DNA of 64,000 nucleotides. Origin: Cheilinus undulatus. Lineage: Eukaryota; Chordata; Actinopteri; Labriformes; Labridae. Of the stretch, positions 1 through 64,000 are shown in pieces. Under the pieces are notes generated by a model. The model searched no databases, was not told the DNA's origin, and saw only the letters and a list, made by a program, of their open reading frames with translations. The stretch is taken from positions 9,432,030 to 9,496,029 of the forward strand of contig NC_054877.1 in NCBI RefSeq assembly GCF_018320785.1, written 5' to 3'. How positions within the stretch are numbered: the first letter of the stretch is position 1; the number at the start of each line of letters is the position of its first letter. A program made the translations under genes and the position numbers.

Positions 1-282
1 TACATCACTGTAGAAGCATGCTGTGCTCCTTCATGCTCACCTTTTAAAACTCCAGCAGTCACAAACTGCAGAAAGCAGTGACCGGCTTCAGTCGTGTCTT
101 GATCATTCCTCACTGTTGTAGCTGTAAAGCTGTTTGTTTTGAGTTTATCTGCATTTTTAAACCACATTTGTGCCCCAGGTTAAGAAAACCCTCCAAAAAC
201 TGAACTTATCTCAGTGGGATTTGTGGCTTTTAATGCTGTAGGTATCACTGATGTGCATGAGATGGTTGTGATTGGTTGACAG
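1..282. other. No recognised feature
   Basis: I see no gene, exon or delimited repeat in this stretch. It leads into the tRNA-derived SINE that starts near 283. Confidence 0.4.
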
Positions 283-430
283 GTGTCACCTGGGTAGAGT
301 TGGTAGTCCCGCATTCGGGAGGTTGGGGGTTTGATCCCCAGCTCCTGTAGTCTGTCATGCTGATGTGTCCTTGGGCACGACACTTAACCCTAATTTGTTC
401 CCACTGCTTCATCAGTGGCGTGCAATTTGA
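283..430 (+). repeat. tRNA-derived SINE
   Basis: An A-box-like motif (TGGGTAGAGTTGG, 291-303) and a B-box-like motif (GGTTTGATCCCC, 328-339) are spaced as in an internal pol III promoter. They are followed by a tRNA-unrelated body reading GTGTCCTTGGGCACGACAC, a sequence familiar from fish SINEs. The far end decays without a clear tail, so the right boundary is approximate. It is a SINE relic, not a tRNA gene: the anticodon arm and acceptor stem do not pair properly. Confidence 0.7.
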
Positions 431-1934
431 ATGGGATTAGCTAATTCTGGTGGCCGATTGTCTGAGATTTATTCCCTCAGTGTGTGATTGTGAAAAGAAC
501 GGAGTGAAAGGGTACAACTGGGTAGGCCGTTTCCATGGCAATGATAAACAAAACGTGCCTGTTACGGTGGTTCTGCCATGACAGCCATCTTAACAAGACA
601 CTTCCTGCTATGATTATAAAAATAAGAATTTCTCTGACTTTGAAACTGTTGGTAGTATTTGAGGTGAAGTAAGAACTCATCTTAAAAATGTAGCTAAGGG
701 TAGTCATTTTTTTGCATCAGTGTAGATATGTCTTTGCAGAAATTCTTCACAGTGTAACCTTCAGTGTTATGCCCCTGCTGCTCTTACAGAAGCACAACTA
801 CAGACTGCAAAACAACATTTTAATGACGTTTGAGTTTATTGACATGGAAGACTTTTTTCTTACAGAAATCATGAGAAGAAACCATAATACACCAGACCAG
901 TTACAATGAAATATATATACATGTTCAAAGATACATGTGTTAAAAAAATATATATGTGAATGAGTTAAAAAGATGCCTCTCTCAGGGCTGTACAGTGCGA
1001 CATACATGTTGCAAATGCTACGAGAAAATTGGTCTGTGCTAAGAGGTTTTCACTCCTCATCGCACAGGTGCTATGGCAAACTGAGAGAGGTGTGTGCATG
1101 CCAGACAGAGAAGACTTTAGGTTTGACTTGTTGCCCCAGAAACTTCACTCCACTTTGATTTGAGATTTGAATTTCATGTCCAGTCCATTTATTTCTTATT
1201 TCTGGTACATTTTAGACTCGAGTGGAATGGTTTTTTCCTCTCGTCATGCACAATCCTGTGTGTCTGAAGCGAGCGGCCACGCTCCGCAATGGTGAGAGAG
1301 GAACCTGCTGCAGCTCTAACAGAAGGGTCAGGGCAGATGCAGTACAGGTGTCATTATGTTTAAGAGGAGCACTGCTATAATCCCAAGTTTTATTTTATTT
1401 TAGTCTCGTCCTTTCCAATCACGCACTGACAGTCACAGTGAGTTGGCTGTCAGTGAGAGGACAGAGCTCTCAGTCTGCGCTAACTTCTGATTAAAGATTA
1501 ATGTATAAAACTATGCATTTTTTCTCCACTAATATTGTAGCTGCTGCTGTTTAGTCAACAAGCCAATACGCGTCTGAATTTAGCATACAGGTCCAATATG
1601 ACACACACAGACAGTGTACAAGGGGGAGAGAGAGAGAGAGAGCGACAAGAGCACAGAGAAGTAGATCAGTACAGCACCACACTGCATAAACTTTGTGTGT
1701 ATTGTTAGGGTAAAGATGCGATTTAGAGATAGTTTTTTTTTACCTTTGAACTCCAATAGTACTGATGTTATGATTACACTGTTAGAGAGAAAAGAGCGTC
1801 TGTTCATTGACATTAGCTCTATAAACATCAGACCCCAGTGTGATACTACAGTATGGACTGAACTCTAACAGTGTTTAATTAATGTCTACTAATGTTGGGA
1901 ATATTTTCCTATTACTCTGAGTGTCAGTAAATAT
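431..1934. other. Intergenic, one GA microsatellite
   Basis: No convincing coding region: the short open frames have no family resemblance and overlap on both strands. A (GA)n microsatellite lies at about 1626-1642. A sequence reading GGGCTGTACAGTGCGAC near 985 resembles the end of a fish DNA transposon, but no partner end was found. Confidence 0.4.
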
Positions 1935-2480
1935 ATAAGGGGTGTCCAAACTATGGCCTGTGGGCCAACTGTGGCCCTTGGTCCTTTTGAATTGGCCTGC
2001 AAGAAATCCATAAAAAAGACACACATAAGAACATAAAACTTTACTATATTTCTTAGTTTGACTAGGAATGCACAATATTGTGGTTTATAAAATATGGGGA
2101 TATTTACAAATTAAATTTAGCTGATATCAATACCAATATATAAATGTAGTTTAGACCTAACACTCCAGTCCTTGAAACACAGTTTAAAGATGAACAAAGA
2201 AACATACTTTAGTCTCTAGAACACACTAAAGTTTAAGTAAATAGGATGAACACATAAAAAGATTTCAGCTGTTTGTTGGTCCTGCCTAAAGTAGGAAAAA
2301 AATGATGTCTACAAACAAAAGGATTCCAGCAGCAAATAGCAGCATGAATGGAACTCGTTTGCTCCTCTGTCTGATCTCAAAGTCTGATTTCCAGATCATA
2401 CTGCTCTAATCACCTTCAAGCACCAACACTTCTATTAAGTTAGTCAGCTTCCAGCAGTTTGCTCTTGTTTTGTGTCTGAA
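1935..2480. repeat. Degenerate DNA-transposon fragments (hAT-like)
   Basis: The segment opens with GGGGTGTCCAAACTATGGCC, a typical terminal sequence of fish non-autonomous hAT elements. From about 2060 to 2300 it resembles 8290-8520: both contain ACCAATATATAA and later TTGTTGGTCCTGCCTAAA. Neither copy shows a clean target duplication, so ends and class are approximate. Confidence 0.4.
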
Positions 2481-2689
2481 TGTGGAGATGAACCATCAGC
2501 ATCTCTCTTCTGTTTGGCTGTTTGCTTTGGTAGACATTAATGAGAGCTGTATTTTTGGCTGTTTTGGTTTTGTTTCTCAGGTACATTCACTTACTAAGCA
2601 TATATTTTGGTTACATGTTGGTTTTAGAGATGTAACAAACATAGTACATATTGTGCTACAGGTTTTTGTTCTGTGCTACAAGATTGTCA

Positions 2690-2890
2690 ACCTCTGTAGC
2701 ACCAGCACAATTGGCAAAAAAAGCCAACGTACAGCCCTGTCACTGTAAAGTTTAGTTCTTCTTTGGGGACTGTTAGAGAACTTCCTGAAGACCTGAGGGC
2801 TCTTCTGGGCTCACAACGCAAAAGCAAATCAGATAAATAAGAAGGGGCCAGACCATTAAGAGCTGTCAAAAACAATAAAAGAACCTTCAA
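2690..2890 (-). repeat. L2-like LINE fragment, reverse transcriptase C-terminus
   Basis: The minus strand translates as LTALNGLAPSYLSDLLLR, the conserved C-terminal stretch of the L2/CR1-clade reverse transcriptase ORF. Only about 200 bp remain, and both sides lose similarity at once. It is a short dead fragment. Confidence 0.75.
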
Positions 2891-3256
2891 AGAAAAAGAA
2901 CAAACAGGTAGCTAGTTGTTAAATGAAGGAAAGTTTCTACAGTGCAGTTTGACTCATAAAAGTCAGGTTAGCCCAGCATAAATTTACAAGTAATGATTAC
3001 TCAAAACATGTCTTTCCACTGCTTAAAATCATTGATGTCATCAGTTTCAACAAAAATTTTAAGTATTTTCAACTTGATTGGTTTTACAGTTCAGGGTAGA
3101 TTCATCTCAGCCAAAATTCTGGGTCTGAGTCTTTTTTTAAACCCAGAAAGTATTATTATATTACAGCATGAAGCTGTGACTGTGTTCAGCCTTTAGATTA
3201 TGTAACCAGAATAAGTTGACAGCACAGTGTTTTGGTCTTCTTTCCTTTTCAGCAGC

Positions 3257-4561
3257 TTACAATACTCCTTTTTTGATTTCCAACTCTTTCCCAACCTTTT
3301 GGAGCATTAAAGTGTTGCAGTGGCTCCCCTTATTCCTCCTGATTATATTCCTGATCTTGCTGAGCAGCTCTCTGACCTGTGAACGATCCTCCAGGTGGTT
3401 ATCGAAGACGTGGTACTGGTCGTAACAGTTGGCTACAAGCTTCTTAAGGTCTTCACTTTCCTCCAAGAACGTTTCAATAGGTTCTCCTCCAAGCAGGTCA
3501 CCATGAGTGAAGAGGACCATGCAGAACTTGTCTGCCTCGGGTCCAAAGATTTGCTGAATCTTCCTCACCATCTTCGTTTCTTCCTTTGTGAATCGGTCCA
3601 GTTTGATAACAATCAGGAAGATATGGGGTCCAGGAGAAGCATGAGAAAAGCACTGGGTAATATTCCTGTGCCTCATCTCTTCATCAGTCCTGGTATTAAA
3701 CAGGACTGGTGTGTCGATGACAGAAACCTTTCGTCCATTCACCTTAACGTCAGCCTTAGCACAGCCTTTGGTCACAGATGTAGGGGAGCACCTGGATTTA
3801 AATGCTTCTCTTCCCAGAATAGTGTTTCCTGTTGCACTTTTACCAACTCCGTTCTCCCCCACTATCACGATCCGTGTTTCTTCAGGTTGGATAAGATCTG
3901 ATAAGATGGCAGGAAAAAAAACACAAACATTTAGCACACTGGGAATTTATGAGCTGAATCAGTTTTTAGCCCCATTTACTTTAAGATTTAGTAGCTTGTA
4001 GGGTTGTACATTTTCAACCTTTTCTACTGAGAGGCAACTCCATATTAAAGTACATGTATTTGAATATAATGCCATTAAAGTCCCTGTTGGTTTAATGGTC
4101 AGCCAAATACTTTCGCTAATGTAGTGCTTTTAGTAACTCAAAAAGAGGTAAAATCCCTGGATTAATAGGCGCAAAGGACTTCAACAATGCCATGTGACAG
4201 GAAGCACATGGAAACTCTTAGGAAGTATCTACTTACATATGAATCTATATGTTAATTATGCTGTATAAGTGATGAGTTAATATGCAATAGTATCTTGCTA
4301 TCATGAAGTGCCTCCAATTAGTTTAAAAAGCAACTTAAATTTAAGTTTATGCCATGTAGCGTCACATTGAATGCCCTCTTAATGAGGAGTTACAGTGAGA
4401 TGTACAATAAGGTAAAATAAAATACACATTAGTCCCTGGCAGACAAAGACTGTTAGACTCACAGTCATGCCTATGGTATGCATGAAGATAAGAAACAAGG
4501 AAGATAAGGATACAATCTACATTATAGATATGTTTTTGTACTTACCAGTATTTGTTGCCAT
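3257..4561 (-). CDS. GIMAP/AIG1-family GTPase, gene A (short, altered G3)
   Basis: Two coding exons: 4546-4561 and 3257-3897, joined by a phase-1 GT-AG intron of 648 bp, give 218 residues beginning MATNTDLIQPEETR. The AIG1-type G domain shows G1 GENGVGKS (19-26), the AIG1 conserved box SPGPHIFLIVIKLDRFT, and G4-like THGD. The G3 motif reads DTPV (67-70), whereas B to E read DTPG: a normally near-invariant glycine is valine here (codon at 3704-3706). The protein stops just after the G domain (KELEIKKGVL), so it lacks the coiled-coil tail and membrane anchor of C to E. GIMAPs are GTPases of lymphocyte survival and vesicle membranes. This copy is predicted to be soluble, and impaired hydrolysis is an inference. 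It may be a decaying paralogue, but its frame and splice sites are intact. Confidence 0.88.
4546..4561 (-). CDS. Coding exon 1 of GIMAP gene A
   Basis: Sixteen nucleotides encode MATNT plus the first base of an Asp codon and end at a GTAAG donor (4545 downward). The acceptor is TTATCAG, ending at 3898. The join restores the frame into DLIQPEETR. The same 16-nt, phase-1 design recurs in genes B, C and E, which supports this short exon. Confidence 0.85.
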
Positions 4562-4699
4562 ACTTGAGTCAGAGTCAGAGGAGCTGATGTGATTCTGAGC
4601 TGCAGCAGTAAACTGAAGTCAGTCAAAAACAACCCCACTGTGTGCCACAACCTTGTGCTGTAAATAAGCCCAAATCCCCTCTTTTCTTTCTTATCTTAA

Positions 4700-4747
4700 G
4701 AGACGGATTGTAATCAGCACATCCTGTTCACCCTCCCATCCGCAATT
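4700..4747 (-). promoter_or_regulatory. Conserved promoter block of GIMAP gene A
   Basis: This block matches 15935-15982 (gene B) and 24342-24390 (gene C). The shared core on the plus strand is ATCAGCACATCCTGTT; on the minus strand it contains an ETS-like AGGATGTG. The ETS-like core starts exactly 157 bp upstream of the ATG in all three genes, although the DNA between has diverged in A. Binding factors are inferred from motif shape only. Confidence 0.5.
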
Positions 4748-4859
4748 AAAACAAGTTATCTAATTTCCCTAAAATGGTGGGAGGACAAATAAACTTGGGA
4801 AATAACAGGACATAGCTGAACCTGACCTTACCATTTTACATTTCAGATTAGGTATGACA

Positions 4860-6390
4860 AAATGTTTGAGCTCAAAGGCAGGTCTAACCACAGAGCTGTC
4901 TGGGCCCCTCATAAACCCAGAGAGATAGGTCTCTGATAAACCCAGAGAATGGGCCCTGCCCAGTTGTGGTTTATTGGTCATATCACTGCATGTGTGTTGG
5001 ATCTGTAGCATTGTTGCTAGCATCCTGGCTAACAGTTACTTCATTTTGGAGCTGAAAAGTATTTCAAGCTATTATTGGGTTCTGATGTTGGAATTATTCA
5101 TTCATATCATTTTTAACCATTTTAACCAATTTTCACCATAGTTTATCTGGTCATTTTTGCCACTTTGTTCCACTTTAAGCCCGTTTATGCCACTTTGTAA
5201 CCCCCCTTTAAATAGTTTTAGTCCAGGGTTATCCATTCTGTGGACCCCCACCTACATAAAGATTCAGATTAAAAAAAAAAAATTAAACAACCACATTTTT
5301 AAACATTTATGTCTAATCTTTAAACATTTTTAACATTAATACATTTTTGATATTTTGGACTGCAAATGTCCTTAAACATCTGCCTTTCCCTCTTATTTAG
5401 TGGGAACTATACGTTTACATCTGTACAGTTGATGCAGGATTGCACAACAACAGACCATCCTCCACCTTTAGCCTCTCCTGAACTTTCCTTTCTCTTCCTG
5501 TTAAAATTCCCCTAGATTGGTCACTAGACTTTTTGCTCAGTCTTAAGATGGCCCCAAGGTTTACACAGCCTTATGCTGTCATTAGCATGTACATCTTTGC
5601 AAATTGAACACTGTGACTTGAGCATCATCGGGATCAATGCAGGAAAATCCTAATTTAGATAGTTGACTTTATAGCATAGTCCCTATAGTAACTACAAGTC
5701 TATCCATTTTGCTTCATGCACAGCAGAAGTTAGCAAAGCAAATTCATCTTTTTTTTTTTCTGGTTTATGGTTCTGCTCCTCCCCTGAAGTTCTGTGGTGC
5801 CCCCTAGGGGAGGCCTGTCTCACACTTTGAAAACCACTAGTCTAGTCATTTTTGCAAAATTTCTTTGCCCATTAGCACTTTTCCCCCCAATTTTTACAAC
5901 TTTTAGCCAATTTTTGCCACTTTTTAACCCTTCTTATACTGTATCTGGCAATTTTAACATTTTTTCCTCAATTTTGACACTTTTTGACACTTTTTTAAAC
6001 TTTACCTGGTTTAACTTTTGACCCATTTGCCACTTTTTGCTTAATTTTTTGACTTTTAGTCAATTTTTGCCTGATTTTTAACTTGTTTTTAATACTTTAT
6101 CTGGTAATTTTTGCAACTTTTTTGCCACTTTTGACCCTTTTTCACTATTTTTGACATTTTTTCCACTATTAGCCAACTTTAGCTACTTTTAAACCCCTTT
6201 CTTACACTTCATCTGGCCATTTTTGCTACTTTCCCCACTTTTGACCTATTTTGCCACTTATTTTATTTTTATTTTTTTACCAGTTTTTGGTACTTTTATC
6301 CCATTCTTACCACTTTTTAACTGCTGATTTTAGAAACTTTTACATTTTTCTAACCAATAAATGCCACTTTTAATTCATTATTCTCACTTA
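4860..6390. repeat. Degenerate TTTTGCCACTTTTAACC array (block 1)
   Basis: About 5100-5223 and 5848-6390 are imperfect repeats of a roughly 18-20 bp motif close to TTTTGCCACTTTTAACCCA, interrupted by a hAT-like insertion. The left flank (about 4910-5100, with CATCCTGGCTAACAGTTAC) is homologous to 43080-43260, which leads into another such array. The repeat is thus probably an internal expansion of one dispersed element family. No coding content. Confidence 0.7.
5224..5839. mobile_element. Non-autonomous hAT-like element nested in the array
   Basis: The ends read CAGGGTTATCC and, on the other strand, TAGTGGTTTTCAAAG, which resemble hAT-Charlie termini. They are flanked by an imperfect 8-bp duplication: TTTTAGTC (5216-5223) and GTCTAGTC (5840-5847), 6 of 8 matching. 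The repeat array continues on both sides, so this element inserted into it. No transposase is visible. Confidence 0.6.
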
Positions 6391-6489
6391 CAGTTGTCTC
6401 ATGTCCTTTATTTTTTGGCATCCTTACATTTGTGCACATCATGGCTTAGCTATGAAGACTGACTTTACTTTCCAAATAGTTTAGTTCAA

Positions 6490-7560
6490 TGTGCCATTCC
6501 ACACTAATATCATTAATAAAAAATAATAATAATAATAATTCATCAGACTTATATAGTGCTTTTCTAGGAAACTCAAAGACGCTTTACAGAACAAAACAAA
6601 AACAAAAACACAACACAAATGGGACAGGACGAAAAAAAATGAATGGTTAGGAGTCATATGCATTGTTAAACAGGTAAGTTTTGAGTGATTGTTTGAAAGT
6701 GAGCACAGAGTCAGAGTTTCTGATATGGAGGGGGATTGAGTTCCAAGGGTGGGTGCGGCGATGGCAAAGGCTCGATCCCCCAAGGTCCGGTGCTTGGATT
6801 TGGTGATGGGATTTAGGAGGTTGGAGTCAGTGGAGCAGGGGCAGCGGGAAGGACGGTGGTGCTGAAGAAGGACTGTGAGGTATGGAGGAGCCAGGTTATG
6901 GAGGGCTTTGTAGGTGATGAGCAAGACCATGAAATGGATGTGCTGTTTTATGAGGAGTCAGTGGAGCTGTTGGAGGACAGGGGTGATGTAGTCTCTAGAG
7001 CGGGTGTGGGTGAGGAGGCGGGCAGCAGAGTTCTGGATGTATTGCAGTTTTTGTAAGTCGGAGGAAGGGAGTCCATAGAGGGGGCTGTTGCAATAGTCGA
7101 GTCTGGATGAAATGACGGCATGAATGAGTGTTTCAGCAGCAGAGGTGGAGAGTGTGGGACGGAGATGGGCGATGTTGCGTAGATGAAAGAAGGCTGTTTT
7201 AGTGACATGACAGATGTGGGGTTTGAAGGAGAGAGTGGGGTCGAAGATAACTCCAAGGTTTCTGATCTGCTGAGAGGGGGTGACTGTGTGGTTGTCGACA
7301 GTGAGAGAGAAGTTCTGAGTGGAAGGGAGGAGGGATTTGGGTCCGATGATCATGATTTCAGATTTATTGCAGTTGAGTTTGAGGAAGTTGGTGGTCATCC
7401 AGAGTTTTATTGCAGAGAGGCAGTTTGTGATGGTTGGTACAGTTTTGGGGGAGATGGATTTGGTGGAGAGGTAGAGTTGTGTGTCGTCGGCATAGCTGTG
7501 GAAGTGTAGTCCATGTTTGAGAATGATGTGTCCAGGGGGGAAGAAAGGTGATTCTGTGTT
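6490..7560 (-). repeat. 5'-truncated L2-like LINE, RT C-terminal half
   Basis: Minus-strand frames give successive pieces of an L2/CR1-clade ORF2: the YADD-like region (HSYADDTQLYLS, in a frame overlapping 7407-7592), LNCNKSEIMIIGPK, LGVIFDPTLSFKPHI, SSRLDYCNSPLYGLP and YKALHNLAPPYLTVLL. The reading needs frame changes, so the copy is dead. The 3' end is at about 6500-6530, beside an (AAT)n tract typical of L2 tails. Confidence 0.85.
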
Positions 7561-7599
7561 AAGGAAAGGAGTTCACATTTTGAAAAAAGCACAACAGCA

Positions 7600-8286
7600 T
7601 AAATAAGTACATTTTTTGTTGCTTTGATAAGAGTGGGTATTACTCAGATTAAATATAAGATATGTTTATCACAGCTTAACTTTACAATGGACCATGATTT
7701 TGCTGATCTCCATGGGTCCCCCATTTTGTTGGGGCCAGATACCCCTCCCCTTAAACTCCTCGTATGCTCATAGCTTTCACATGGTGTCAAACATTCATGG
7801 ATCTGCCCCTGATGGGCAAGAACAGCGTTCTACTGCTGATAGAGGGGATGCATGTGGCGTCACAGTCCAGCTGAGTGTCTGCAGTTCCAGCCATTTAGTG
7901 GCAGAAAGCACAAACTGATGACTGAAGTCAGCAGGGAGTATGCACCAACATCAATCTTACACCATGAGGACATAAATCAAAAGTAGTTTAGTCACACAGT
8001 TTGACCTGATATTCCACCACCAGTGTTAAAGAATCATCTTGAAATTGCAGTGGCTGCCCAGCGTATATCAAATCAAATGTTCAGGTCCACAGCCTTTCCT
8101 GTTTATGTTTGTCTTGTTCACATCTTTCATGATAAGAAGGGGGAGACACATTTAAATGGCACGCACAACAAGGCAAAACCTCTCTCTCCCTCGTGTTTAC
8201 AGTCAGCTCAACCAAAACTTAAAACAGGTCAGGAATGTCTCAGACTGGTTGGGAGCAGCAGATCCGACTGTGACTGGTCCTTGTTG
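7600..8286. other. Intergenic, nothing recognised
   Basis: Non-coding sequence between the L2 fragment and a degenerate transposon-like segment. Short frames on either strand show no family features. Confidence 0.4.
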
Positions 8287-9175
8287 GGAGGGGTGATATC
8301 AGTTTTTCACTGATTACTGATTTGCAGGTATTTCCAGGTTCATTTTAGGTCATACCAATATATAAGACCTAAAAACCTAAAACCCCAATCCTGAGGACAG
8401 ACTTTGATGTTTAAGGAGTGAGAATTAACAAAGCAAGGCTTCAGCTGATGTAGATTTGTTGGTCCTGCCTAAAACCCCAAATTTTCCCTGCTGTGATGTT
8501 ATTACGGCCTGCAGCTGACAGACTCTCACAAAGGGAGAACAATATGGCGGTTAGCATTCGAGTTAGCATTCAAGTGGTAATTAATTATGATAATGTAATT
8601 CAGTTTTAAATGGATAAAAAGACATTTAATATCAGGTTTACTGGTGTGGATTTAATCATTAAAGTCCCAAAAAGTCCTACGAGGTCCAGGCTCACAGGAT
8701 TCAAAGGCATCAGTAGCATCAATGGTAAGGTACAACGGCTAGCTTCAAGAGGAAAAACAAAAAGGAATGATTTATGGTTCAAAAGTTATTTAACTTTAGA
8801 TAAACTGTGTCACTTCTTGTCTTGTACAACAGCGTCAGTCTGGAAGGCATTTTAACGATCACATTCAGAGAAAGACTGTGTTGCAGACACCATTCTCTGC
8901 TGCTGCAGTGGGTCCTTTGGTTCTTCTTCGCTGCTCTAACAACAGTAGCAACGTGCATGCAGTGTTTTCCGGCCGCAAAGAAGAATTGGTTTCTGGTTTA
9001 TAGCGCTAACATTTAGCATGGCTAAACAAAGCAAAATATAAAGTTAAACCAAACAGTATCGGATCTGTGCATAAACTCATTTACTCCCTAATATCAATAC
9101 CTGCATTTTAAGCAGTATGGGACGTATTTCTGACACTGGTATTGGATTTAGAACAGCCCTAACAATGAATTGAAA
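8287..9175. repeat. Degenerate DNA-transposon-like segment
   Basis: The left part shares ACCAATATATAA and TTGTTGGTCCTGCCTAAA with 2060-2300. The right part ends TAGAACAGCCCTAAC, similar to hAT ends of the GTTAGGGCTGT type. The middle (about 8610-9010) has no recognisable transposase. No target duplication was found. Confidence 0.35.
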
Positions 9176-9654
9176 GTGTTTTGCTTGTTCGTGCGAGTCG
9201 TGTTGGCCCTTTTTATCATTTCATGCAGTTTATATTTAGATGTTATCATGTTAAGTTTCTGCTTATTGCCTTTATCTAGCCAATTTCTATTAAAATCTTA
9301 AAGTAAAATGGTTTCACTACAATAATTTAACAATTTCAGCAAATGATCAAGAATGATCAAGTTAAAAGATGCACAGCACAGAGGAGGATTATACAAGGGA
9401 ACAATTCAAATTCACCTTATGTGAAAGGACAATTTTTAAAATCAAACATTAAAGATTAGCAGTATTCAGAGTGATTTCAGAGCTTTTAAAGCTTTCTCCT
9501 CTTTAAAAATGCATTAACACAGATTTATGCTTCTTGTGCATGGACTGAAAATAGCTTGATACCTGATAGCTCAGACTGAGGTGATGTGGGATGCCTTCAT
9601 CTGGATTGGGTTGGTTGTGTAGACACAGTCTGACAGGCATATATATGAAAGATA

Positions 9655-9770
9655 AAGGATGCACCAATATCACATTTGTCCAGACCAAGTACGAGTACTT
9701 ACATTCGGGTACTCATTGATAAAGAGTACATACAATATATGAGTACTTAATAATGTCATAACTGTTCTTT
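9655..9770. repeat. Fragment of a GAGTACTTACATT-type fish MITE
   Basis: Sequence such as AAGTACGAGTACTTACATT and GGTACTCATTGATAAAGAGT matches the internally repetitive ends of a common fish non-autonomous hAT family (from memory of the family). Only one end is visible. The adjoining 9176-9654 and 9771-10179 hold nothing I recognise. Confidence 0.4.
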
Positions 9771-10179
9771 TTATTATTTTAAAGGTTCATTTAATTTTTA
9801 TAAGATGTTCTTCATGCGTTCATGTGACAGTTTGTTGGCACATAATCTTCATTCTCCTCTACTTTTGTCATCCTCATTTATGTTAAATTATCATCAAACT
9901 GCAGACATGGCTCCAATTTAACTTCATACTCACACAATGAGAGGCTAACAACATGCTTTAAAATGATACAGAGTGCAGAATCTGCAATGTTTTATGAAGA
10001 CAGGTACTTTGGCTTGTCAGCCTCATAGCTCACTGCATGTAAGGATGCCAAAAAAATTAAATATATAAAATTAATTACATAATTCATTGAAATTAATGTT
10101 AAAATATACAAGCATTCGTAAAAATTAAACAGTGATTGCATTTAAAAGGATTAAGTAAAAGACAGGAAATTATTTTTCA

Positions 10180-10460
10180 TACTTGTCTCCCTTTGATTTC
10201 AAATAAACAAAACCACAGTCTGCATGACTACATTTCATTGATTTTACTGAGATCAATTACATGGAAATAAACCATGATACTGTAGTTTGGTTATAGCCCA
10301 AATATTTCAGTTTTATTTAGTATTTTCTATTATTAATAACAAAAACCAAACAAACAAAAAACGAGAAGCCACCATGGTACAAGTGAGTGATGACAATGAA
10401 AAACAAAATCAACTGGGTAAAATAATGGTTACATTTTATAACATTACAGCACAGAGATTA
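10180..10460. repeat. Dispersed repeat shared with 44730-45000
   Basis: Both segments run from CTTTTGATCTCAAACAAACA-like sequence, through ACATTTCATTGATTTT, to GAAGCCACCATGGTACAA, in the same order and strand. The class is unknown. The stretch 10461-10924 that follows holds nothing recognised. Confidence 0.45.
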
Positions 10461-10924
10461 TATTAATATATTTGCCCTCTGCAAAGCCATGATATATGTG
10501 GTTATGATTAAGGCATGGTTAATGTGTGAAATAACACCAGTTAAATGCATAAACACTCTGTACTGACCTCTCTAAAAACACGGTTCTGTCTGTAGTGTTG
10601 GACTCACCTAAAAACTGTTTCTGTTTCACATTAAAGGCCTGAGTCCACAGCTGGTGATTTTAGCTCTGGCAGCACTCACAACCTCAGTTCAAGGACATTT
10701 CCCTTCACCAGCGTTTATTGTTGCTAAGTTATGAATGCTGGCTAAAGCGTTGAAATTGCATCCCTTGGTAGGTGTCCTGAGTCAGTGGAACTAGTTTTTG
10801 ATATATTTTTATATCAGAGAAGGTCCACAATCCCAGTCAGACACTCTGTCTAAACTGTCATGCAGCCACCCACCACTAGTAGCTGCTATAGCTGTTTTTA
10901 ACGACTCCTGCATAGCTGCAGGGA

Positions 10925-11910
10925 CGCTCTTTAACCTCCTGAGACCTGAGCTTTTGGTTGGAATGCATTTTTAGTTTCTCACAATTATTTGAGATAAGTA
11001 TGACCTGACAGGTGTAAAAGCTCAGCATTGTCTTTGAACAGGAATTATTAGTATTTATTTTTTTCACTGAAAATTGAAATTGGAAAAAGCATTACCTTCC
11101 AATAAAAGTTTTCCAAAAATTCCATGCAAATCCCTGAAAATGTTCAAGATAAATCCCTGATTCTAATCAAATTCCCCAACCCCTCTGAAATTTCCATTAA
11201 AGATGTAGAATATTTCTAGAACTTCCAAAAAACATTCCATAAAGTGTTTTCCAAATTTTCAATAAATTTCATAAATTTCCATGAAATGCTAAAAAAACTA
11301 AATTTGAAAACAAATTTCCTGTATTTCCATAAAAATACTTAAACATATTAAAGCATGCTACCCAAAATTTCTAAGTGAATTCCATTACAATGCCTAAAAA
11401 TGTCTAAATAAATTCCCCCAAACCAGTTTTCTAAATATCAATATCAATGCCAAAAAATAAGAAAAATAAAGGGCTTTCAACAAACTTTGTCCAAAATTTG
11501 GTTAAAAATTTTAAAGAAATGATCTGAAATTTCTGTGAAAATTCTTAAAAGTATACAGTTATTCCATTAAAAGTATCAACAAAAAAATTTTCACATATTT
11601 CCCAAATAATTTAGTAAAACTGAAAAAAGCCTCAGCATTCCAATAAAAGTTCTCCAAAGATTCCATATAAATTCCCAACAATTTTCATGCTACATCCCCA
11701 GTTCTCATCAAATCCCTCATAATCCCTGAAATTTCCATTAGAATTTTTGAATATTTCAAAGAGAACCTCTAAAGAAATTTCCAAAGAAATGTTTCCCAAA
11801 TTTGCAGATAAACTCTCCAAATTTCCATGAAAAAACCTAGAACTACCTCAGCAAATCAACCCCAAAATCAAATAAATTTCCCAAAATTACAAATGCATTT
11901 CTCAAATGTT
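10925..11910 (+). repeat. AT-rich dispersed repeat with TTCCAAAAATTCCAT-like motifs
   Basis: The repeat begins CCTCCTGAGACCTGAGCTTT and continues as a degenerate run of AAATTTCC / ATTCC motifs. The same start and run occur in the opposite orientation at about 46540-47260. It has no coding content and lies just beyond the 3' end of GIMAP gene B. A TTTTATTAGG at about 11930 gives a minus-strand AATAAA about 150 bp past the gene B stop, a plausible poly(A) signal. Confidence 0.55.
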
Positions 11911-12080
11911 TATGTGAAACCCTGAGGGACTTTTATTAGGATTACAGTCTCACATGAAGATGAGTGTAACATAAAAAAACTTCATGTATTGCAGATTATT
12001 TTTTTATACAGCAGCTCATCTGGACATGTAGGACAGATCAGTGGTTTTGACATGTGCTCAGGCAGGATGTCAGGCAAACT

Positions 12081-15000
12081 TTAGCGATCATTGCCTTGAT
12101 GATAGAAAGCTCTTATCCACGTCACAACAGCAGCCCCAACAATTTCCATTAACCTCGTCAGTAAACGAGTGCTGTTCTCTGCTCCAGATCTGGCTTCCTT
12201 CTCCTGTTGCTCCCTCAGCTTCCTCATTTCCTCTTCCATGTTCTCATCTGCTGCTTTCCGGGCCTCTGTTTCCCTCTGCAGTGCCTCCTGCATTTGGCGT
12301 ATTTGCTCTCGGTTCTCTTCCATGATTTGTCGACTCTCATCTTCAATCTCCCTCTCCACTCTCTGGAACATCTCAGTGGTGTAATGTTTTCCTCCGTTCC
12401 TCTGTGTGATGTTTTCCACCTTGAAGAGGAACTCTCTGACCTGATGATGGTCCTCTGAGTTATTGTTGAAGACGTGGTACTGGTTGTTGCATCTCGCCAC
12501 CAGCTCCTGTAGCTCTCTGCTGTCTCTCAAGAACACTTCGATAGGTTCCCCTCTGAGCTGGTCACCATGAGTGAAGAGGACCATGCTGAATTTGTCTGCT
12601 TCTCGTCCAAAGATTTGCTGAAGTTTCTGCACTGTCTTCATTTCTTCTTCTGTGAATCTGTCCAGTTTGATGACGATCAGGAAGACATGGGGTCCAGGGG
12701 AAGCATAGGAAAGGCACTGGACGATATTTGCACGTGTTACCCTTTCATCAGTGTTCATGTCATACAACCCCGGAGTGTCGATGACACAAACCTTTTTACC
12801 AATCACTTCAGCAAATGCTTTAGAGCAGCGTAGAGTCACCGCTCTGGGGGTAAACCTGGAAATAAACTCAGTGCTTCCCAGAATGGTGTTTCCTGTGGCG
12901 CTCTTCCCTGCTCCGGTCTTTCCCAACATCACAATACGGATCTCTTCATTATTGTATCGGGTCATTTCTGCTGAGATGGGAGAAAAGAATCAAGCATTTA
13001 GCACTCCGGGCATTCATAAGACGGCACAAATTCACCTAGAGCAAACGCCGCCTGTAAGGGGCGATAAAGAGGAGAGCTCTCTGGAGCCAGCCGAACTGGG
13101 GGCCAGTGGAGGTTTATTATTAGTCGTTTATTTTTGACCTTTAACCACTGTGATCAAAGCTTCAAACAGTTTTGTTGTTGCAGTGCAGTATAGCCTTTTT
13201 CAAACTCTAAATCTCTTTCTCCATCAGAATTACCTCTTTATTTTGGTCATGTTAACAATGTGGGTGGGCGCACTAAACTAAGTATGAAATGAAGTTTATT
13301 TGTATACTACTCTTCACAGACTGCAGTCATAAAGTGCTTTACACAGAAAAAAACTACAGAGAATAAAAGTGATAGTTGTGAAATCACCACATGATCACAA
13401 CAGTCATAACTAGGGCTGAACGATGTTCAAAAATAATCAAATTGTGATTTTTTTTTCCCCCAATATTGCAATTGCGATTTGATATACAATTATTCCTTAA
13501 CTTTCTTTTATTCCTAAACAAGGGTTGAACAATTCTTTAAAAGTGTCTAATTCTGATGATTTTGACTTGTATTGCAAATTGGATATGAATTATTGCATTG
13601 AAGGGTTTTTTTTTTAATAAGAAGTTCAATAAGAAAAAAGAATAAAAATAAAGAGGGTAGGTTTTTTGTAGACTATTCTAAAAAAAATGACACCTGAATG
13701 ATTGCATAATATGTCATGCATAACATCTCTGCTGCTAAAAGAAGTTTAAAACTGGCATTTTGACACAAATTTCAGGTCAAAGAAATATTGCACCTTTTGC
13801 AATTTGAAAATTGCAGCAGGCCATATTGTGATTTAATCTAATTTGTGGTTAATTGCCCAGCCCTAGTCATAACAACAACAATATAGCATGAAAAAAGGGG
13901 GCTAATATCATTAGAAACACATGACACACAATGTAAACAGTTCATATTACATGAAAAGAATGACAGAGTTTGCAGAGCGCAAAGACGGGGGCAGCTCATT
14001 CCACATTTTTGGTGCAATGACTGGAAAGCTCTATCACCCCAAGTCTTTAGGTGAGTGTGTGGGACAGAGATATTCTAGTGTGTTTGATCTAAGGGGGCAG
14101 GATGTCTGGTAGGGGTGGATGACTTCTGACAAATAATCTGGAGCGTGACCATCCAGGGATCTGTAAGTGAATGTGAGGATCTTGAACTTGATTCTGAATG
14201 TAATGAGGAGCCAGTAAAGGGATCTGAATACAGGAATGATGTGGGAGAATACTCTGTTAATACTCTGACTGCAGCGTTTTGGACTGATTGGAGGCAGAAA
14301 AGTGTGGATGTGTTGAGAGGTGAAGAGTGAATTACAATAATCAATCTGTGATGAGATGAAGTCGTGTATGAGCATTTTAAGTTTAGTGGGGGAAACTAGT
14401 GATCTAAGTTTATTTATATTTCTAAGATGGGAAAAAACATGATTTTGTTTGCTGTTTGATGTGATTATCAAATGTAAAAGATCAAAAATAACACAGAGGT
14501 TTCAAAGACTCGGGCAAACAGCATTTGAGAGGCAACCCAAATTCTGCAAGATTAAGGGGACAAACTTTTCCTGTGCAACAAGTAAAACCTGAGTTTTATC
14601 ATCATTGAGCTGTAAACTAAACCATCAGGAAAGAAATGTCAGACTTCAGAGCTAAACCACGACGTCCACGAACATCAGGATGCCTGAATATTAAGTAAAA
14701 GACAATAACTGAGACATGCTCATAGGAATAGAATAGAAAATTATGAGAGACAAAGAAAAGGGTTAATAGTGGCAAAAATGGGTTAAAAGAAGCATAAAAA
14801 TGCCAAAAAGGGCAAAAGTTGGGAAAAATTGGCAAAAAGAAGCAAAGAGAAATGGCAAAAAAAAAAACAAGAAGAGGCAAAAATGTCAGAAAAGGGGTTA
14901 AGTGGCAAAATTGTGCAACAAGTGGCAAAAATAGATTTTAAAAAGCAAAAGGAAATTGCAAAACGGCCAAAAGGGATGAAAGGGGGTTAGATGTTGCAAA

Positions 15001-15796
15001 ATAGGCAAAAAAAAGTGCAAAAATTGGTTAGAAGTCGCAAAAGCAGTGGCAACCAGAAAAGCACTCAGAGAGCGCAGAACTCCACAATTAGCCCTATCTC
15101 CCAATCGTAAAGAATCCTTTAAAAAAAATCCTTGATCCAGACGGTGATCCAGATCACTCCCAAAATCTAATCAGTTCTTCCTTATGCCATTTCTGACATT
15201 TCCTGAAAATTTCATCAAAATCCGTCCATAACATTTTGAGCTATGTTGCTAACAAACTAACAAACTAATGAATAAACCCACCCAATCACATAACCTCCTT
15301 GGCGAAGGTAAAAATGCTAGTAAATGGGTGAAAACAACAAAGAGAAGAAGGGAAAAATGGCAAAAAGTGGCAAAAATAGCAATAATGTGTTAAAGTCTCA
15401 AGCTTTTACCCCGGGGATATTAGTCAGGTTGAACTACATGGCTGTTCTTTTACTGAATGAATTAAAAATGACAGCCTCTTCAAAAGAAACTTAAATCTTA
15501 GCTTGTATCAGATCTGATAGTCTTAAAGTCTAATACAGTCAGACCTACGATGGCGTTCTATTTTATATTAACCACATGACACAAAACATGCACATTACCG
15601 CCTGAGAGGGAAACTGTCTTAAATCTTCCCACATGCAGCTGTGGTTAAACCAGTGTGAACCAGCGTCTAAAAAGCGTTAATGCAACATCAGTCTTAACAT
15701 CCTAAAAACTAATGAACAGTATCTAAAGACTTCAACATTCTGATCGATCTGGGAAAGAAGTTCTTTTCTACTTGACTTACCGTTACTGCCGGCCAT
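12081..15796 (-). CDS. GIMAP/AIG1-family GTPase, gene B
   Basis: Exons 15781-15796 and 12081-12967 are joined by a phase-1 intron (GTAAG donor, CTCAGCAG acceptor) and give 300 residues starting MAGSNEMTRYNNEEIR. G domain: G1 GKTGAGKS (21-28), G3 DTPG, AIG1 box SPGPHVFLIVIKLDRFT, G4 THGD, and a G5-region YHVFNNN. After the G domain comes a long Glu/Arg/Gln-rich helix (about 210-275) expected to form a coiled coil. The weakly hydrophobic end, LMEIVGAAVVTWIRAF, is a less certain membrane segment than in C to E. GIMAP GTPases act at lymphocyte internal membranes; the exact orthologue cannot be assigned here. The intron holds a LINE, a hAT element and a repeat array. Confidence 0.92.
13283..14640 (-). 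repeat. L2-like LINE 3' half in gene B intron 1
   Basis: Minus-strand translation gives LNDDKTQVLL, FSHLRNINKLRS, SSQIDYCNSLF and YRSLDGHAPDYLSEVI, all landmarks of an L2-clade ORF2 C-terminus. The 3' UTR ends near 13283 with TTTATTTGTATACTAC. The copy is split by a hAT insertion at 13411-13865. Its 5' part (from about 14430) also survives in the gene C intron at 22977-23190, so the LINE is older than that duplication. Confidence 0.8.
13411..13865. mobile_element. Non-autonomous hAT element, 455 bp
   Basis: A perfect 8-bp target duplication GTCATAAC flanks the element (13403-13410 and 13866-13873). The ends read TAGGGCTGAACGAT and CCCAGCCCTA. It has no coding capacity. It sits inside the 3' UTR of the LINE above. 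Confidence 0.88.
14740..15400. repeat. TTTTGCCACTTTTAACC array (block 2, inverted)
   Basis: The plus strand shows the reverse complement, with recurring GGCAAAAA and GGGTTAAAAG. It lies in intron 1 of gene B, is paralogous to 23290-23785 in gene C, and is interrupted by an insertion at 15053-15309. Confidence 0.7.
15053..15309 (-). mobile_element. Short dispersed element inserted after the B/C duplication
   Basis: The sequence is the reverse complement of the family at 44184-44440, which starts ACCTCCGCCACAGAGG and ends AGTGCTTTTCTAGT. In gene C the paralogous site at about 23672 reads straight through (GCAGTGGCAAAAATGC) with no insertion. The boundaries are therefore defined by the empty site. 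It is a non-coding element of unknown class, common in fish. Confidence 0.7.
15781..15796 (-). CDS. Coding exon 1 of GIMAP gene B
   Basis: Sixteen nucleotides encode MAGSN plus one base, followed by a GTAAGT donor. The join to 12967 gives MAGSN-E-MTRYNN. It is nearly identical to exon 1 of gene C at 24186-24201. Confidence 0.87.
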
Positions 15797-15803
15797 ACTT
15801 GGT

Positions 15804-15866
15804 TCAGGAGAAGAGCTTGTCTGATTCTGAGATGGAGAAGTAGAATAAAGTCATCCTCAACGCCAT
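15804..15866 (-). other. Upstream ORF in the gene B leader
   Basis: ATG at 15866 opens a 20-codon frame (MALRMTLFYFSISESDKLFS) that stops 7 nt before the main ATG. In the near-identical gene C leader the two in-frame ATGs are GTG and ACG, so the uORF is absent. A TATA-like TTTATTTAC (minus strand, 15894-15902) would place the start site very near 15866, so it is uncertain whether the uORF is transcribed. Confidence 0.35.
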
Positions 15867-15934
15867 ATTCCCCTTCTTCAGGGAGTCTGTGCAGTAAATA
15901 AAGCGTAATTCCCTTTTTTTCTATTTTATCTTCA

Positions 15935-16009
15935 GAGACAGAATGCAATCAGCACATCCTGTTTACCCCGCCCATCCGCAATCACAAGAAATTATCCACT
16001 TTCCCAGAA
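15935..16009 (-). promoter_or_regulatory. Conserved promoter block of GIMAP gene B
   Basis: Shares ATCAGCACATCCTGTT with genes A and C. On the minus strand it shows, in order towards the gene, a STAT-type TTCTGGGAA (16001-16009), GGGCGGGG, a forkhead-like GTAAACA and an ETS-like AGGATGTG (15953-15960). The last starts 157 bp from the ATG, as in A and C. Factor identities are inferred. Confidence 0.5.
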
Positions 16010-16175
16010 ATGTTGAGAATTAAAGTCAATCTAAACTTTGAAATGAGCAAAAAACAAATAGAGTCATCTTCATCAACAGTGGTGCTAACATGCACATTGA
16101 AGCAACATGCTGCCTTAGTATGTGATTTCTGATCCTATGGTCAGTCAAACACACGAACGCCTGAGATTTCTCTGA

Positions 16176-16905
16176 TAATCTCTTTATTTATTCATTCAAC
16201 CAGATAAAGACCTATTAAAATCAAGATCTCTTTTATAAGAATGACCTGGCCAAGAGGTCAGCAGCACACATCATAATAAATAATACATATTCAAGAGACA
16301 AATAATAAACATTATGTTAAAACAAACAATAAATAAAAATTAGAGCTAGTTCACATTGTAAAGTCCAGTAGTGGGAATCATTATAAGAATTTAAAAACCC
16401 AAGCACTGTTGCATGGTCTCACATTGTCTGTCATTAAAGATAGAGCGGAAGTTTTCCAGTGACATGAGTTCATATGGGTTCAAATCAGTCTGGAGAGAAT
16501 TCCATGCAGAGGTGAAACAAAACTGAACGCTCTTTTCTGCTGTTCAGTCATGACACGAGGAACAAGCAGATGAATGATATCACTAGAGTGCAAAGCGCTA
16601 TGGCTTTCAGTTCTTTGAAGAAGAGTACATAAATAAGAAGAAACTGAGCCAAGAAGAGCTTTGTGAATTAGAGTCAGCCAGTGAGTGTACCTGTGAGCCC
16701 TCAGAGAAGGCCAGCCAGGTTTGGCATTTAGCAGCTGTATTTGTGCTGTGTTGCTTTCTAAAACCAGATTGGAAAGGTGATAAAATGTTATTTGTGACAA
16801 GACAATCCATCAGTTGATCAATGACTAATTGTTCAAACACTTTAGCAAGAATACACAGTTTGGAAATGGGTCTTTAATTATTTACATCTGAAGGTTCGCC
16901 CCCTT
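16176..16905 (-). repeat. Internally deleted LINE fragment
   Basis: At 16770-16840 the minus strand reads FEQLVIDQLMDCLV and LSPFQSGFRKQHSTNTA, an early reverse transcriptase motif. At 16600-16720 it already reads HWLTLIHKALLGSVSSYL, from the C-terminus. The RT core between them is missing. The 3' end at 16176 lies at the right breakpoint of the B/C duplication. Confidence 0.75.
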
Positions 16906-16959
16906 TTAACAGAGGAAGAACAAAACAAGTACCAATCAAACATTTGCTGAGAGGTGAGA

Positions 16960-17640
16960 GCTGCAAAGGAGTGTTGTCACAATACCAAAATTTTGAGTTC
17001 GATACCAAGTTCAATATCATGATACTCAATACTAAAACCATACTTGAAACTTGAAACGAATCTAGTAAGGTACTCGATACCTGATAAATCAGAAACAGGA
17101 TGTTTACAAGGGATGGCCACATTTTAGAACTGATATTTTGTTAACGTTAACAAACAATATACTTGCCATCTGTTTCATGAAGCCAATTTGTGCTTTTTCA
17201 CCACTTTAGAATTATGAATTGTGTGTCCTATTTTGTGTGTTTTTAAAATGTCTTTGAATGTTAGTCAAGCACATTTAACCCAGTGATATTTGTTTTAAAA
17301 CATGTTGACTATAAGCAGAGGGGCTGCACAGCGGCACAGGGGATAGCGTTGTTGCCTCATAACAAGAAAGTCGCTGGTTTGCTTCCCGGTCAGGGCCTTT
17401 CTTTATAGTTAAGAAAAAATGACTAAATTAGCTCATTAAAACACACCCTACACCAAACCCATATGCACACAAATTTGAATCTTTTGCTCCACTTTCTACC
17501 AGATCACCAGGATTAACCTGCTTTGTTGTGTCCCAATGGATGCAGGTAACACTCGGTATCTATTCAATAAATCCATAACAGTTAATTTATTAAAATGCAG
17601 CATAGATAGTGTTGTCCTTTTGCATCAGCTGTATCGGACA
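16960..17640. repeat. Degenerate MITE and SINE-like pieces
   Basis: At 16965-17100, GTTGTCACAATACCAAAATT and repeated GATACC motifs match a fish hAT-type MITE; AGTGTTGTCC near 17610 may be its other end. Inside it, 17330-17400 (GGCTGCACAGCGGCACAGG, with a B-box-like GGTTTGCTTCCC) resembles a dispersed tRNA-like fish repeat. Boundaries are soft. Confidence 0.4.
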
Positions 17641-17664
17641 TGATTTTTAAACATAAATTTAGAT

Positions 17665-18002
17665 CACTGGTTCCCAACCTGGGTTCTGGGACCCCCTGGG
17701 GGGCGCCAGAGATCTCAGAGGGGGCGCAAGGCTGTGCCTGCTCTGAGGTTGTCAAGATTAGATTTGTATATATAACTAAGATTGTGGCGAAACTTTACTT
17801 AAATAGTTCATACAAATGTCTGTTGGTATAATAAACATATATAAACCTATTTTCTTTGCGTTTTGTCTGTGAAACAATTAAAATTGATGTTGATTTTTAA
17901 CAGCAATCAGTCACTTTTTAATCCGTGTGGGTCTCTGGGGTGTTTTGGCTTTTCTTAGGTATAAGTAGGAAGGGCTCTAGGAAAAAAGGTGGGGAACTAC
18001 TG
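17665..18002. mobile_element. hAT-Charlie-type MITE, 338 bp
   Basis: Ends CACTGGTTCCCAACCT and, on the other strand, CAGTAGTTCCCCACCT form the terminal inverted repeats. A perfect 8-bp duplication ATTTAGAT lies at 17657-17664 and 18003-18010. No coding capacity. Confidence 0.9.
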
Positions 18003-18064
18003 ATTTAGATAATATTGTTAGCTTCATGTAGGCTATCATTACACTTGTGTAGTTTGAAGTTTTA

Positions 18065-18250
18065 ACTGTTTACCAGTGTTTCCCCTACCATTTCATTACA
18101 GCCCCCCCCCTGTACATCGAGTCAGTTTTTTTTAAATTGTATTTTCTATATAGCGCCAGATCACAACAGAATTCATTTAAGGATACCTTTCCTATAGATC
18201 AGGCCTATACCTGCTCCCTTTGTTAAACAAGCTACATATCCTTATGTCAT
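18065..18250. repeat. Fragments of transposon ends
   Basis: CAGTGTTTCCCCTACCATT resembles a common fish hAT terminus. The following TATATAGCGCCAGATCACA resembles a LINE 3' end. Both are partial and lack partners. Confidence 0.35.
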
Positions 18251-19486
18251 TTATCTTGTTTATATGAATTTATTTAATTTCTGAGTCCTGGTTTTCTGCT
18301 CGTTCCCTCTGACTCCATGACCAGAGCTTAGCAACCCCACACACTTACTGACCAGAGAGCCTGCATCCTCCTCCCCGTGTCAGCGCTGAGGTCTAATGTT
18401 TGCTAGGATGCCTTGACTGGCTAGGAGTGGATGATGTCATCAGGCAGGGCAAGAGGAGCTTGATTCTTCGTGAGTTAGAAGCCATGACAGCAGCATGTGT
18501 GCTGTACATCTCTCTTCATCACCTTTGATTGAATAAAAACCACACACACATTTAACTTATTTACCTTCTTTACCGAACACATGTAACTGCCACGTGTTAT
18601 TATACCTGGATGTTACTAAAGCCCCTGGACTGTTCATCTGTACAGGAACACTTCCATATCGTCACCTACTCAAAAGAACCTTTTAAGAAGTCCATACTTC
18701 ACCACATGGACAGTGATCTGAAAAAATAAAAGCTGCAGTATCGCTCAGTGAAACTATCCTGATGTGAAAGCCTGAATTAACTGTCTACAGGTTCTAAAAA
18801 AGTAATTTGTGCAGATTTTTTGCACACAAGAAAAACATGTCTTGTGTGCAAGGACCTTTAGATGGTCACAATGAAGAGTTCATCTGTCCTCATTCTGCAG
18901 CGACTTCCTGTCTCACTTATCGACATGCTGTAGTGAGATGTCACCAGCAGGTTGTAAGAGCCTGCACAAGTGACTCTACCTGAACAACCCTCTGACTCCC
19001 TGTGCAGAATGTGATATAGCATTCCTAATGTCTCTAAGCAATGAGTTAGACGCCATGCAGATCTCTGAGATTTACCTCAAGGGCTACAACAAAGCCTGGA
19101 GAAAACCGCTCTGCTGCAAGCTCAACTTTCAGTCCAACAGAGAAGAGAAGACACTTTGGGACAGTTGACCCACTTTTATTTTCAAGCTCAGCAAGAAGTT
19201 CACAAAAAAATGAAAGGAAAAATGAGTAGATGAATTGAAAGGTTTACATGAGAAAGGAAACAAGAATAGATTCCAGAGCAAAAACAGGAACATCAACTTC
19301 AAATGATTATATTTCTGAACTTCAAACAGTCAAAGAAAAGAAAACTTAACTGTTATATAAGCAATAAAATGCAATATTTTTACTGTTAAAGCCAACCTCG
19401 GTTAAATATTCAATAAGCTTCATTTCTACATTTTTGGAAATAATCTATTAACACTAGAATTTTATTCCAACAGCTCAATGAATATG
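18251..19486. other. Intergenic, nothing recognised
   Basis: No gene, exon or delimited repeat could be supported here. Short frames show no motif. Confidence 0.35.
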
Positions 19487-20560
19487 TTTTTGGAGAAATA
19501 ACATGGTTAATAAACCCACACTTTCTGCCCACTTTGCCCCTCACTGTGACAGACACTGCCCTGTGGAGTTTGCTTATAACTTTACTCAAACTGGTTGTTT
19601 GATGTCATCTTCTGCCTTTTTTCAGTCTGTTTACCCAGGATACCTTTGGGTTTGTAGGTTGTGTAGCCTTAAGTCTGGTTTATGCTTTTGTGTCAAGTCT
19701 AGGCTGTGGTGGCCAACGCCGATGTGAGCACTACTGGTGAATCCATGTCCCTGGTAAAACTCCGCCCAAGCACGACTCCACAGTGGGATTTTAATGCCCG
19801 GTCCTGTCGCCACATTTCCTGCTTGTTCATATAAACCTTGGCTGCTGAAACTGAGTGTTTAATGATGGAGTATGGGCTGATAATTATCTAGCAGTAGTTG
19901 ATTACACTGCAGTTGTGACAAAGCAAAAAGTGAGGAGATGGAGGACATGGTCGCTGAGATATTTTGGATGTTTGCATGTAGATTACATAAGTTGCATAAC
20001 CGTCTGCAGCCATTTATCTCTCTGCAGAGACTACACTCAGAGACTGGAAGTCACCAGCGCTCCACAGTGGACCAGTCACTTGCAGTCTGTGTCATTTTCA
20101 TGTATAGTTAGATTTTTGAGTAGGTGCATGTCAGCCTGTGTGGTAGACCTCTGCAACGGGTTCAGGGGCTACAGTGAAGGCCAGCAGTTCTCCTTTTTTT
20201 TTTTGAGCCCCACTCCTTGTATGGAACAAAGTATAATGGTATTGGTTGTAAGGTTTAAATCAAATTTTACCAGTTTTGGAGGAGACAGGGCCTCACATTC
20301 TGCTGAAATGTCTGACACCCCCCAAAGACGGTCCCAAATCAAAGGTTGGGAACCAAGGGTGTAGGTGGCTAGCATAGCATAGCCTCAACACAGAAGCATA
20401 AATCACTGTTAGGAATTGTTGTGGGTAGAAATAACAGAGCAAAAGTTAAGTCAGAGTTTATCAACATGGGAAAAAACTGAAAATAATTTCCCCTTGAATT
20501 AGAAACTAATCATGACTATTGATCATGATCACAGTGGTGATTAAAATAATCTTTAAACTG
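19487..20560. repeat. Dispersed repeat carrying a PIF/Harbinger-like core (copy 1)
   Basis: Homologous over its whole length to about 47339-48400. The core, about 19672-20408, has ends AGTCTGGTTTATGC and GCATAAATCACT and is flanked by TTA on both sides (TWA targets are typical of PIF/Harbinger). A smaller hAT-like MITE lies inside at about 20183-20357 (ends CAGTTCTCC and GGTTGGGAACCAAG). No transposase is visible. Confidence 0.6.
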
Positions 20561-20773
20561 CACTTTCAGTCCCTATCAGCATTAAGGGCCTCATTCATCT
20601 GCCATTCTTAAAGAGAAATTTCAGAACATTTTTATCTGTTCTCAGCCAAGAACAAAATCTAAGAACACCTGTGAGCACTTTAATGCACATTTGAGTGCTG
20701 AACTTACAGCAAAATGACTGATTTTGCACTTAACAGCTCTTAAATCAAGGACGTATTTTTGGCACTTTGCCCA

Positions 20774-23700
20774 TCAGAGCAACAACAGAGTGAAGAAAAG
20801 CACTGTACAGACCCCTGTTATGATCCCAAGTACTCTAGAGCTGTTCTCTGCTTCCTTCCTTGCCCTCCTCTCCTGCTCTTCTTTCAGTGTTTTTATTTTC
20901 ACTTCTTTTTCTTTCTGCAAAGCTTCTCTTTGCTGTTTCTCTTTCTCCAGATCACCTTGTGCTTCTCTTATTTGTTGCTGATATTTTTTCTCTATTTCCT
21001 TCACCAGTTTCTCCCTTTCTTTGTGCATTTTCAGCTCTTTCTCTCTCAGGATTCTTTGTTTCTCCTCTTCGATCGCCCTCTCTGCTTTCTGGAAAGTCTC
21101 AGTGGTGTAGTGGTTTCCTCCGTTCCTCTCTGTTATGTTTTTGATCTTGCTGAGCAGCTCTCTGACCTGAGACTGATCCTCCAGGTTGTTGTCAAAGACG
21201 TGGTACTGGCTGTTACACCTTTCCACAAGCTCCTGCAGCTCCTCGCTGTCCTCCAAGAACTTCTCTATAGACCCTCCTCTGAGCAGGTCACCATGGGTGA
21301 AGAGGACCATGCTGAATTTGTCTGCTTCTGGTCCAAAGATTTTCTTAAGCCTCTCCACCGTCTTTTTTTCCTCCTCAGTGTATCTGTCTAGTTTGATAAC
21401 AATCAAGAAGACATGGGGTCCAGGAGCAGCAAAAGAGATGCACTGGGCGATGTTTTTACTGGTTTTCTCTTCATCAGTACGGGTGTCAAACAGACCTGGA
21501 GTGTCGATGACAGCAACCTTCTGTCCATCCACCTCACCACTGGCCTTGGAGCAGAATATGGTCACTGATATAGGGGAGAACCTTGATGTAAACTCTCTTC
21601 TTCCCAGAATGGTGTTTCCTGTGCTGCTCTTCCCAGCTCCGGTCTTCCCCACCATCACGATCCGGATCTCCTTATTGTTGTATCTCATCAGCTCTGATCA
21701 GATTGCAGAAAAAAACATGTATACAATTAAGTTTCTTATTTTTTAAATAATATTCATAACACTTTTCGACACATATTGAAACACAACAGAAAGTAGAAAA
21801 ATCTTACAAAGAAACAAGACACTAATATGAATAAGAAAATGATAGAGTGAGAGATAAAACATAATAATAATAAATTAAAATTAGAGAGTAAAACCTTTGT
21901 TATATATAATCAAACACAAGCAAACTACAAAATAACACATGAAACAGGAACACAGAGAGAGAAGGAACAGAATGGCGCTAGAAAGTTAAGGGGCAGATTT
22001 ACTAAAGAATAGCGCAGCTTTTTGTGCAGTTTTTTTTTAATAGAAATGGCAAAAACATTAGCGGCTAATCCACAGAGCACATGCAAAGAGGAAATCCACA
22101 CCAACTGCACATAAAATGCAGGCAATCTGCTCAAGCGAGCAAACAGCGTCCTGTCCCATTTGCATGTACGTAAATGAGGAGTAGAAGGAGGAGTATTTTA
22201 AATTCTACACAAAATCACTCCTCTGACATGCAAATCAGCCTCATTACAATAGAACCTAATTCACAAAGGGAGGCACTAACTGCAACAGGCAGTGAAAGTG
22301 GTGAGGACAACACCAAGGATCCGTTTGAATGGTTCAATTTGCTTAGGAAGGTTCTTAACCAAGTGAAACGACCCATGAGTATTTTAATGTCGGCCATGAT
22401 AAAGGCTGTTCATATTCTCTAAGTGATAAGGAAAGGAGCTTCATAACTTCCTTTATTCTCTCCTTTAGCCTAGGAAACACTGGACCATCCTTTAGCAAAG
22501 GAGAGATGGAGACGACCCACAATTCTTTGAGCCAACTTTGATTAGAGTGACACACCTGTTGACCACTCATTAAAACACTCAGTATGACAGCGCCGATTCA
22601 AACAATAATTTTCACTGTCAAACAGATGAATCATGTGATAAATGGGAGGAAATAAGGTGGATATTACAGACATGACAACTATATCGTCCCACATAGCCAT
22701 AGCGGCTAAATTGCACAAACTTTGTATTTATCATTATTGTTGTAATACAGAGATGGTGTGTGTGTGTGTGTGTGTGTGGGTGTGTGGGGGTGGGTGTGTG
22801 GGTGTGTGTGTGTGGGTGTGAAGAGAGTCTGCTTAGGGCCTCACTTTGGCCAGGGGCAGTCCTGAGTGCTATTCTCTGCAACATTCAAAGTGGATGTGTG
22901 AACTTGTTTTGGCTTCCAAACTATGAAGACAGTACAGACTTAGACATAACGTGTGCAAGAAATGCCACACCAGAGTGAAAAGACATGATTTTGTTTGATG
23001 TGATTATCAAATGTAAAAGAATGATCAAAAATAACACCAAGGTTTCAAAGACTCGGGCAAACAGCATTTGAGAGGCAACACAAATTCTGCAAGATTAAAG
23101 AGAAAAACTTTTCCTGTGCAACAAGTAAAACCTGAGTTTTATCGTCTTTGAGCTGTAAACTAAACCATTAGAGAAGTAATGCCAGACTTCAGAGCTAAAC
23201 CACGATGTCCACAAACATCAGGATGCCTGAATATCAAGTAAAAGACAACTACTGAGACATATTCGTAGGAATAGAGTAGAAAATTATGAGAGACAAAGAA
23301 ATGGGTTAATAGTGGCAAAAATGGGTTAAAAGGAGCATAAATATGCCAAAAATTGGTGAAAAGAAGGAGAAAAAAATGATTAAGAAAAAAAAAGGAGAGG
23401 AAAAGGGAAACAAAGGCCAAAAAGTGGCAACAGTGGGTGAGCATTTGTAAAAATAAAAATGATAATAAAAATAACAGTCACAAAAGAAGGAGGCAAAAAT
23501 CTCAGGAAGAGGGGTTAAGTTACAAATTAGTTCAATAAGTGGCAAAAATAGTTATAAAAAAGCAAAAACAAAAAAAATGCTAAATGGCCAAAAGGGGGAT
23601 GAACGGGGTTAAAAGTTGCAAAATGGGCAAAAGAAATGGTACAAATTGGTTAGAAGTTGCAATAGCAGTGGCAAAAATGCTAGTGAATGGGTTATAACAA

Positions 23701-24201
23701 CAAAAAGAAATGTCAAAAATGTTTCAAATTAGATGAAGAGGGGAAAAATGCCCAAAAAGTGGCCAAAATAGCAATAATGTGTACCCCGGGGATATTAGTC
23801 AGGTTTGGCTACATGGCTGTTCTTTGACATAATGAATAAAAAATGACAGCCTCTTCAAAAGAAACTTCAATCTTAACTTGTATCAGATCTGATAGTCTTA
23901 AAGTCTAATACAGTCAGACCTACAATGGCGTTCCATTTCATATTAATCACATGACACAAAACATGCACATTACCGCCTGGTAGGAAAAACTGTCTTAAAT
24001 CTCCCCACATGCAGCTGTCTCCACATCTGTACAGTTTAATTATAAGAAGGTAAACCAATGTGAACCAGTGTCTAAAAAACATCAATGCAACATCAGTCTT
24101 AAGATCCTTAAAACAACTCAACAGTGTTCAAAGACTTCAACAATCTGATCGATCTGGGAAAGAAGTTCTTTTCTACTTGACCTACCGTTATTGCCGGCCA
24201 T
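20774..24201 (-). CDS. GIMAP/AIG1-family GTPase, gene C (membrane-anchored)
   Basis: Exons 24186-24201 and 20774-21693 are joined by a phase-1 intron (GTAGG donor, TGATCAG acceptor) and give 311 residues starting MAGNNELMRYNNKEIR. G1 GKTGAGKS is at 21-28; G3 DTPG, the AIG1 box APGPHVFLIVIKLDRYT, G4 THGD and YHVFDNN follow. A long Lys/Glu/Arg coiled coil covers about 210-290, then a C-terminal membrane anchor ends the protein (VLGIITGVCTVLFFTLLLL). C-terminal anchors are known in several GIMAPs. The large exon is most like that of gene E, but exon 1 and the promoter are near copies of gene B. A minus-strand ATTAAA at 20679-20684, about 90 bp past the stop, is a possible poly(A) signal. Confidence 0.93.
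21820..21910 (-). repeat. LINE 3'-UTR remnant shared with gene E intron
   Basis: The run ATGATAGAGT...GAGAGTAAAACCTTTGTTA matches 53840-53915, at the same place relative to exon 2 of gene E. In gene E it continues into recognisable LINE sequence at 53930-54010. The shared position supports common descent of the C and E large-exon regions. Confidence 0.55.
21980..22200. repeat. Possible MITE end in gene C intron 1
   Basis: GGCAGATTTACTAAAGAATAGCG resembles the terminus of a fish MITE; its opposite end was not found. Intronic, non-coding. Confidence 0.3.
22420..22720. repeat. Dispersed repeat shared with 55772-56100
   Basis: Both copies contain AGGAAAGGAGCTT, CCTTTAGCCTAGGAAACACT, GGACCATCCTTTA and a GACACACCTGTTGAC-like end, in the same order. 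One lies in intron 1 of gene C and the other in intron 1 of gene E. Its class is unknown. It may be a mobile element or part of the C/E paralogy. Confidence 0.5.
22755..22820. repeat. (TG)n microsatellite
   Basis: About 65 bp of TG dinucleotides with GGG interruptions, in intron 1 of gene C. Confidence 0.95.
23290..23785. repeat. TTTTGCCACTTTTAACC array (block 3, inverted)
   Basis: Paralogue of block 2, in intron 1 of gene C. It contains GGCAAAAATGGGTTAAAAGG-type units and lacks the insertion present in block 2. Confidence 0.7.
24186..24201 (-). CDS. Coding exon 1 of GIMAP gene C
   Basis: Sixteen nucleotides encode MAGNN plus one base and are followed by a GTAGG donor. Joined to 21693 it gives MAGNN-E-LMRYNN. 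Confidence 0.87.
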
Positions 24202-24341
24202 ACTTGGTTCAGGAGAAGAGCTTGTCTGATTCTGAGATGGAGAAGTAGAATAAAGTCGTCCTCAACGCCACATTCCCCTTCTTCAGGGAGTCTGTGCAGT
24301 AAATAAAGCGTAATTCCCTTTTTTTCTATTTTGTCTTCAGA

Positions 24342-24414
24342 GACAGAATGCAATCAGCACATCCTGTTTACCCCGCCCATCCGCAATCACAAGAAATTAT
24401 CCACTTTCCCAGAA
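24342..24414 (-). promoter_or_regulatory. Conserved promoter block of GIMAP gene C
   Basis: Near-identical to the gene B block. The STAT-type TTCTGGGAA lies at 24406-24414, with GGGCGGGG, GTAAACA and AGGATGTG (24358-24365) closer to the gene. The last starts 157 bp from the ATG. Because this is part of a recent duplication, agreement with B alone is weak evidence; agreement with A is stronger. Confidence 0.5.
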
Positions 24415-24614
24415 ATGTTGAAAATTAAAGTCGATCTAAACGATGAAATGAGTAAAAAACAAATAGAGTCATCTTCATCAATGGTAGTGCCAACGTGCAC
24501 ATTGATGCAACATTTCTGGTCCTATGGTTAGTCAAACACACGAACACCTGAGATTTCTCAGATAATCTCAGAAATATTCAGAGTGATGGGGCTGCCTTGA
24601 TCAGTCCTTGGATT

Positions 24615-25050
24615 ATATATATATATATGCCTACACGTTTTAGTCAACAGTTTATCCCATCCCAATATTTCACTCACCTACCCAGTTTATACACTTGTGA
24701 GTACAACTCTAATGAATTGGTCTGTGGTTGAGAAAAAGCACAATCAGTCATGCAGAACAAAGGTATATTGTGTGTCTGAGAAGTTGTTTGAAGCATCTGA
24801 GTACATCTCATGACAATTCTAGCAAATTTTACAATGTGCATTTTTAAAGTTACTTAGCGTATATATATATTTATATATATCTGCAAAGGGTTCAGGGACT
24901 ATGGTGGAGGCCAGTGCTTCTCCACCTTTTTTCCCTTTTTTCTTGTATAAAAGTATCACGGTATTAATTATAATGTTCATATCAAATTTTTAAAAATTTT
25001 GGAGAAGACTGAGCCTCCAATCCTGCTGAAATGTCACAGTATATAAACTT
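24615..25050. repeat. AT microsatellites and a partial repeat
   Basis: Short (TA)n tracts lie at about 24616-24630 and 24860-24880. From about 24883, GCAAAGGGTTCAGGGACTA and the sequence after it match 20150-20300, a truncated copy of the repeat beside gene C. Confidence 0.55.
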
Positions 25051-26092
25051 GCAAAGCATCTTAAATACTCTTTAGATATGTACAAGCTTTTGTTGGTTTA
25101 TTTCTAGTTTTGACAGGGGTACAGGATGGTTCCCAAACTGTGTCCAGTCTGAGACCCTCATAAAACATTAGCCTACACTGGAGACATTTTATTCTTCAAA
25201 ATAATCTTAGACACTGACGACAAATACCAAAAAATAAACACACCACTTCTTCAGTTATTTTCTTATTTATTTAAGAATGAACTATCTTCATTTTACTAAA
25301 TGTCTTTTTATGAATACTCTTACAGTTTCTATGTTTTCTTTTAGAAACTTAATTTTAATAGGGGGTGTGCAGCTACTTTTAAGGGATAAAAGACTCGTAG
25401 TAGCTGCTCTCTTCTGTTGGCAAGAGTGGTGTGTGTTAGATTTTTTGAGCAATTTTCACAAAACAGAAACATGGTTTTTAAAACTCAGCAATAAGTTACA
25501 TCTAAAAAGCCATTAAAGTGTCACAAAAATGTTAAGAGGTGATTTTTAATGCTGTCCCATTCAAGATCATAGTACTTTTTCATAAGTTTTTATTTAGTTT
25601 TACTTTTGGTTTAAAATTTAAATTTAATTTGATTAGTTTTTATTGCTGGTTGTTAGTTTATTTTAGTTTTGATTTATTTGGTTTTTATTTAATTTTTTTT
25701 TTTTTTTTTTTTTAGTTCAGTTTTACTTTGTTCTAGTGTTGGTTTAAATTTTTTTCAGCAGTACAGGAGGGACACTTGCCAGGGATGAGACCCAAAAGGG
25801 TCAAAAAAGTAGAGCTCAAACAATGACATTCAACCATTTTACTCTTTACAGGCTTTGGCGTTCATATCAGTCAGTCAGCTGCTGTCAAAGACTGAAACTG
25901 ACGACATTTTGTTACTTATTTTATTTAATTTTAGTTTTGTAGGCACACAATACAGCTTTACTTGTTGGGGGGTGGAAAGTTTATAATAAGTAGTTCTTGT
26001 GTTTCAAATACATGGGCCAGACATGGCCATCGAACAGGCCGGGTGGATCTGGCACCGTGTAGTTCCTAGAGCACCTCCTCTTTTAGCATTCT
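25051..26092. other. Intergenic, T-rich, nothing recognised
   Basis: A poly-T tract lies at about 25688-25713, within a degenerate TTTAGTTTT-rich stretch (25580-25760). No gene or delimited repeat was identified. Confidence 0.4.
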
Positions 26093-26338
26093 TCATATGG
26101 GATGGAAATAAAGTAGCGTTGGTTCGTAGATGTAAAGCAGAAAGCCAGGTGTGCCAGTGTCCAGGTTGTTGTTAATGCCATGGGATTTCTCAAACTTCAT
26201 CGGGTTATCCAACCATGCGTAGACCGTACTCATCATGGCATCCATGTCCAGAGCATAGTTCATCATAAGTTTTTGTTGTTGAGTTAATCTTACATATCTA
26301 TAATAACCTTGGTCCCATTCTTCCTCATCTTCCACCAT
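26093..26338 (-). other. Unidentified open frame, 81 codons
   Basis: The frame opens with ATG, is acidic at the start ([16 protein letters not shown]) and has a balanced composition unlike the low-complexity frames around it. The reading just upstream has an in-frame stop, and no splice partner was found. I do not recognise the sequence. It could be a decayed exon or part of an old insertion. Confidence 0.25.
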
Positions 26339-26399
26339 AGTTTTTGGGGATCCTCACCAACACCTCCTGGTGATCGGGGGTATCAGGACCCCTCTTTGT

Positions 26400-27169
26400 T
26401 TATTTAGACCATAATAAAACACATACAGGTAGAATTATTGAGGTTTAACTCACTTCACCAAAACACGTTTGTTATATTTCTGTCTATAAAATATTTATTA
26501 AACATCATATAAAACTATCCTATACAAATATTAACATAAAAGTGAGAATACATATAAAGAATGGTTGCTTAAACAAATCCTGTGTTTATTGAAGGAAAGT
26601 GAAAATGTCACACCTGAATACTGAGTTATTAATGGAGGAACAAGAGTAAAACTGACATTCAGTTTTGTTTTTAATGTCTCGATTGTTTTGTATATTCTTT
26701 GGAAAATTAGGGGAAAAGTCTTTAATGTCCTGGGATTTTCTGGGACTGTTCATATATTGATCAGACGTTTCTATTGTAATTTAAGATTTATATCTCAGAA
26801 TAGAATTAAACCTGAAGCTTGTACAGTAAATTTACAGTAAAGTTTTCTCTGAATCTCAAAGACTATTCAAGATTGTATTAGAAAGTTGTGTTAAAGGCTC
26901 AAGTACTCAATATTTCAAAGAATCCAACTCAACCACTAGAGGGCGACACACGGCCATTTTCATAATGATGAATTACTGTGCAGCGAGGCCATTTAGAGGG
27001 TCCTTCATGAATACTTTGATCTACACTGATCAGAACACCTAAAAAAAACACCTACTTTAGAATTATTCTACTTACTCATCCTGGTTGGTGTGTTTGAATG
27101 CACATGCTACACATTAATATGGAGAATTACAGGACCTGAAAACTAGTTTTAGCAGTTAAGGGTCATTTT
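26400..27169. other. Intergenic, nothing recognised
   Basis: Ordinary AT-rich sequence without a supported gene. ACCACTAGAGGGCG near 26933 resembles the end of a mobile element, but no partner was found. Confidence 0.35.
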
Positions 27170-29720
27170 GAAATAGGCCTGTAGTTTTGGGGCAGAGAGG
27201 GGTCCAGATTTGTTTTTTCTTTTTTTTTTTTCTGAGAGGTGGTTGAATGGCAGCATGTAGAAAATATGATGGGACATGATCAGATTCTAATGAGTTATTG
27301 ATAATTAAAGAATGTATGGGTCAATAGAATCTGTTGCAGATTTGAGCAGATGGGTGGGTAAAATGTCAAAGAACTAGAGGAAATTTTCATTCTTCTACCC
27401 AGATTGTTTAGTCCTTGTAGGGAGAATGGAGATCACTTTTCCAGGACTGCTTGATGAGGTGAGCAGGAAAAAGAGGAAGAAAAAGATGGGAGTGATTTTG
27501 CTTGGATATTGTTACGAGATCTGGGATCAAACACTGACCATTGAAAGGTTACAAGGACTGTTTTAATCCTGTCTGACTTCAGTCTGCAGCTCCATACTCA
27601 CTTGTATGTGCTGTAGCGTTAGGGCTTGTGGTTTCCTGCACCTAGCAGGCTGCGAGAACTCTGAGCTTCAGCATTACTCTACATCTCTAAGCCCCCCTTG
27701 TGTGTGTGTGTGTGTAAGAATGAGCCTGCTATATTTTAGAAAAGAACTGAGAGAGATGTGTGGTCAGAAGAAAAAAACCCTCCTCTATGACTTTATGTCC
27801 ACAATAATCGCACAAGAAAACAGAAAAATTTAAGGCCACTAAAGCTTCTAGGGTTACTCCAGAAGTTTTGTTGACAAAATCCAAGCAAGATCTAAAATTG
27901 GGGTTTAAAAAACTTTTTATTTTCCCAAAGCTTCAGCAAAAATATGTACCAAAAATGCTCAAGAAATTCAAAAACAAAACCTGAGCTGATTAATTCCAAA
28001 TTTCATTGAGGAGTACATTCATAAACAGCAAAAAATATTGATGATATAAAAATTTGAATGATTACATGAATGAAAAATGATTTAAAAATCAATTTAAAAG
28101 CAAAAACAAACATTGGATCAACATGAGAATATAGTACCAAAAATTGAAAATGGTCAAAAACCTTCATAAGTTGAAACCACAAAGATAGCTTTTGGATTTA
28201 TTTAGTTCTCCATCTTGGACCATAAACTGTTGATTCTAACTGGCTGGTGCTACCCTCAGTGAGCAAGCTCCTTCATGGGTCTCTCAGACTTTTTCTAGCC
28301 CTTGTAGTACTCATCGGCTTCTATCTGATCCCTCTTTTGTAGAGGTCCTTCCTTTCAGCTAACAAGTAGTTACAACCCTGAACTGGTTTGTTCACTGATA
28401 GGAGTTATCACCGATCACCTACAGAAGGACCAGGACTGAACAACAGGAACATGCCAATCAGAACCTGTGGCTGGACTCTGCCAGAGAGCCCCGACAGAAC
28501 AATTCAGGCCTCTTCATAAGGTAAGCTAGATGCCCGCCTGTACTGTGATTTCCAAGAAAAGTAATCTTAGAAACCAGACATTAGGGGGAAACCCTATGTA
28601 GAATCTAAGTTTAGAGATTAGAAGGTCACTATAGTTTACTCAGAGTTCATCCAGAGGGTCTCTTGTGGTTTCACCTCCACTTGTCTCCATTGTGCTGTAT
28701 CATGTTTAAATAAAGGTGCCTGCATCATCAGGAAGCTCTTCACATCTCTGCCAGTCACAATGTTTTTTGTTTTTCTTAGAGTGGATAACCTTTATAAAAT
28801 CTTCCACTGCCATAGAACAAGGGCAAAAAAACTAAATCCACATACAAAAGTTAACCCGCCTGTTGCTAGGGCAGATTAGGTCATGTCATACTCTGTTATA
28901 TCTGCTTAGGATAAATGTCCATCAAGCCTCCATAAAAGAGCATTAAACCATGGTGCTTTTCTTTCAGCTTCAGGAAAGTAATTGAATAAACACCAGGAGG
29001 TCGATTCTCTCAACAATATCATCGATCTTGCTAACAAAAAGGAAAGGAATCTGTTGCACTTATCATCAGAAGAAATTGAGGTATTGGGTGATAGAGAAGA
29101 GACAACATGATTAGTCGTTTCAAACAGGAATCTTGGATTCTGTTTGTTCTGTGTTACAAGATTAGCAAAATAGAAAGCTCTAACATTCTTAACCATACTA
29201 TTATATTCAGTTAAGAGCTCTTTTGGGTGCCGATGGTGGACTCGAAGACAGGTGGATTTCCACAACAGCTCCGCTTTGCAGCATGTTTGCTTGAAGGAGC
29301 GGAGGACGGCTTTTCCAAACAAGCCAGTCTGGATTTCAATGGAGCAATTATATCCAAAACAGAAAGACAGTGCTCATTAAAGGACTGTACTTATATGTAA
29401 ACATCACCATATAAAGACAAATGGTAGGAATGAAAGGAAGCAGAAGTTTTATGCAGTGAGATGGTTAAGGATGCGAGATTTAATTTTATGATGACAGGGT
29501 GGAAAATCAAAGTTAAAGGAGGGATTAAACATAATAGAATAGAATAGAATAGAATAGAATAGCATTATGATCAGAAATATAAAGCTTCTCAGAATAAACA
29601 ACTTTAAGCCAAATGTAAAAACAAGGTCTAGCATGTTCCCTCTAACAGGAGTAGGATCTGTTACATGCTGAGTAAGATTAAATGATTCAGTTATGTTTTA
29701 AAAATCCTGTGGCACAGATA
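27170..29720 (-). repeat. Decayed L2-like LINE with endonuclease and RT pieces
   Basis: Read on the minus strand from high to low coordinate: an endonuclease C-terminal piece (GNMLDLVFTFGLKLF, about 29600-29650), the endonuclease-RT linker (LLTEYNSMVKNVRAFYFANL, about 29130-29230), and an early RT piece (SLIINNSLESDHVPSYFLHA, about 27240-27310, then QIWTPLCPKTTGLF). A (TAGAA)n tract interrupts it at 29533-29562. About 1.3 kb between the linker and RT pieces does not read as LINE and may be an insertion. Many frames are broken. It is the longest LINE relic in the window. Confidence 0.7.
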
Positions 29721-29728
29721 GCCTAGAC

Positions 29729-30385
29729 CACTGATCATCAACTGGAGGCTCGGGGTCCACATCAGGCCCCCCACGGCTTCCCATCCAGCCCCCAGAAGGT
29801 TGGTTAAATTCAGAAAAAGTGCTGAGGAAAAAAATAATTGATGTATTTAGGGTATGTTTTCTTTCTTTCATTTTATGATCCCTACAGATATTTAAGTAAC
29901 CCCAAAATAAGTGATATTGAAACATTTCTTTAAAGACTGGCTTAATGTTTGATCATTTTTACAAAAATCCAACTATTATTAACCATTATTAGCAAATAAG
30001 ATGCATGACAAACTTACTCATTCTTAATTAAAGCAGCAGATTTCAGCCTGAATTTAAGCATCAAGGTTTTATTTTTCACAGCCTGAGAATTAAAACAAAT
30101 TTCTTTTTCCTTCATGTGTTTCTCACCGATGAGAACACAACATTTTCATATCAAACTACATGTCAGCCCCAGAAATATGTGGCGTATCTCAATTGCCCCC
30201 TTGTGGCTCGCCACAGTATAGGGACTGAGTTCACTGCTAAAGGCTGAAAATAAGGTACATTTCAAAGACAGTACAATTATTCAGACAGAAATGTTTCTTT
30301 TATTTAGTTAATCTAATGTGCTGGCCCTCACAGTGTCTGCATAGACATAAGATGGCCCTTGTACAAATGTAGTTGATGACCTCTG
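29729..30385. mobile_element. hAT-type non-autonomous element, 657 bp
   Basis: Ends CACTGATCATCAACT and, on the other strand, CAGAGGTCATCAACT form terminal inverted repeats. The flanks GCCTAGAC (29721-29728) and GCTTAGTG (30386-30393) match at 5 of 8 positions, consistent with an old 8-bp duplication. No transposase frame. Confidence 0.6.
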
Positions 30386-30450
30386 GCTTAGTGGTTTAAG
30401 GTGCGCCCCATATACGCTGTCCACCTGTGGCATGTTGAATTATGTAAAAA

Positions 30451-30575
30451 GCTGAACTGGACTCGAGTCTGTTTGCTGAGTTGGTTCAGTTCATTTATGC
30501 TGATTCTGGTGCAGGTCAAACAACTGCTGAAGAAGGGGCTAATATGTACGTTTTTAGTTTGACTCTGGGGTTCTT
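30451..30575 (+). repeat. Coding-like repeat shared with 45203-45350
   Basis: Reads in frame as AELDSSLFAELVQFIYADSG. The copy at 45203 reads AEMDSSLFAELVQFIYADSG. Similarity continues to TTTTTAGTTTGACTCTGG. No family is recognised. Confidence 0.4.
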
Positions 30576-30585
30576 CGAATGTTGT

Positions 30586-31944
30586 GAAAACAAGAACTGA
30601 CCTCGATCTGACCTAACTACAGGAAGTACTGTGTTTTAGTGATTAAACCAGCGACTATAACCAGTCAAATATGTGTTAAACACCACAGACAGACCTAAAG
30701 GAGCTTTTTAATTCTTCCTCTCATCAGGCTGCTGTCTATGAGAAATAGTAGTAAGGTGGATACATCCAGCATTTCCTAGACTTTACCTGGACATCACTAC
30801 CAGATAGGTAATGAGTGATCAATTTAATGGTTTTGGATGTTTTTAAAGAGCAGCTGGTTGGATTTTATGTAATTCTGTAACTGCATCACAATGATCTGGA
30901 TCAGGGTTGGACTGAGGTCATCCACAGTATTAAATGCCTCCCAGAGGTACTACTTTGATTTTTAATTTGTTTTAAAATATGTTTTGAATATACTTTGTAT
31001 TGTATTTAGTTATTTTATTAAAATTGAAATTTATTTTCTAACTTATGAATGTCTTTAATTTATGTTCTATTACATTTTCTTGTTTTTTATTTAATTTTGT
31101 TCATTTGTTTTTTAATTCATTTATAACCTCTCTTTTATATGTGTTCAATATTAATTTCTTTTTATTTTTTCTTTACATTAAAACCAAAAATATATATTAC
31201 TTAATTAGGTAATTACTTTTATTCATTTTAGAATTGTTTTATTTTACTGAAATGTTATCTTTTATTTTCCTTTATTAAATTTATTTATCTATTTTTTTTA
31301 TTTCTCAATAAAATAATTGAAATGTATTTATACTTAATTTGTTTTATTTTAATCTTACTTCCTTTTTTATCTTATCTAGATCTATTTTATTTTTCTTTAT
31401 AATCTACTTTTCTACTATTTTTTTTTATTTAGTTGTTTCTTTTTTAGTAGATCCAATTGGCTGCAACCGCTTCTAAAAATAAATATATGCATCACTAAAT
31501 GCAAGTTAAATACCAAGTAAATATCATGTTCAAAAAGCAGCTTGAAATTGATTTAATTCTGTGTTTATGTCATTAAATTAACTATTTGTATTTGAACTTG
31601 AATTTAAAAACATGGATATGGGCATAGCAAATAATCAGGAAAGCAACATATTCTTCCTTTCACTGAAATATTGGTAATGACAGGGTTAAAATGAAAATAT
31701 CCAATAATCTGTAACAATTTGGCCCTTTGGCATTAACAATAAGATTAATATCTGGTAATCAAAGTTGCCCATCCCTTGCTTACCTGGATCCTTTTGATAT
31801 GTGACACATTTAACATAAAGTTTGCTCCTCACACGACTCCAATAACTTATTTCATTCATTTTAAGATTTGTTTGTGGCTCAGAATTCTTAGTATTTATCT
31901 CAGAGTGATGTTGGGGGGTTGAATCAAACTTAGAGGTGATTATT
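30586..31944. other. Intergenic, AT-rich, 3' flank of gene D
   Basis: 30960-31440 is very T-rich, with recurring TTTATTTT. No gene was found. The last few hundred bases are the 3' flank of gene D, with no obvious AATAAA close to the stop. Confidence 0.4.
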
Positions 31945-32873
31945 TCAGGCTAGAATCACACCAATTGCCAAGACAAGTACTGATGCAATAACCTTTGCTA
32001 TCTGCACAAGTAGCTGAGTGCTGCTCTCTGCCTCTCTCCTTGCATCTATTTCTTGTTTCTCCTCGAGCATTTTTATTTCCTTCTCTAGTTCTCTTTCACA
32101 AACTGTAATCCACTCTTTCTCACTCTCCATGTCATCCTTTTCTTTAATCATTGACTGCCAAAATTTTGCCTCTATCTCTCTCCTCAAGTCCTCTTTCTCT
32201 CTGCGAAGTTGCTCCTGTTTTGCTTTCAGGATTCTTTGTTTCTCCTCTTCGATCGCCCTCTCGGCCTTCTGGAACATCTCAGTGGTGTAGTGGTTTCCTC
32301 TGTTCATCTCTGTTATGTTTCTGATCTTGTTGAGCAGCTCTCTGACCTGAGAACGATCCTCCAGGTTGTTGTCAAAGACGTGGGACTGGCTGTTACATTT
32401 GGCCACAAGTGCCTGCAGCTCCTCGCTGTCCTCCAAGAACTTCTCTATAGACCCTCCTCTGAGCAGATCACCATGGGTGAAGAGGACCATGCTGAATTTG
32501 TCTGCTTTCTCTCCAAAGATTTTCTGAATCCTCTCCACCGTCTTCTTTTCTTCCTCCGTGTATCTGTCCAGCTTGATAACAATCAAGAAGACATGGGGTC
32601 CAGGAGAGGCGTAAGAGATGCACTGGGCGATGTTTGTCATGGTTTTCTCTTCATCTGTATGGGTGTCAAACAGACCTGGAGTGTCGATGACAGCAACCCT
32701 CTGTCCATCCACCTCACCACAGGCCTTGGAGCAGCATTTGGTCACTGATGTAGGAGAGAACTTTGATGTAAATTCTCCTTTTCCCAGAATGGTGTTTGCT
32801 GTGGCGCTCTTCCCAGCTCCGGTCTTCCCCACCATCACAATCCGGATCTCCTCGTTGTTGTATCGGAACGGTT
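31945..32873 (-). CDS. GIMAP/AIG1-family GTPase, gene D (large exon only)
   Basis: A large exon opens at the acceptor TTATCAG (ending at 32874) in the same phase as in A, B, C and E and reads PFRYNNEEIRIVMVG after the split codon. It carries G1 GKTGAGKS, G3 DTPG, AIG1 box SPGPHVFLIVIKLDRYT, G4 THGD and HVFDNN, then a Glu/Lys/Arg coiled coil with a Trp-containing insertion. It ends in a C-terminal membrane segment (IAKVIASVLVLAIGVILA). The exon is uninterrupted and would code about 309 residues plus a first exon. I could not find the 16-nt first exon between here and gene E. It may be divergent, lie far upstream, or be lost. Confidence 0.88.
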
Positions 32874-33109
32874 CTGATAAGATGGCAGAAAATAAGAAAA
32901 TTAACAGTGTTACAAATTACGGCTTATAACTTGGCAACCTTTGACATTGTAAAAAAGCCAACAGGGACGTGGGGGTTATTTTTAGGAAGAAAGGTCCTTA
33001 GAAACTTTTGCAAGACCCACCAACACATTTTGAAAAATTTAAGTTTTGTTGCCTTCTCTGCTCAGTTGCTTTTTGGCTAAGTAGTGTTTATTTTCTCAAG
33101 AAGCCCCCA

Positions 33110-33290
33110 CCAGATTTTTTCTTAGGGTTTATTGGGGGTTTTTTGTGCCTTTATTTGATAGAAGACAGTGGATGGAGACGGAAACAGGGACAAGACAGTG
33201 GGGAGAGACATGCAGGAAACAGCCGCAGGCTGGATTCGAACCTGAGCGGCCTGCGTACATGAGGTATGCCTTAAACCATCTGCCCCCAAC
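33110..33290 (-). repeat. tRNA-derived SINE, minus strand
   Basis: The minus strand has an exact B-box GGTTCGAATCC (33232-33242). The body, with GACATGCAGGAAACAGCCGC on the plus strand, matches a very common fish short repeat. The tRNA-like head is at the high-coordinate end. Confidence 0.65.
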
Positions 33291-33299
33291 CACCAGAAT

Positions 33300-35573
33300 T
33301 TTTTTTCTTAAAACCTGATGTTATGATAAACTTCTATGTTGTGTAACATGCACTAAGAGCAAGAACTAAGAACAAAACTCAAACCACACAGCGTGTTTTG
33401 CAATTCAAGGCAGTGAAGACTAAGAAAAAACAAATATAGCAATTCAATTCAGGCAGTGGCTGTACTGACTGTCAGTTGGGTCGTTAAATCAGTCAGGGGT
33501 TGGACTTAGCTTCAGGACCAGTGGCTATTATAGACCTGAGAAGATGTCTCGCTCCACCAGCAAACTGCTCTTTTTTTAGTTGAGAAGTGTGGTCAAACTC
33601 AGGCAAAACTGCTGCTGTGGCTACATCCGAGCTAACTGCTCCACCAGCAGCCACACTGCTTCACACTCCAACAACTACTAACCCCAGTCCTTTGCTCTTA
33701 ATTTCATAGAGAATTTGGTCCAGTTCTGATAAAACTGCCTCTACATCATAGCTAATTGCTACACAAAACTAAACCCCGTCTGTAGCTATTGCCTGGTTCT
33801 CCTCAAATGACACTGATTGGTCAGAATCGTGTTTGGTTCAGCACAACTGGTGTGGATTTGAGCTTTTCAATATGGATTTGCCTTAAGGCAGACTGGCGGA
33901 CTGTCTTGAAGAAAATCACAGAAGGATATTGAAATGAATGACCTTCCAACCCCAGATTTTCATATTATTCCTGCATGAACTCATAGTTCTTCTGTGATCT
34001 TGGGATTTTGAGTGTTCACGCTGTGTAGTGCTGCTCTAGGAACGATTCCAGTAGGTCATAAAAGAAGACGAAGTTGTGGCCCCTGTAGGTTTTTCTACAG
34101 GTCATTCCGCTGTCTTAATGGGAATTAAGAAACAAACCTGCATTTGCTGTGGAAATGCTGCATTATTAAGTATTTATTAGCACAGTCTCAAGTATTAAGG
34201 TCTGAGGCATGAACAACATTAGCGGCTACTTCGGGTCTCGTCACAACCAGGGGGCCCCCAAGAGCGAGGGAGTGGATGTTCACAAGCAATCCAGTGGCAA
34301 ACTATAGTGAGATCAGCCAGGTTATAAATAATTGACATGAGGTGCTGAGAGTGAAAGTCAGGATGAAACAGAGCCCCACGTAGGATTTAATAGATTCAGT
34401 TAAAGTTTTATGTCGGGGGATTCATTTAATGCTGTTGTAGGTTGTTTCTGTTCATTAAAATGAATGTAATGTTCTTGAACGCACCACACAACAGTCAAAC
34501 AGCATCTCTGCAATGCAGCAGAGTTTACAGGCATACTAAACACGAGCTAGAGTTCCGTCAAACTCATGGTTTCTTAAGTGTCTGTTTCCAAATTACTTTC
34601 TGCAAAGTTTTTTCTCAGCAGGAAGCTGAGTTGTGTAGGGCCTTAGTGTTTTTGTGCGGACTGGTGCAGTTAGCAGACTCGTCGTCATGCCCACATGTGC
34701 ACAGACAGCACCTGCAGACTGCAGGGGTAGATTAATATGATCACAGGTAGGACATGTTCTGATGAAATTATCCAGATTAACATAATTACAGAGTAATGTT
34801 ATGACTTTGTAGATCTGTAGCCCATTATTTTTGTGTTTAATGAATAAAACGATGGCTGCATCAGTGAACTAGTCTATGTTTAATATCTGACTATAGGAGG
34901 AGTTTTCATGTTAACGCTGATCATGAAAGAGCTGTAAAGTAAATCCTTATTATAAACTTGTACTCTAATAGGGTTTATGGTTGAAGTAAAAAGCATGTCA
35001 AATAAATGAACTACTAGCCTTTTGTATTGTTTGATAGATCTTAATCCTTCCAAAAGTGTGATGTTGTTTCAGAAAGAGGAGGATGTGTTTTAAAAGGGAG
35101 GGTGTTGGACATCAGCAGGTTTATTTTGTGTTTTGTGAAAAAAAAAAAAAGAGAAAATTATAACCATTGACAAATTAAAAAAAAAATTTTCTATATTATT
35201 TTTCTAGTTTGGGTGCATACTGAGGATCCAAAAGAATGAGAAACAGATGAGGAATATGAGGAAGAAGTCCATCTCCTTCACAAATGTCCACTCCTACAGA
35301 CTTCAGACTTCCCTCTACAGACAGACTGTCCAGGAAAGAGAAGGGAGACAGGAGCCTTTCTTCCATCTGTGTGCATAAAGGTAAAACCTCTAACATCCCA
35401 GCAGAGACAGAGGAGTGGAAGACTTCCAATCACAGTCCAGCTCACAGCTCAATTTACTGCCAGTAGGCCCAGAGTGCATCTAATAGTCACCATTATGTAT
35501 ATAGGGATGATCGTCAGCGGACTAAGAGGATAGTCCATACACAGTGGTCAAATAAATGAGTCTAGTTTAATTG
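33300..35573. other. Intergenic, nothing recognised
   Basis: No supported gene or delimited repeat over about 2.3 kb upstream of the gene D large exon. An A-rich tract lies at 35139-35152. I searched the minus strand here for an ATGGC start with a nearby phase-1 donor and found none. Confidence 0.4.
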
Positions 35574-35581
35574 TTTTAAAG

Positions 35582-36190
35582 CAGTGATTATCAAACTTTT
35601 TTTGCACAAGGCACACCATATTCACATCTTGCAAAATAGCCTCTTTTACACGTGTCAAAATATGTCACAGCTGCACGCAATGAGAGCGAGCACCAGCTAC
35701 AAAATCAGTTTTCAGTTATCTTTTGTAGTATCCTGACAGCCGGTGAGTGACGGAGTGCAATGCAGCTCAAAAACGCAATGTTTATCCCCCTGTTATATTA
35801 TCATTTTTTTTATTGTGATTGGAGATTGTGATTGTCAGGTCAAACTACTACAGATTTTTGATCATGTAGCTTTAAATTAATGTAAGAAATAAATCAGTGG
35901 TGAATATTTTGATTTAATTTTAAAATGTTAAAAACAAAGGAATAGCTAAGTAGAGACAGTTTATAAACACCCTAATAAGTTAAACAGATAAGTTAAAGTT
36001 TTCTATTTTATCATAACTTGAGCCATAAAGACATTCAAAAACATTAAACACTGATAGGTTTAGTGAACCGCAAGGGAATTTTTCCTGGGTGCAGAGTTGT
36101 AGTAATAATGTGTAGTTAGACAAATTCCTAAGGCAGGCCTAGACTTGCCTCAAGGCACACCAGTGTGCCTCACCACACTGAGAACCACTG
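35582..36190. mobile_element. hAT-Charlie-type MITE, 609 bp
   Basis: Ends CAGTGATTATCAAACT and, on the other strand, CAGTGGTTCTCAGTG. The 8-bp flanks TTTTAAAG (35574-35581) and GTTTAAAG (36191-36198) match at 7 of 8 positions. Both ends carry the GGCACACCA motif, also seen at 43011. Confidence 0.85.
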
Positions 36191-36198
36191 GTTTAAAG

Positions 36199-37541
36199 AA
36201 TCAACTGAGACAAATCACTTCAGGTTCAACTACAGTAATGTGCGTGACGTTATATGTTGAATTTCTCTCAGTATCTTATAGAAACAGGAAAAGGTATTAC
36301 AAAAGTCAAGGTCACTGTAATAAGGGAAAAAAACTGAAAGGAGGTAGAAAAAAAGACAGCTGAAGAAGAAATAAAGAAAGAACATAGAAATTAATATTTT
36401 GCTATTTAAGGTTAAAACAGTAGAGTTTAAAGCCATCCCCTTTACTACATTAATTAAGTTGTACACATTGACTTACTGAATTTTTCGAGCACAGCTCCCA
36501 TGTCTGGTTTGAAGAAAGCAGGTGTGCTGTTCCTGTGAGCGTATAAAAGAAAAACAGAAAGTAAAGTCTGTGTGCAACATTTCTTTTTATAGCAAAATTT
36601 TCTTCAACAAACCACACCCACAACATATCATCAAGGCCAGATTTTTTTAAAGTCTTTTTTACATGCAGCAAAACTTGAAATGTCTGTCTCACAGAGCTGT
36701 TTTCTATTATAGTCAGGCCTCTCAGCAATAATGCATTAATTACAGTGGGACTAATTTACCAATATCTTACAAAGGCTTTTATTCAATTTACACTGGAGAA
36801 TTTTCTAAGAGAAGCCTCTGTGTACATGAGACGTTCTTAAACTGCTGAACTGTTTACATCTATGCTCTTAAAGAGATATTTCTGTATGTTTTTAAGTTAA
36901 GTTGTTCTAGGTACTTGGCATTTTTTTTAATCATTTTTGCTGTGTTCATGCGTATGACATGAATTTTGGAAAGACTGTGTATTTTTATATGATCTTGTTA
37001 TTACCAGCTCAGCTCCAAAGGTAAGTCTAAAATACTCTGTTTCTAAGCAAGAGTTACACTCAAGCTGTCAAGCACAGAAAATGCCCCATTGAAACCCATT
37101 CAAACTGCAGTTTTTTATCTCACATCCATTAAAGCATAATAGATGCATTTTATCATATCTGGGCGTCAATCTGGGCTTTTGTCTTGGAATTCCTCATTTT
37201 TACTGCTCTCCACCAGATAGTGTAATTTTGACCATATTTGGCATATAGAGAAAAAAACATGCTAAAGATGCAAAAAATAATAATGCATAAAAATCAGCTG
37301 CTAATCATTGACAAATCCCAGGTTATAATTATAAAACACAAAAAAAAAATAAAGATGATGATAGTGACATACACAACCATTTTTAGAAACCAGCTGACCG
37401 TAACACCATTCTGAGAGCAGACAGTTCTCACCCTCTCTGGCTGGTTGATAATATACCTTTTGGTCAGTTTCAGAGAGTTAAACGAATCTGTGATTCAGCA
37501 GATGACTTTGAGGAAAAATGCCCAAGATCTGAGTCACAGAT
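36199..37541. other. Intergenic, nothing recognised
   Basis: A minus-strand frame (36450-36728) has no recognisable domain. No repeat ends were found. Confidence 0.35.
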
Positions 37542-37545
37542 TTAA

Positions 37546-38213
37546 AGGGATACTTCAACATTTTGGCAAATTCACCCATTGCCATAATTCCCATAGTCTT
37601 AGCAATAGATTGGTTTCCTTTAGTTGTTGGTGCAAGCTGTTTCTAGATCTGGGGGGACCGTTAAACCAGCTGCACCGCGAACACTATGTTAGCAGACTGT
37701 ATTAATGCTTTCCCTCATCAGACCCATCAACTACACAATCCAACAACTCCAAAACGCTCTTGTGGACAGGTTTTGACCTGCACATTCACCACGCTATGAA
37801 ATAATCATGGAACATAACAAGATGCTAAATGCAAAGCTGGAAAGCTACACTCCAGACATGGCTGCTGCGCTGTGTCACTCCGCCCAGTGGTTCACTCGAG
37901 AAATAGTTCCGAGTATTTGCTTCATGTGTTGTAATGTTACATAATTATACGTTATTATTTCATAGCGTGGTGAATGTGCAGGTCACAACTTGTCCACGAG
38001 AGCGTTTTGGAGTTGTTGGATTGTGTATTTGATGAGTCTGATGAGGGAAAGCAAAACTTCCGTCTACTAACATAGCGTTAGCGGTGCAGCTGGTTTAACG
38101 GTTCCCCCAGATCTAGAAACAGCTTGCACCAACAACTAAAGGAAACGGACCTATTACTAAGACTATAGGAATTATGGCACTGGGCGAATTTGCCAAAATG
38201 TTGAAGTATCCCT
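37546..38213. mobile_element. Foldback MITE with TTAA target sites, 668 bp
   Basis: Two inverted arms of about 250 bp run from AGGGATACTTCAACATTTTG to its reverse complement. They are flanked by TTAA (37542-37545 and 38214-38217), as in piggyBac-type elements. The short centre (about 37800-37960) is unique. The arms would form a long hairpin in RNA. No coding capacity. Confidence 0.88.
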
Positions 38214-38524
38214 TTAAGGTAAAAATGGACCAAAAACAATGCTGGCTCAATTGCAGGCTGTACAGAAATGTTTTCAGCCTCTGTGTTTGGAACTATTTTT
38301 GCTACGTTGCTGGTAGCTGTAGCTTGAATTGCAAAATGGTGCCATACACTGTGGCTTTCTGGGTGAAAAATAAATTGCTTAAGATTTTTGGATATAGCAC
38401 AGCCAGCACTGGGTATTTTTTCTTTTTTAACTTAAAACTCCAGAACAACTGTACCTGTCTGCTACACTGTTTAGCTTAATTTTTCTTGCTGGTGCAACCA
38501 GGGAGTCCTTCTTAAACCCCAAGA

Positions 38525-39585
38525 CAGTAGTTCTCAAACTGGGGTCCCCTTGGGGTTTGCGAGCCACAGCTTGGGGTCCGCAAAATTACTTAAAATAAGT
38601 TATCAAAGTAATGCCCTGTCATTGGAACTTAAATAAATACATATGGGGGCCACAGCACCATAAACCAACCATACTAAACCAATGACCCCCACATAAGTCA
38701 GCTTTGGGCCAATAAAAACTCAGATGATTGTGACGTTTCATGTAAATCTATCAGTTGTCACCCATCAATCACTTTGCTCAGTCACTTTGGTGTGCAGGTC
38801 CAGCTAGCAACAATGGATAAATATTTAAGTGCGTCCACTGCTTCAAGTGATGCTAGGCTCAAAACCAGCTTAACTGAGAAACTATGATGACAGCTATCTC
38901 AGGTTTGGTTTTATTGAAGACTGCAACAGAAGACCAAAATGTGTTGTGTGTCTTCATGCTAAGCCAAGCTAAAGAAAATACAGATGGTGAACCTGACCAC
39001 AACCTCAGAAAATGCATAGAGAGCTTCTTATTTGGCTGCTTGTTGATCGCAAAAAATAAGAAGCCACACTCAACAGGACAGGAGCTTGTATTGAGCTTGA
39101 AGAGTTTAAAGGTGCAGTGTGTAAAACTGAATATCAACATCTAGAAGTGGGCTCTAGATTGCATTTCTCAGCTGGAAACTGTGGCAACCAGTTGAATTTA
39201 ATGTGTATCTGTAACCATGTGTAACTATGTTACCATAGAAACATGTAAAAATCCAAGATGGCGGCATCCATGGAGGGGACCCTCCCTATGTATGAATGAA
39301 AGGTTTATTCTGAGTAGTTTTATTTAAAATAGCTATTTTTGAATTTAGATGACTAAACACTGATTTAGATAGACCGTCTTAGAAATGTTTTGCTTTCTTT
39401 TACCAAGTTTGTTCAGCTAAATGCTACTAGGCTAAATATTACACACTGCACCTTTAAAGAATAGCATCTAGGAGTACAAATGTCAGTTAACAGATGTTTA
39501 AGTTGTGTGAGGGTTATGTGGGGGTCTTTGGAAAATGTTCTGCCTTGTGAGGGGTCCCTAGCCTCCAAAAGATTGAGAATCCCTG
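38525..39585 (+). mobile_element. hAT element with transposase N-terminal relic
   Basis: Ends CAGTAGTTCTCAAACTGGGG and, on the other strand, CAGGGATTCTCAATC. The 8-bp flanks CCCCAAGA (38517-38524) and CCCTAAGA (39586-39593) match at 7 of 8 positions. On the plus strand a start region, MDKYLSASTASSDARLKTSL (about 38814), is followed in other frames by YLRFGFIEDCNRRPKCVVC and IAKNKKPHSTGQELVL, which match the N-terminal zinc-finger region of hAT/ZBED transposases. The rest of the transposase is deleted, and a second MITE is nested within it. Confidence 0.85.
39105..39458. mobile_element. Nested TTTAAAGGTGCAGTGTGTAA MITE
   Basis: The ends TTTAAAGGTGCAGTGTGTAA and TTACACACTGCACCTTTAAA are near-perfect inverted repeats, with TTAA inside the terminal TTTAAA suggesting a TTAA target. 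It lies inside the hAT transposase relic and so is younger than it. Confidence 0.82.
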
Positions 39586-39593
39586 CCCTAAGA

Positions 39594-41353
39594 GATCCTA
39601 GGGAAATTTTGTGCCATTCAGTTTTTTTTAATTTTCCAGCCATTTTGGCTGTGTTGAATGAATATAGCTCAAATTCACTCGAGGACATTCATTCCAGTTT
39701 CTTAAATAAGCCTAAATTGGCTAAGTTACACTAAAACAGACACATTTGTTCCTAATGACAAAAAATGTCCCATTGAAAACCACTGCAAATGCCATTTTGA
39801 TTTTATCTTTACATAAACTAATGCATTCATTTATGTTAAGATTTTATTTTGGACCACTGGCTTACAGTTTTTAATTTCTAGATTTGCCCACCAGATGCTG
39901 CAACTGTTTTTTCCATTCAAAGGATGCTGCAAAATTTCCCACTTTTTACTGTTTTCTGCAACACTGCCTTGTTACTGATATGATAAGTGTGTGTCGCTTT
40001 TGATGCTGGACAAGGGTGAATGTATGTATTTTATTTGATTTTTGGTGATTTTGTTCTCTTTATATGGGTAAGCTTTTACACAACAGTGGAGTTGTGTAAA
40101 CATGCTGGCCTTTAACGGGTTATGATTCCCAAAATATGATTAGTATCTGATATGTGCAGTGTATTTCAGGCTGAAGTAGTTTTAAAGATTGACTCATTTG
40201 AAATGGAAAAAAAAGAAGGGGAGAGAAGAAGAGACAAGGTATCTGTAATGTTTTAAAATCAAAATAAACCAGAAAGTAATCACAATACTGTAAAATACTT
40301 ATTCTAAAGTGAAAGTAGTACTGCTTCAAATGAGACCAAACAAAGAAGATCTCATTCTATTTTAAGAACCAGAAGGGGATATTATTATCAAAAAACATCA
40401 GGCTATAATTTGGCTTTTAACATAAAGAGTGACCTCTGAATTATCTTAACTTTCCTCACAGTTTCCTGGTAAACTTGATTAGATATGTTTTAATGCAGGT
40501 TCATCTGACTGCACCTGTGAGAAAAGGATTTACTGTAACAAAAGTACCATGACTTTGGTTTTGGAACCTCTCTTTATAAACAAGTGGGCTTTATTTGCAT
40601 ACATTAACTGCACATGCTTCTCTTTTATCTTTACTTGCACGAGTGTATTAAAACTGAAAGAGCAGCAGTCCCTCATCTGGACCCAAAAGATCCAGAGCAA
40701 ATGTCTTGAAATGAGTATCATAACACATTTATTTCCAGAATCAAGTTGAGAATATTACAGAGATTTGCAAAGATTAAAAAATGCTCTCCAGGTTAACCTC
40801 TGACATTGTTTCAGAATCCCTCACTGAGGACTGGTTAAAAATATTAACCTTTGCAATTGCAGTGTTGTAGTTCATTCAGCACTGAATCGGTTAAATTCTA
40901 TTGTGTCATCTGGATTTGGTTCAAGTCTCACTTTGACAGTTATCATCAGTCACTTTGTTGTTTGACTTTTCCCTGAGTGATTATAACATGATCATATGAT
41001 TTTAATGAAACTAAACCTGACTCATACCCTCGTGTGTCCCATTTTATTTTTTAATTACATGCACATCTTGAAAATCCAGTCCTGCTAAAACCCTGCTAAT
41101 CCCTCCCGTCTGTGTTTACGAGAAATGCCACCACTTCTTTTAACCTGTTGAAACAAATCCGCAATATTCAGAATTTTCTTTTCAGATTGTGTGAATTTCA
41201 AATGCTTTGCCCTCTCTTGTATGAGAGTCCCAGGGTCGTGGTGTTGAAAATGATCGTTTCCAACTCAATGCATCACAATGTAGACATGGACAATTCTGCA
41301 TTGATGCAGATGCAGCTTATAATTGATGCAGACGGGAGCTTGTGTATTTTCTA
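39594..41353. other. Intergenic, nothing recognised
   Basis: No gene or delimited repeat supported. Open frames here are short and overlap on both strands. Confidence 0.35.
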
Positions 41354-41590
41354 GGGTTGCCCCGATCAGCACTTTTGGCCTCCGATCCAATTTTTTAATA
41401 TTAAATATCTGCCCATACCGAGTCCCGATCCGATACTAATGATTACTTAGATTAGAGTTTTGATTGCTTTAAAACAAAGTGTAGGTTCTAGTTTAGGAAC
41501 ATTCTCAATGGCCTGCTTTACATGCTCTGCTGTGTGAGACCCACTAAACTGACATGCATGTAATACTGCATGCTTTAACCAGAGCCATTT
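41354..41590. repeat. Truncated copy of the 59561-61296 hAT family
   Basis: Begins TAGGGTTGCCCCGATCAGCA, then shares GGAACATTCTC, CTGCTTTACATGCTCTGCTG and GTAATACTGCATGCTTTAAC with 60120-60230. The central part is missing and the right end is lost. Confidence 0.65.
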
Positions 41591-43010
41591 CTTGCTATAA
41601 GCAGACTACACAAATACATAGGGCCCCACAAGTCAGTAGAGGGCCCCAAAGCTGAATGTTCAGCCTCCTCTGAGAAGAATTACATTACCTGTCTTTAACC
41701 CTTATATCAGTGAAATCCATCCTGCAGCTCTCAAGCCGCATGTGGCTCTTTAGTGTCCAGTTGTGGCTCTTTTAAGGCTCCCTTGAAAAAAAATCTCCTA
41801 ACAACCTTAAGGTAAACACTGTCATGAGTGAAGACTAATTATAGGTCACATCAATAATTCTGTTACCCACGCAAAAAAGACAGGCTTTCACTACCAAATA
41901 TAAACTTTAAAATTTTTTTAAATTCCATTTATTATTACCGTTGGGTGCGCTCGATGGTGGAGCGACGGAGAAGCGTGCATAAGAGAAGAGAGGAGAGGAA
42001 GCCCATCGATGTTGCGTCCCTTCAGTGAGTTCGTTCATTAAGCTGTGCTGTCTAGTGTTCAAATAGAAGCTTCTGATGCCCTCGTTTCACTTTTTTCCTC
42101 CAGTAACTTCCTGCCGATGATCTCACACCCATATCTTATAATGATTATGCCGATGCGCGTCCTCATCAACGAGCGTAACACACATGGATCACATGTGGAG
42201 ATAACATTATATCAAGTGAAAGTTTTCCAAACATGGGTGTTTTATTTGATTTTTAATGTACTACTGATAAATACTGTCAAAAGAGCAGGAATATGGAACC
42301 AAAGCTACAGAATGAAGCAGGGATGAACGATGTGTCTGGAGAGCTGCAGGTGTGAGGCAGGGCTGGTTTTAGTCATTTGGGACCCAGGGCAAAGACCAAT
42401 ATGAGGACCCTCCCCCTTTAACTAAAGGATTCATAATGAGTGGAAAAAATAGAAAGCATCTCTTTTATGTTAATAAAGCCACCGAACTACAGTAAATGCC
42501 CCAGTGTGACACACAAATACCCAAATAGCCAACCATCATTCATCAGCTCTTTGAAAAACATCTCAGAGCTCAAATTCAGCACATTCTAATATCTTAAAAA
42601 ATCTTTAGGCCAGGTGGAACTCATATAATGCTGGTGTCGGCCAAAAGACTTCCAAATCACCTCTTTTCAGGGAATAAAACACACATCTTTTGACATGTTT
42701 TATTGCTTTAAAATTGTTTAAACCCACTGACAGATGTAAAGAGTGACCAATAGCACTGATTTATAAAAACAAATTAAAATCATGAAAAATTGAGATACAA
42801 AGTTTTGGTCCGACGTCAGCAAAAATATATGGTCATTATCAGTGACATATGGTTTCCTCTGACACTATATGACATTTTGATGGAGCCTATTGCACCCCAC
42901 TTAACCTCAAAATTACCCACCAATTCATTGTTTCATTTCATTTCAACTATGGATTAACTGGCCTATAATCTACCTTACATCCCCAGTTTGGACTGTGGCT
43001 CTCACTAAAG
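41591..43010. other. Intergenic with scattered transposon-end pieces
   Basis: GCATGTGGCTCTTTAGTG (41740) and GGCTGGTTTTAGTCATTTGG (42361) look like worn fish DNA-transposon ends. Nothing can be delimited and no gene is seen. Confidence 0.35.
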
Positions 43011-43860
43011 CAGTGGTTCTCAAATGGTGTGGCAAGGCACACTAGTGTGTCTTGAGACAAGTCTAGGTGTGCCTTGGGAACCTGGTTGGACCCCTGAAAA
43101 AACCCAGAGAATGGACATTCCCCAGTTGTGATTTATTGATGAGTATGTGTGTTGGATCAGTAGCATTGGTGTTAGCACCCTGGCTAACAGTTACCTCATT
43201 TGGCAAGCTATTATTGAGTTGAAATTGGAGTTAAAATGATCATTATTCATGCTACTTTTAACAGAGTTAACCAATGTTTCTACCCATTTTGCCGCTAATT
43301 TTGTCAACTTAAACCATTTTTGCTGCTTTTTTGCTGCTTTTTACAACTTTTTTAAAAATACTTTTGACCCATTTTTTGCTACTTTTTTTAGAATTTTTTG
43401 CAACATTGAACCCATTTTTGCTACCTTTTTGACAGTTTTTGCCCACTTTTGCTATCATTTGGACATTTTTTGCCAATTTTTTTCATCACTTTTTACCATG
43501 TTTTAGCTACTTTAAACCCTTTTTGCCACTTTTCTGCCACTTGTAACCGATTTTGACATGTTTTTGACACTTTAAACCCATTTTTGCCACCTTCTTGCTA
43601 ATTTTCACTCACTTTGCCTTTGTCTGGCCACTTTTTTGCCTAATTTTGCCCATTTTTTAATCACTTTTAAACCATTTTAACCACCTTTTACAACATTTAA
43701 CCCTTTTGGCCACTTGTAACCCATTTCTGTCACCTTTTTGACACTTTCAACATGTTTTGCCACTTTTAACCAATTCTTTGGCCCGTTATGCACAATTGTT
43801 AACCATTTTTTACTTTGTTTTGCCACTTTTTACCCAATTTTGCCATGTTTGATCATCATT
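43011..43860. repeat. hAT terminus leading into GCCACTTTT array (block 4)
   Basis: The left end CAGTGGTTCTCAAATGGTG, with GGCACACTAGTGTG, matches the 35582-36190 family. From 43080 to 43260 the sequence matches 4910-5100, and 43250-43850 is an array of TTTTGCCACTTTTAACC-like units. This links the arrays to a hAT-like element. No right terminus or target duplication was found. Confidence 0.6.
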
Positions 43861-44183
43861 TTAACTCTTTGGTTGAGTAAGGCTGAGTACCAGCCTTTTA
43901 TGCTTAAAAAATAAATGTAGGACATAAAAATTAAATAAGCTGCAGTGATAAGCTGCATTGTTGTTTTGCAGATGTCTGCTGTCATCGTACAGTGGAAGTT
44001 TTTTCTCAGATTTGCCACTTAGGATTAGTTATAATCAATTAATAAAGTTTTGTGTGTAATTTATAGGCTTCTGCTTTATGAATTGATAATTTGATGATTT
44101 TGGATTATTGTGACAGTACATTGTTGCTCTGAGTGAATTACTGCCAACTGTGAGTAAGCTGCAGTCTCCATTGGCACATTTTG

Positions 44184-44440
44184 TACCTCCGCCACAGAGG
44201 TTATGTGATGGGGATGGTTTGTTTGTTTGTTTGTTTGTTTGTTAGCAACATAACTCAAAAACTTAAGGGCGGATTTTGATGAAATTTTCAGGAAATGTCA
44301 GAAATGGCATCAGGAAGAGCTGATTAGATTTTGGGAGTGACCCGGATCACCGCCTGGATCCAGGAATTTTCTATAGGATTCTGTACTATTGGGAGCTAGG
44401 GCTAATGGCAGAGGTCTGCACCCTCCCAGTGCTTTTCTAG
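44184..44440 (+). repeat. Dispersed element, same family as 15053-15309
   Basis: Begins ACCTCCGCCACAGAGG, contains a (GTTT)n tract (about 44217-44243) and AAATTTTCAGGAAATGTCAG, and ends AGTGCTTTTCTAGT. Non-coding; class unknown. Confidence 0.6.
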
Positions 44441-44729
44441 TTTTTAGTTATTTTGTTTATTTTACCTACAATAGTAATCATGACAAGACTGTGTAATCAA
44501 CATTATAGATTTATGATCTAAAAAGTAAGGGACCTAATAGAGAACCTAGGGGAACCTCCTTTTTGATACTTTACATTTGGGTTAAATGAAATATTGGATC
44601 TGGCCTTTGGAAACTGAATATTGAGCAACAAAGTTGGACAAAAATAAACAGTTGTGTATTTTGAGCTCACACAGAGAATATTTCATTTATCTTTCCTGTT
44701 AAATTTTAGTTTTGATCTCTAGGTCATAC

Positions 44730-45000
44730 TCTCATGTCCTCTTTTGATCTCAAACAAACAAAACTACACACCATGTATACAACATTTTATTGAGGCAAGA
44801 CAAAAAAAAAATATATGAAGGCACAAATGATTAATGCAGTTTTTTTCAGGACAACCAACAAATATTTCAACAAAGTTAAAGGCTGTGGAAATAAAACAGC
44901 TCACAAGCCACCATGATACAACTGACAGGAAACAATGAAAAATTACATACAATATTTACTGTTAGAATATTTCAGCAACATTTATGAGTTAAATTATGTT
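44730..45000. repeat. Dispersed repeat shared with 10180-10460
   Basis: Shares ordered blocks with 10180-10460, including AACAAAACTACA, ACATTTTATTGA and AAGCCACCATGATACAA. No coding content. Confidence 0.4.
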
Positions 45001-45202
45001 AAAATATACCTGAGTGTTTTGACATAACTTTGCATGAACCTGTACTTTTTATTTTTACAAACTCAAAGCCCCTTTATATTATTTGTAGGTAATGTGTTAA
45101 AAGCTTACCCATATATTGGTGTTCTGTTATAAAGACTATGTAAAGGGAATTTCAATGGCTATGGCTGAGTCTGCTGTAAGGATGCTTTCACCTGTTGGTT
45201 CA

Positions 45203-45350
45203 GCTGAAATGGACTCAAGTCTGTTTGCTGAGTTGGTTCAGTTCATTTATGCTGATTCTGGAAGCTGTCAGATGAACTCTGGTGCCAAACAACTGAACCA
45301 AGACCGCTTAAGAAGGTGGGTCAGTGTCCGTTTTTAGTTTGACTCTGGTG
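45203..45350 (+). repeat. Coding-like repeat shared with 30451-30575
   Basis: Part of an open frame (45116-45337) containing AEMDSSLFAELVQFIYADSG. The matching stretch at 30451 keeps the same frame. Between this and 46107 nothing else was recognised. Confidence 0.4.
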
Positions 45351-46107
45351 TGCCTCATTAGTAGTTACTATTATTTTATTTATTCAAGATTAATTTTTGA
45401 GTCAGAATTATTGGTATTAATCTCAGTTTTGGGTACCACAGTTGCACACCTGTATACTTTGTGTATGCACTAAATGTTCAAAATCAAATATATTTCACAG
45501 CAGGATTTTAACTTTTTTTTTTTTTTAAAGTAACACAGGTAAAAGAATAACCATGTCTCCAGAACAACAAATAACCTACATTTAATACACACACCATTAT
45601 CGGTAAAGGAGGACAGAGAAGAGCAGAACTTCTGCCTCACCGAGCAGGGAAGGCAGACGCAGAGATGCTGAGGCTAAGCTAGGCTAAATTATTGTAAAAG
45701 AGGAAAGGGAGGCTCAGATAAAAGCAGCTACACCACAAGAGTGCTAGTTGTAAACTGTACGTAGACCTGAACACACAACAGCTACTGTATCTACAGTAGT
45801 GATAAGAGGTCAAAAAAATCTAACTGTAGCCTGATCTATGCTCAGAAAAAAAACAACAATAGTGCAAGTGCACAAACAAGAAGTGATGCAATACACTCAC
45901 TGTAGCCATATTGGTGGAGGGGGATGTGAGGGGGAGCAAAGTGAGGCAAAAAACAGCACTTTCATTCTGGATTTTATAGAAAATCTATACATATTAATGA
46001 ACTTTTCACAGTTCCAGCTGCAAACCAGTACATCGAAGAAGTCCTCTGAAAGGTATTCATGACAACTGGAGCAACAGGGAGGTTTGCAAATCGAGACGTA
46101 CACGTAC

Positions 46108-46310
46108 ATACATATAGTCATGGACGAAAGTATTGGCACCCCTGGAATTTTTCCAGAAAATACACCATTTCTCCCAGAAATTGTTGCAATTACAAATGTT
46201 TTTGGTATACACATTTATTTCCTTTATGTGCATTAGAACAACACAAAAAAAAACAGAAGAAAAAGCCAAAATTTACATAATTTTACACAAACCTCAAAAA
46301 TAGGCTGGAC
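46108..46310. mobile_element. Tc1/mariner-like terminal fragment
   Basis: TAGTCATGGACGAAAGTATT followed by GGCACCCCTGGAATTTTTCC matches the terminus of a widespread fish Tc1-like transposon, as remembered from the family. It breaks off after AGGCTGGACAAAA. No transposase here. Confidence 0.55.
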
Positions 46311-46539
46311 AAAAAAAAACATATAAAGATAATGAGTTTTTGTTTTAAACAGCAGCTGTTGTGTTTGTTGTAAAAATCAAAGGTACAAGCTTTAGTAACA
46401 GTGGAGTGTTGTTTTTTCTACCTCTGTTAATGCTAGCATCTACATCCTCCTAGGACCCACACATATGACGACACTGCATGTCTGCTTTCCTACAACAGTG
46501 TAATAAATTCTACTATTAGAATTTTTCAGATTTTTGTCC

Positions 46540-47260
46540 AGAATATCCACTTAAGTGTAAGTCATTTGCTTGAAATATGGAAATACATTGCTATTTGGAT
46601 ATTTTTGGGAATTTGCTTGGAAATTAGCAAGTATTTCAATAGAAATTAACAAGTATTTCAATGGAAATTAAGGAGATATGTTGGCAAATATTGAAGAGTA
46701 TTATTGGAAGAATTTGGGTACATTTTCTTGAATTTTTGGGACATTTTCAAGAATAAATTTGTAAATTTATTCTAAACTTTTAGGAATCAAATTGGTAATT
46801 TTGAGGTAGCTGTTTTTTGAATATTTTAGGAATTTTCATAGAAAATTCAGGGAATTTATTCAGATATTTGGATGTTTCTGTCATTTTCACAGAATTTTGG
46901 AGAATGCATTGGGATTTTTTTTTTTTCAGAATTTGGTATGAAATTTTAGGGTGAATGTTCTGTTCTTTCAGTAATTTGCTTGAAAAATGTCATGAATTTG
47001 CATAGAATGTGGGATTTTTTTATTTGACTTTATAAACTTTATGATAAAGTTTTAATGCAAGATTTGATGATTATTTAAAGAAATTTTGGGGTACTTTTTC
47101 GATAATTTTTTGATTTGTTTCTGGAGAGGAAATTCTTCCAAGAAATTCCAGTTAAAAAAACACCCTCATGTTTTGACATATCAGACCCTCCTTATCCCAA
47201 ATAATTAGGAAAAACTCAAAATGCTTTCCAAACAAAAGCTCAGGTCTCTGGAGGATATGA
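46540..47260 (-). repeat. AT-rich dispersed repeat (inverted copy of 10925-11910)
   Basis: The minus strand starts from CCAGAGACCTGAGCTTTTG (near 47250) and runs into degenerate AAATTCC motifs, matching 10925 onward. Confidence 0.55.
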
Positions 47261-47338
47261 GATGTATTGCAAAGGTCGTGAAAATTTAGCAGAATGTTCT
47301 TGAACATCACTCTCAAGTATTAAAAGGTCAATATGTAA

Positions 47339-48400
47339 CAGTTTGGAGAAATAGCGGTTAATAAACCTACACTTTCTGCTCACTTTGCCTTTCACTGTTA
47401 CTTTACTCAGACTGGTTGTTCTTCTGTCTTTTTTCAGTCTGTTCACCCAGGATACCGTTGGGTTTGTACATTGTGTAGCCTTAAGCCTGGTTTATGCCTC
47501 TGCATCAAGTCTACGCTGTAGCAGCCAACACCAATGTGAGCACTAATACTGGTGAGTTCATGTCACTGCTCGGCCCAAACACGACTCGACAGTGTGATTT
47601 TTACGCCAGTTTCCGGTCCTGTCGCCACATTTCCTGCTTGTTTGTGTAAACCCTGGCAACTGAAATGAAGTGTTTTATGATGGAGGTGGGGCTGATAATT
47701 ATTAAGCAGTAGTTGATAATACTGCAGGTATGACAAAACAGAAGAGGGGAAGATGGAGGGCACAGCTGCTGACTTAGCCGAGGATGAGGAAGAGGAAATT
47801 ATTTTGGACTTACTAGGTCACTGAGAGAGGTGGATGAGGAATTGCACGTATATATTTTTGGATGTTTGCGAGTAGATAGGACAAGTTGTATGGCCGTCTG
47901 CAGCCATTTGTCTCCCAGCAGAAAACACAACATTACTGCAGAAGTCTGGAAGTCACCAGTGGTTCTCCATCTTTTTTTCCCTTTGAGCACCACTCCTATT
48001 TAAAAAAGTATCATGGTATTAACTATAATGTTCTAATCTAATTTGACCAATTTTGGATGAGACAGAGCCTTTCATGCTGCTGAAACATCTGACACCCTCC
48101 AAAGGGGGTCCAAAATCCTAGGTTGGGAACCAAGGGTGTTGGCTAGCATAGCGTAGCTTTAACACAGAAGAATAAATCGGGCTTTACAGAGGAGCAGCGG
48201 GTTATTTAGGGATCGCCGATGGTTGACCAGCTGTTGGAAAAAATGCCAGGGCAGAACTTCGCTGAGTCTAGCCCTGGCAATAAGTAAGTCGGAGTAAAGG
48301 AAAATGGGAAAAAACAAACCTGAGAAAATTATTCCCCCTTACCCTTGGTCGTTATCACAGTGATGTGAAGTAATCTTGGTTATTTTTCAGCCCTGTGTCC
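47339..48400. repeat. Dispersed repeat carrying a PIF/Harbinger-like core (copy 2)
   Basis: Matches 19487-20560 on both sides of the core. The core, 47484-48183, has ends AGCCTGGTTTATGC and GAATAAATCGGGCT and a TTA duplication (47481-47483 and 48184-48186), as expected for PIF/Harbinger. A hAT-like MITE (about 47954-48136) is nested in it. No transposase. Confidence 0.65.
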
Positions 48401-48718
48401 ATGTAAAGATAATCTGATATGGATCAGTTAACAATCTTAACGTCAAAGGTCCGAGTGCATCGGTCCGTGGAGCCCTGGATCGGTAAAAATGGGGCATGAA
48501 TTGGTCTTTGGACAGGTTTTAATGTTGGAGATCGGTTCACTGAGGCTCAGAAGCTTTTTTTCATAGTCTGTTCCGCCATGCTTTGGCTCAATGTCTTTGA
48601 TCTCATGCGACCCCTGTTGACCTTTTACCTTTACATTAGAGTTCTGTTTGATGTAGGTGCTCGATGGTCACCGGTCATCACCAAAACATCTTTTACAGTT
48701 CTGCCCCTCAGAAATCAA

Positions 48719-49899
48719 GGGTGAATCCCATTTCTACCCCTTAACCCTTCCCCTTAGCCCTACCCCTTTGTGTACCCCTTCCTCTTGTAACAGAGTGATA
48801 AGGGAAGGGGTGAAAACCTTCCCTTGAGAAACGAGACGCCACTTGATTGCAGTTCATCATCACACACTGCTGATAAACAGCTGCGTCATCAGAGGTGACT
48901 ATAAAGCTTCAACAATCTCATTCATACTGCATTGATCTTCTCCACTTAATTATTCAATTAATAACCCTCGTTTACACCTGTAGATACCAAAGCTACAATA
49001 AACTTAAATCCTCAGTGGCTAAAGATTGAATATGAGAAAACACAACTGTTATGTTTTCTATAATCATTATGCTGAAAATATTTTTCATTTATCCTTCGTA
49101 GTCTGTTGTACCATTTCACGATTGAATGCAGCACATGGAGGGGAAATTCATCGTACTCCTTGGTTTCAAGTGTGGTCCTGAAAAATCTTCGTTTCAAGGG
49201 CTATGTAGCTAGGGCTGGGTATTGTTAAGAACCTCATGATTCAATTTGATTTCGATTCTTTAGGTTGCAATTCGATTCGATATCGATTCGATTTGACATT
49301 GATTTAAATGGTTCAGGGTCGATTCAGTAAGAAGTAGAAATACACAAATAACCTGTTGACAATTTTTAATTATTTTCATGCCCATGTGAACATATTTGGT
49401 AGGTCACCTCACATTTTTGAGCAATAAAACATCTGAAAATGTTTCCTTGCACAATAATAACTTATTTGTGCATATGGGGTACAAAAGTAAAAAACATGAC
49501 AGTTCTGTATAAACACTGAAAAAGTAAAGTGCATGTAAACTATAATAATATTTCTGTCCTCTTGGAAATTGTGATAAACCTCACATAACATGATTATGGT
49601 TGGTTGTTTGGTCAGTGCGGCCTCCATCCATACAACGCGAATCACACGCACAGCGACCCCAACTGGCCAGGAGGTGAATCAATTCAGAGGATTTGCTGAA
49701 TCGATATTGAATTGGGGGAGGAAATATCGCGATGCATTGATTAATCGATATTTTTACCCACCCCTGTATGTAGCCCTTGGCCCTTAGCCCTACCCCTCGA
49801 TTCAAAAGAGAGCTGGGACATCACTTTACCTGACATGAACGTGCAAAACCAAGGGGTAGGGCTAAGATAAGGGCTAGGGGGTAGAAATGGGATTCACCC
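48719..49899. mobile_element. MITE with GGGTGAATCCCATTTC inverted ends, split by a hAT
   Basis: The ends GGGTGAATCCCATTTCTACC and its near-perfect reverse complement continue inward as CTTAGCCCTACCCCTT on both arms. The class is uncertain. It is interrupted by the hAT element at 49210-49766. 48401-48718 holds nothing recognised. Confidence 0.75.
49210..49766. mobile_element. Non-autonomous hAT element, 557 bp
   Basis: A perfect 8-bp duplication TATGTAGC lies at 49202-49209 and 49767-49774. The ends are TAGGGCTGGGTATTG and TTACCCACCCCTG. The interior is rich in ATTCGATTCGATAT-like motifs. No coding capacity. Confidence 0.88.
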
Positions 49900-50262
49900 C
49901 AAGTCATGTGGACTTAATATGAAGGGGGGATAACTTTCGAAATGTCGGCCTGTCTGTATGGTTTGGGGAAAAGCAATTAAGAACTACGGCAGCTCATAAA
50001 TCTCACCTGTTGAGACAGAGGAGCTAAAACACTAAACGTAGCACAAACAGACCTGAACATAAACACTTTTCTGAGTTAAAACTTGTGGGAGTCCTCAGTT
50101 ATTACCATAAAACAACCCGTTTTATTACGTAACATGTTAAACAGATTTGGTGACATAATCAATACATCTGAGCCCACTGATTGATATTAAACAGAGAGGA
50201 CTTCACTGAGCTGGAGAGCAGCTGTTCTCCAGTGAATTAATTCAAGAATGAAAACAATCAAG

Positions 50263-50769
50263 TAGGGATGCACCGATCCACCTTTTCTGGTCCCGATACC
50301 AATATTGATCCGATACCAGTGTTAAAAGAATAACCTGCTTGCCCTACTGCAAGATAAGACTAGTAATTGTTTTGGGTAAAAGGCAAAAAATGAGTACATA
50401 TAGATTACTGAAGTTGATATTTATTTAAACTATAAAGTGTTTAAATGTTTACCAGCAGTTTGGTAAAAACAATGCTTCAGGACCTACAGAAATTACTATT
50501 CAATTGTAAACTTTTATACCCTGTAGACTGGTAATGCAGCAAAAAACAAAGAGAGTGCATCAGAGGTAACATTCCAGTACAAAACTGTATTACACAAGTG
50601 TTTTTAACCACATACTATAAACAAAGTGACAATTTTGTGAGAAAATAGTGCAAACAACCTTGTAAAAAAGGCATTAAGGATCAGCCCTTTCCCACCGATA
50701 CCTGATCCAGCTTTGAGGGGCTGGATCGGGCCGATACCTGATACTAGGATCGGTATCGGTGCATCCCTA
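50263..50769. mobile_element. Non-autonomous hAT element, 507 bp
   Basis: A perfect 8-bp duplication CAATCAAG lies at 50255-50262 and 50770-50777. The ends are TAGGGATGCACCGATCC and ATCGGTGCATCCCTA. No transposase. Confidence 0.92.
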
Positions 50770-50777
50770 CAATCAAG

Positions 50778-52338
50778 AACAGTCAGACACACAGAGAAAG
50801 GAAATAACCATGTTTTGGCAACATGTGGACTAAATCCTCACATTAAGAGGAATTATGAAAGGAGAAAATTTAATGTATAGAAAGCTGTTTTTATTTTACT
50901 GTTTTCAATACTATTTAACCCCTTATTCTTCTGTACTAGCAGACACAGAGCTCTGTCTATCCAAATCTCCTTGTGATTTTGAATTTATTTTAATTTGGGT
51001 TTCTCTGGAAAATTTGATATTTAGTTTTTACTATTTTTAGGATTAATAATGCTAAGGAAGTTACAACAGAAGAACAAAAATGTATGTACCAGTAAAAACT
51101 CATTTTAATATTAATCTTCCAAATAACTGTCAAAGTGAGACACCTGGGCAGGTGTGTGATGAAAACTTTCTTAAACATAATTTCAGAATGTCTGCACAAG
51201 AGGCCTGAGATTAAGACCCTATTATAAATGAGCTGAAATAAACTTAGATTATAATGAAATTGTTGTGATTCCCCCTTTTGTTGTAAGTTTTGCTGAAACA
51301 AAAAGTTATTTTGATTCCATAATCTGTTTAAACTGGATCGAATCGGACCAAATCAAATCAATCTGTATTTTAATGAGTCATCAGTGAATCGATTTATTGC
51401 TTGTGAATCGAGATTAGAATCGAATCATCTTGAGAAGGAGAGATTCACACCAACTTTAGTTCTTATATTGTAGTTAATTTTTATTTTTCACTTGTCATCA
51501 AGGTAAAGTGGCATTTCCTCATTTTAACATCTTCTACTTCATGCATGAGTGTAATACTCCCTATTCTAGCGAGAAAAAAGCTCCATCATTAAGACAGTGG
51601 TCTAATGATGCCTGAAAGCTGTACTCTTATTACAGGAATATGGTCTATTTTTTTAAATGGTGTTCACTTTTAATTTTTTGCAACCACATTTTTTGTTTGT
51701 GAGTTGATTTATAGTACATGTTTGACTTTTTAACACCATCTCTGGACCTGGTGAACACATTTTAAGGGAAAAAGCTGCTTCTATGGCCTGTCAAATCCTG
51801 ACTGAATGAAGATGACCTCTGACCTATTTGCTAACATGTTTAGGGCTTGAATCGTGGCGTTGGGTGTAAATCTGTTGGGTCAATCAGTGAAGTTTATGAA
51901 ATCCCCTGAAGTGTGCAGACACAAACTGGCCGCTGTCTCATGTGAGTGAGTCATGTAGACAGGGCACAGATTCAAAGATCACTGGTTTCACCCATGCAGG
52001 CTTAGTGCTGTATTTGTCATAGTGACCGTGGATGCATCAAAAACACAGGACTGTGCCTGTCAATGTCACTGCATCATCTTTCTCTTCCCTCATGATTTAC
52101 AAGCCGCGCATCATCTTGACTGCATGTTTCGTTATAATGACACAGCGTGATGTTCAAGCTTACAACATGGGCGTAAATGCCTGCATGGCTGGTATTTAAG
52201 CCAGGCCTCGAGGCAGATAATTTGTTCCAAGGATTTTTGTTCTAATCAAGCCACTTGAATTACACGATGAGAATTGTTACAGCCCATGAATCAGATGAAT
52301 CAGTTCTCAGCTAAAAATGACACTTATGAGCACTAATG
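50778..52338. other. Intergenic, nothing recognised
   Basis: GATCGAATCGGACC-like motifs near 51335-51425 hint at another worn MITE end. Otherwise there is no gene and no delimited repeat. Confidence 0.35.
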
Positions 52339-52651
52339 CAGTGGTTCCCAACCTTTTTTACATTGAGCCCCCCCTTCAAATATCTAAGAATACCCCCCCA
52401 AGGACCCATACAGAACAAACTAACATATTGCTGTCAAAAATACACATGAATTTGAATTGTTTTTATCATTTGAAGCCAAATCCAAAAGCCCAGACCATAA
52501 GTGTTGATAGCAAAAGGCCTTGGTATATAAACCAACTGTATGGGTTTTAACAAGATTTTAGGTATTGAGTGAAAGTAATTTTAAAAATCTCAGAGCAGAC
52601 AGGCCATCGCGCCCACCAAAGGGGGTCCTGGACCCCAGGTTGGGAACCAAG
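52339..52651. mobile_element. hAT-Charlie-type MITE, about 313 bp
   Basis: Ends CAGTGGTTCCCAACCTTTTT and, on the other strand, CTTGGTTCCCAACCTGGGG. No convincing target duplication, so the right boundary is approximate. It lies just beyond the 3' end of gene E. Confidence 0.65.
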
Positions 52652-52720
52652 GTTTTTAATTCATATTCAAGTGCTGATATGACAGTAAAGTAACTGATTT
52701 TGCACTTAATAACTTACAAA

Positions 52721-55700
52721 TCAAAGACGTACATTTGGCAATCTGCCTGTTAGACCGCAAATACCCACCAATGCACAGACCCCAAGGACCCCCATTATGA
52801 TCTCAATATTTCTAGAGCTGTTCTCTGCTTCCCTCCTTACCCTCCTGTCCTGCTCTTCTTTCAGTGCTTTTATTTCCTCTTCTTTCTTTTTCTTTAAATC
52901 TTTTCTTTTCTGTTTCTCCTTCTCCACATCACCTTTAGCTTCTCTTATTTGTTGCTCATATTTTTTCTCCATTTTCTTCTCCAGTTCCTCCTGTTCTTTA
53001 CGCAGTTCCTCTTCTTTCTGTTTCTGGATTCTTTGTTTCTCCTCTTCGATCGCCCTCTCGGCCTTCTGGAACATCTCAGTGGTGTAGTGGTTCCCTCTGT
53101 TCATCTCTGTTATGTTTCTGATCTTGTTGTGCAGCTTTCTCACCTGAGAACGATCCTCCAGGTTGTTGTCAAAGACGTGGTACTGTCCGTTACAGTTGGC
53201 CACAAGCTCCTGCAGCTCCTCACTCTCCCTCAAGAACTCCTCTATAGACCCTCCTCTGAGCAGGTCACCATGGGTGAAGAGGATCATGCTGAATTTGTCT
53301 GCTTTCTCTCCAAAGATTTGCTGAATCCTCTCCACCGTCTTCTTTTCTTCCTCCGTGTATCTGTCCAGCTTGATAACAATCAAGAAGACATGGGGTCCAG
53401 GAGAGGCATAAGAGATGCACTGGGCGATGTTTTTACTGGTTTTCTCTTCATCAGTTTGGGTGTCGAACAGACCTGGAGTGTCGATGACAGCAACCCTCTG
53501 TCCATCCACCTCACCACAGGCCTTGGAGCAGAATATGGTCAGTGATTTAGGAGAGAACTTCGTTTCAAATTCTTCTCTTCCCAGAATGGTGTTTCCTGTG
53601 CTGCTCTTCCCAGCTCCGGTCTTCCCCACCATCACGATCCGGATCTCCTCATTGTTGTATCTCATCAGCTCTGATCAGATGGCAGAAAAAAACATGTATA
53701 CAGAATTAGGTACTCTATTTCTTCATAATACTTATCTGCATAGCACAATTAAACACATAACAAAGTGCCTCACACAACATGTATTTAAACAGACAGATAG
53801 ACAGAATCCTACAAAGTAAGAAGCAAGCAATATAATTAAGAACATGATAGAGTAATAGATAAAACATTAATAATAATAGAAAGTTAAGATCAGAGAGTAA
53901 AACCTTTGTTATTTAAAAAGAATGTTTTCAGCAAAGAAATAAAATGAGGGACTGAGTCTGCGAGTCTGATCTCCTCTGGCAGGCTCTTCCAAAGTTTGGG
54001 GTGTGATATGTTATCAAGAGGACCTATAGCCAACAGTACAAACTCTTTGATAAACAAAAAGGGGCCCTGTGTTGTTCCTTTTTTCCAATCACTTAACCGC
54101 TAATGTGCCGACAGATGTCCGTTGTGTTACGTGTCTCCACAGGAACGAGATCTCAGTCTGATAACTGTGATTTTGAGAATTTTGAGTCAACTCTTACTGT
54201 AACAGCAGATCTTAGGCACTGTGTTTATGAGCCAAAAGAGAAAGAATCTCTTTGTTGTTACATCCAGTTCTGCGGTATAGTTCCACATGTTCATCAATTT
54301 TGTAGAGGCAGTCAGGATTTGTTGTTTTTTATTGTTTTAAATACTCATATATTAACAACAAAAACATAACAGTGCTTATCTCTCTTTTCCTCTTCCATTC
54401 CATCTGTTTAGATGTGAGATGCACAGGTGACGGACTCCACCTCGATACATAATGGGAGAGCAAAGCGAGAGTGATCACTCATTTATTGATCAAGGACATT
54501 TTGCTACAAATGTAGAAAAGCAAAAACCCTTGGGCATATGTCCACTTAGAAATAACTGGCCACACTAATAGCAGAGAGACTATAGAGATCTGCATGTGCT
54601 AATAGATTCTCGCCACCAGAGAATTAGCTCTAATCATATGCCGGCACTAACACACCTGGGTCTGTCCTCCACTGCAAGATGACCTAATCTGAGATTCCAT
54701 TAGCCAGTATTTGCCAGCATTTGGCCGATTTCACAGTTGGAAATCGGGCAGATAAAAATATCAACGGTCAAAATATCCAGGTGGTAAAATATGCCAATTC
54801 CAAGACAAGTAAATCTGATTATATTTATTATGAGATAATTTGCATGCAATGCTGGGGTTGTTTACTGACTCAGGCAGCAGGCACATGGCTCATTAAGGGA
54901 TGTGAATATTCATGAGATCGACATTGATGACGTCAAACAAAGCTCTATCTGTCGGGGACTTAAGTCACTGAAAGTCATGCAGGGAAATTTTGGCTGGGAC
55001 ATTCTTGTAAAAGAGATTTGAAATCTCAGTGAGGATTTTCTGGTTCAATAAAAGTTCAATTAAATCAGAGGTATGGAAGGATCTTGAGTTAGTCATTGCC
55101 ACAGGTAATAATGAAACTGAAACAAAGGGAACTGCAGAAAGCATTTTTTATTTTTTCCCTGTATGTATATTATATAGAGAGATTGGGACTCAGCCATTAA
55201 CTGATAAGGGCTGAATCTCCATCCTTTCCCTAAACCTTGAGCCTGACTGCACCTGGAAAGTTATTGAGTGCATGTGACTGCAAGGGCTGGAAGTGGTAGA
55301 AAGAGAAATGGAACAGCCCTTTGTTTTTTTGTTGGCAGTCGGCATCTTGCAGATGTAAAAAAACAAAGATAACAACTATGCCTCACTTATAGATCTATCT
55401 TCTCTGTGGATGAAGGCTGTTTTAAATAATTTACTTACAGGAAAAATACTTTTGTTTGCAACGTCCACCCCTTTTTTGGACCTTCCATATTTTTTGTTTA
55501 CAATTTCGCTCTTTTCACTTCACTTTTATAGCGTTTGCTAGTGGGCATCCCCAGAAATCCCTGTCATACATCACAATGCAGTCAACTATGGGTAATTTCC
55601 TCACACTAAGTCAGATATGCCTACTCAAGGAAAGGGTGCATGAAGGGCTCAAAAAGTCTGTGAGAGATCCCTCATGCACTTTATGACTTGACGGAGGGAC

Positions 55701-57179
55701 AGCCCTAAACCCTCACAGACTTGGCAGGAGCGCACTTCAGAGTCAGTGAGTGAGGACAAGGAGATTCAGCTAAGGAAAGGAGCTTTGTTACTTCCTTTAT
55801 TATCTCCTTTAGCCTAGGAAACACTGGACCATCCTTTACCAAAGGAGAGATGAAAAGACGCCCCACAATTCTTTGCATAAACTTCATTTAAAGTGACGCA
55901 CCTGTTGACTGCTCATCAAAACAAGTGATCAGTTTGACTGTAACTTTACTAGCCCTGATTTAAACAGTAAAATTCATTTCCAAACCTACAATTCATGTGA
56001 TAAACGGAAGGAAACAGGGATGAACAGAGGAATATGAAAACGATATAATTCCACTTATGATAAGCATTTTTCCTTCTCATTTCCATTTCTATCCCAACAG
56101 TAAACCGATCACACAAGTATGTCAAACTGCATTTGTGTAGCTATTTTAAAAAATATAAAGTCAATGTGATAAAAGTTTTTAAATCACTACCAATTCAAGT
56201 GATAAAGGTGGCATGTTGTCATATTGTTATTATATTTATCATCATAATTACGCAGGTAAGAGTGGTTTATAAATATTTTCACCTAAGCTGAAAGAAAGCC
56301 AGAACCAGAGTAGACTCAAAATGAGCAGAGATGAAAGAATTAAAGAACAAATGAATAGGTAGGAAATGAGACAAAACGATTTAATGGTGTGAAATAAAAT
56401 GACTTGAATATCATTCATCTAGTTGTATTGACTTTGCAGAGTTCAGAGAAAAGTTTCTGCTGTTCTAGATGTTTACAGTCACATTTCCTCGTCCTGAGGA
56501 GACTTTAGGAAATAAAAATCTGAATGAGCTCATATTTATCACCTCGAGGTTTTTCACGTTTCATTCGCAGCTCATAACAACACGGAGAATGCACCGAGTG
56601 GTGGATGTGAATTTTGTAGTCCATCGATGTTAAATTGTAGTTTTTACATAAATAACACGTCACGTCCGTAACATCCGCCTCGGAAAAGTGCGGTCAGACC
56701 CCCCCCCCGCTCTCCTTTTACCCTGTGACGTGTTTCACCGGCGTTAAGGAAAAGTGGATAGGAAAGGACTTAGGAGGTAATATTTTGACTTCTCCGTCCC
56801 TATCTCTCCTCCTCCAGAGCGCGCACACGCACGCCGACACACACGCCAGAGGAGCACAGTCACCTTCATGCAGAGTCTGAATACAACGTCTAAAAACGCA
56901 GAATCCCTCCTGATGTGCAGACGCTCCGGTTTAATTTTCCTCCTGCTCTTCTGCTTCAAACATCGTAATGCACGTTCTTTCGTTACGAACTTTCTTGACG
57001 TCACAAATAAGAAGCTACGTGCGCGCAGTCGCGTACGATGAAACCTTGTTTTCATGGGGGATGACAACGCAACTTTGAGAATAAAATGAAACACAACTGT
57101 AGAGAAAGGTAGACAGGAGGCAGAGAGCCAAACAGACGGAGAGTAGAGGACTTACTGACTCACCTATATTGCTGGCCAT
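52721..57179 (-). CDS. GIMAP/AIG1-family GTPase, gene E (membrane-anchored)
   Basis: Exons 57164-57179 and 52721-53670 are joined by a 3493-bp phase-1 intron (GTGAG donor, TGATCAG acceptor) and give 321 residues starting MASNIELMRYNNEEIR. G1 GKTGAGKS (21-28), G3 DTPG, AIG1 box SPGPHVFLIVIKLDRYT, G4 THGD and YHVFDNN are all intact. A long Glu/Lys/Arg coiled coil follows, then a hydrophobic C-terminal segment (IEIIMGVLGVCALVGICGL) with a short polar tail (TGRLPNVRL), suggesting a tail-anchored protein. The large exon and 3' flank resemble gene C. A minus-strand ATTAAA near 52654 may be the poly(A) signal. The promoter differs from A to C. Confidence 0.93.
53840..54010 (-). repeat. LINE 3'-end remnant in gene E intron 1
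   Basis: GAGAGTAAAACCTTTGTTA, then GAGGGACTGAGTCTGCGAG and CAGGCTCTTCCAAAGTTTGG, match the 3' region of a common fish LINE. The first part is shared with 21820-21910 in gene C. Confidence 0.55.
54011..55771. other. Gene E intron, nothing recognised
   Basis: Intronic sequence without a delimited repeat or exon. Short frames here have no domain. Confidence 0.35.
55772..56100. repeat. Dispersed repeat shared with 22420-22720
   Basis: Contains AGGAAAGGAGCTT, CCTTTAGCCTAGGAAACACT and GACGCACCTGTTGAC in the same order as the copy in gene C intron 1. The following 56101-56639 holds nothing recognised. Confidence 0.5.
56640..57060. promoter_or_regulatory. CpG-rich stretch in gene E intron 1
   Basis: Unlike its AT-rich surroundings, this stretch has many CpGs (for example GAGCGCGCACACGCACGCCG and CGTGCGCGCAGTCGCGTACG) and a perfect CRE palindrome TGACGTCA (56996-57003), with CACGTCACG near 56659. 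It begins about 100 bp inside the intron. It may be an intronic enhancer, an alternative promoter or a GC-rich repeat; no transcript evidence can be seen. Confidence 0.35.
57164..57179 (-). CDS. Coding exon 1 of GIMAP gene E
   Basis: Sixteen nucleotides encode MASNI plus one base and are followed by a GTGAGT donor. The leader just upstream keeps AGAAGAGCTGGTCTG, matching AGAAGAGCTTGTCTG of genes B and C, which confirms homology. Confidence 0.86.
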
Positions 57180-57252
57180 AGCTGAGTCATGTAGAGAAGA
57201 GCTGGTCTGTTGTTGGACAGAAAAACAATCATCTGCTCTCAGCTACATCGCC

Positions 57253-57386
57253 CTTTTTTATGACATCATGCATCACATCAGCCTAACTCCACCTTTATTT
57301 CTATTTTGAGGGTCAAGCTGCACACAATTCACCTCCTCTCAGGATTTACAAGAAATGACTCATTCATGCAAAGTGAAAGTGAAAGT
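57253..57386 (-). promoter_or_regulatory. Gene E promoter with ISRE-like and AP-1-like sites
   Basis: On the minus strand, from distal to proximal: an ISRE-like ACTTTCACTTTCACTTT (57370-57386), an AP-1 site TGAGTCA (57356-57362) and a TATA-like CATAAAAAAG (57253-57262) about 75 bp from the ATG. The ISRE fits the GAAANNGAAA rule of IRF binding. Genes A to C lack it at this place and carry a different conserved block. Interferon control is inferred. Confidence 0.5.
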
Positions 57387-57399
57387 CAAACTGATCTCA

Positions 57400-58259
57400 G
57401 GAAATAGCAGCCTGGCTTCAGCTCACACAACCCTCATTTAACTCTTCCTTAAGCTGAACAGAGAACTGCAGCTCTTCTCACCCAGCACCTATTTTCACAA
57501 CATGCAGATCCTCAGCAGCTCTAAAAAAAAGATCATCTTGTCCTGTCCCATGCCCAAAAACTCTGGGATTAAATGAGAAAGTTCTGTTATTACTACTCAT
57601 CTCAATTCTGTTCTCATCCCCCCGTCTATGGTAGACAGGGTGTTCAGAGAATGGAGCCTTAAAGGGAACTGTTGCTGTAAAGGATCTGTATATAAATCGA
57701 AATACTGCCACATTTGAGCAATTGCAGAATGTTTTTTCTGCCTAAAAGCATTTTTCTTTAGGTATTTACATTTGAGAAATTTTGTTCAGCAAAAAATTGC
57801 ATCTTTTGAACACCTACCTGCTGATAATTCTGTGTATAAACCACCACTGAGCTCTCCTCACAGCAAGGGTCTCAACTTTTGCAAACATTTTGTCCAACAG
57901 ACTGGTCAAATCACAAGACAGCAATAGATAAGCTTGGGAAGAAGAGCTATAGCATGAAATTGATAATTACATCTGGGAGGCTAAAATATATGTTCATTTA
58001 ACTCTTTACTCCAACTTATTCAATTTTTGGTATTACACAGATTACAGTCCTCTAATGGTAAACTGCACTAAGTTTTTCCTGATCTCTCAGCCCTGTGTGA
58101 AAGGTGTAAGGCAGCTACGGCCACTCAAGCTCATCACTTCTGGACTTGTCCAAAAATGTAGGATTTCTGGTCTCATGTATACTTCAGAACCACACTGATT
58201 CCTGTGGAAGCCCATTTCCACCACTTTAAAAAAATATGGAAGTCAGGCAATTCAGGAAA
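57400..58259. other. Upstream of gene E, nothing recognised
   Basis: No supported gene or delimited repeat. One open frame at 57478-57711 has no recognisable domain. Confidence 0.35.
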
Positions 58260-58261
58260 AA

Positions 58262-58785
58262 AAGAAAAAAAAACTAAATCATAATTATGAGATAAAAGTC
58301 AAAATTATGAGATGAAAAGACTAAATTTAAGATTAAAAAAAAGTCATCCCTATGAAATAAAAATAATATGACATAAAAAAATCTAAATTATGCTATGAAA
58401 AGGCAAAATATGAGGTAATAAAATAATATTATGAGAATAAAAGTAATAATTATAATAAAAAGGCAAAGTTATGAATTAAGATCTCATAATTCTGAGATAA
58501 AAATTCAAAATCATGAGATAAAAAGTAATAATTATGAGATAAAACATCCAAATTATGAGATAAAAAGTAATAATTATGTGATAAAAAGTCAAAATTATTA
58601 AATTAAAGGTCATAATTGTAAGATTAGAAATAAGAATTATGAGCTAAAAAGTCCAAATTGTGCAATAAAAAGGTAAAATTACAAGATTAAAAAGTACCAT
58701 TTTGAGATTAAAAAAAGTAATAATTATAAAAAGGCAGAATTATGAGATAAAAATGTATAATTATGAGATAAAAAGTCAAAACTAG
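58262..58785. repeat. Degenerate ATTATGAGATAAAAAGTCAA tandem array
   Basis: About 20-bp imperfect units (ATTATGAGATAAAAAGTCAA and variants) repeat for about 520 bp. Non-coding and AT-rich. Confidence 0.85.
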
Positions 58786-61700
58786 GGCTGCAAGCAACAA
58801 TGAAGGGCCCTCGCATCTTGGTGTATGTCGGGGTGTGGGTCATACGCCCCTGTGTTGTTATTGTGGGGTGTTGGCAAACCCGTGCAGTGTGCTTTAGTGT
58901 CCTTACCTGAAAAAAAAAATCTGCAAAGTGCACTTTGTATATTGGGTAGTACTTCCCCTCAACAGTAGGTGGCGGTAGGTCAGAGGTGGATGTTGATATG
59001 TAGAGGTGATGAGGGAAGGACTATTTATCATTCAAAATTATAAAAGATTGGAATTTCTACTTTGAAGGCGCTAATGGCTTCTTTCAGTGCTACAGCAAAA
59101 CCATTAATTAAAATTGAAATTTGTACAGAGGCAGATGCTGATCATACATGTGAAATTTAAAGGCAATATGATGTTTCATATGAGGGTTACACCTACTTCT
59201 TGTGTCATATCGAAGAATCAAAATGGCCGCCATGGCCACTGGGCCACCCGGGAATGACACATGTTGATGTTGGGACAGATATCGAGGAGTTGAGGTAAAA
59301 ATCAGAGGATGATAGGTTCAACACAGTAAGAGGAATACAGAAATGACCCACTTCCTGTCTGAGGCGAAGGATTAAAATGGCCGCTGGGGTGACCAGGAAT
59401 TAAACATGTTGATGTTGGGACAGATAATCAGGTCAGGTCAAAATCAGAGCATGATAGGTTCAACACAGTCAGAATAATACCGAAATGACTCACTTCCTGT
59501 CCAATGGTGAAGAATGAAAATGGCCGACATGGCCACTGGGGTGTGTGTTAATGAAACATGTCGGGTTGTCCCGATCAACACTTTGGCCTCCGATCCCGAT
59601 CCAATTTTTTAATATTGAATATCTGCTGATACCAAGTCCCGATCCAATATTCATAACTACTGAGATTAGGGTTTCAATTGTTTTTGTTTACAAAAATAAC
59701 TGAAGTGAAGAAAGAGTAACTACTAGATGTCTCAAAATTATTCCATTTAACTTAGTACAGCCAACATTGTTGGCAAAATCACATTTCTGTTCAAAATGGT
59801 GTATTAGCTCTGTTTGACTTTAATAACCTGACAATAAATAAATAAAGTTACATATTAACTTGACTCTATTAGTCACAACAAAAACTGAAGTCAAAACAGT
59901 TTAACTTGAATGGGATCAAAAACATGAATCACACAGATTCAAAACAAGAGTCTCTATTCAAATGTAGCAGCTTAATCTGAGACATAAACCAAAACACTAG
60001 CATTGCAATAAAATCTAAGTATTAAATACAAGGCACTCTTGTTATTACAGTGCAATTTCTAAAGTGCAACTGGAGCCGCCACATCACGTTTTCCTCCCTC
60101 ACTTTTTACCCACTATTACTTTAAAATGAAGTGTAGCTTCTTGTTTAGGAACATTCTCGATGTCCTGCTTTACATGCTCTGCTGTGTGAGATCCACTAAA
60201 CTGGCGTGCATGTAATACTGCATGCTTTAACTCAAAGGTGGAGGACTGTGTAGTGAGGTTCAGCAGTAACATGGGGCAAACATCAGAACTCTAAACGTCT
60301 GTACTGAAGCTAACTGTGGCGAAGTTGCTTTTTAAATTCTCTAGTATGCTGTTACGTACTTTGTCGTACAGCTCCAGTAAGGCAGTGTCAGTAATGTAAT
60401 GTCAGGATGGCAGGGCGTAGCGTGGGTCTAAAAGCTCAAGAAGACGACAGAAATCCAAATTTTCCACCACGAAGATGGGGTGGTTGTCCAAAGCAAAAAA
60501 TTCGACCACTTTTTCTGTTGTCTTTTTTGCCTTGTCGCTCTCTTGAGGGTACTTGTCCAGAGTGTGTTTCTTCTGTGAAGCTGCCTGGTGCTACAGTGAA
60601 GTCAGCGTTTTCTGCTTTATGTTTAGTGCGGAGATGACAGATCAAATCTGTAGTCTTAACTGCTGCTACCATCCCTTGAAACAGTCGTGTTAAAGATGCG
60701 GAAAGTGGCCACTGGACTGTGTTCACTCTCACTTTTGAAGTTTTTCCACTACGCTGACATTTTAAACACAGGAATGCTAATGTTGCTAATGTAACCGTTC
60801 CAACTGCACCTCTCTGCAGCTGGTCGGTTCAAGAAACCCCTGACTCTGCGTTGTGTTGAATGAATGATGGACAGGAGGCTCATTTATGTTGTCATGCAGC
60901 CATTTAATCTGGACAGGAACAGAGTAAGTACTGGTCATACACTCAGCTTGTGGCGGCGATCACGTACAGCATACCCAGGCAGTCTCTCATGAACTGAATT
61001 GTTACAGCTGCCCAGTGACTATATACACAACCTTAGAGAGGACGCCCTAGAGCCATAAATGACAAAGCAACTTAAACCAAAGTGCAAGTGAAATGACACT
61101 ATAAACTCTGTTACACTAATGCTGCTTTGTTGTGTTACTGATACGTTTACGGGCTGTCATAAATTGTGAACCGTTTATAACAGCTAGAGTAAATGATCAG
61201 CTGGGCTGATCGGATCAAATTGCCAATCTCCGATCAATTAAAAATGCTTATATCTGCTCCGATCGGATACATACGATCGGGATCAGGACATCCCTGGAAA
61301 CATGTCAATGTTGGGACAGATATTGAGGACGTGGGCCAAAATCAGAGCATGATAGGTTCAACACACTAAGACAAATGCAGAAATAACCGATTTGCTAACT
61401 TCCTGTTGGCAGTAGAGGGCGCCATGATGAGCTGTTTACACGTGGGTGTGTTCAGTGTGATACTGTTGTGTTGGCATAACATGTTGAAGACCATAGAATT
61501 ATCTCCCCCCAAGTTACATCAGTTGTCAGTGAATAAATGTCCAAAAAGAGGCCTTATTTTGTGCCCTTGTTAAGGCCCAACCCACTGGTGAGCAGTCCTA
61601 CCTAACACAAGCTGATATCTCCAACTTGTCCAGTTTGAGGAAGAAGCATTCTGGAGTGAAGCAGATAAGTCCCCTTGGACAAGTTCGATCAGATGTGAAA

Positions 61701-61850
61701 ACTTACAATTCCCAGAAAATGGTCAAAATTGCATCAAAAATGGCTATGACCTCACTTCCTGTGCATTTTGAAGGTTGGTCCCAAAAGGATTTTTTGTAGG
61801 TCTAGTCATGATACATATGTACATGGGTGAGGACATTATGAAGCAGAGAT
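58786..61850. repeat. Dispersed repeat with 143-154 bp internal repeats, split by a hAT
   Basis: Starts GGGCTGCAAGCAACAATGAA, GGGCCCTCGC, a sequence common in fish genomes. Internal units beginning AAATGGCCG at 59221, 59375 and 59518 share CATGTTGATGTTGGGACAGA and GCATGATAGGTTCAACACA. The last unit is cut by the hAT at 59561-61296 and resumes at 61305. Its class is unknown. Confidence 0.6.
59561..61296 (-). mobile_element. hAT element with BED-finger relic, 1736 bp
   Basis: A perfect 8-bp duplication GAAACATG lies at 59553-59560 and 61297-61304. The ends are TCGGGTTGTCCCGATC and GATCGGGATCAGGACATCCC. On the minus strand, about 60600-60770 reads as a decayed BED zinc finger (KTTDLICHLRTKHKAENADF), the N-terminal domain of hAT transposases. 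The catalytic part is missing. 41354-41590 is a truncated relative. Confidence 0.85.
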
Positions 61851-61854
61851 AGGG

Positions 61855-62350
61855 ACTCAAGTCCGCGACTTGGACTCGAGTCGCACTTAAGTCGCACACA
61901 TCAGTGAATTGAGACTTGACCTGGACTCGTGCGCTTAAGACTCAAGACTCGACTCTGACTCGTGATTTGGGACTCATGCACAATCTTCGGTTTTGAATTT
62001 TTCCATCATGATCTCTTGTCCCCCTGTTATTTTTTGCCCCTTTCCTTCCCTTACGTTTGACGGTGCATGCGCCTTTTACGCAGCGCCGCACCACCGGCCA
62101 ATCGCCTCTCTTCCTCATCTTCATTCATGATGCATGTGACACACAACCGCGACACTCACTGCACACACGTCCTCTGAAAAGCACGCTAAAATGTTGGCAG
62201 ACTGCGGACTTCAGTCTCTTTAGGGCAAGTTTCAGAATACCTGAACTCTTCCTCTCCTCCTCTGACTGCGGAGGATCAGCGTCAGCGCTTTGTGTGTGTG
62301 TGCACTCCAGCTGTGTGTGTCTCTATGTTGCCCGCTTGAGCCATGGGTGT
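61855..62350. repeat. GACTCGAGTCGCACTT-type repeat and CpG-rich flank
   Basis: 61858-61975 is a run of GACTTGGACTCGAGTCG-like motifs known from dispersed fish repeats. 62045-62200 is CpG-rich, with a CCAAT motif in GGCCAATCGC (62096-62105). It could be part of the same repeat or an isolated promoter-like stretch. Confidence 0.4.
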
Positions 62351-63126
62351 GCGCAATCTTAAAATATGATTTGGTAATATTCCCTCATTATCATACTGTA
62401 TGTTTATGTAGAACAAACTGATGTTAGAATCTCTGCATTGTCGCTTATTGAGAATGAATGGACATAAAAGACGATAGGAACATGAAAACTTTGAATACAG
62501 TTCATGGAGGCAGAGAAACAGAGACAGATGAATAAGAGGCTGTAACAGATAAAAGAGTAACTGAGGAGTCCAGGAGATTTCAGCTGAATAAAGTCAAATT
62601 TAGCTTGATTTTACCCATATAACAAAAATTTACACCATAAATGATGACAGAAGTTTATTAAGGAGAATGGAGGGAAAAATACTCAGTATACTCTGTTTAA
62701 GATCTGAGTGAGTGAGAATTAGAAATTATTATTGAGTTATTTTATTTCAGAATAAACAGTTCATTAACAGTTAGTGTTTTTTTGTTAGTATAAAATGGCT
62801 ACCATTTAAGAAATATATCTGACAAATAAGAACATTTAATCTCAAGTGTCTCAGTGTCTGTCTCTATCAGTGAACTCATGTCTCTGTAGTGTTTCATATG
62901 TACACAGAGGAGCTTTATTAAGAGGAGAGCTGATGTTGATCATGTTGATGAGGGAACTTATAGCAGAGGTACATAGCAGATACATTCCCAACAACAGAAC
63001 TGTGGCTAGTGAAACACTGAGTGGCGAGTGACCATTATTCTCAGTGGCTGGTGTGAAAAAAGTTAATGTCAATCCCCTGTTCATATGTAAGTGTACACAT
63101 GCGCACACCAAGGCAAGCCGGCCATA
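62351..63126. other. Intergenic, nothing recognised
   Basis: Ordinary sequence between the CpG-rich repeat and the minisatellite. No gene is supported. Confidence 0.35.
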
Positions 63127-64000
63127 GACAATACCCCACCCTGCTGGTGGTGATAATACAGTACCCCACCCTGCTGATGATGATAATACAGTACCCCACC
63201 CTGCTGGTGGTGATAATACAGTACCCCACCCTGCTGATGATGATAATACAGTACCCCACCCTGCTGGTGGTGATAATACAATACCCCACCCTGCTGATGG
63301 TGATAATACAGTACCCCACCCTGCTGGTGGTGATAATACAGTACCCCACCCTGCTGATGGTGATAACACAGTACCCCAGCCTGCTGATGGTGACAATACA
63401 GTTCCCCACTCTGCTGATGGTGATAACACAGTACCCCACCCTGCTGATGGTGATAACACAGTACCCCACCGTGCTGATGGTGATAATACAGTTCCCCACC
63501 CTGCTGATGGTGATAACACAGTACCCCACCATGCTGATGGTGATAATACAGTACCCCACCCTGCTGATGGTGATAACACAGTATCCCACCCTGCTGATGG
63601 TGATAACACAGTACCCCACCGTGCTGATGGTGATACTACAGTACCCCACCCTGCTGATGGTGATAATACAGTTCCCCACCCTGCTGATGGTGATAATACA
63701 GTACCCTACCCTACTGATGGTGATAATACAGTACCCCACCCTGCTGATGGTGATCACACAGTACCCCACCCTGCTGATGGTGATAATAGAGTACCCCACC
63801 CTGCTGATGGTGATAATACAGTACCCCACCCTGCTGATGGTGATAATACAGTACCCCACCCTGCTAATGGTGATCACACAGTTCCCCACCCTGCTGATGG
63901 TGATAATACAGTATCCCACCCTGCTGATGGTGATAATACAGTACCCCACCCTGCTGATGGTGATAACACAGTACCCCACCCTGCTGATGGTGATAATACA
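63127..64000. repeat. 30-bp minisatellite, about 29 copies, runs off the window
   Basis: A 30-bp unit containing TACCCCACCCTGCTG and a TGATAATACAG spacer repeats without length change to the last base. In 63141-63300, units with CTGGTGGTG alternate with CTGATGATG, a 60-bp higher-order pattern. Beyond that, units are mostly CTGATGGTG, with ATAATA/ATAACA variation. Because 30 is a multiple of 3, the minus strand shows long open frames (up to 312 codons of a ten-residue repeat), which are not genes. Confidence 0.97.

Follow-up and report, generated by a model that had tools for sequence, protein, structure and literature searches.

The window, by which we mean the whole stretch of 64,000 bases analysed here, contains no N, and Pfam recognizes an AIG1 (PF04548) GTPase domain in five large exons. 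They belong to a cluster of immunity-type GTPase genes, A to E, all on the minus strand, and all comparisons were made among these five genes. All five first exons end in phase 1. The gene models are as follows.

3257 to about 3919, minus strand: gene A large exon, AIG1 (PF04548)
4546..4561, minus strand: gene A coding exon 1, phase 1, ATG at 4561; nhmmer match 4817-4509, with A in the training set
12081..12970, minus strand: gene B large exon, AIG1 (PF04548)
15781..15796, minus strand: gene B coding exon 1, MAGSN plus one base, phase 1, ATG at 15796
20774..21693, minus strand: gene C large exon, AIG1 G domain (PF04548), acceptor at 21693
24186..24201, minus strand: gene C coding exon 1, MAGNN plus one base, phase 1, ATG at 24201
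31945..32873, minus strand: gene D large exon, AIG1 (PF04548)
36477..36501, minus strand: gene D candidate coding exon 1, MGAVLEKF, ATG at 36501, chosen by eye, join open
52721..53670, minus strand: gene E large exon, AIG1 (PF04548)
57164..57179, minus strand: gene E coding exon 1, MASNI plus one base, phase 1, ATG at 57179; nhmmer E-value 6.7e-18 for 57410-57156

The predicted spliced products are open for B (301 residues), C (311), D (317) and E (321). The candidate exon 1 of D resembles none of the other first exons, and its best match elsewhere in the parts searched had an E-value of 0.49. For gene C, the sequence-only reading had proposed that exon 24186-24201 joins 21693, and this predicted junction is indeed in frame and yields the open 311-residue protein. 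Its AIG1 domain scores 216.8 bits against PF04548 (curated cut-off 27), which places C among the GIMAP / AIG1 GTPases. Eight of the nine sequences listed as best solved matches to the C large exon are GIMAP proteins (GIMAP7, 4, 2, 5 and 1) and the ninth is the GTPase Der. After the G domain, the predicted product displays a Lys/Glu-rich heptad-like stretch and ends in a hydrophobic C-terminus, both recognized by eye; they may correspond to the coiled-coil part of GIMAP proteins and to the C-terminal membrane anchor that some members possess. A scan of viral contigs with the C large exon returned 17 stretches matched by pattern, none of which was confirmed.

The GIMAP / AIG1 (IAN) family is expanded in several teleosts, with more than 100 copies in zebrafish according to the available text of one study (PMC7053062) and a teleost copy number reaching nearly 190 in that of another (PMC9245644). 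The window shares with these systems the AIG1 domain and the tandem cluster. Its genes also resemble most snail AIG genes, described in the accessible part of PMC7053062 as having one large exon per AIG1 domain.

The front end of gene C aligns with that of gene B over the following segments.

22977..24569, minus strand: B-type 5' block in C, reaching from the upstream flank through promoter and leader to exon 1 and the 5' part of the intron; aligns to 14431-16182
14431..16182, minus strand: corresponding block in B; aligns to C 22977-24569

In this alignment 1310 columns match, 141 mismatch and 443 are gaps, which gives 90.3% ungapped identity, and about 259 of the gap columns stem from a single insertion found in B only. 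The block of about 1.6 kb with its shared promoter, leader, exon 1 and 5' intron is thus as initially described, but the accompanying term 'almost identical' is too strong for the whole. It suits the core of promoter and exon 1 (236/241 identical, 98%) but not the polypyrimidine stretch (219/276). Expressed as K2P distances, B and C differ by 0.104 in the upstream flank, 0.021 in promoter and exon 1, 0.095 in the intron, 0.246 in the polypyrimidine stretch and 0.075 in the intron with the LINE. Promoter and exon 1 have changed more slowly than three other pieces (5/241 versus 75/902 differences, Fisher 3e-4, a count that omits the polypyrimidine piece with its 57/274). Such slowness could be read as an old duplication whose front ends were kept alike by selection alone, a view to which we give almost no credence: the likeness of B and C also covers intron and a LINE remnant, where constraint is unexpected, and around exon 1 C and E stand at a K2P of 0.545.

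The remainder of gene C has another affinity. Three stretches downstream of the B-type block resemble gene E and its surroundings.

20679..21909, minus strand: E-type stretch of C with short 3' flank, large exon and adjoining intron with LINE tail; 83.6% identical to 52655-53918
22427..22695, minus strand: second E-type stretch, in the C intron; 74.6% identical to 55771-56057
19469..20404, minus strand: additional 3' stretch common to C and E; 67.9% identical to E 47322-48178

The last of these may include a dispersed repeat, since its portion 20150-20312 also matches 24880-25035. The names LINE, hAT, ISRE and GAS, as applied to elements of the window, are presumptive. A LINE 3' tail adjoins the large exon in both C and E; the match between the two tails ends at 21909 in C, and the E tail runs on into LINE-like coding sequence matching 6745-6662 (50% over 28 residues, E-value 4.8e-4). 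The large exons of C and E both start with ELMRYNN, those of D and B with KPFRYNN and AEMTRYNN, respectively. C and E also share the short 3' flank bearing the motif on which the sequence-only reading had remarked. That reading had rightly listed this flank, the LINE tail and the ELMRYNN start as common to C and E, and had rightly seen the large exons of B and C as clearly different (G domain 470/600 identical, C-terminal part 125/237). It was mistaken in naming the G domain of E as the closest to that of C: the G domain of D is closer by a narrow margin (548/600 versus 543/600), D and E themselves being the closest pair (561/600 identical, dS 0.086). In the C-terminal part, C agrees with E at 228/294 positions versus 176/294 with D. 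The link between C and E in this sequence is therefore one of intron, flank, N-terminal start and C-terminal part, and not of the G domain.

The distances are reversed between the two parts of the gene. On common sites, B and C differ at 10/280 positions of the 5' region and C and E at 101/253; in the G domain the counts are 130/600 for B-C and 57/600 for C-E (Fisher 2e-26 for the 5' region versus the G domain). The corresponding G-domain dS values are 0.68 (0.49-1.01) for B-C and 0.16 (0.09-0.24) for C-E. Unlinked branch lengths outperform proportional ones by 94 log units with 4 parameters (p about 1e-39), a test that could respond to lineage-specific rates too. Separate trees of the two halves had been suggested, with a common topology counting against a mosaic. 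The best unrooted quartets do differ, the 5' region yielding BC versus AE with bootstrap 99, the G domain and the large exon both yielding CE versus AB with 84 and 93, respectively, but the AU tests fall short of significance at the 5% level: on the 5' data CE versus AB obtains 0.061 and AC versus BE 0.070, and BC versus AE obtains 0.176 on the G domain and 0.078 on the large exon, so that a quartet common to both parts is not rejected (0.06-0.18). Taken alone, the topologies point to a mosaic short of proof, and the case is carried by the distances.

Two segments of the intron lie at the boundary of the block, one in B and one in C.

14034..14615, minus strand: LINE remnant in the B intron, spanning the block boundary at 14431; frame 14034-14501, tblastn match 14615-14328
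22696..22976, minus strand: segment of 281 bp between the E-type and B-type stretches of C, with a CA/CCCACA-rich repeat; the join lies within it or at its edge

In B, a stop-to-stop LINE frame (14034-14501) crosses the boundary at 14431. With the LINE at 6958-7572 as tblastn query, B is matched at 14615-14328 (E-value 1.9e-11, 36%, one internal stop) and C at 23143-22997 only (E-value 3.2e-4). On the C side the alignment with B ends at 22977 and that with the LINE at 22997. Pfam assigns RVT_1 to the LINE frame 6961-7572 with 27.7 bits, just under the cut-off of 29.6, and returned no match for the LINE frame of B. Gene C is thus associated with two LINE remnants that group it differently, one with B and the other with E. 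These groupings, the LINE frame that is continuous over the boundary in B and stopped in C, and the reversed distances together describe a gene with two histories. In the sequence examined, C is a mosaic whose closest relatives differ between its parts, B-type in 5' and E-type in 3', and the junction of a B-type 5' half with a large exon of the E lineage, as first proposed, is upheld.

In B the LINE continues across the junction and in C it ends at it, so that B appears to retain the older, unbroken arrangement. The opposite polarity, in which the arrangement of C would be the older and B would have received the front end of C, profits from the symmetry of the block and from distances that carry no direction; it would require C to have lost the remaining LINE later, and we regard it as quite improbable.

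The relative timing relies on noncoding parts, because the C-E dS of the G domain (0.16, 0.09-0.24) overlaps the B-C values of the 5' region and is not clearly older. Noncoding K2P values between C and E are 0.292, 0.241, 0.279 (66 sites) and 0.212. They lie above those of three of the four noncoding pieces compared between B and C (0.104, 0.095 and 0.075) but not above that of the polypyrimidine stretch (0.246). This suggests that the split of C and E came first and the gain of the B-type front second. The same values bear on another scenario, a duplication of the whole gene giving B and C, followed by conversion that overwrote the 3' part of C from E or from an unseen E-like gene. It would yield an identical final mosaic, B and C are adjacent in the window, and conversion may act in this cluster since the G domains of D and E look homogenised in comparison with their C-terminal parts (dS 0.086 versus 1.565). 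With E as donor, however, C-E should be younger than B-C, and the noncoding distances run the other way (0.21-0.29 versus 0.075-0.104, in three of four); moreover, no B-type 3' flank appears beyond the E-type part of C, a comparison of 9000-12300 with 17000-21050 giving matches only within the large exons. We consider this course of events unlikely.

The segment between the two parts of C, 22696-22976, gave nothing significant against three stretches of the window (best E-value 0.71). Its CA-rich repeat at 22736-22835 is a place at or near which the B-type and E-type parts might have been misjoined during assembly, and the gene is known here from assembled sequence alone. However, the repeat is shorter than 100 bp, the window is free of N, the joined C product is open and in phase, and 141 mismatches with 443 gap columns show that the C block is not a second copy of that of B. 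An assembly artefact is accordingly highly improbable.

We therefore favour, as the probable origin of C, a mosaic GIMAP paralogue formed after the split of C and E, when a B-like segment was copied before the large exon and the former front was lost or moved. A segment like B 14431-16182, ending within the LINE of the phase-1 intron of B, would have been copied into the C locus and placed ahead of its large exon, and the former front end of C would have been lost or relocated. Since the first exon of every gene in the cluster ends in phase 1, the incoming exon would splice in frame and produce the complete 311-residue protein. The sequence-only reading had left the choice between partial duplication and gene conversion in the phase-1 intron; a segmental copy or template switch would fit better, and classical gene conversion fits worse. 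Around exon 1, C and E are only 62% identical over 278 columns, and B-C similarity does not continue past the block: B 16100-20700 against C 24500-31900 gave only the block end and two weak repeat-like matches, and on the intron side beyond the block only its other end was matched. The likeness of donor and recipient on both sides of the tract that would mark gene conversion was thus not found, although later decay or insertions could mask it. A search of 1-52000 for remnants of E exon 1 had no significant match other than the exon-1 regions of A, B and C, and the exon-1-side intron and upstream region of E had no significant match in 21698-31900. With no E-type front located near C in these searches, the loss of the former front is an assumption.

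A variant origin, in which C was born promoterless as a fragment of E and went through a long silent phase, was considered and found unlikely, as few simulated C frames stay stop-free: 9.2% of 3000 with 61 random substitutions, and 19.6% with 41. The number 61 corresponds to half of the 123 sites, among 894, at which C and E differ, and the simulation covered substitutions only.

Gene reshuffling of this kind is already known; in C it has left clear marks and may have altered how the gene is switched on. The available text of PMC7053062 treats unequal recombination and gene conversion in tandem arrays in general terms, and neither that text nor the one available of PMC9245644 mentions a swap of promoter and first exon as in C. 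According to the accessible part of PMC4989455, the chimeric spiggin genes of stickleback are mosaics within a tandem fish family with introns kept, like C; they are backed by transcripts and genomic PCR, whereas C is known from one assembled sequence. In C, unlike in spiggin, a LINE marks the breakpoint and is at most a candidate cause. The Drosophila chimeric genes arising by partial tandem duplication, as presented in the portion available of PMC4503668, pair a 5' region newly with another coding part, as in C, but they are young and at the population level, whereas the join in C is old and connects two paralogues of a single family. A literature search over titles and the beginnings of abstracts, with subscription papers mostly outside its scope, showed no report of a GIMAP front-end swap among the papers listed.

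Only about five residues would be affected by the swap (MAGNN in C, MAGSN in B, MASNI in E), so that it would act mainly through the promoter, and C would be driven by one of B type. An ISRE-like site lies 205 bases before the ATG of E, with none in 600 bp of A, B, C and D, and a GAS-like site lies 213 bases before the ATG in both B and C, with another in E at 472. These motifs are weak evidence, as their counts are near chance: the 64 kb contain the ISRE core at 13 places (about 0.6 expected in five 600-bp promoters, one observed, in E) and the GAS pattern at 32 (about 1.5 expected, three observed, in B, C and E). If the proposed origin is true, trees built from GIMAP coding exons recover just half of the history of a gene, and B would be a better guide to the regulation of C than D and E, its closest relatives at the protein level. 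Were such swaps frequent in the GIMAP clusters of fish, this would help explain differing expression among the many copies.

Gene D presents a related discordance. Its G domain is nearly that of E, its C-terminal part is far from it (178/303 identical, dS 1.565 with a wide interval), and the intron bordering its large exon cannot be aligned (K2P 0.77-0.92, about 115 sites). From these values, D may be a second mosaic or the product of G-domain conversion. One may speculate, with considerable doubt, that the phase-1 intron is a hinge repeatedly recombining front ends and GTPase exons, by which duplicates would gain new expression programmes at once. Instances would be C with its B-type front, in which an E-type promoter bearing an ISRE-like site perhaps gave way to one of B type bearing a GAS-like site, and D, in which a G domain of the C/D/E type is combined with a front and a C-terminal part that are both unrelated.

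Gene D (31945-36501), one of the five minus-strand genes with AIG1 (GIMAP) GTPase exons, shares 93.5% identity with gene E in its G domain and 59% in the C-terminal part of the large exon, and its proposed first exon (36477..36501, picked by eye) is unrelated to the first exons of the other genes. This composition makes it possible that D is a second mosaic beside gene C, or else that a conversion tract is confined to its G domain. Gene A (3257-4561) carries DTPVLFN at the site of DTPG(L)(F/Y)D in genes B to E and has a short remainder beyond the G domain before its end; it may be degenerate.

The intron of gene B contains an insertion of ~259 bp (15053-15311) that is absent from gene C. Within the LINE of the B intron lies an element (13411-13865) with inverted ends TAGGGCTG and a direct repeat of 8 bases, GTTATGAC; it resembles a hAT-type insertion.

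A strict ISRE-like sequence is found in the promoter of gene E at 57375, and the same pattern is also present at 26595 and 55113. Near the end of the window, a repeat array (62851-63705) has long open frames that overlap one another, with units like GTVLSPSAGW.
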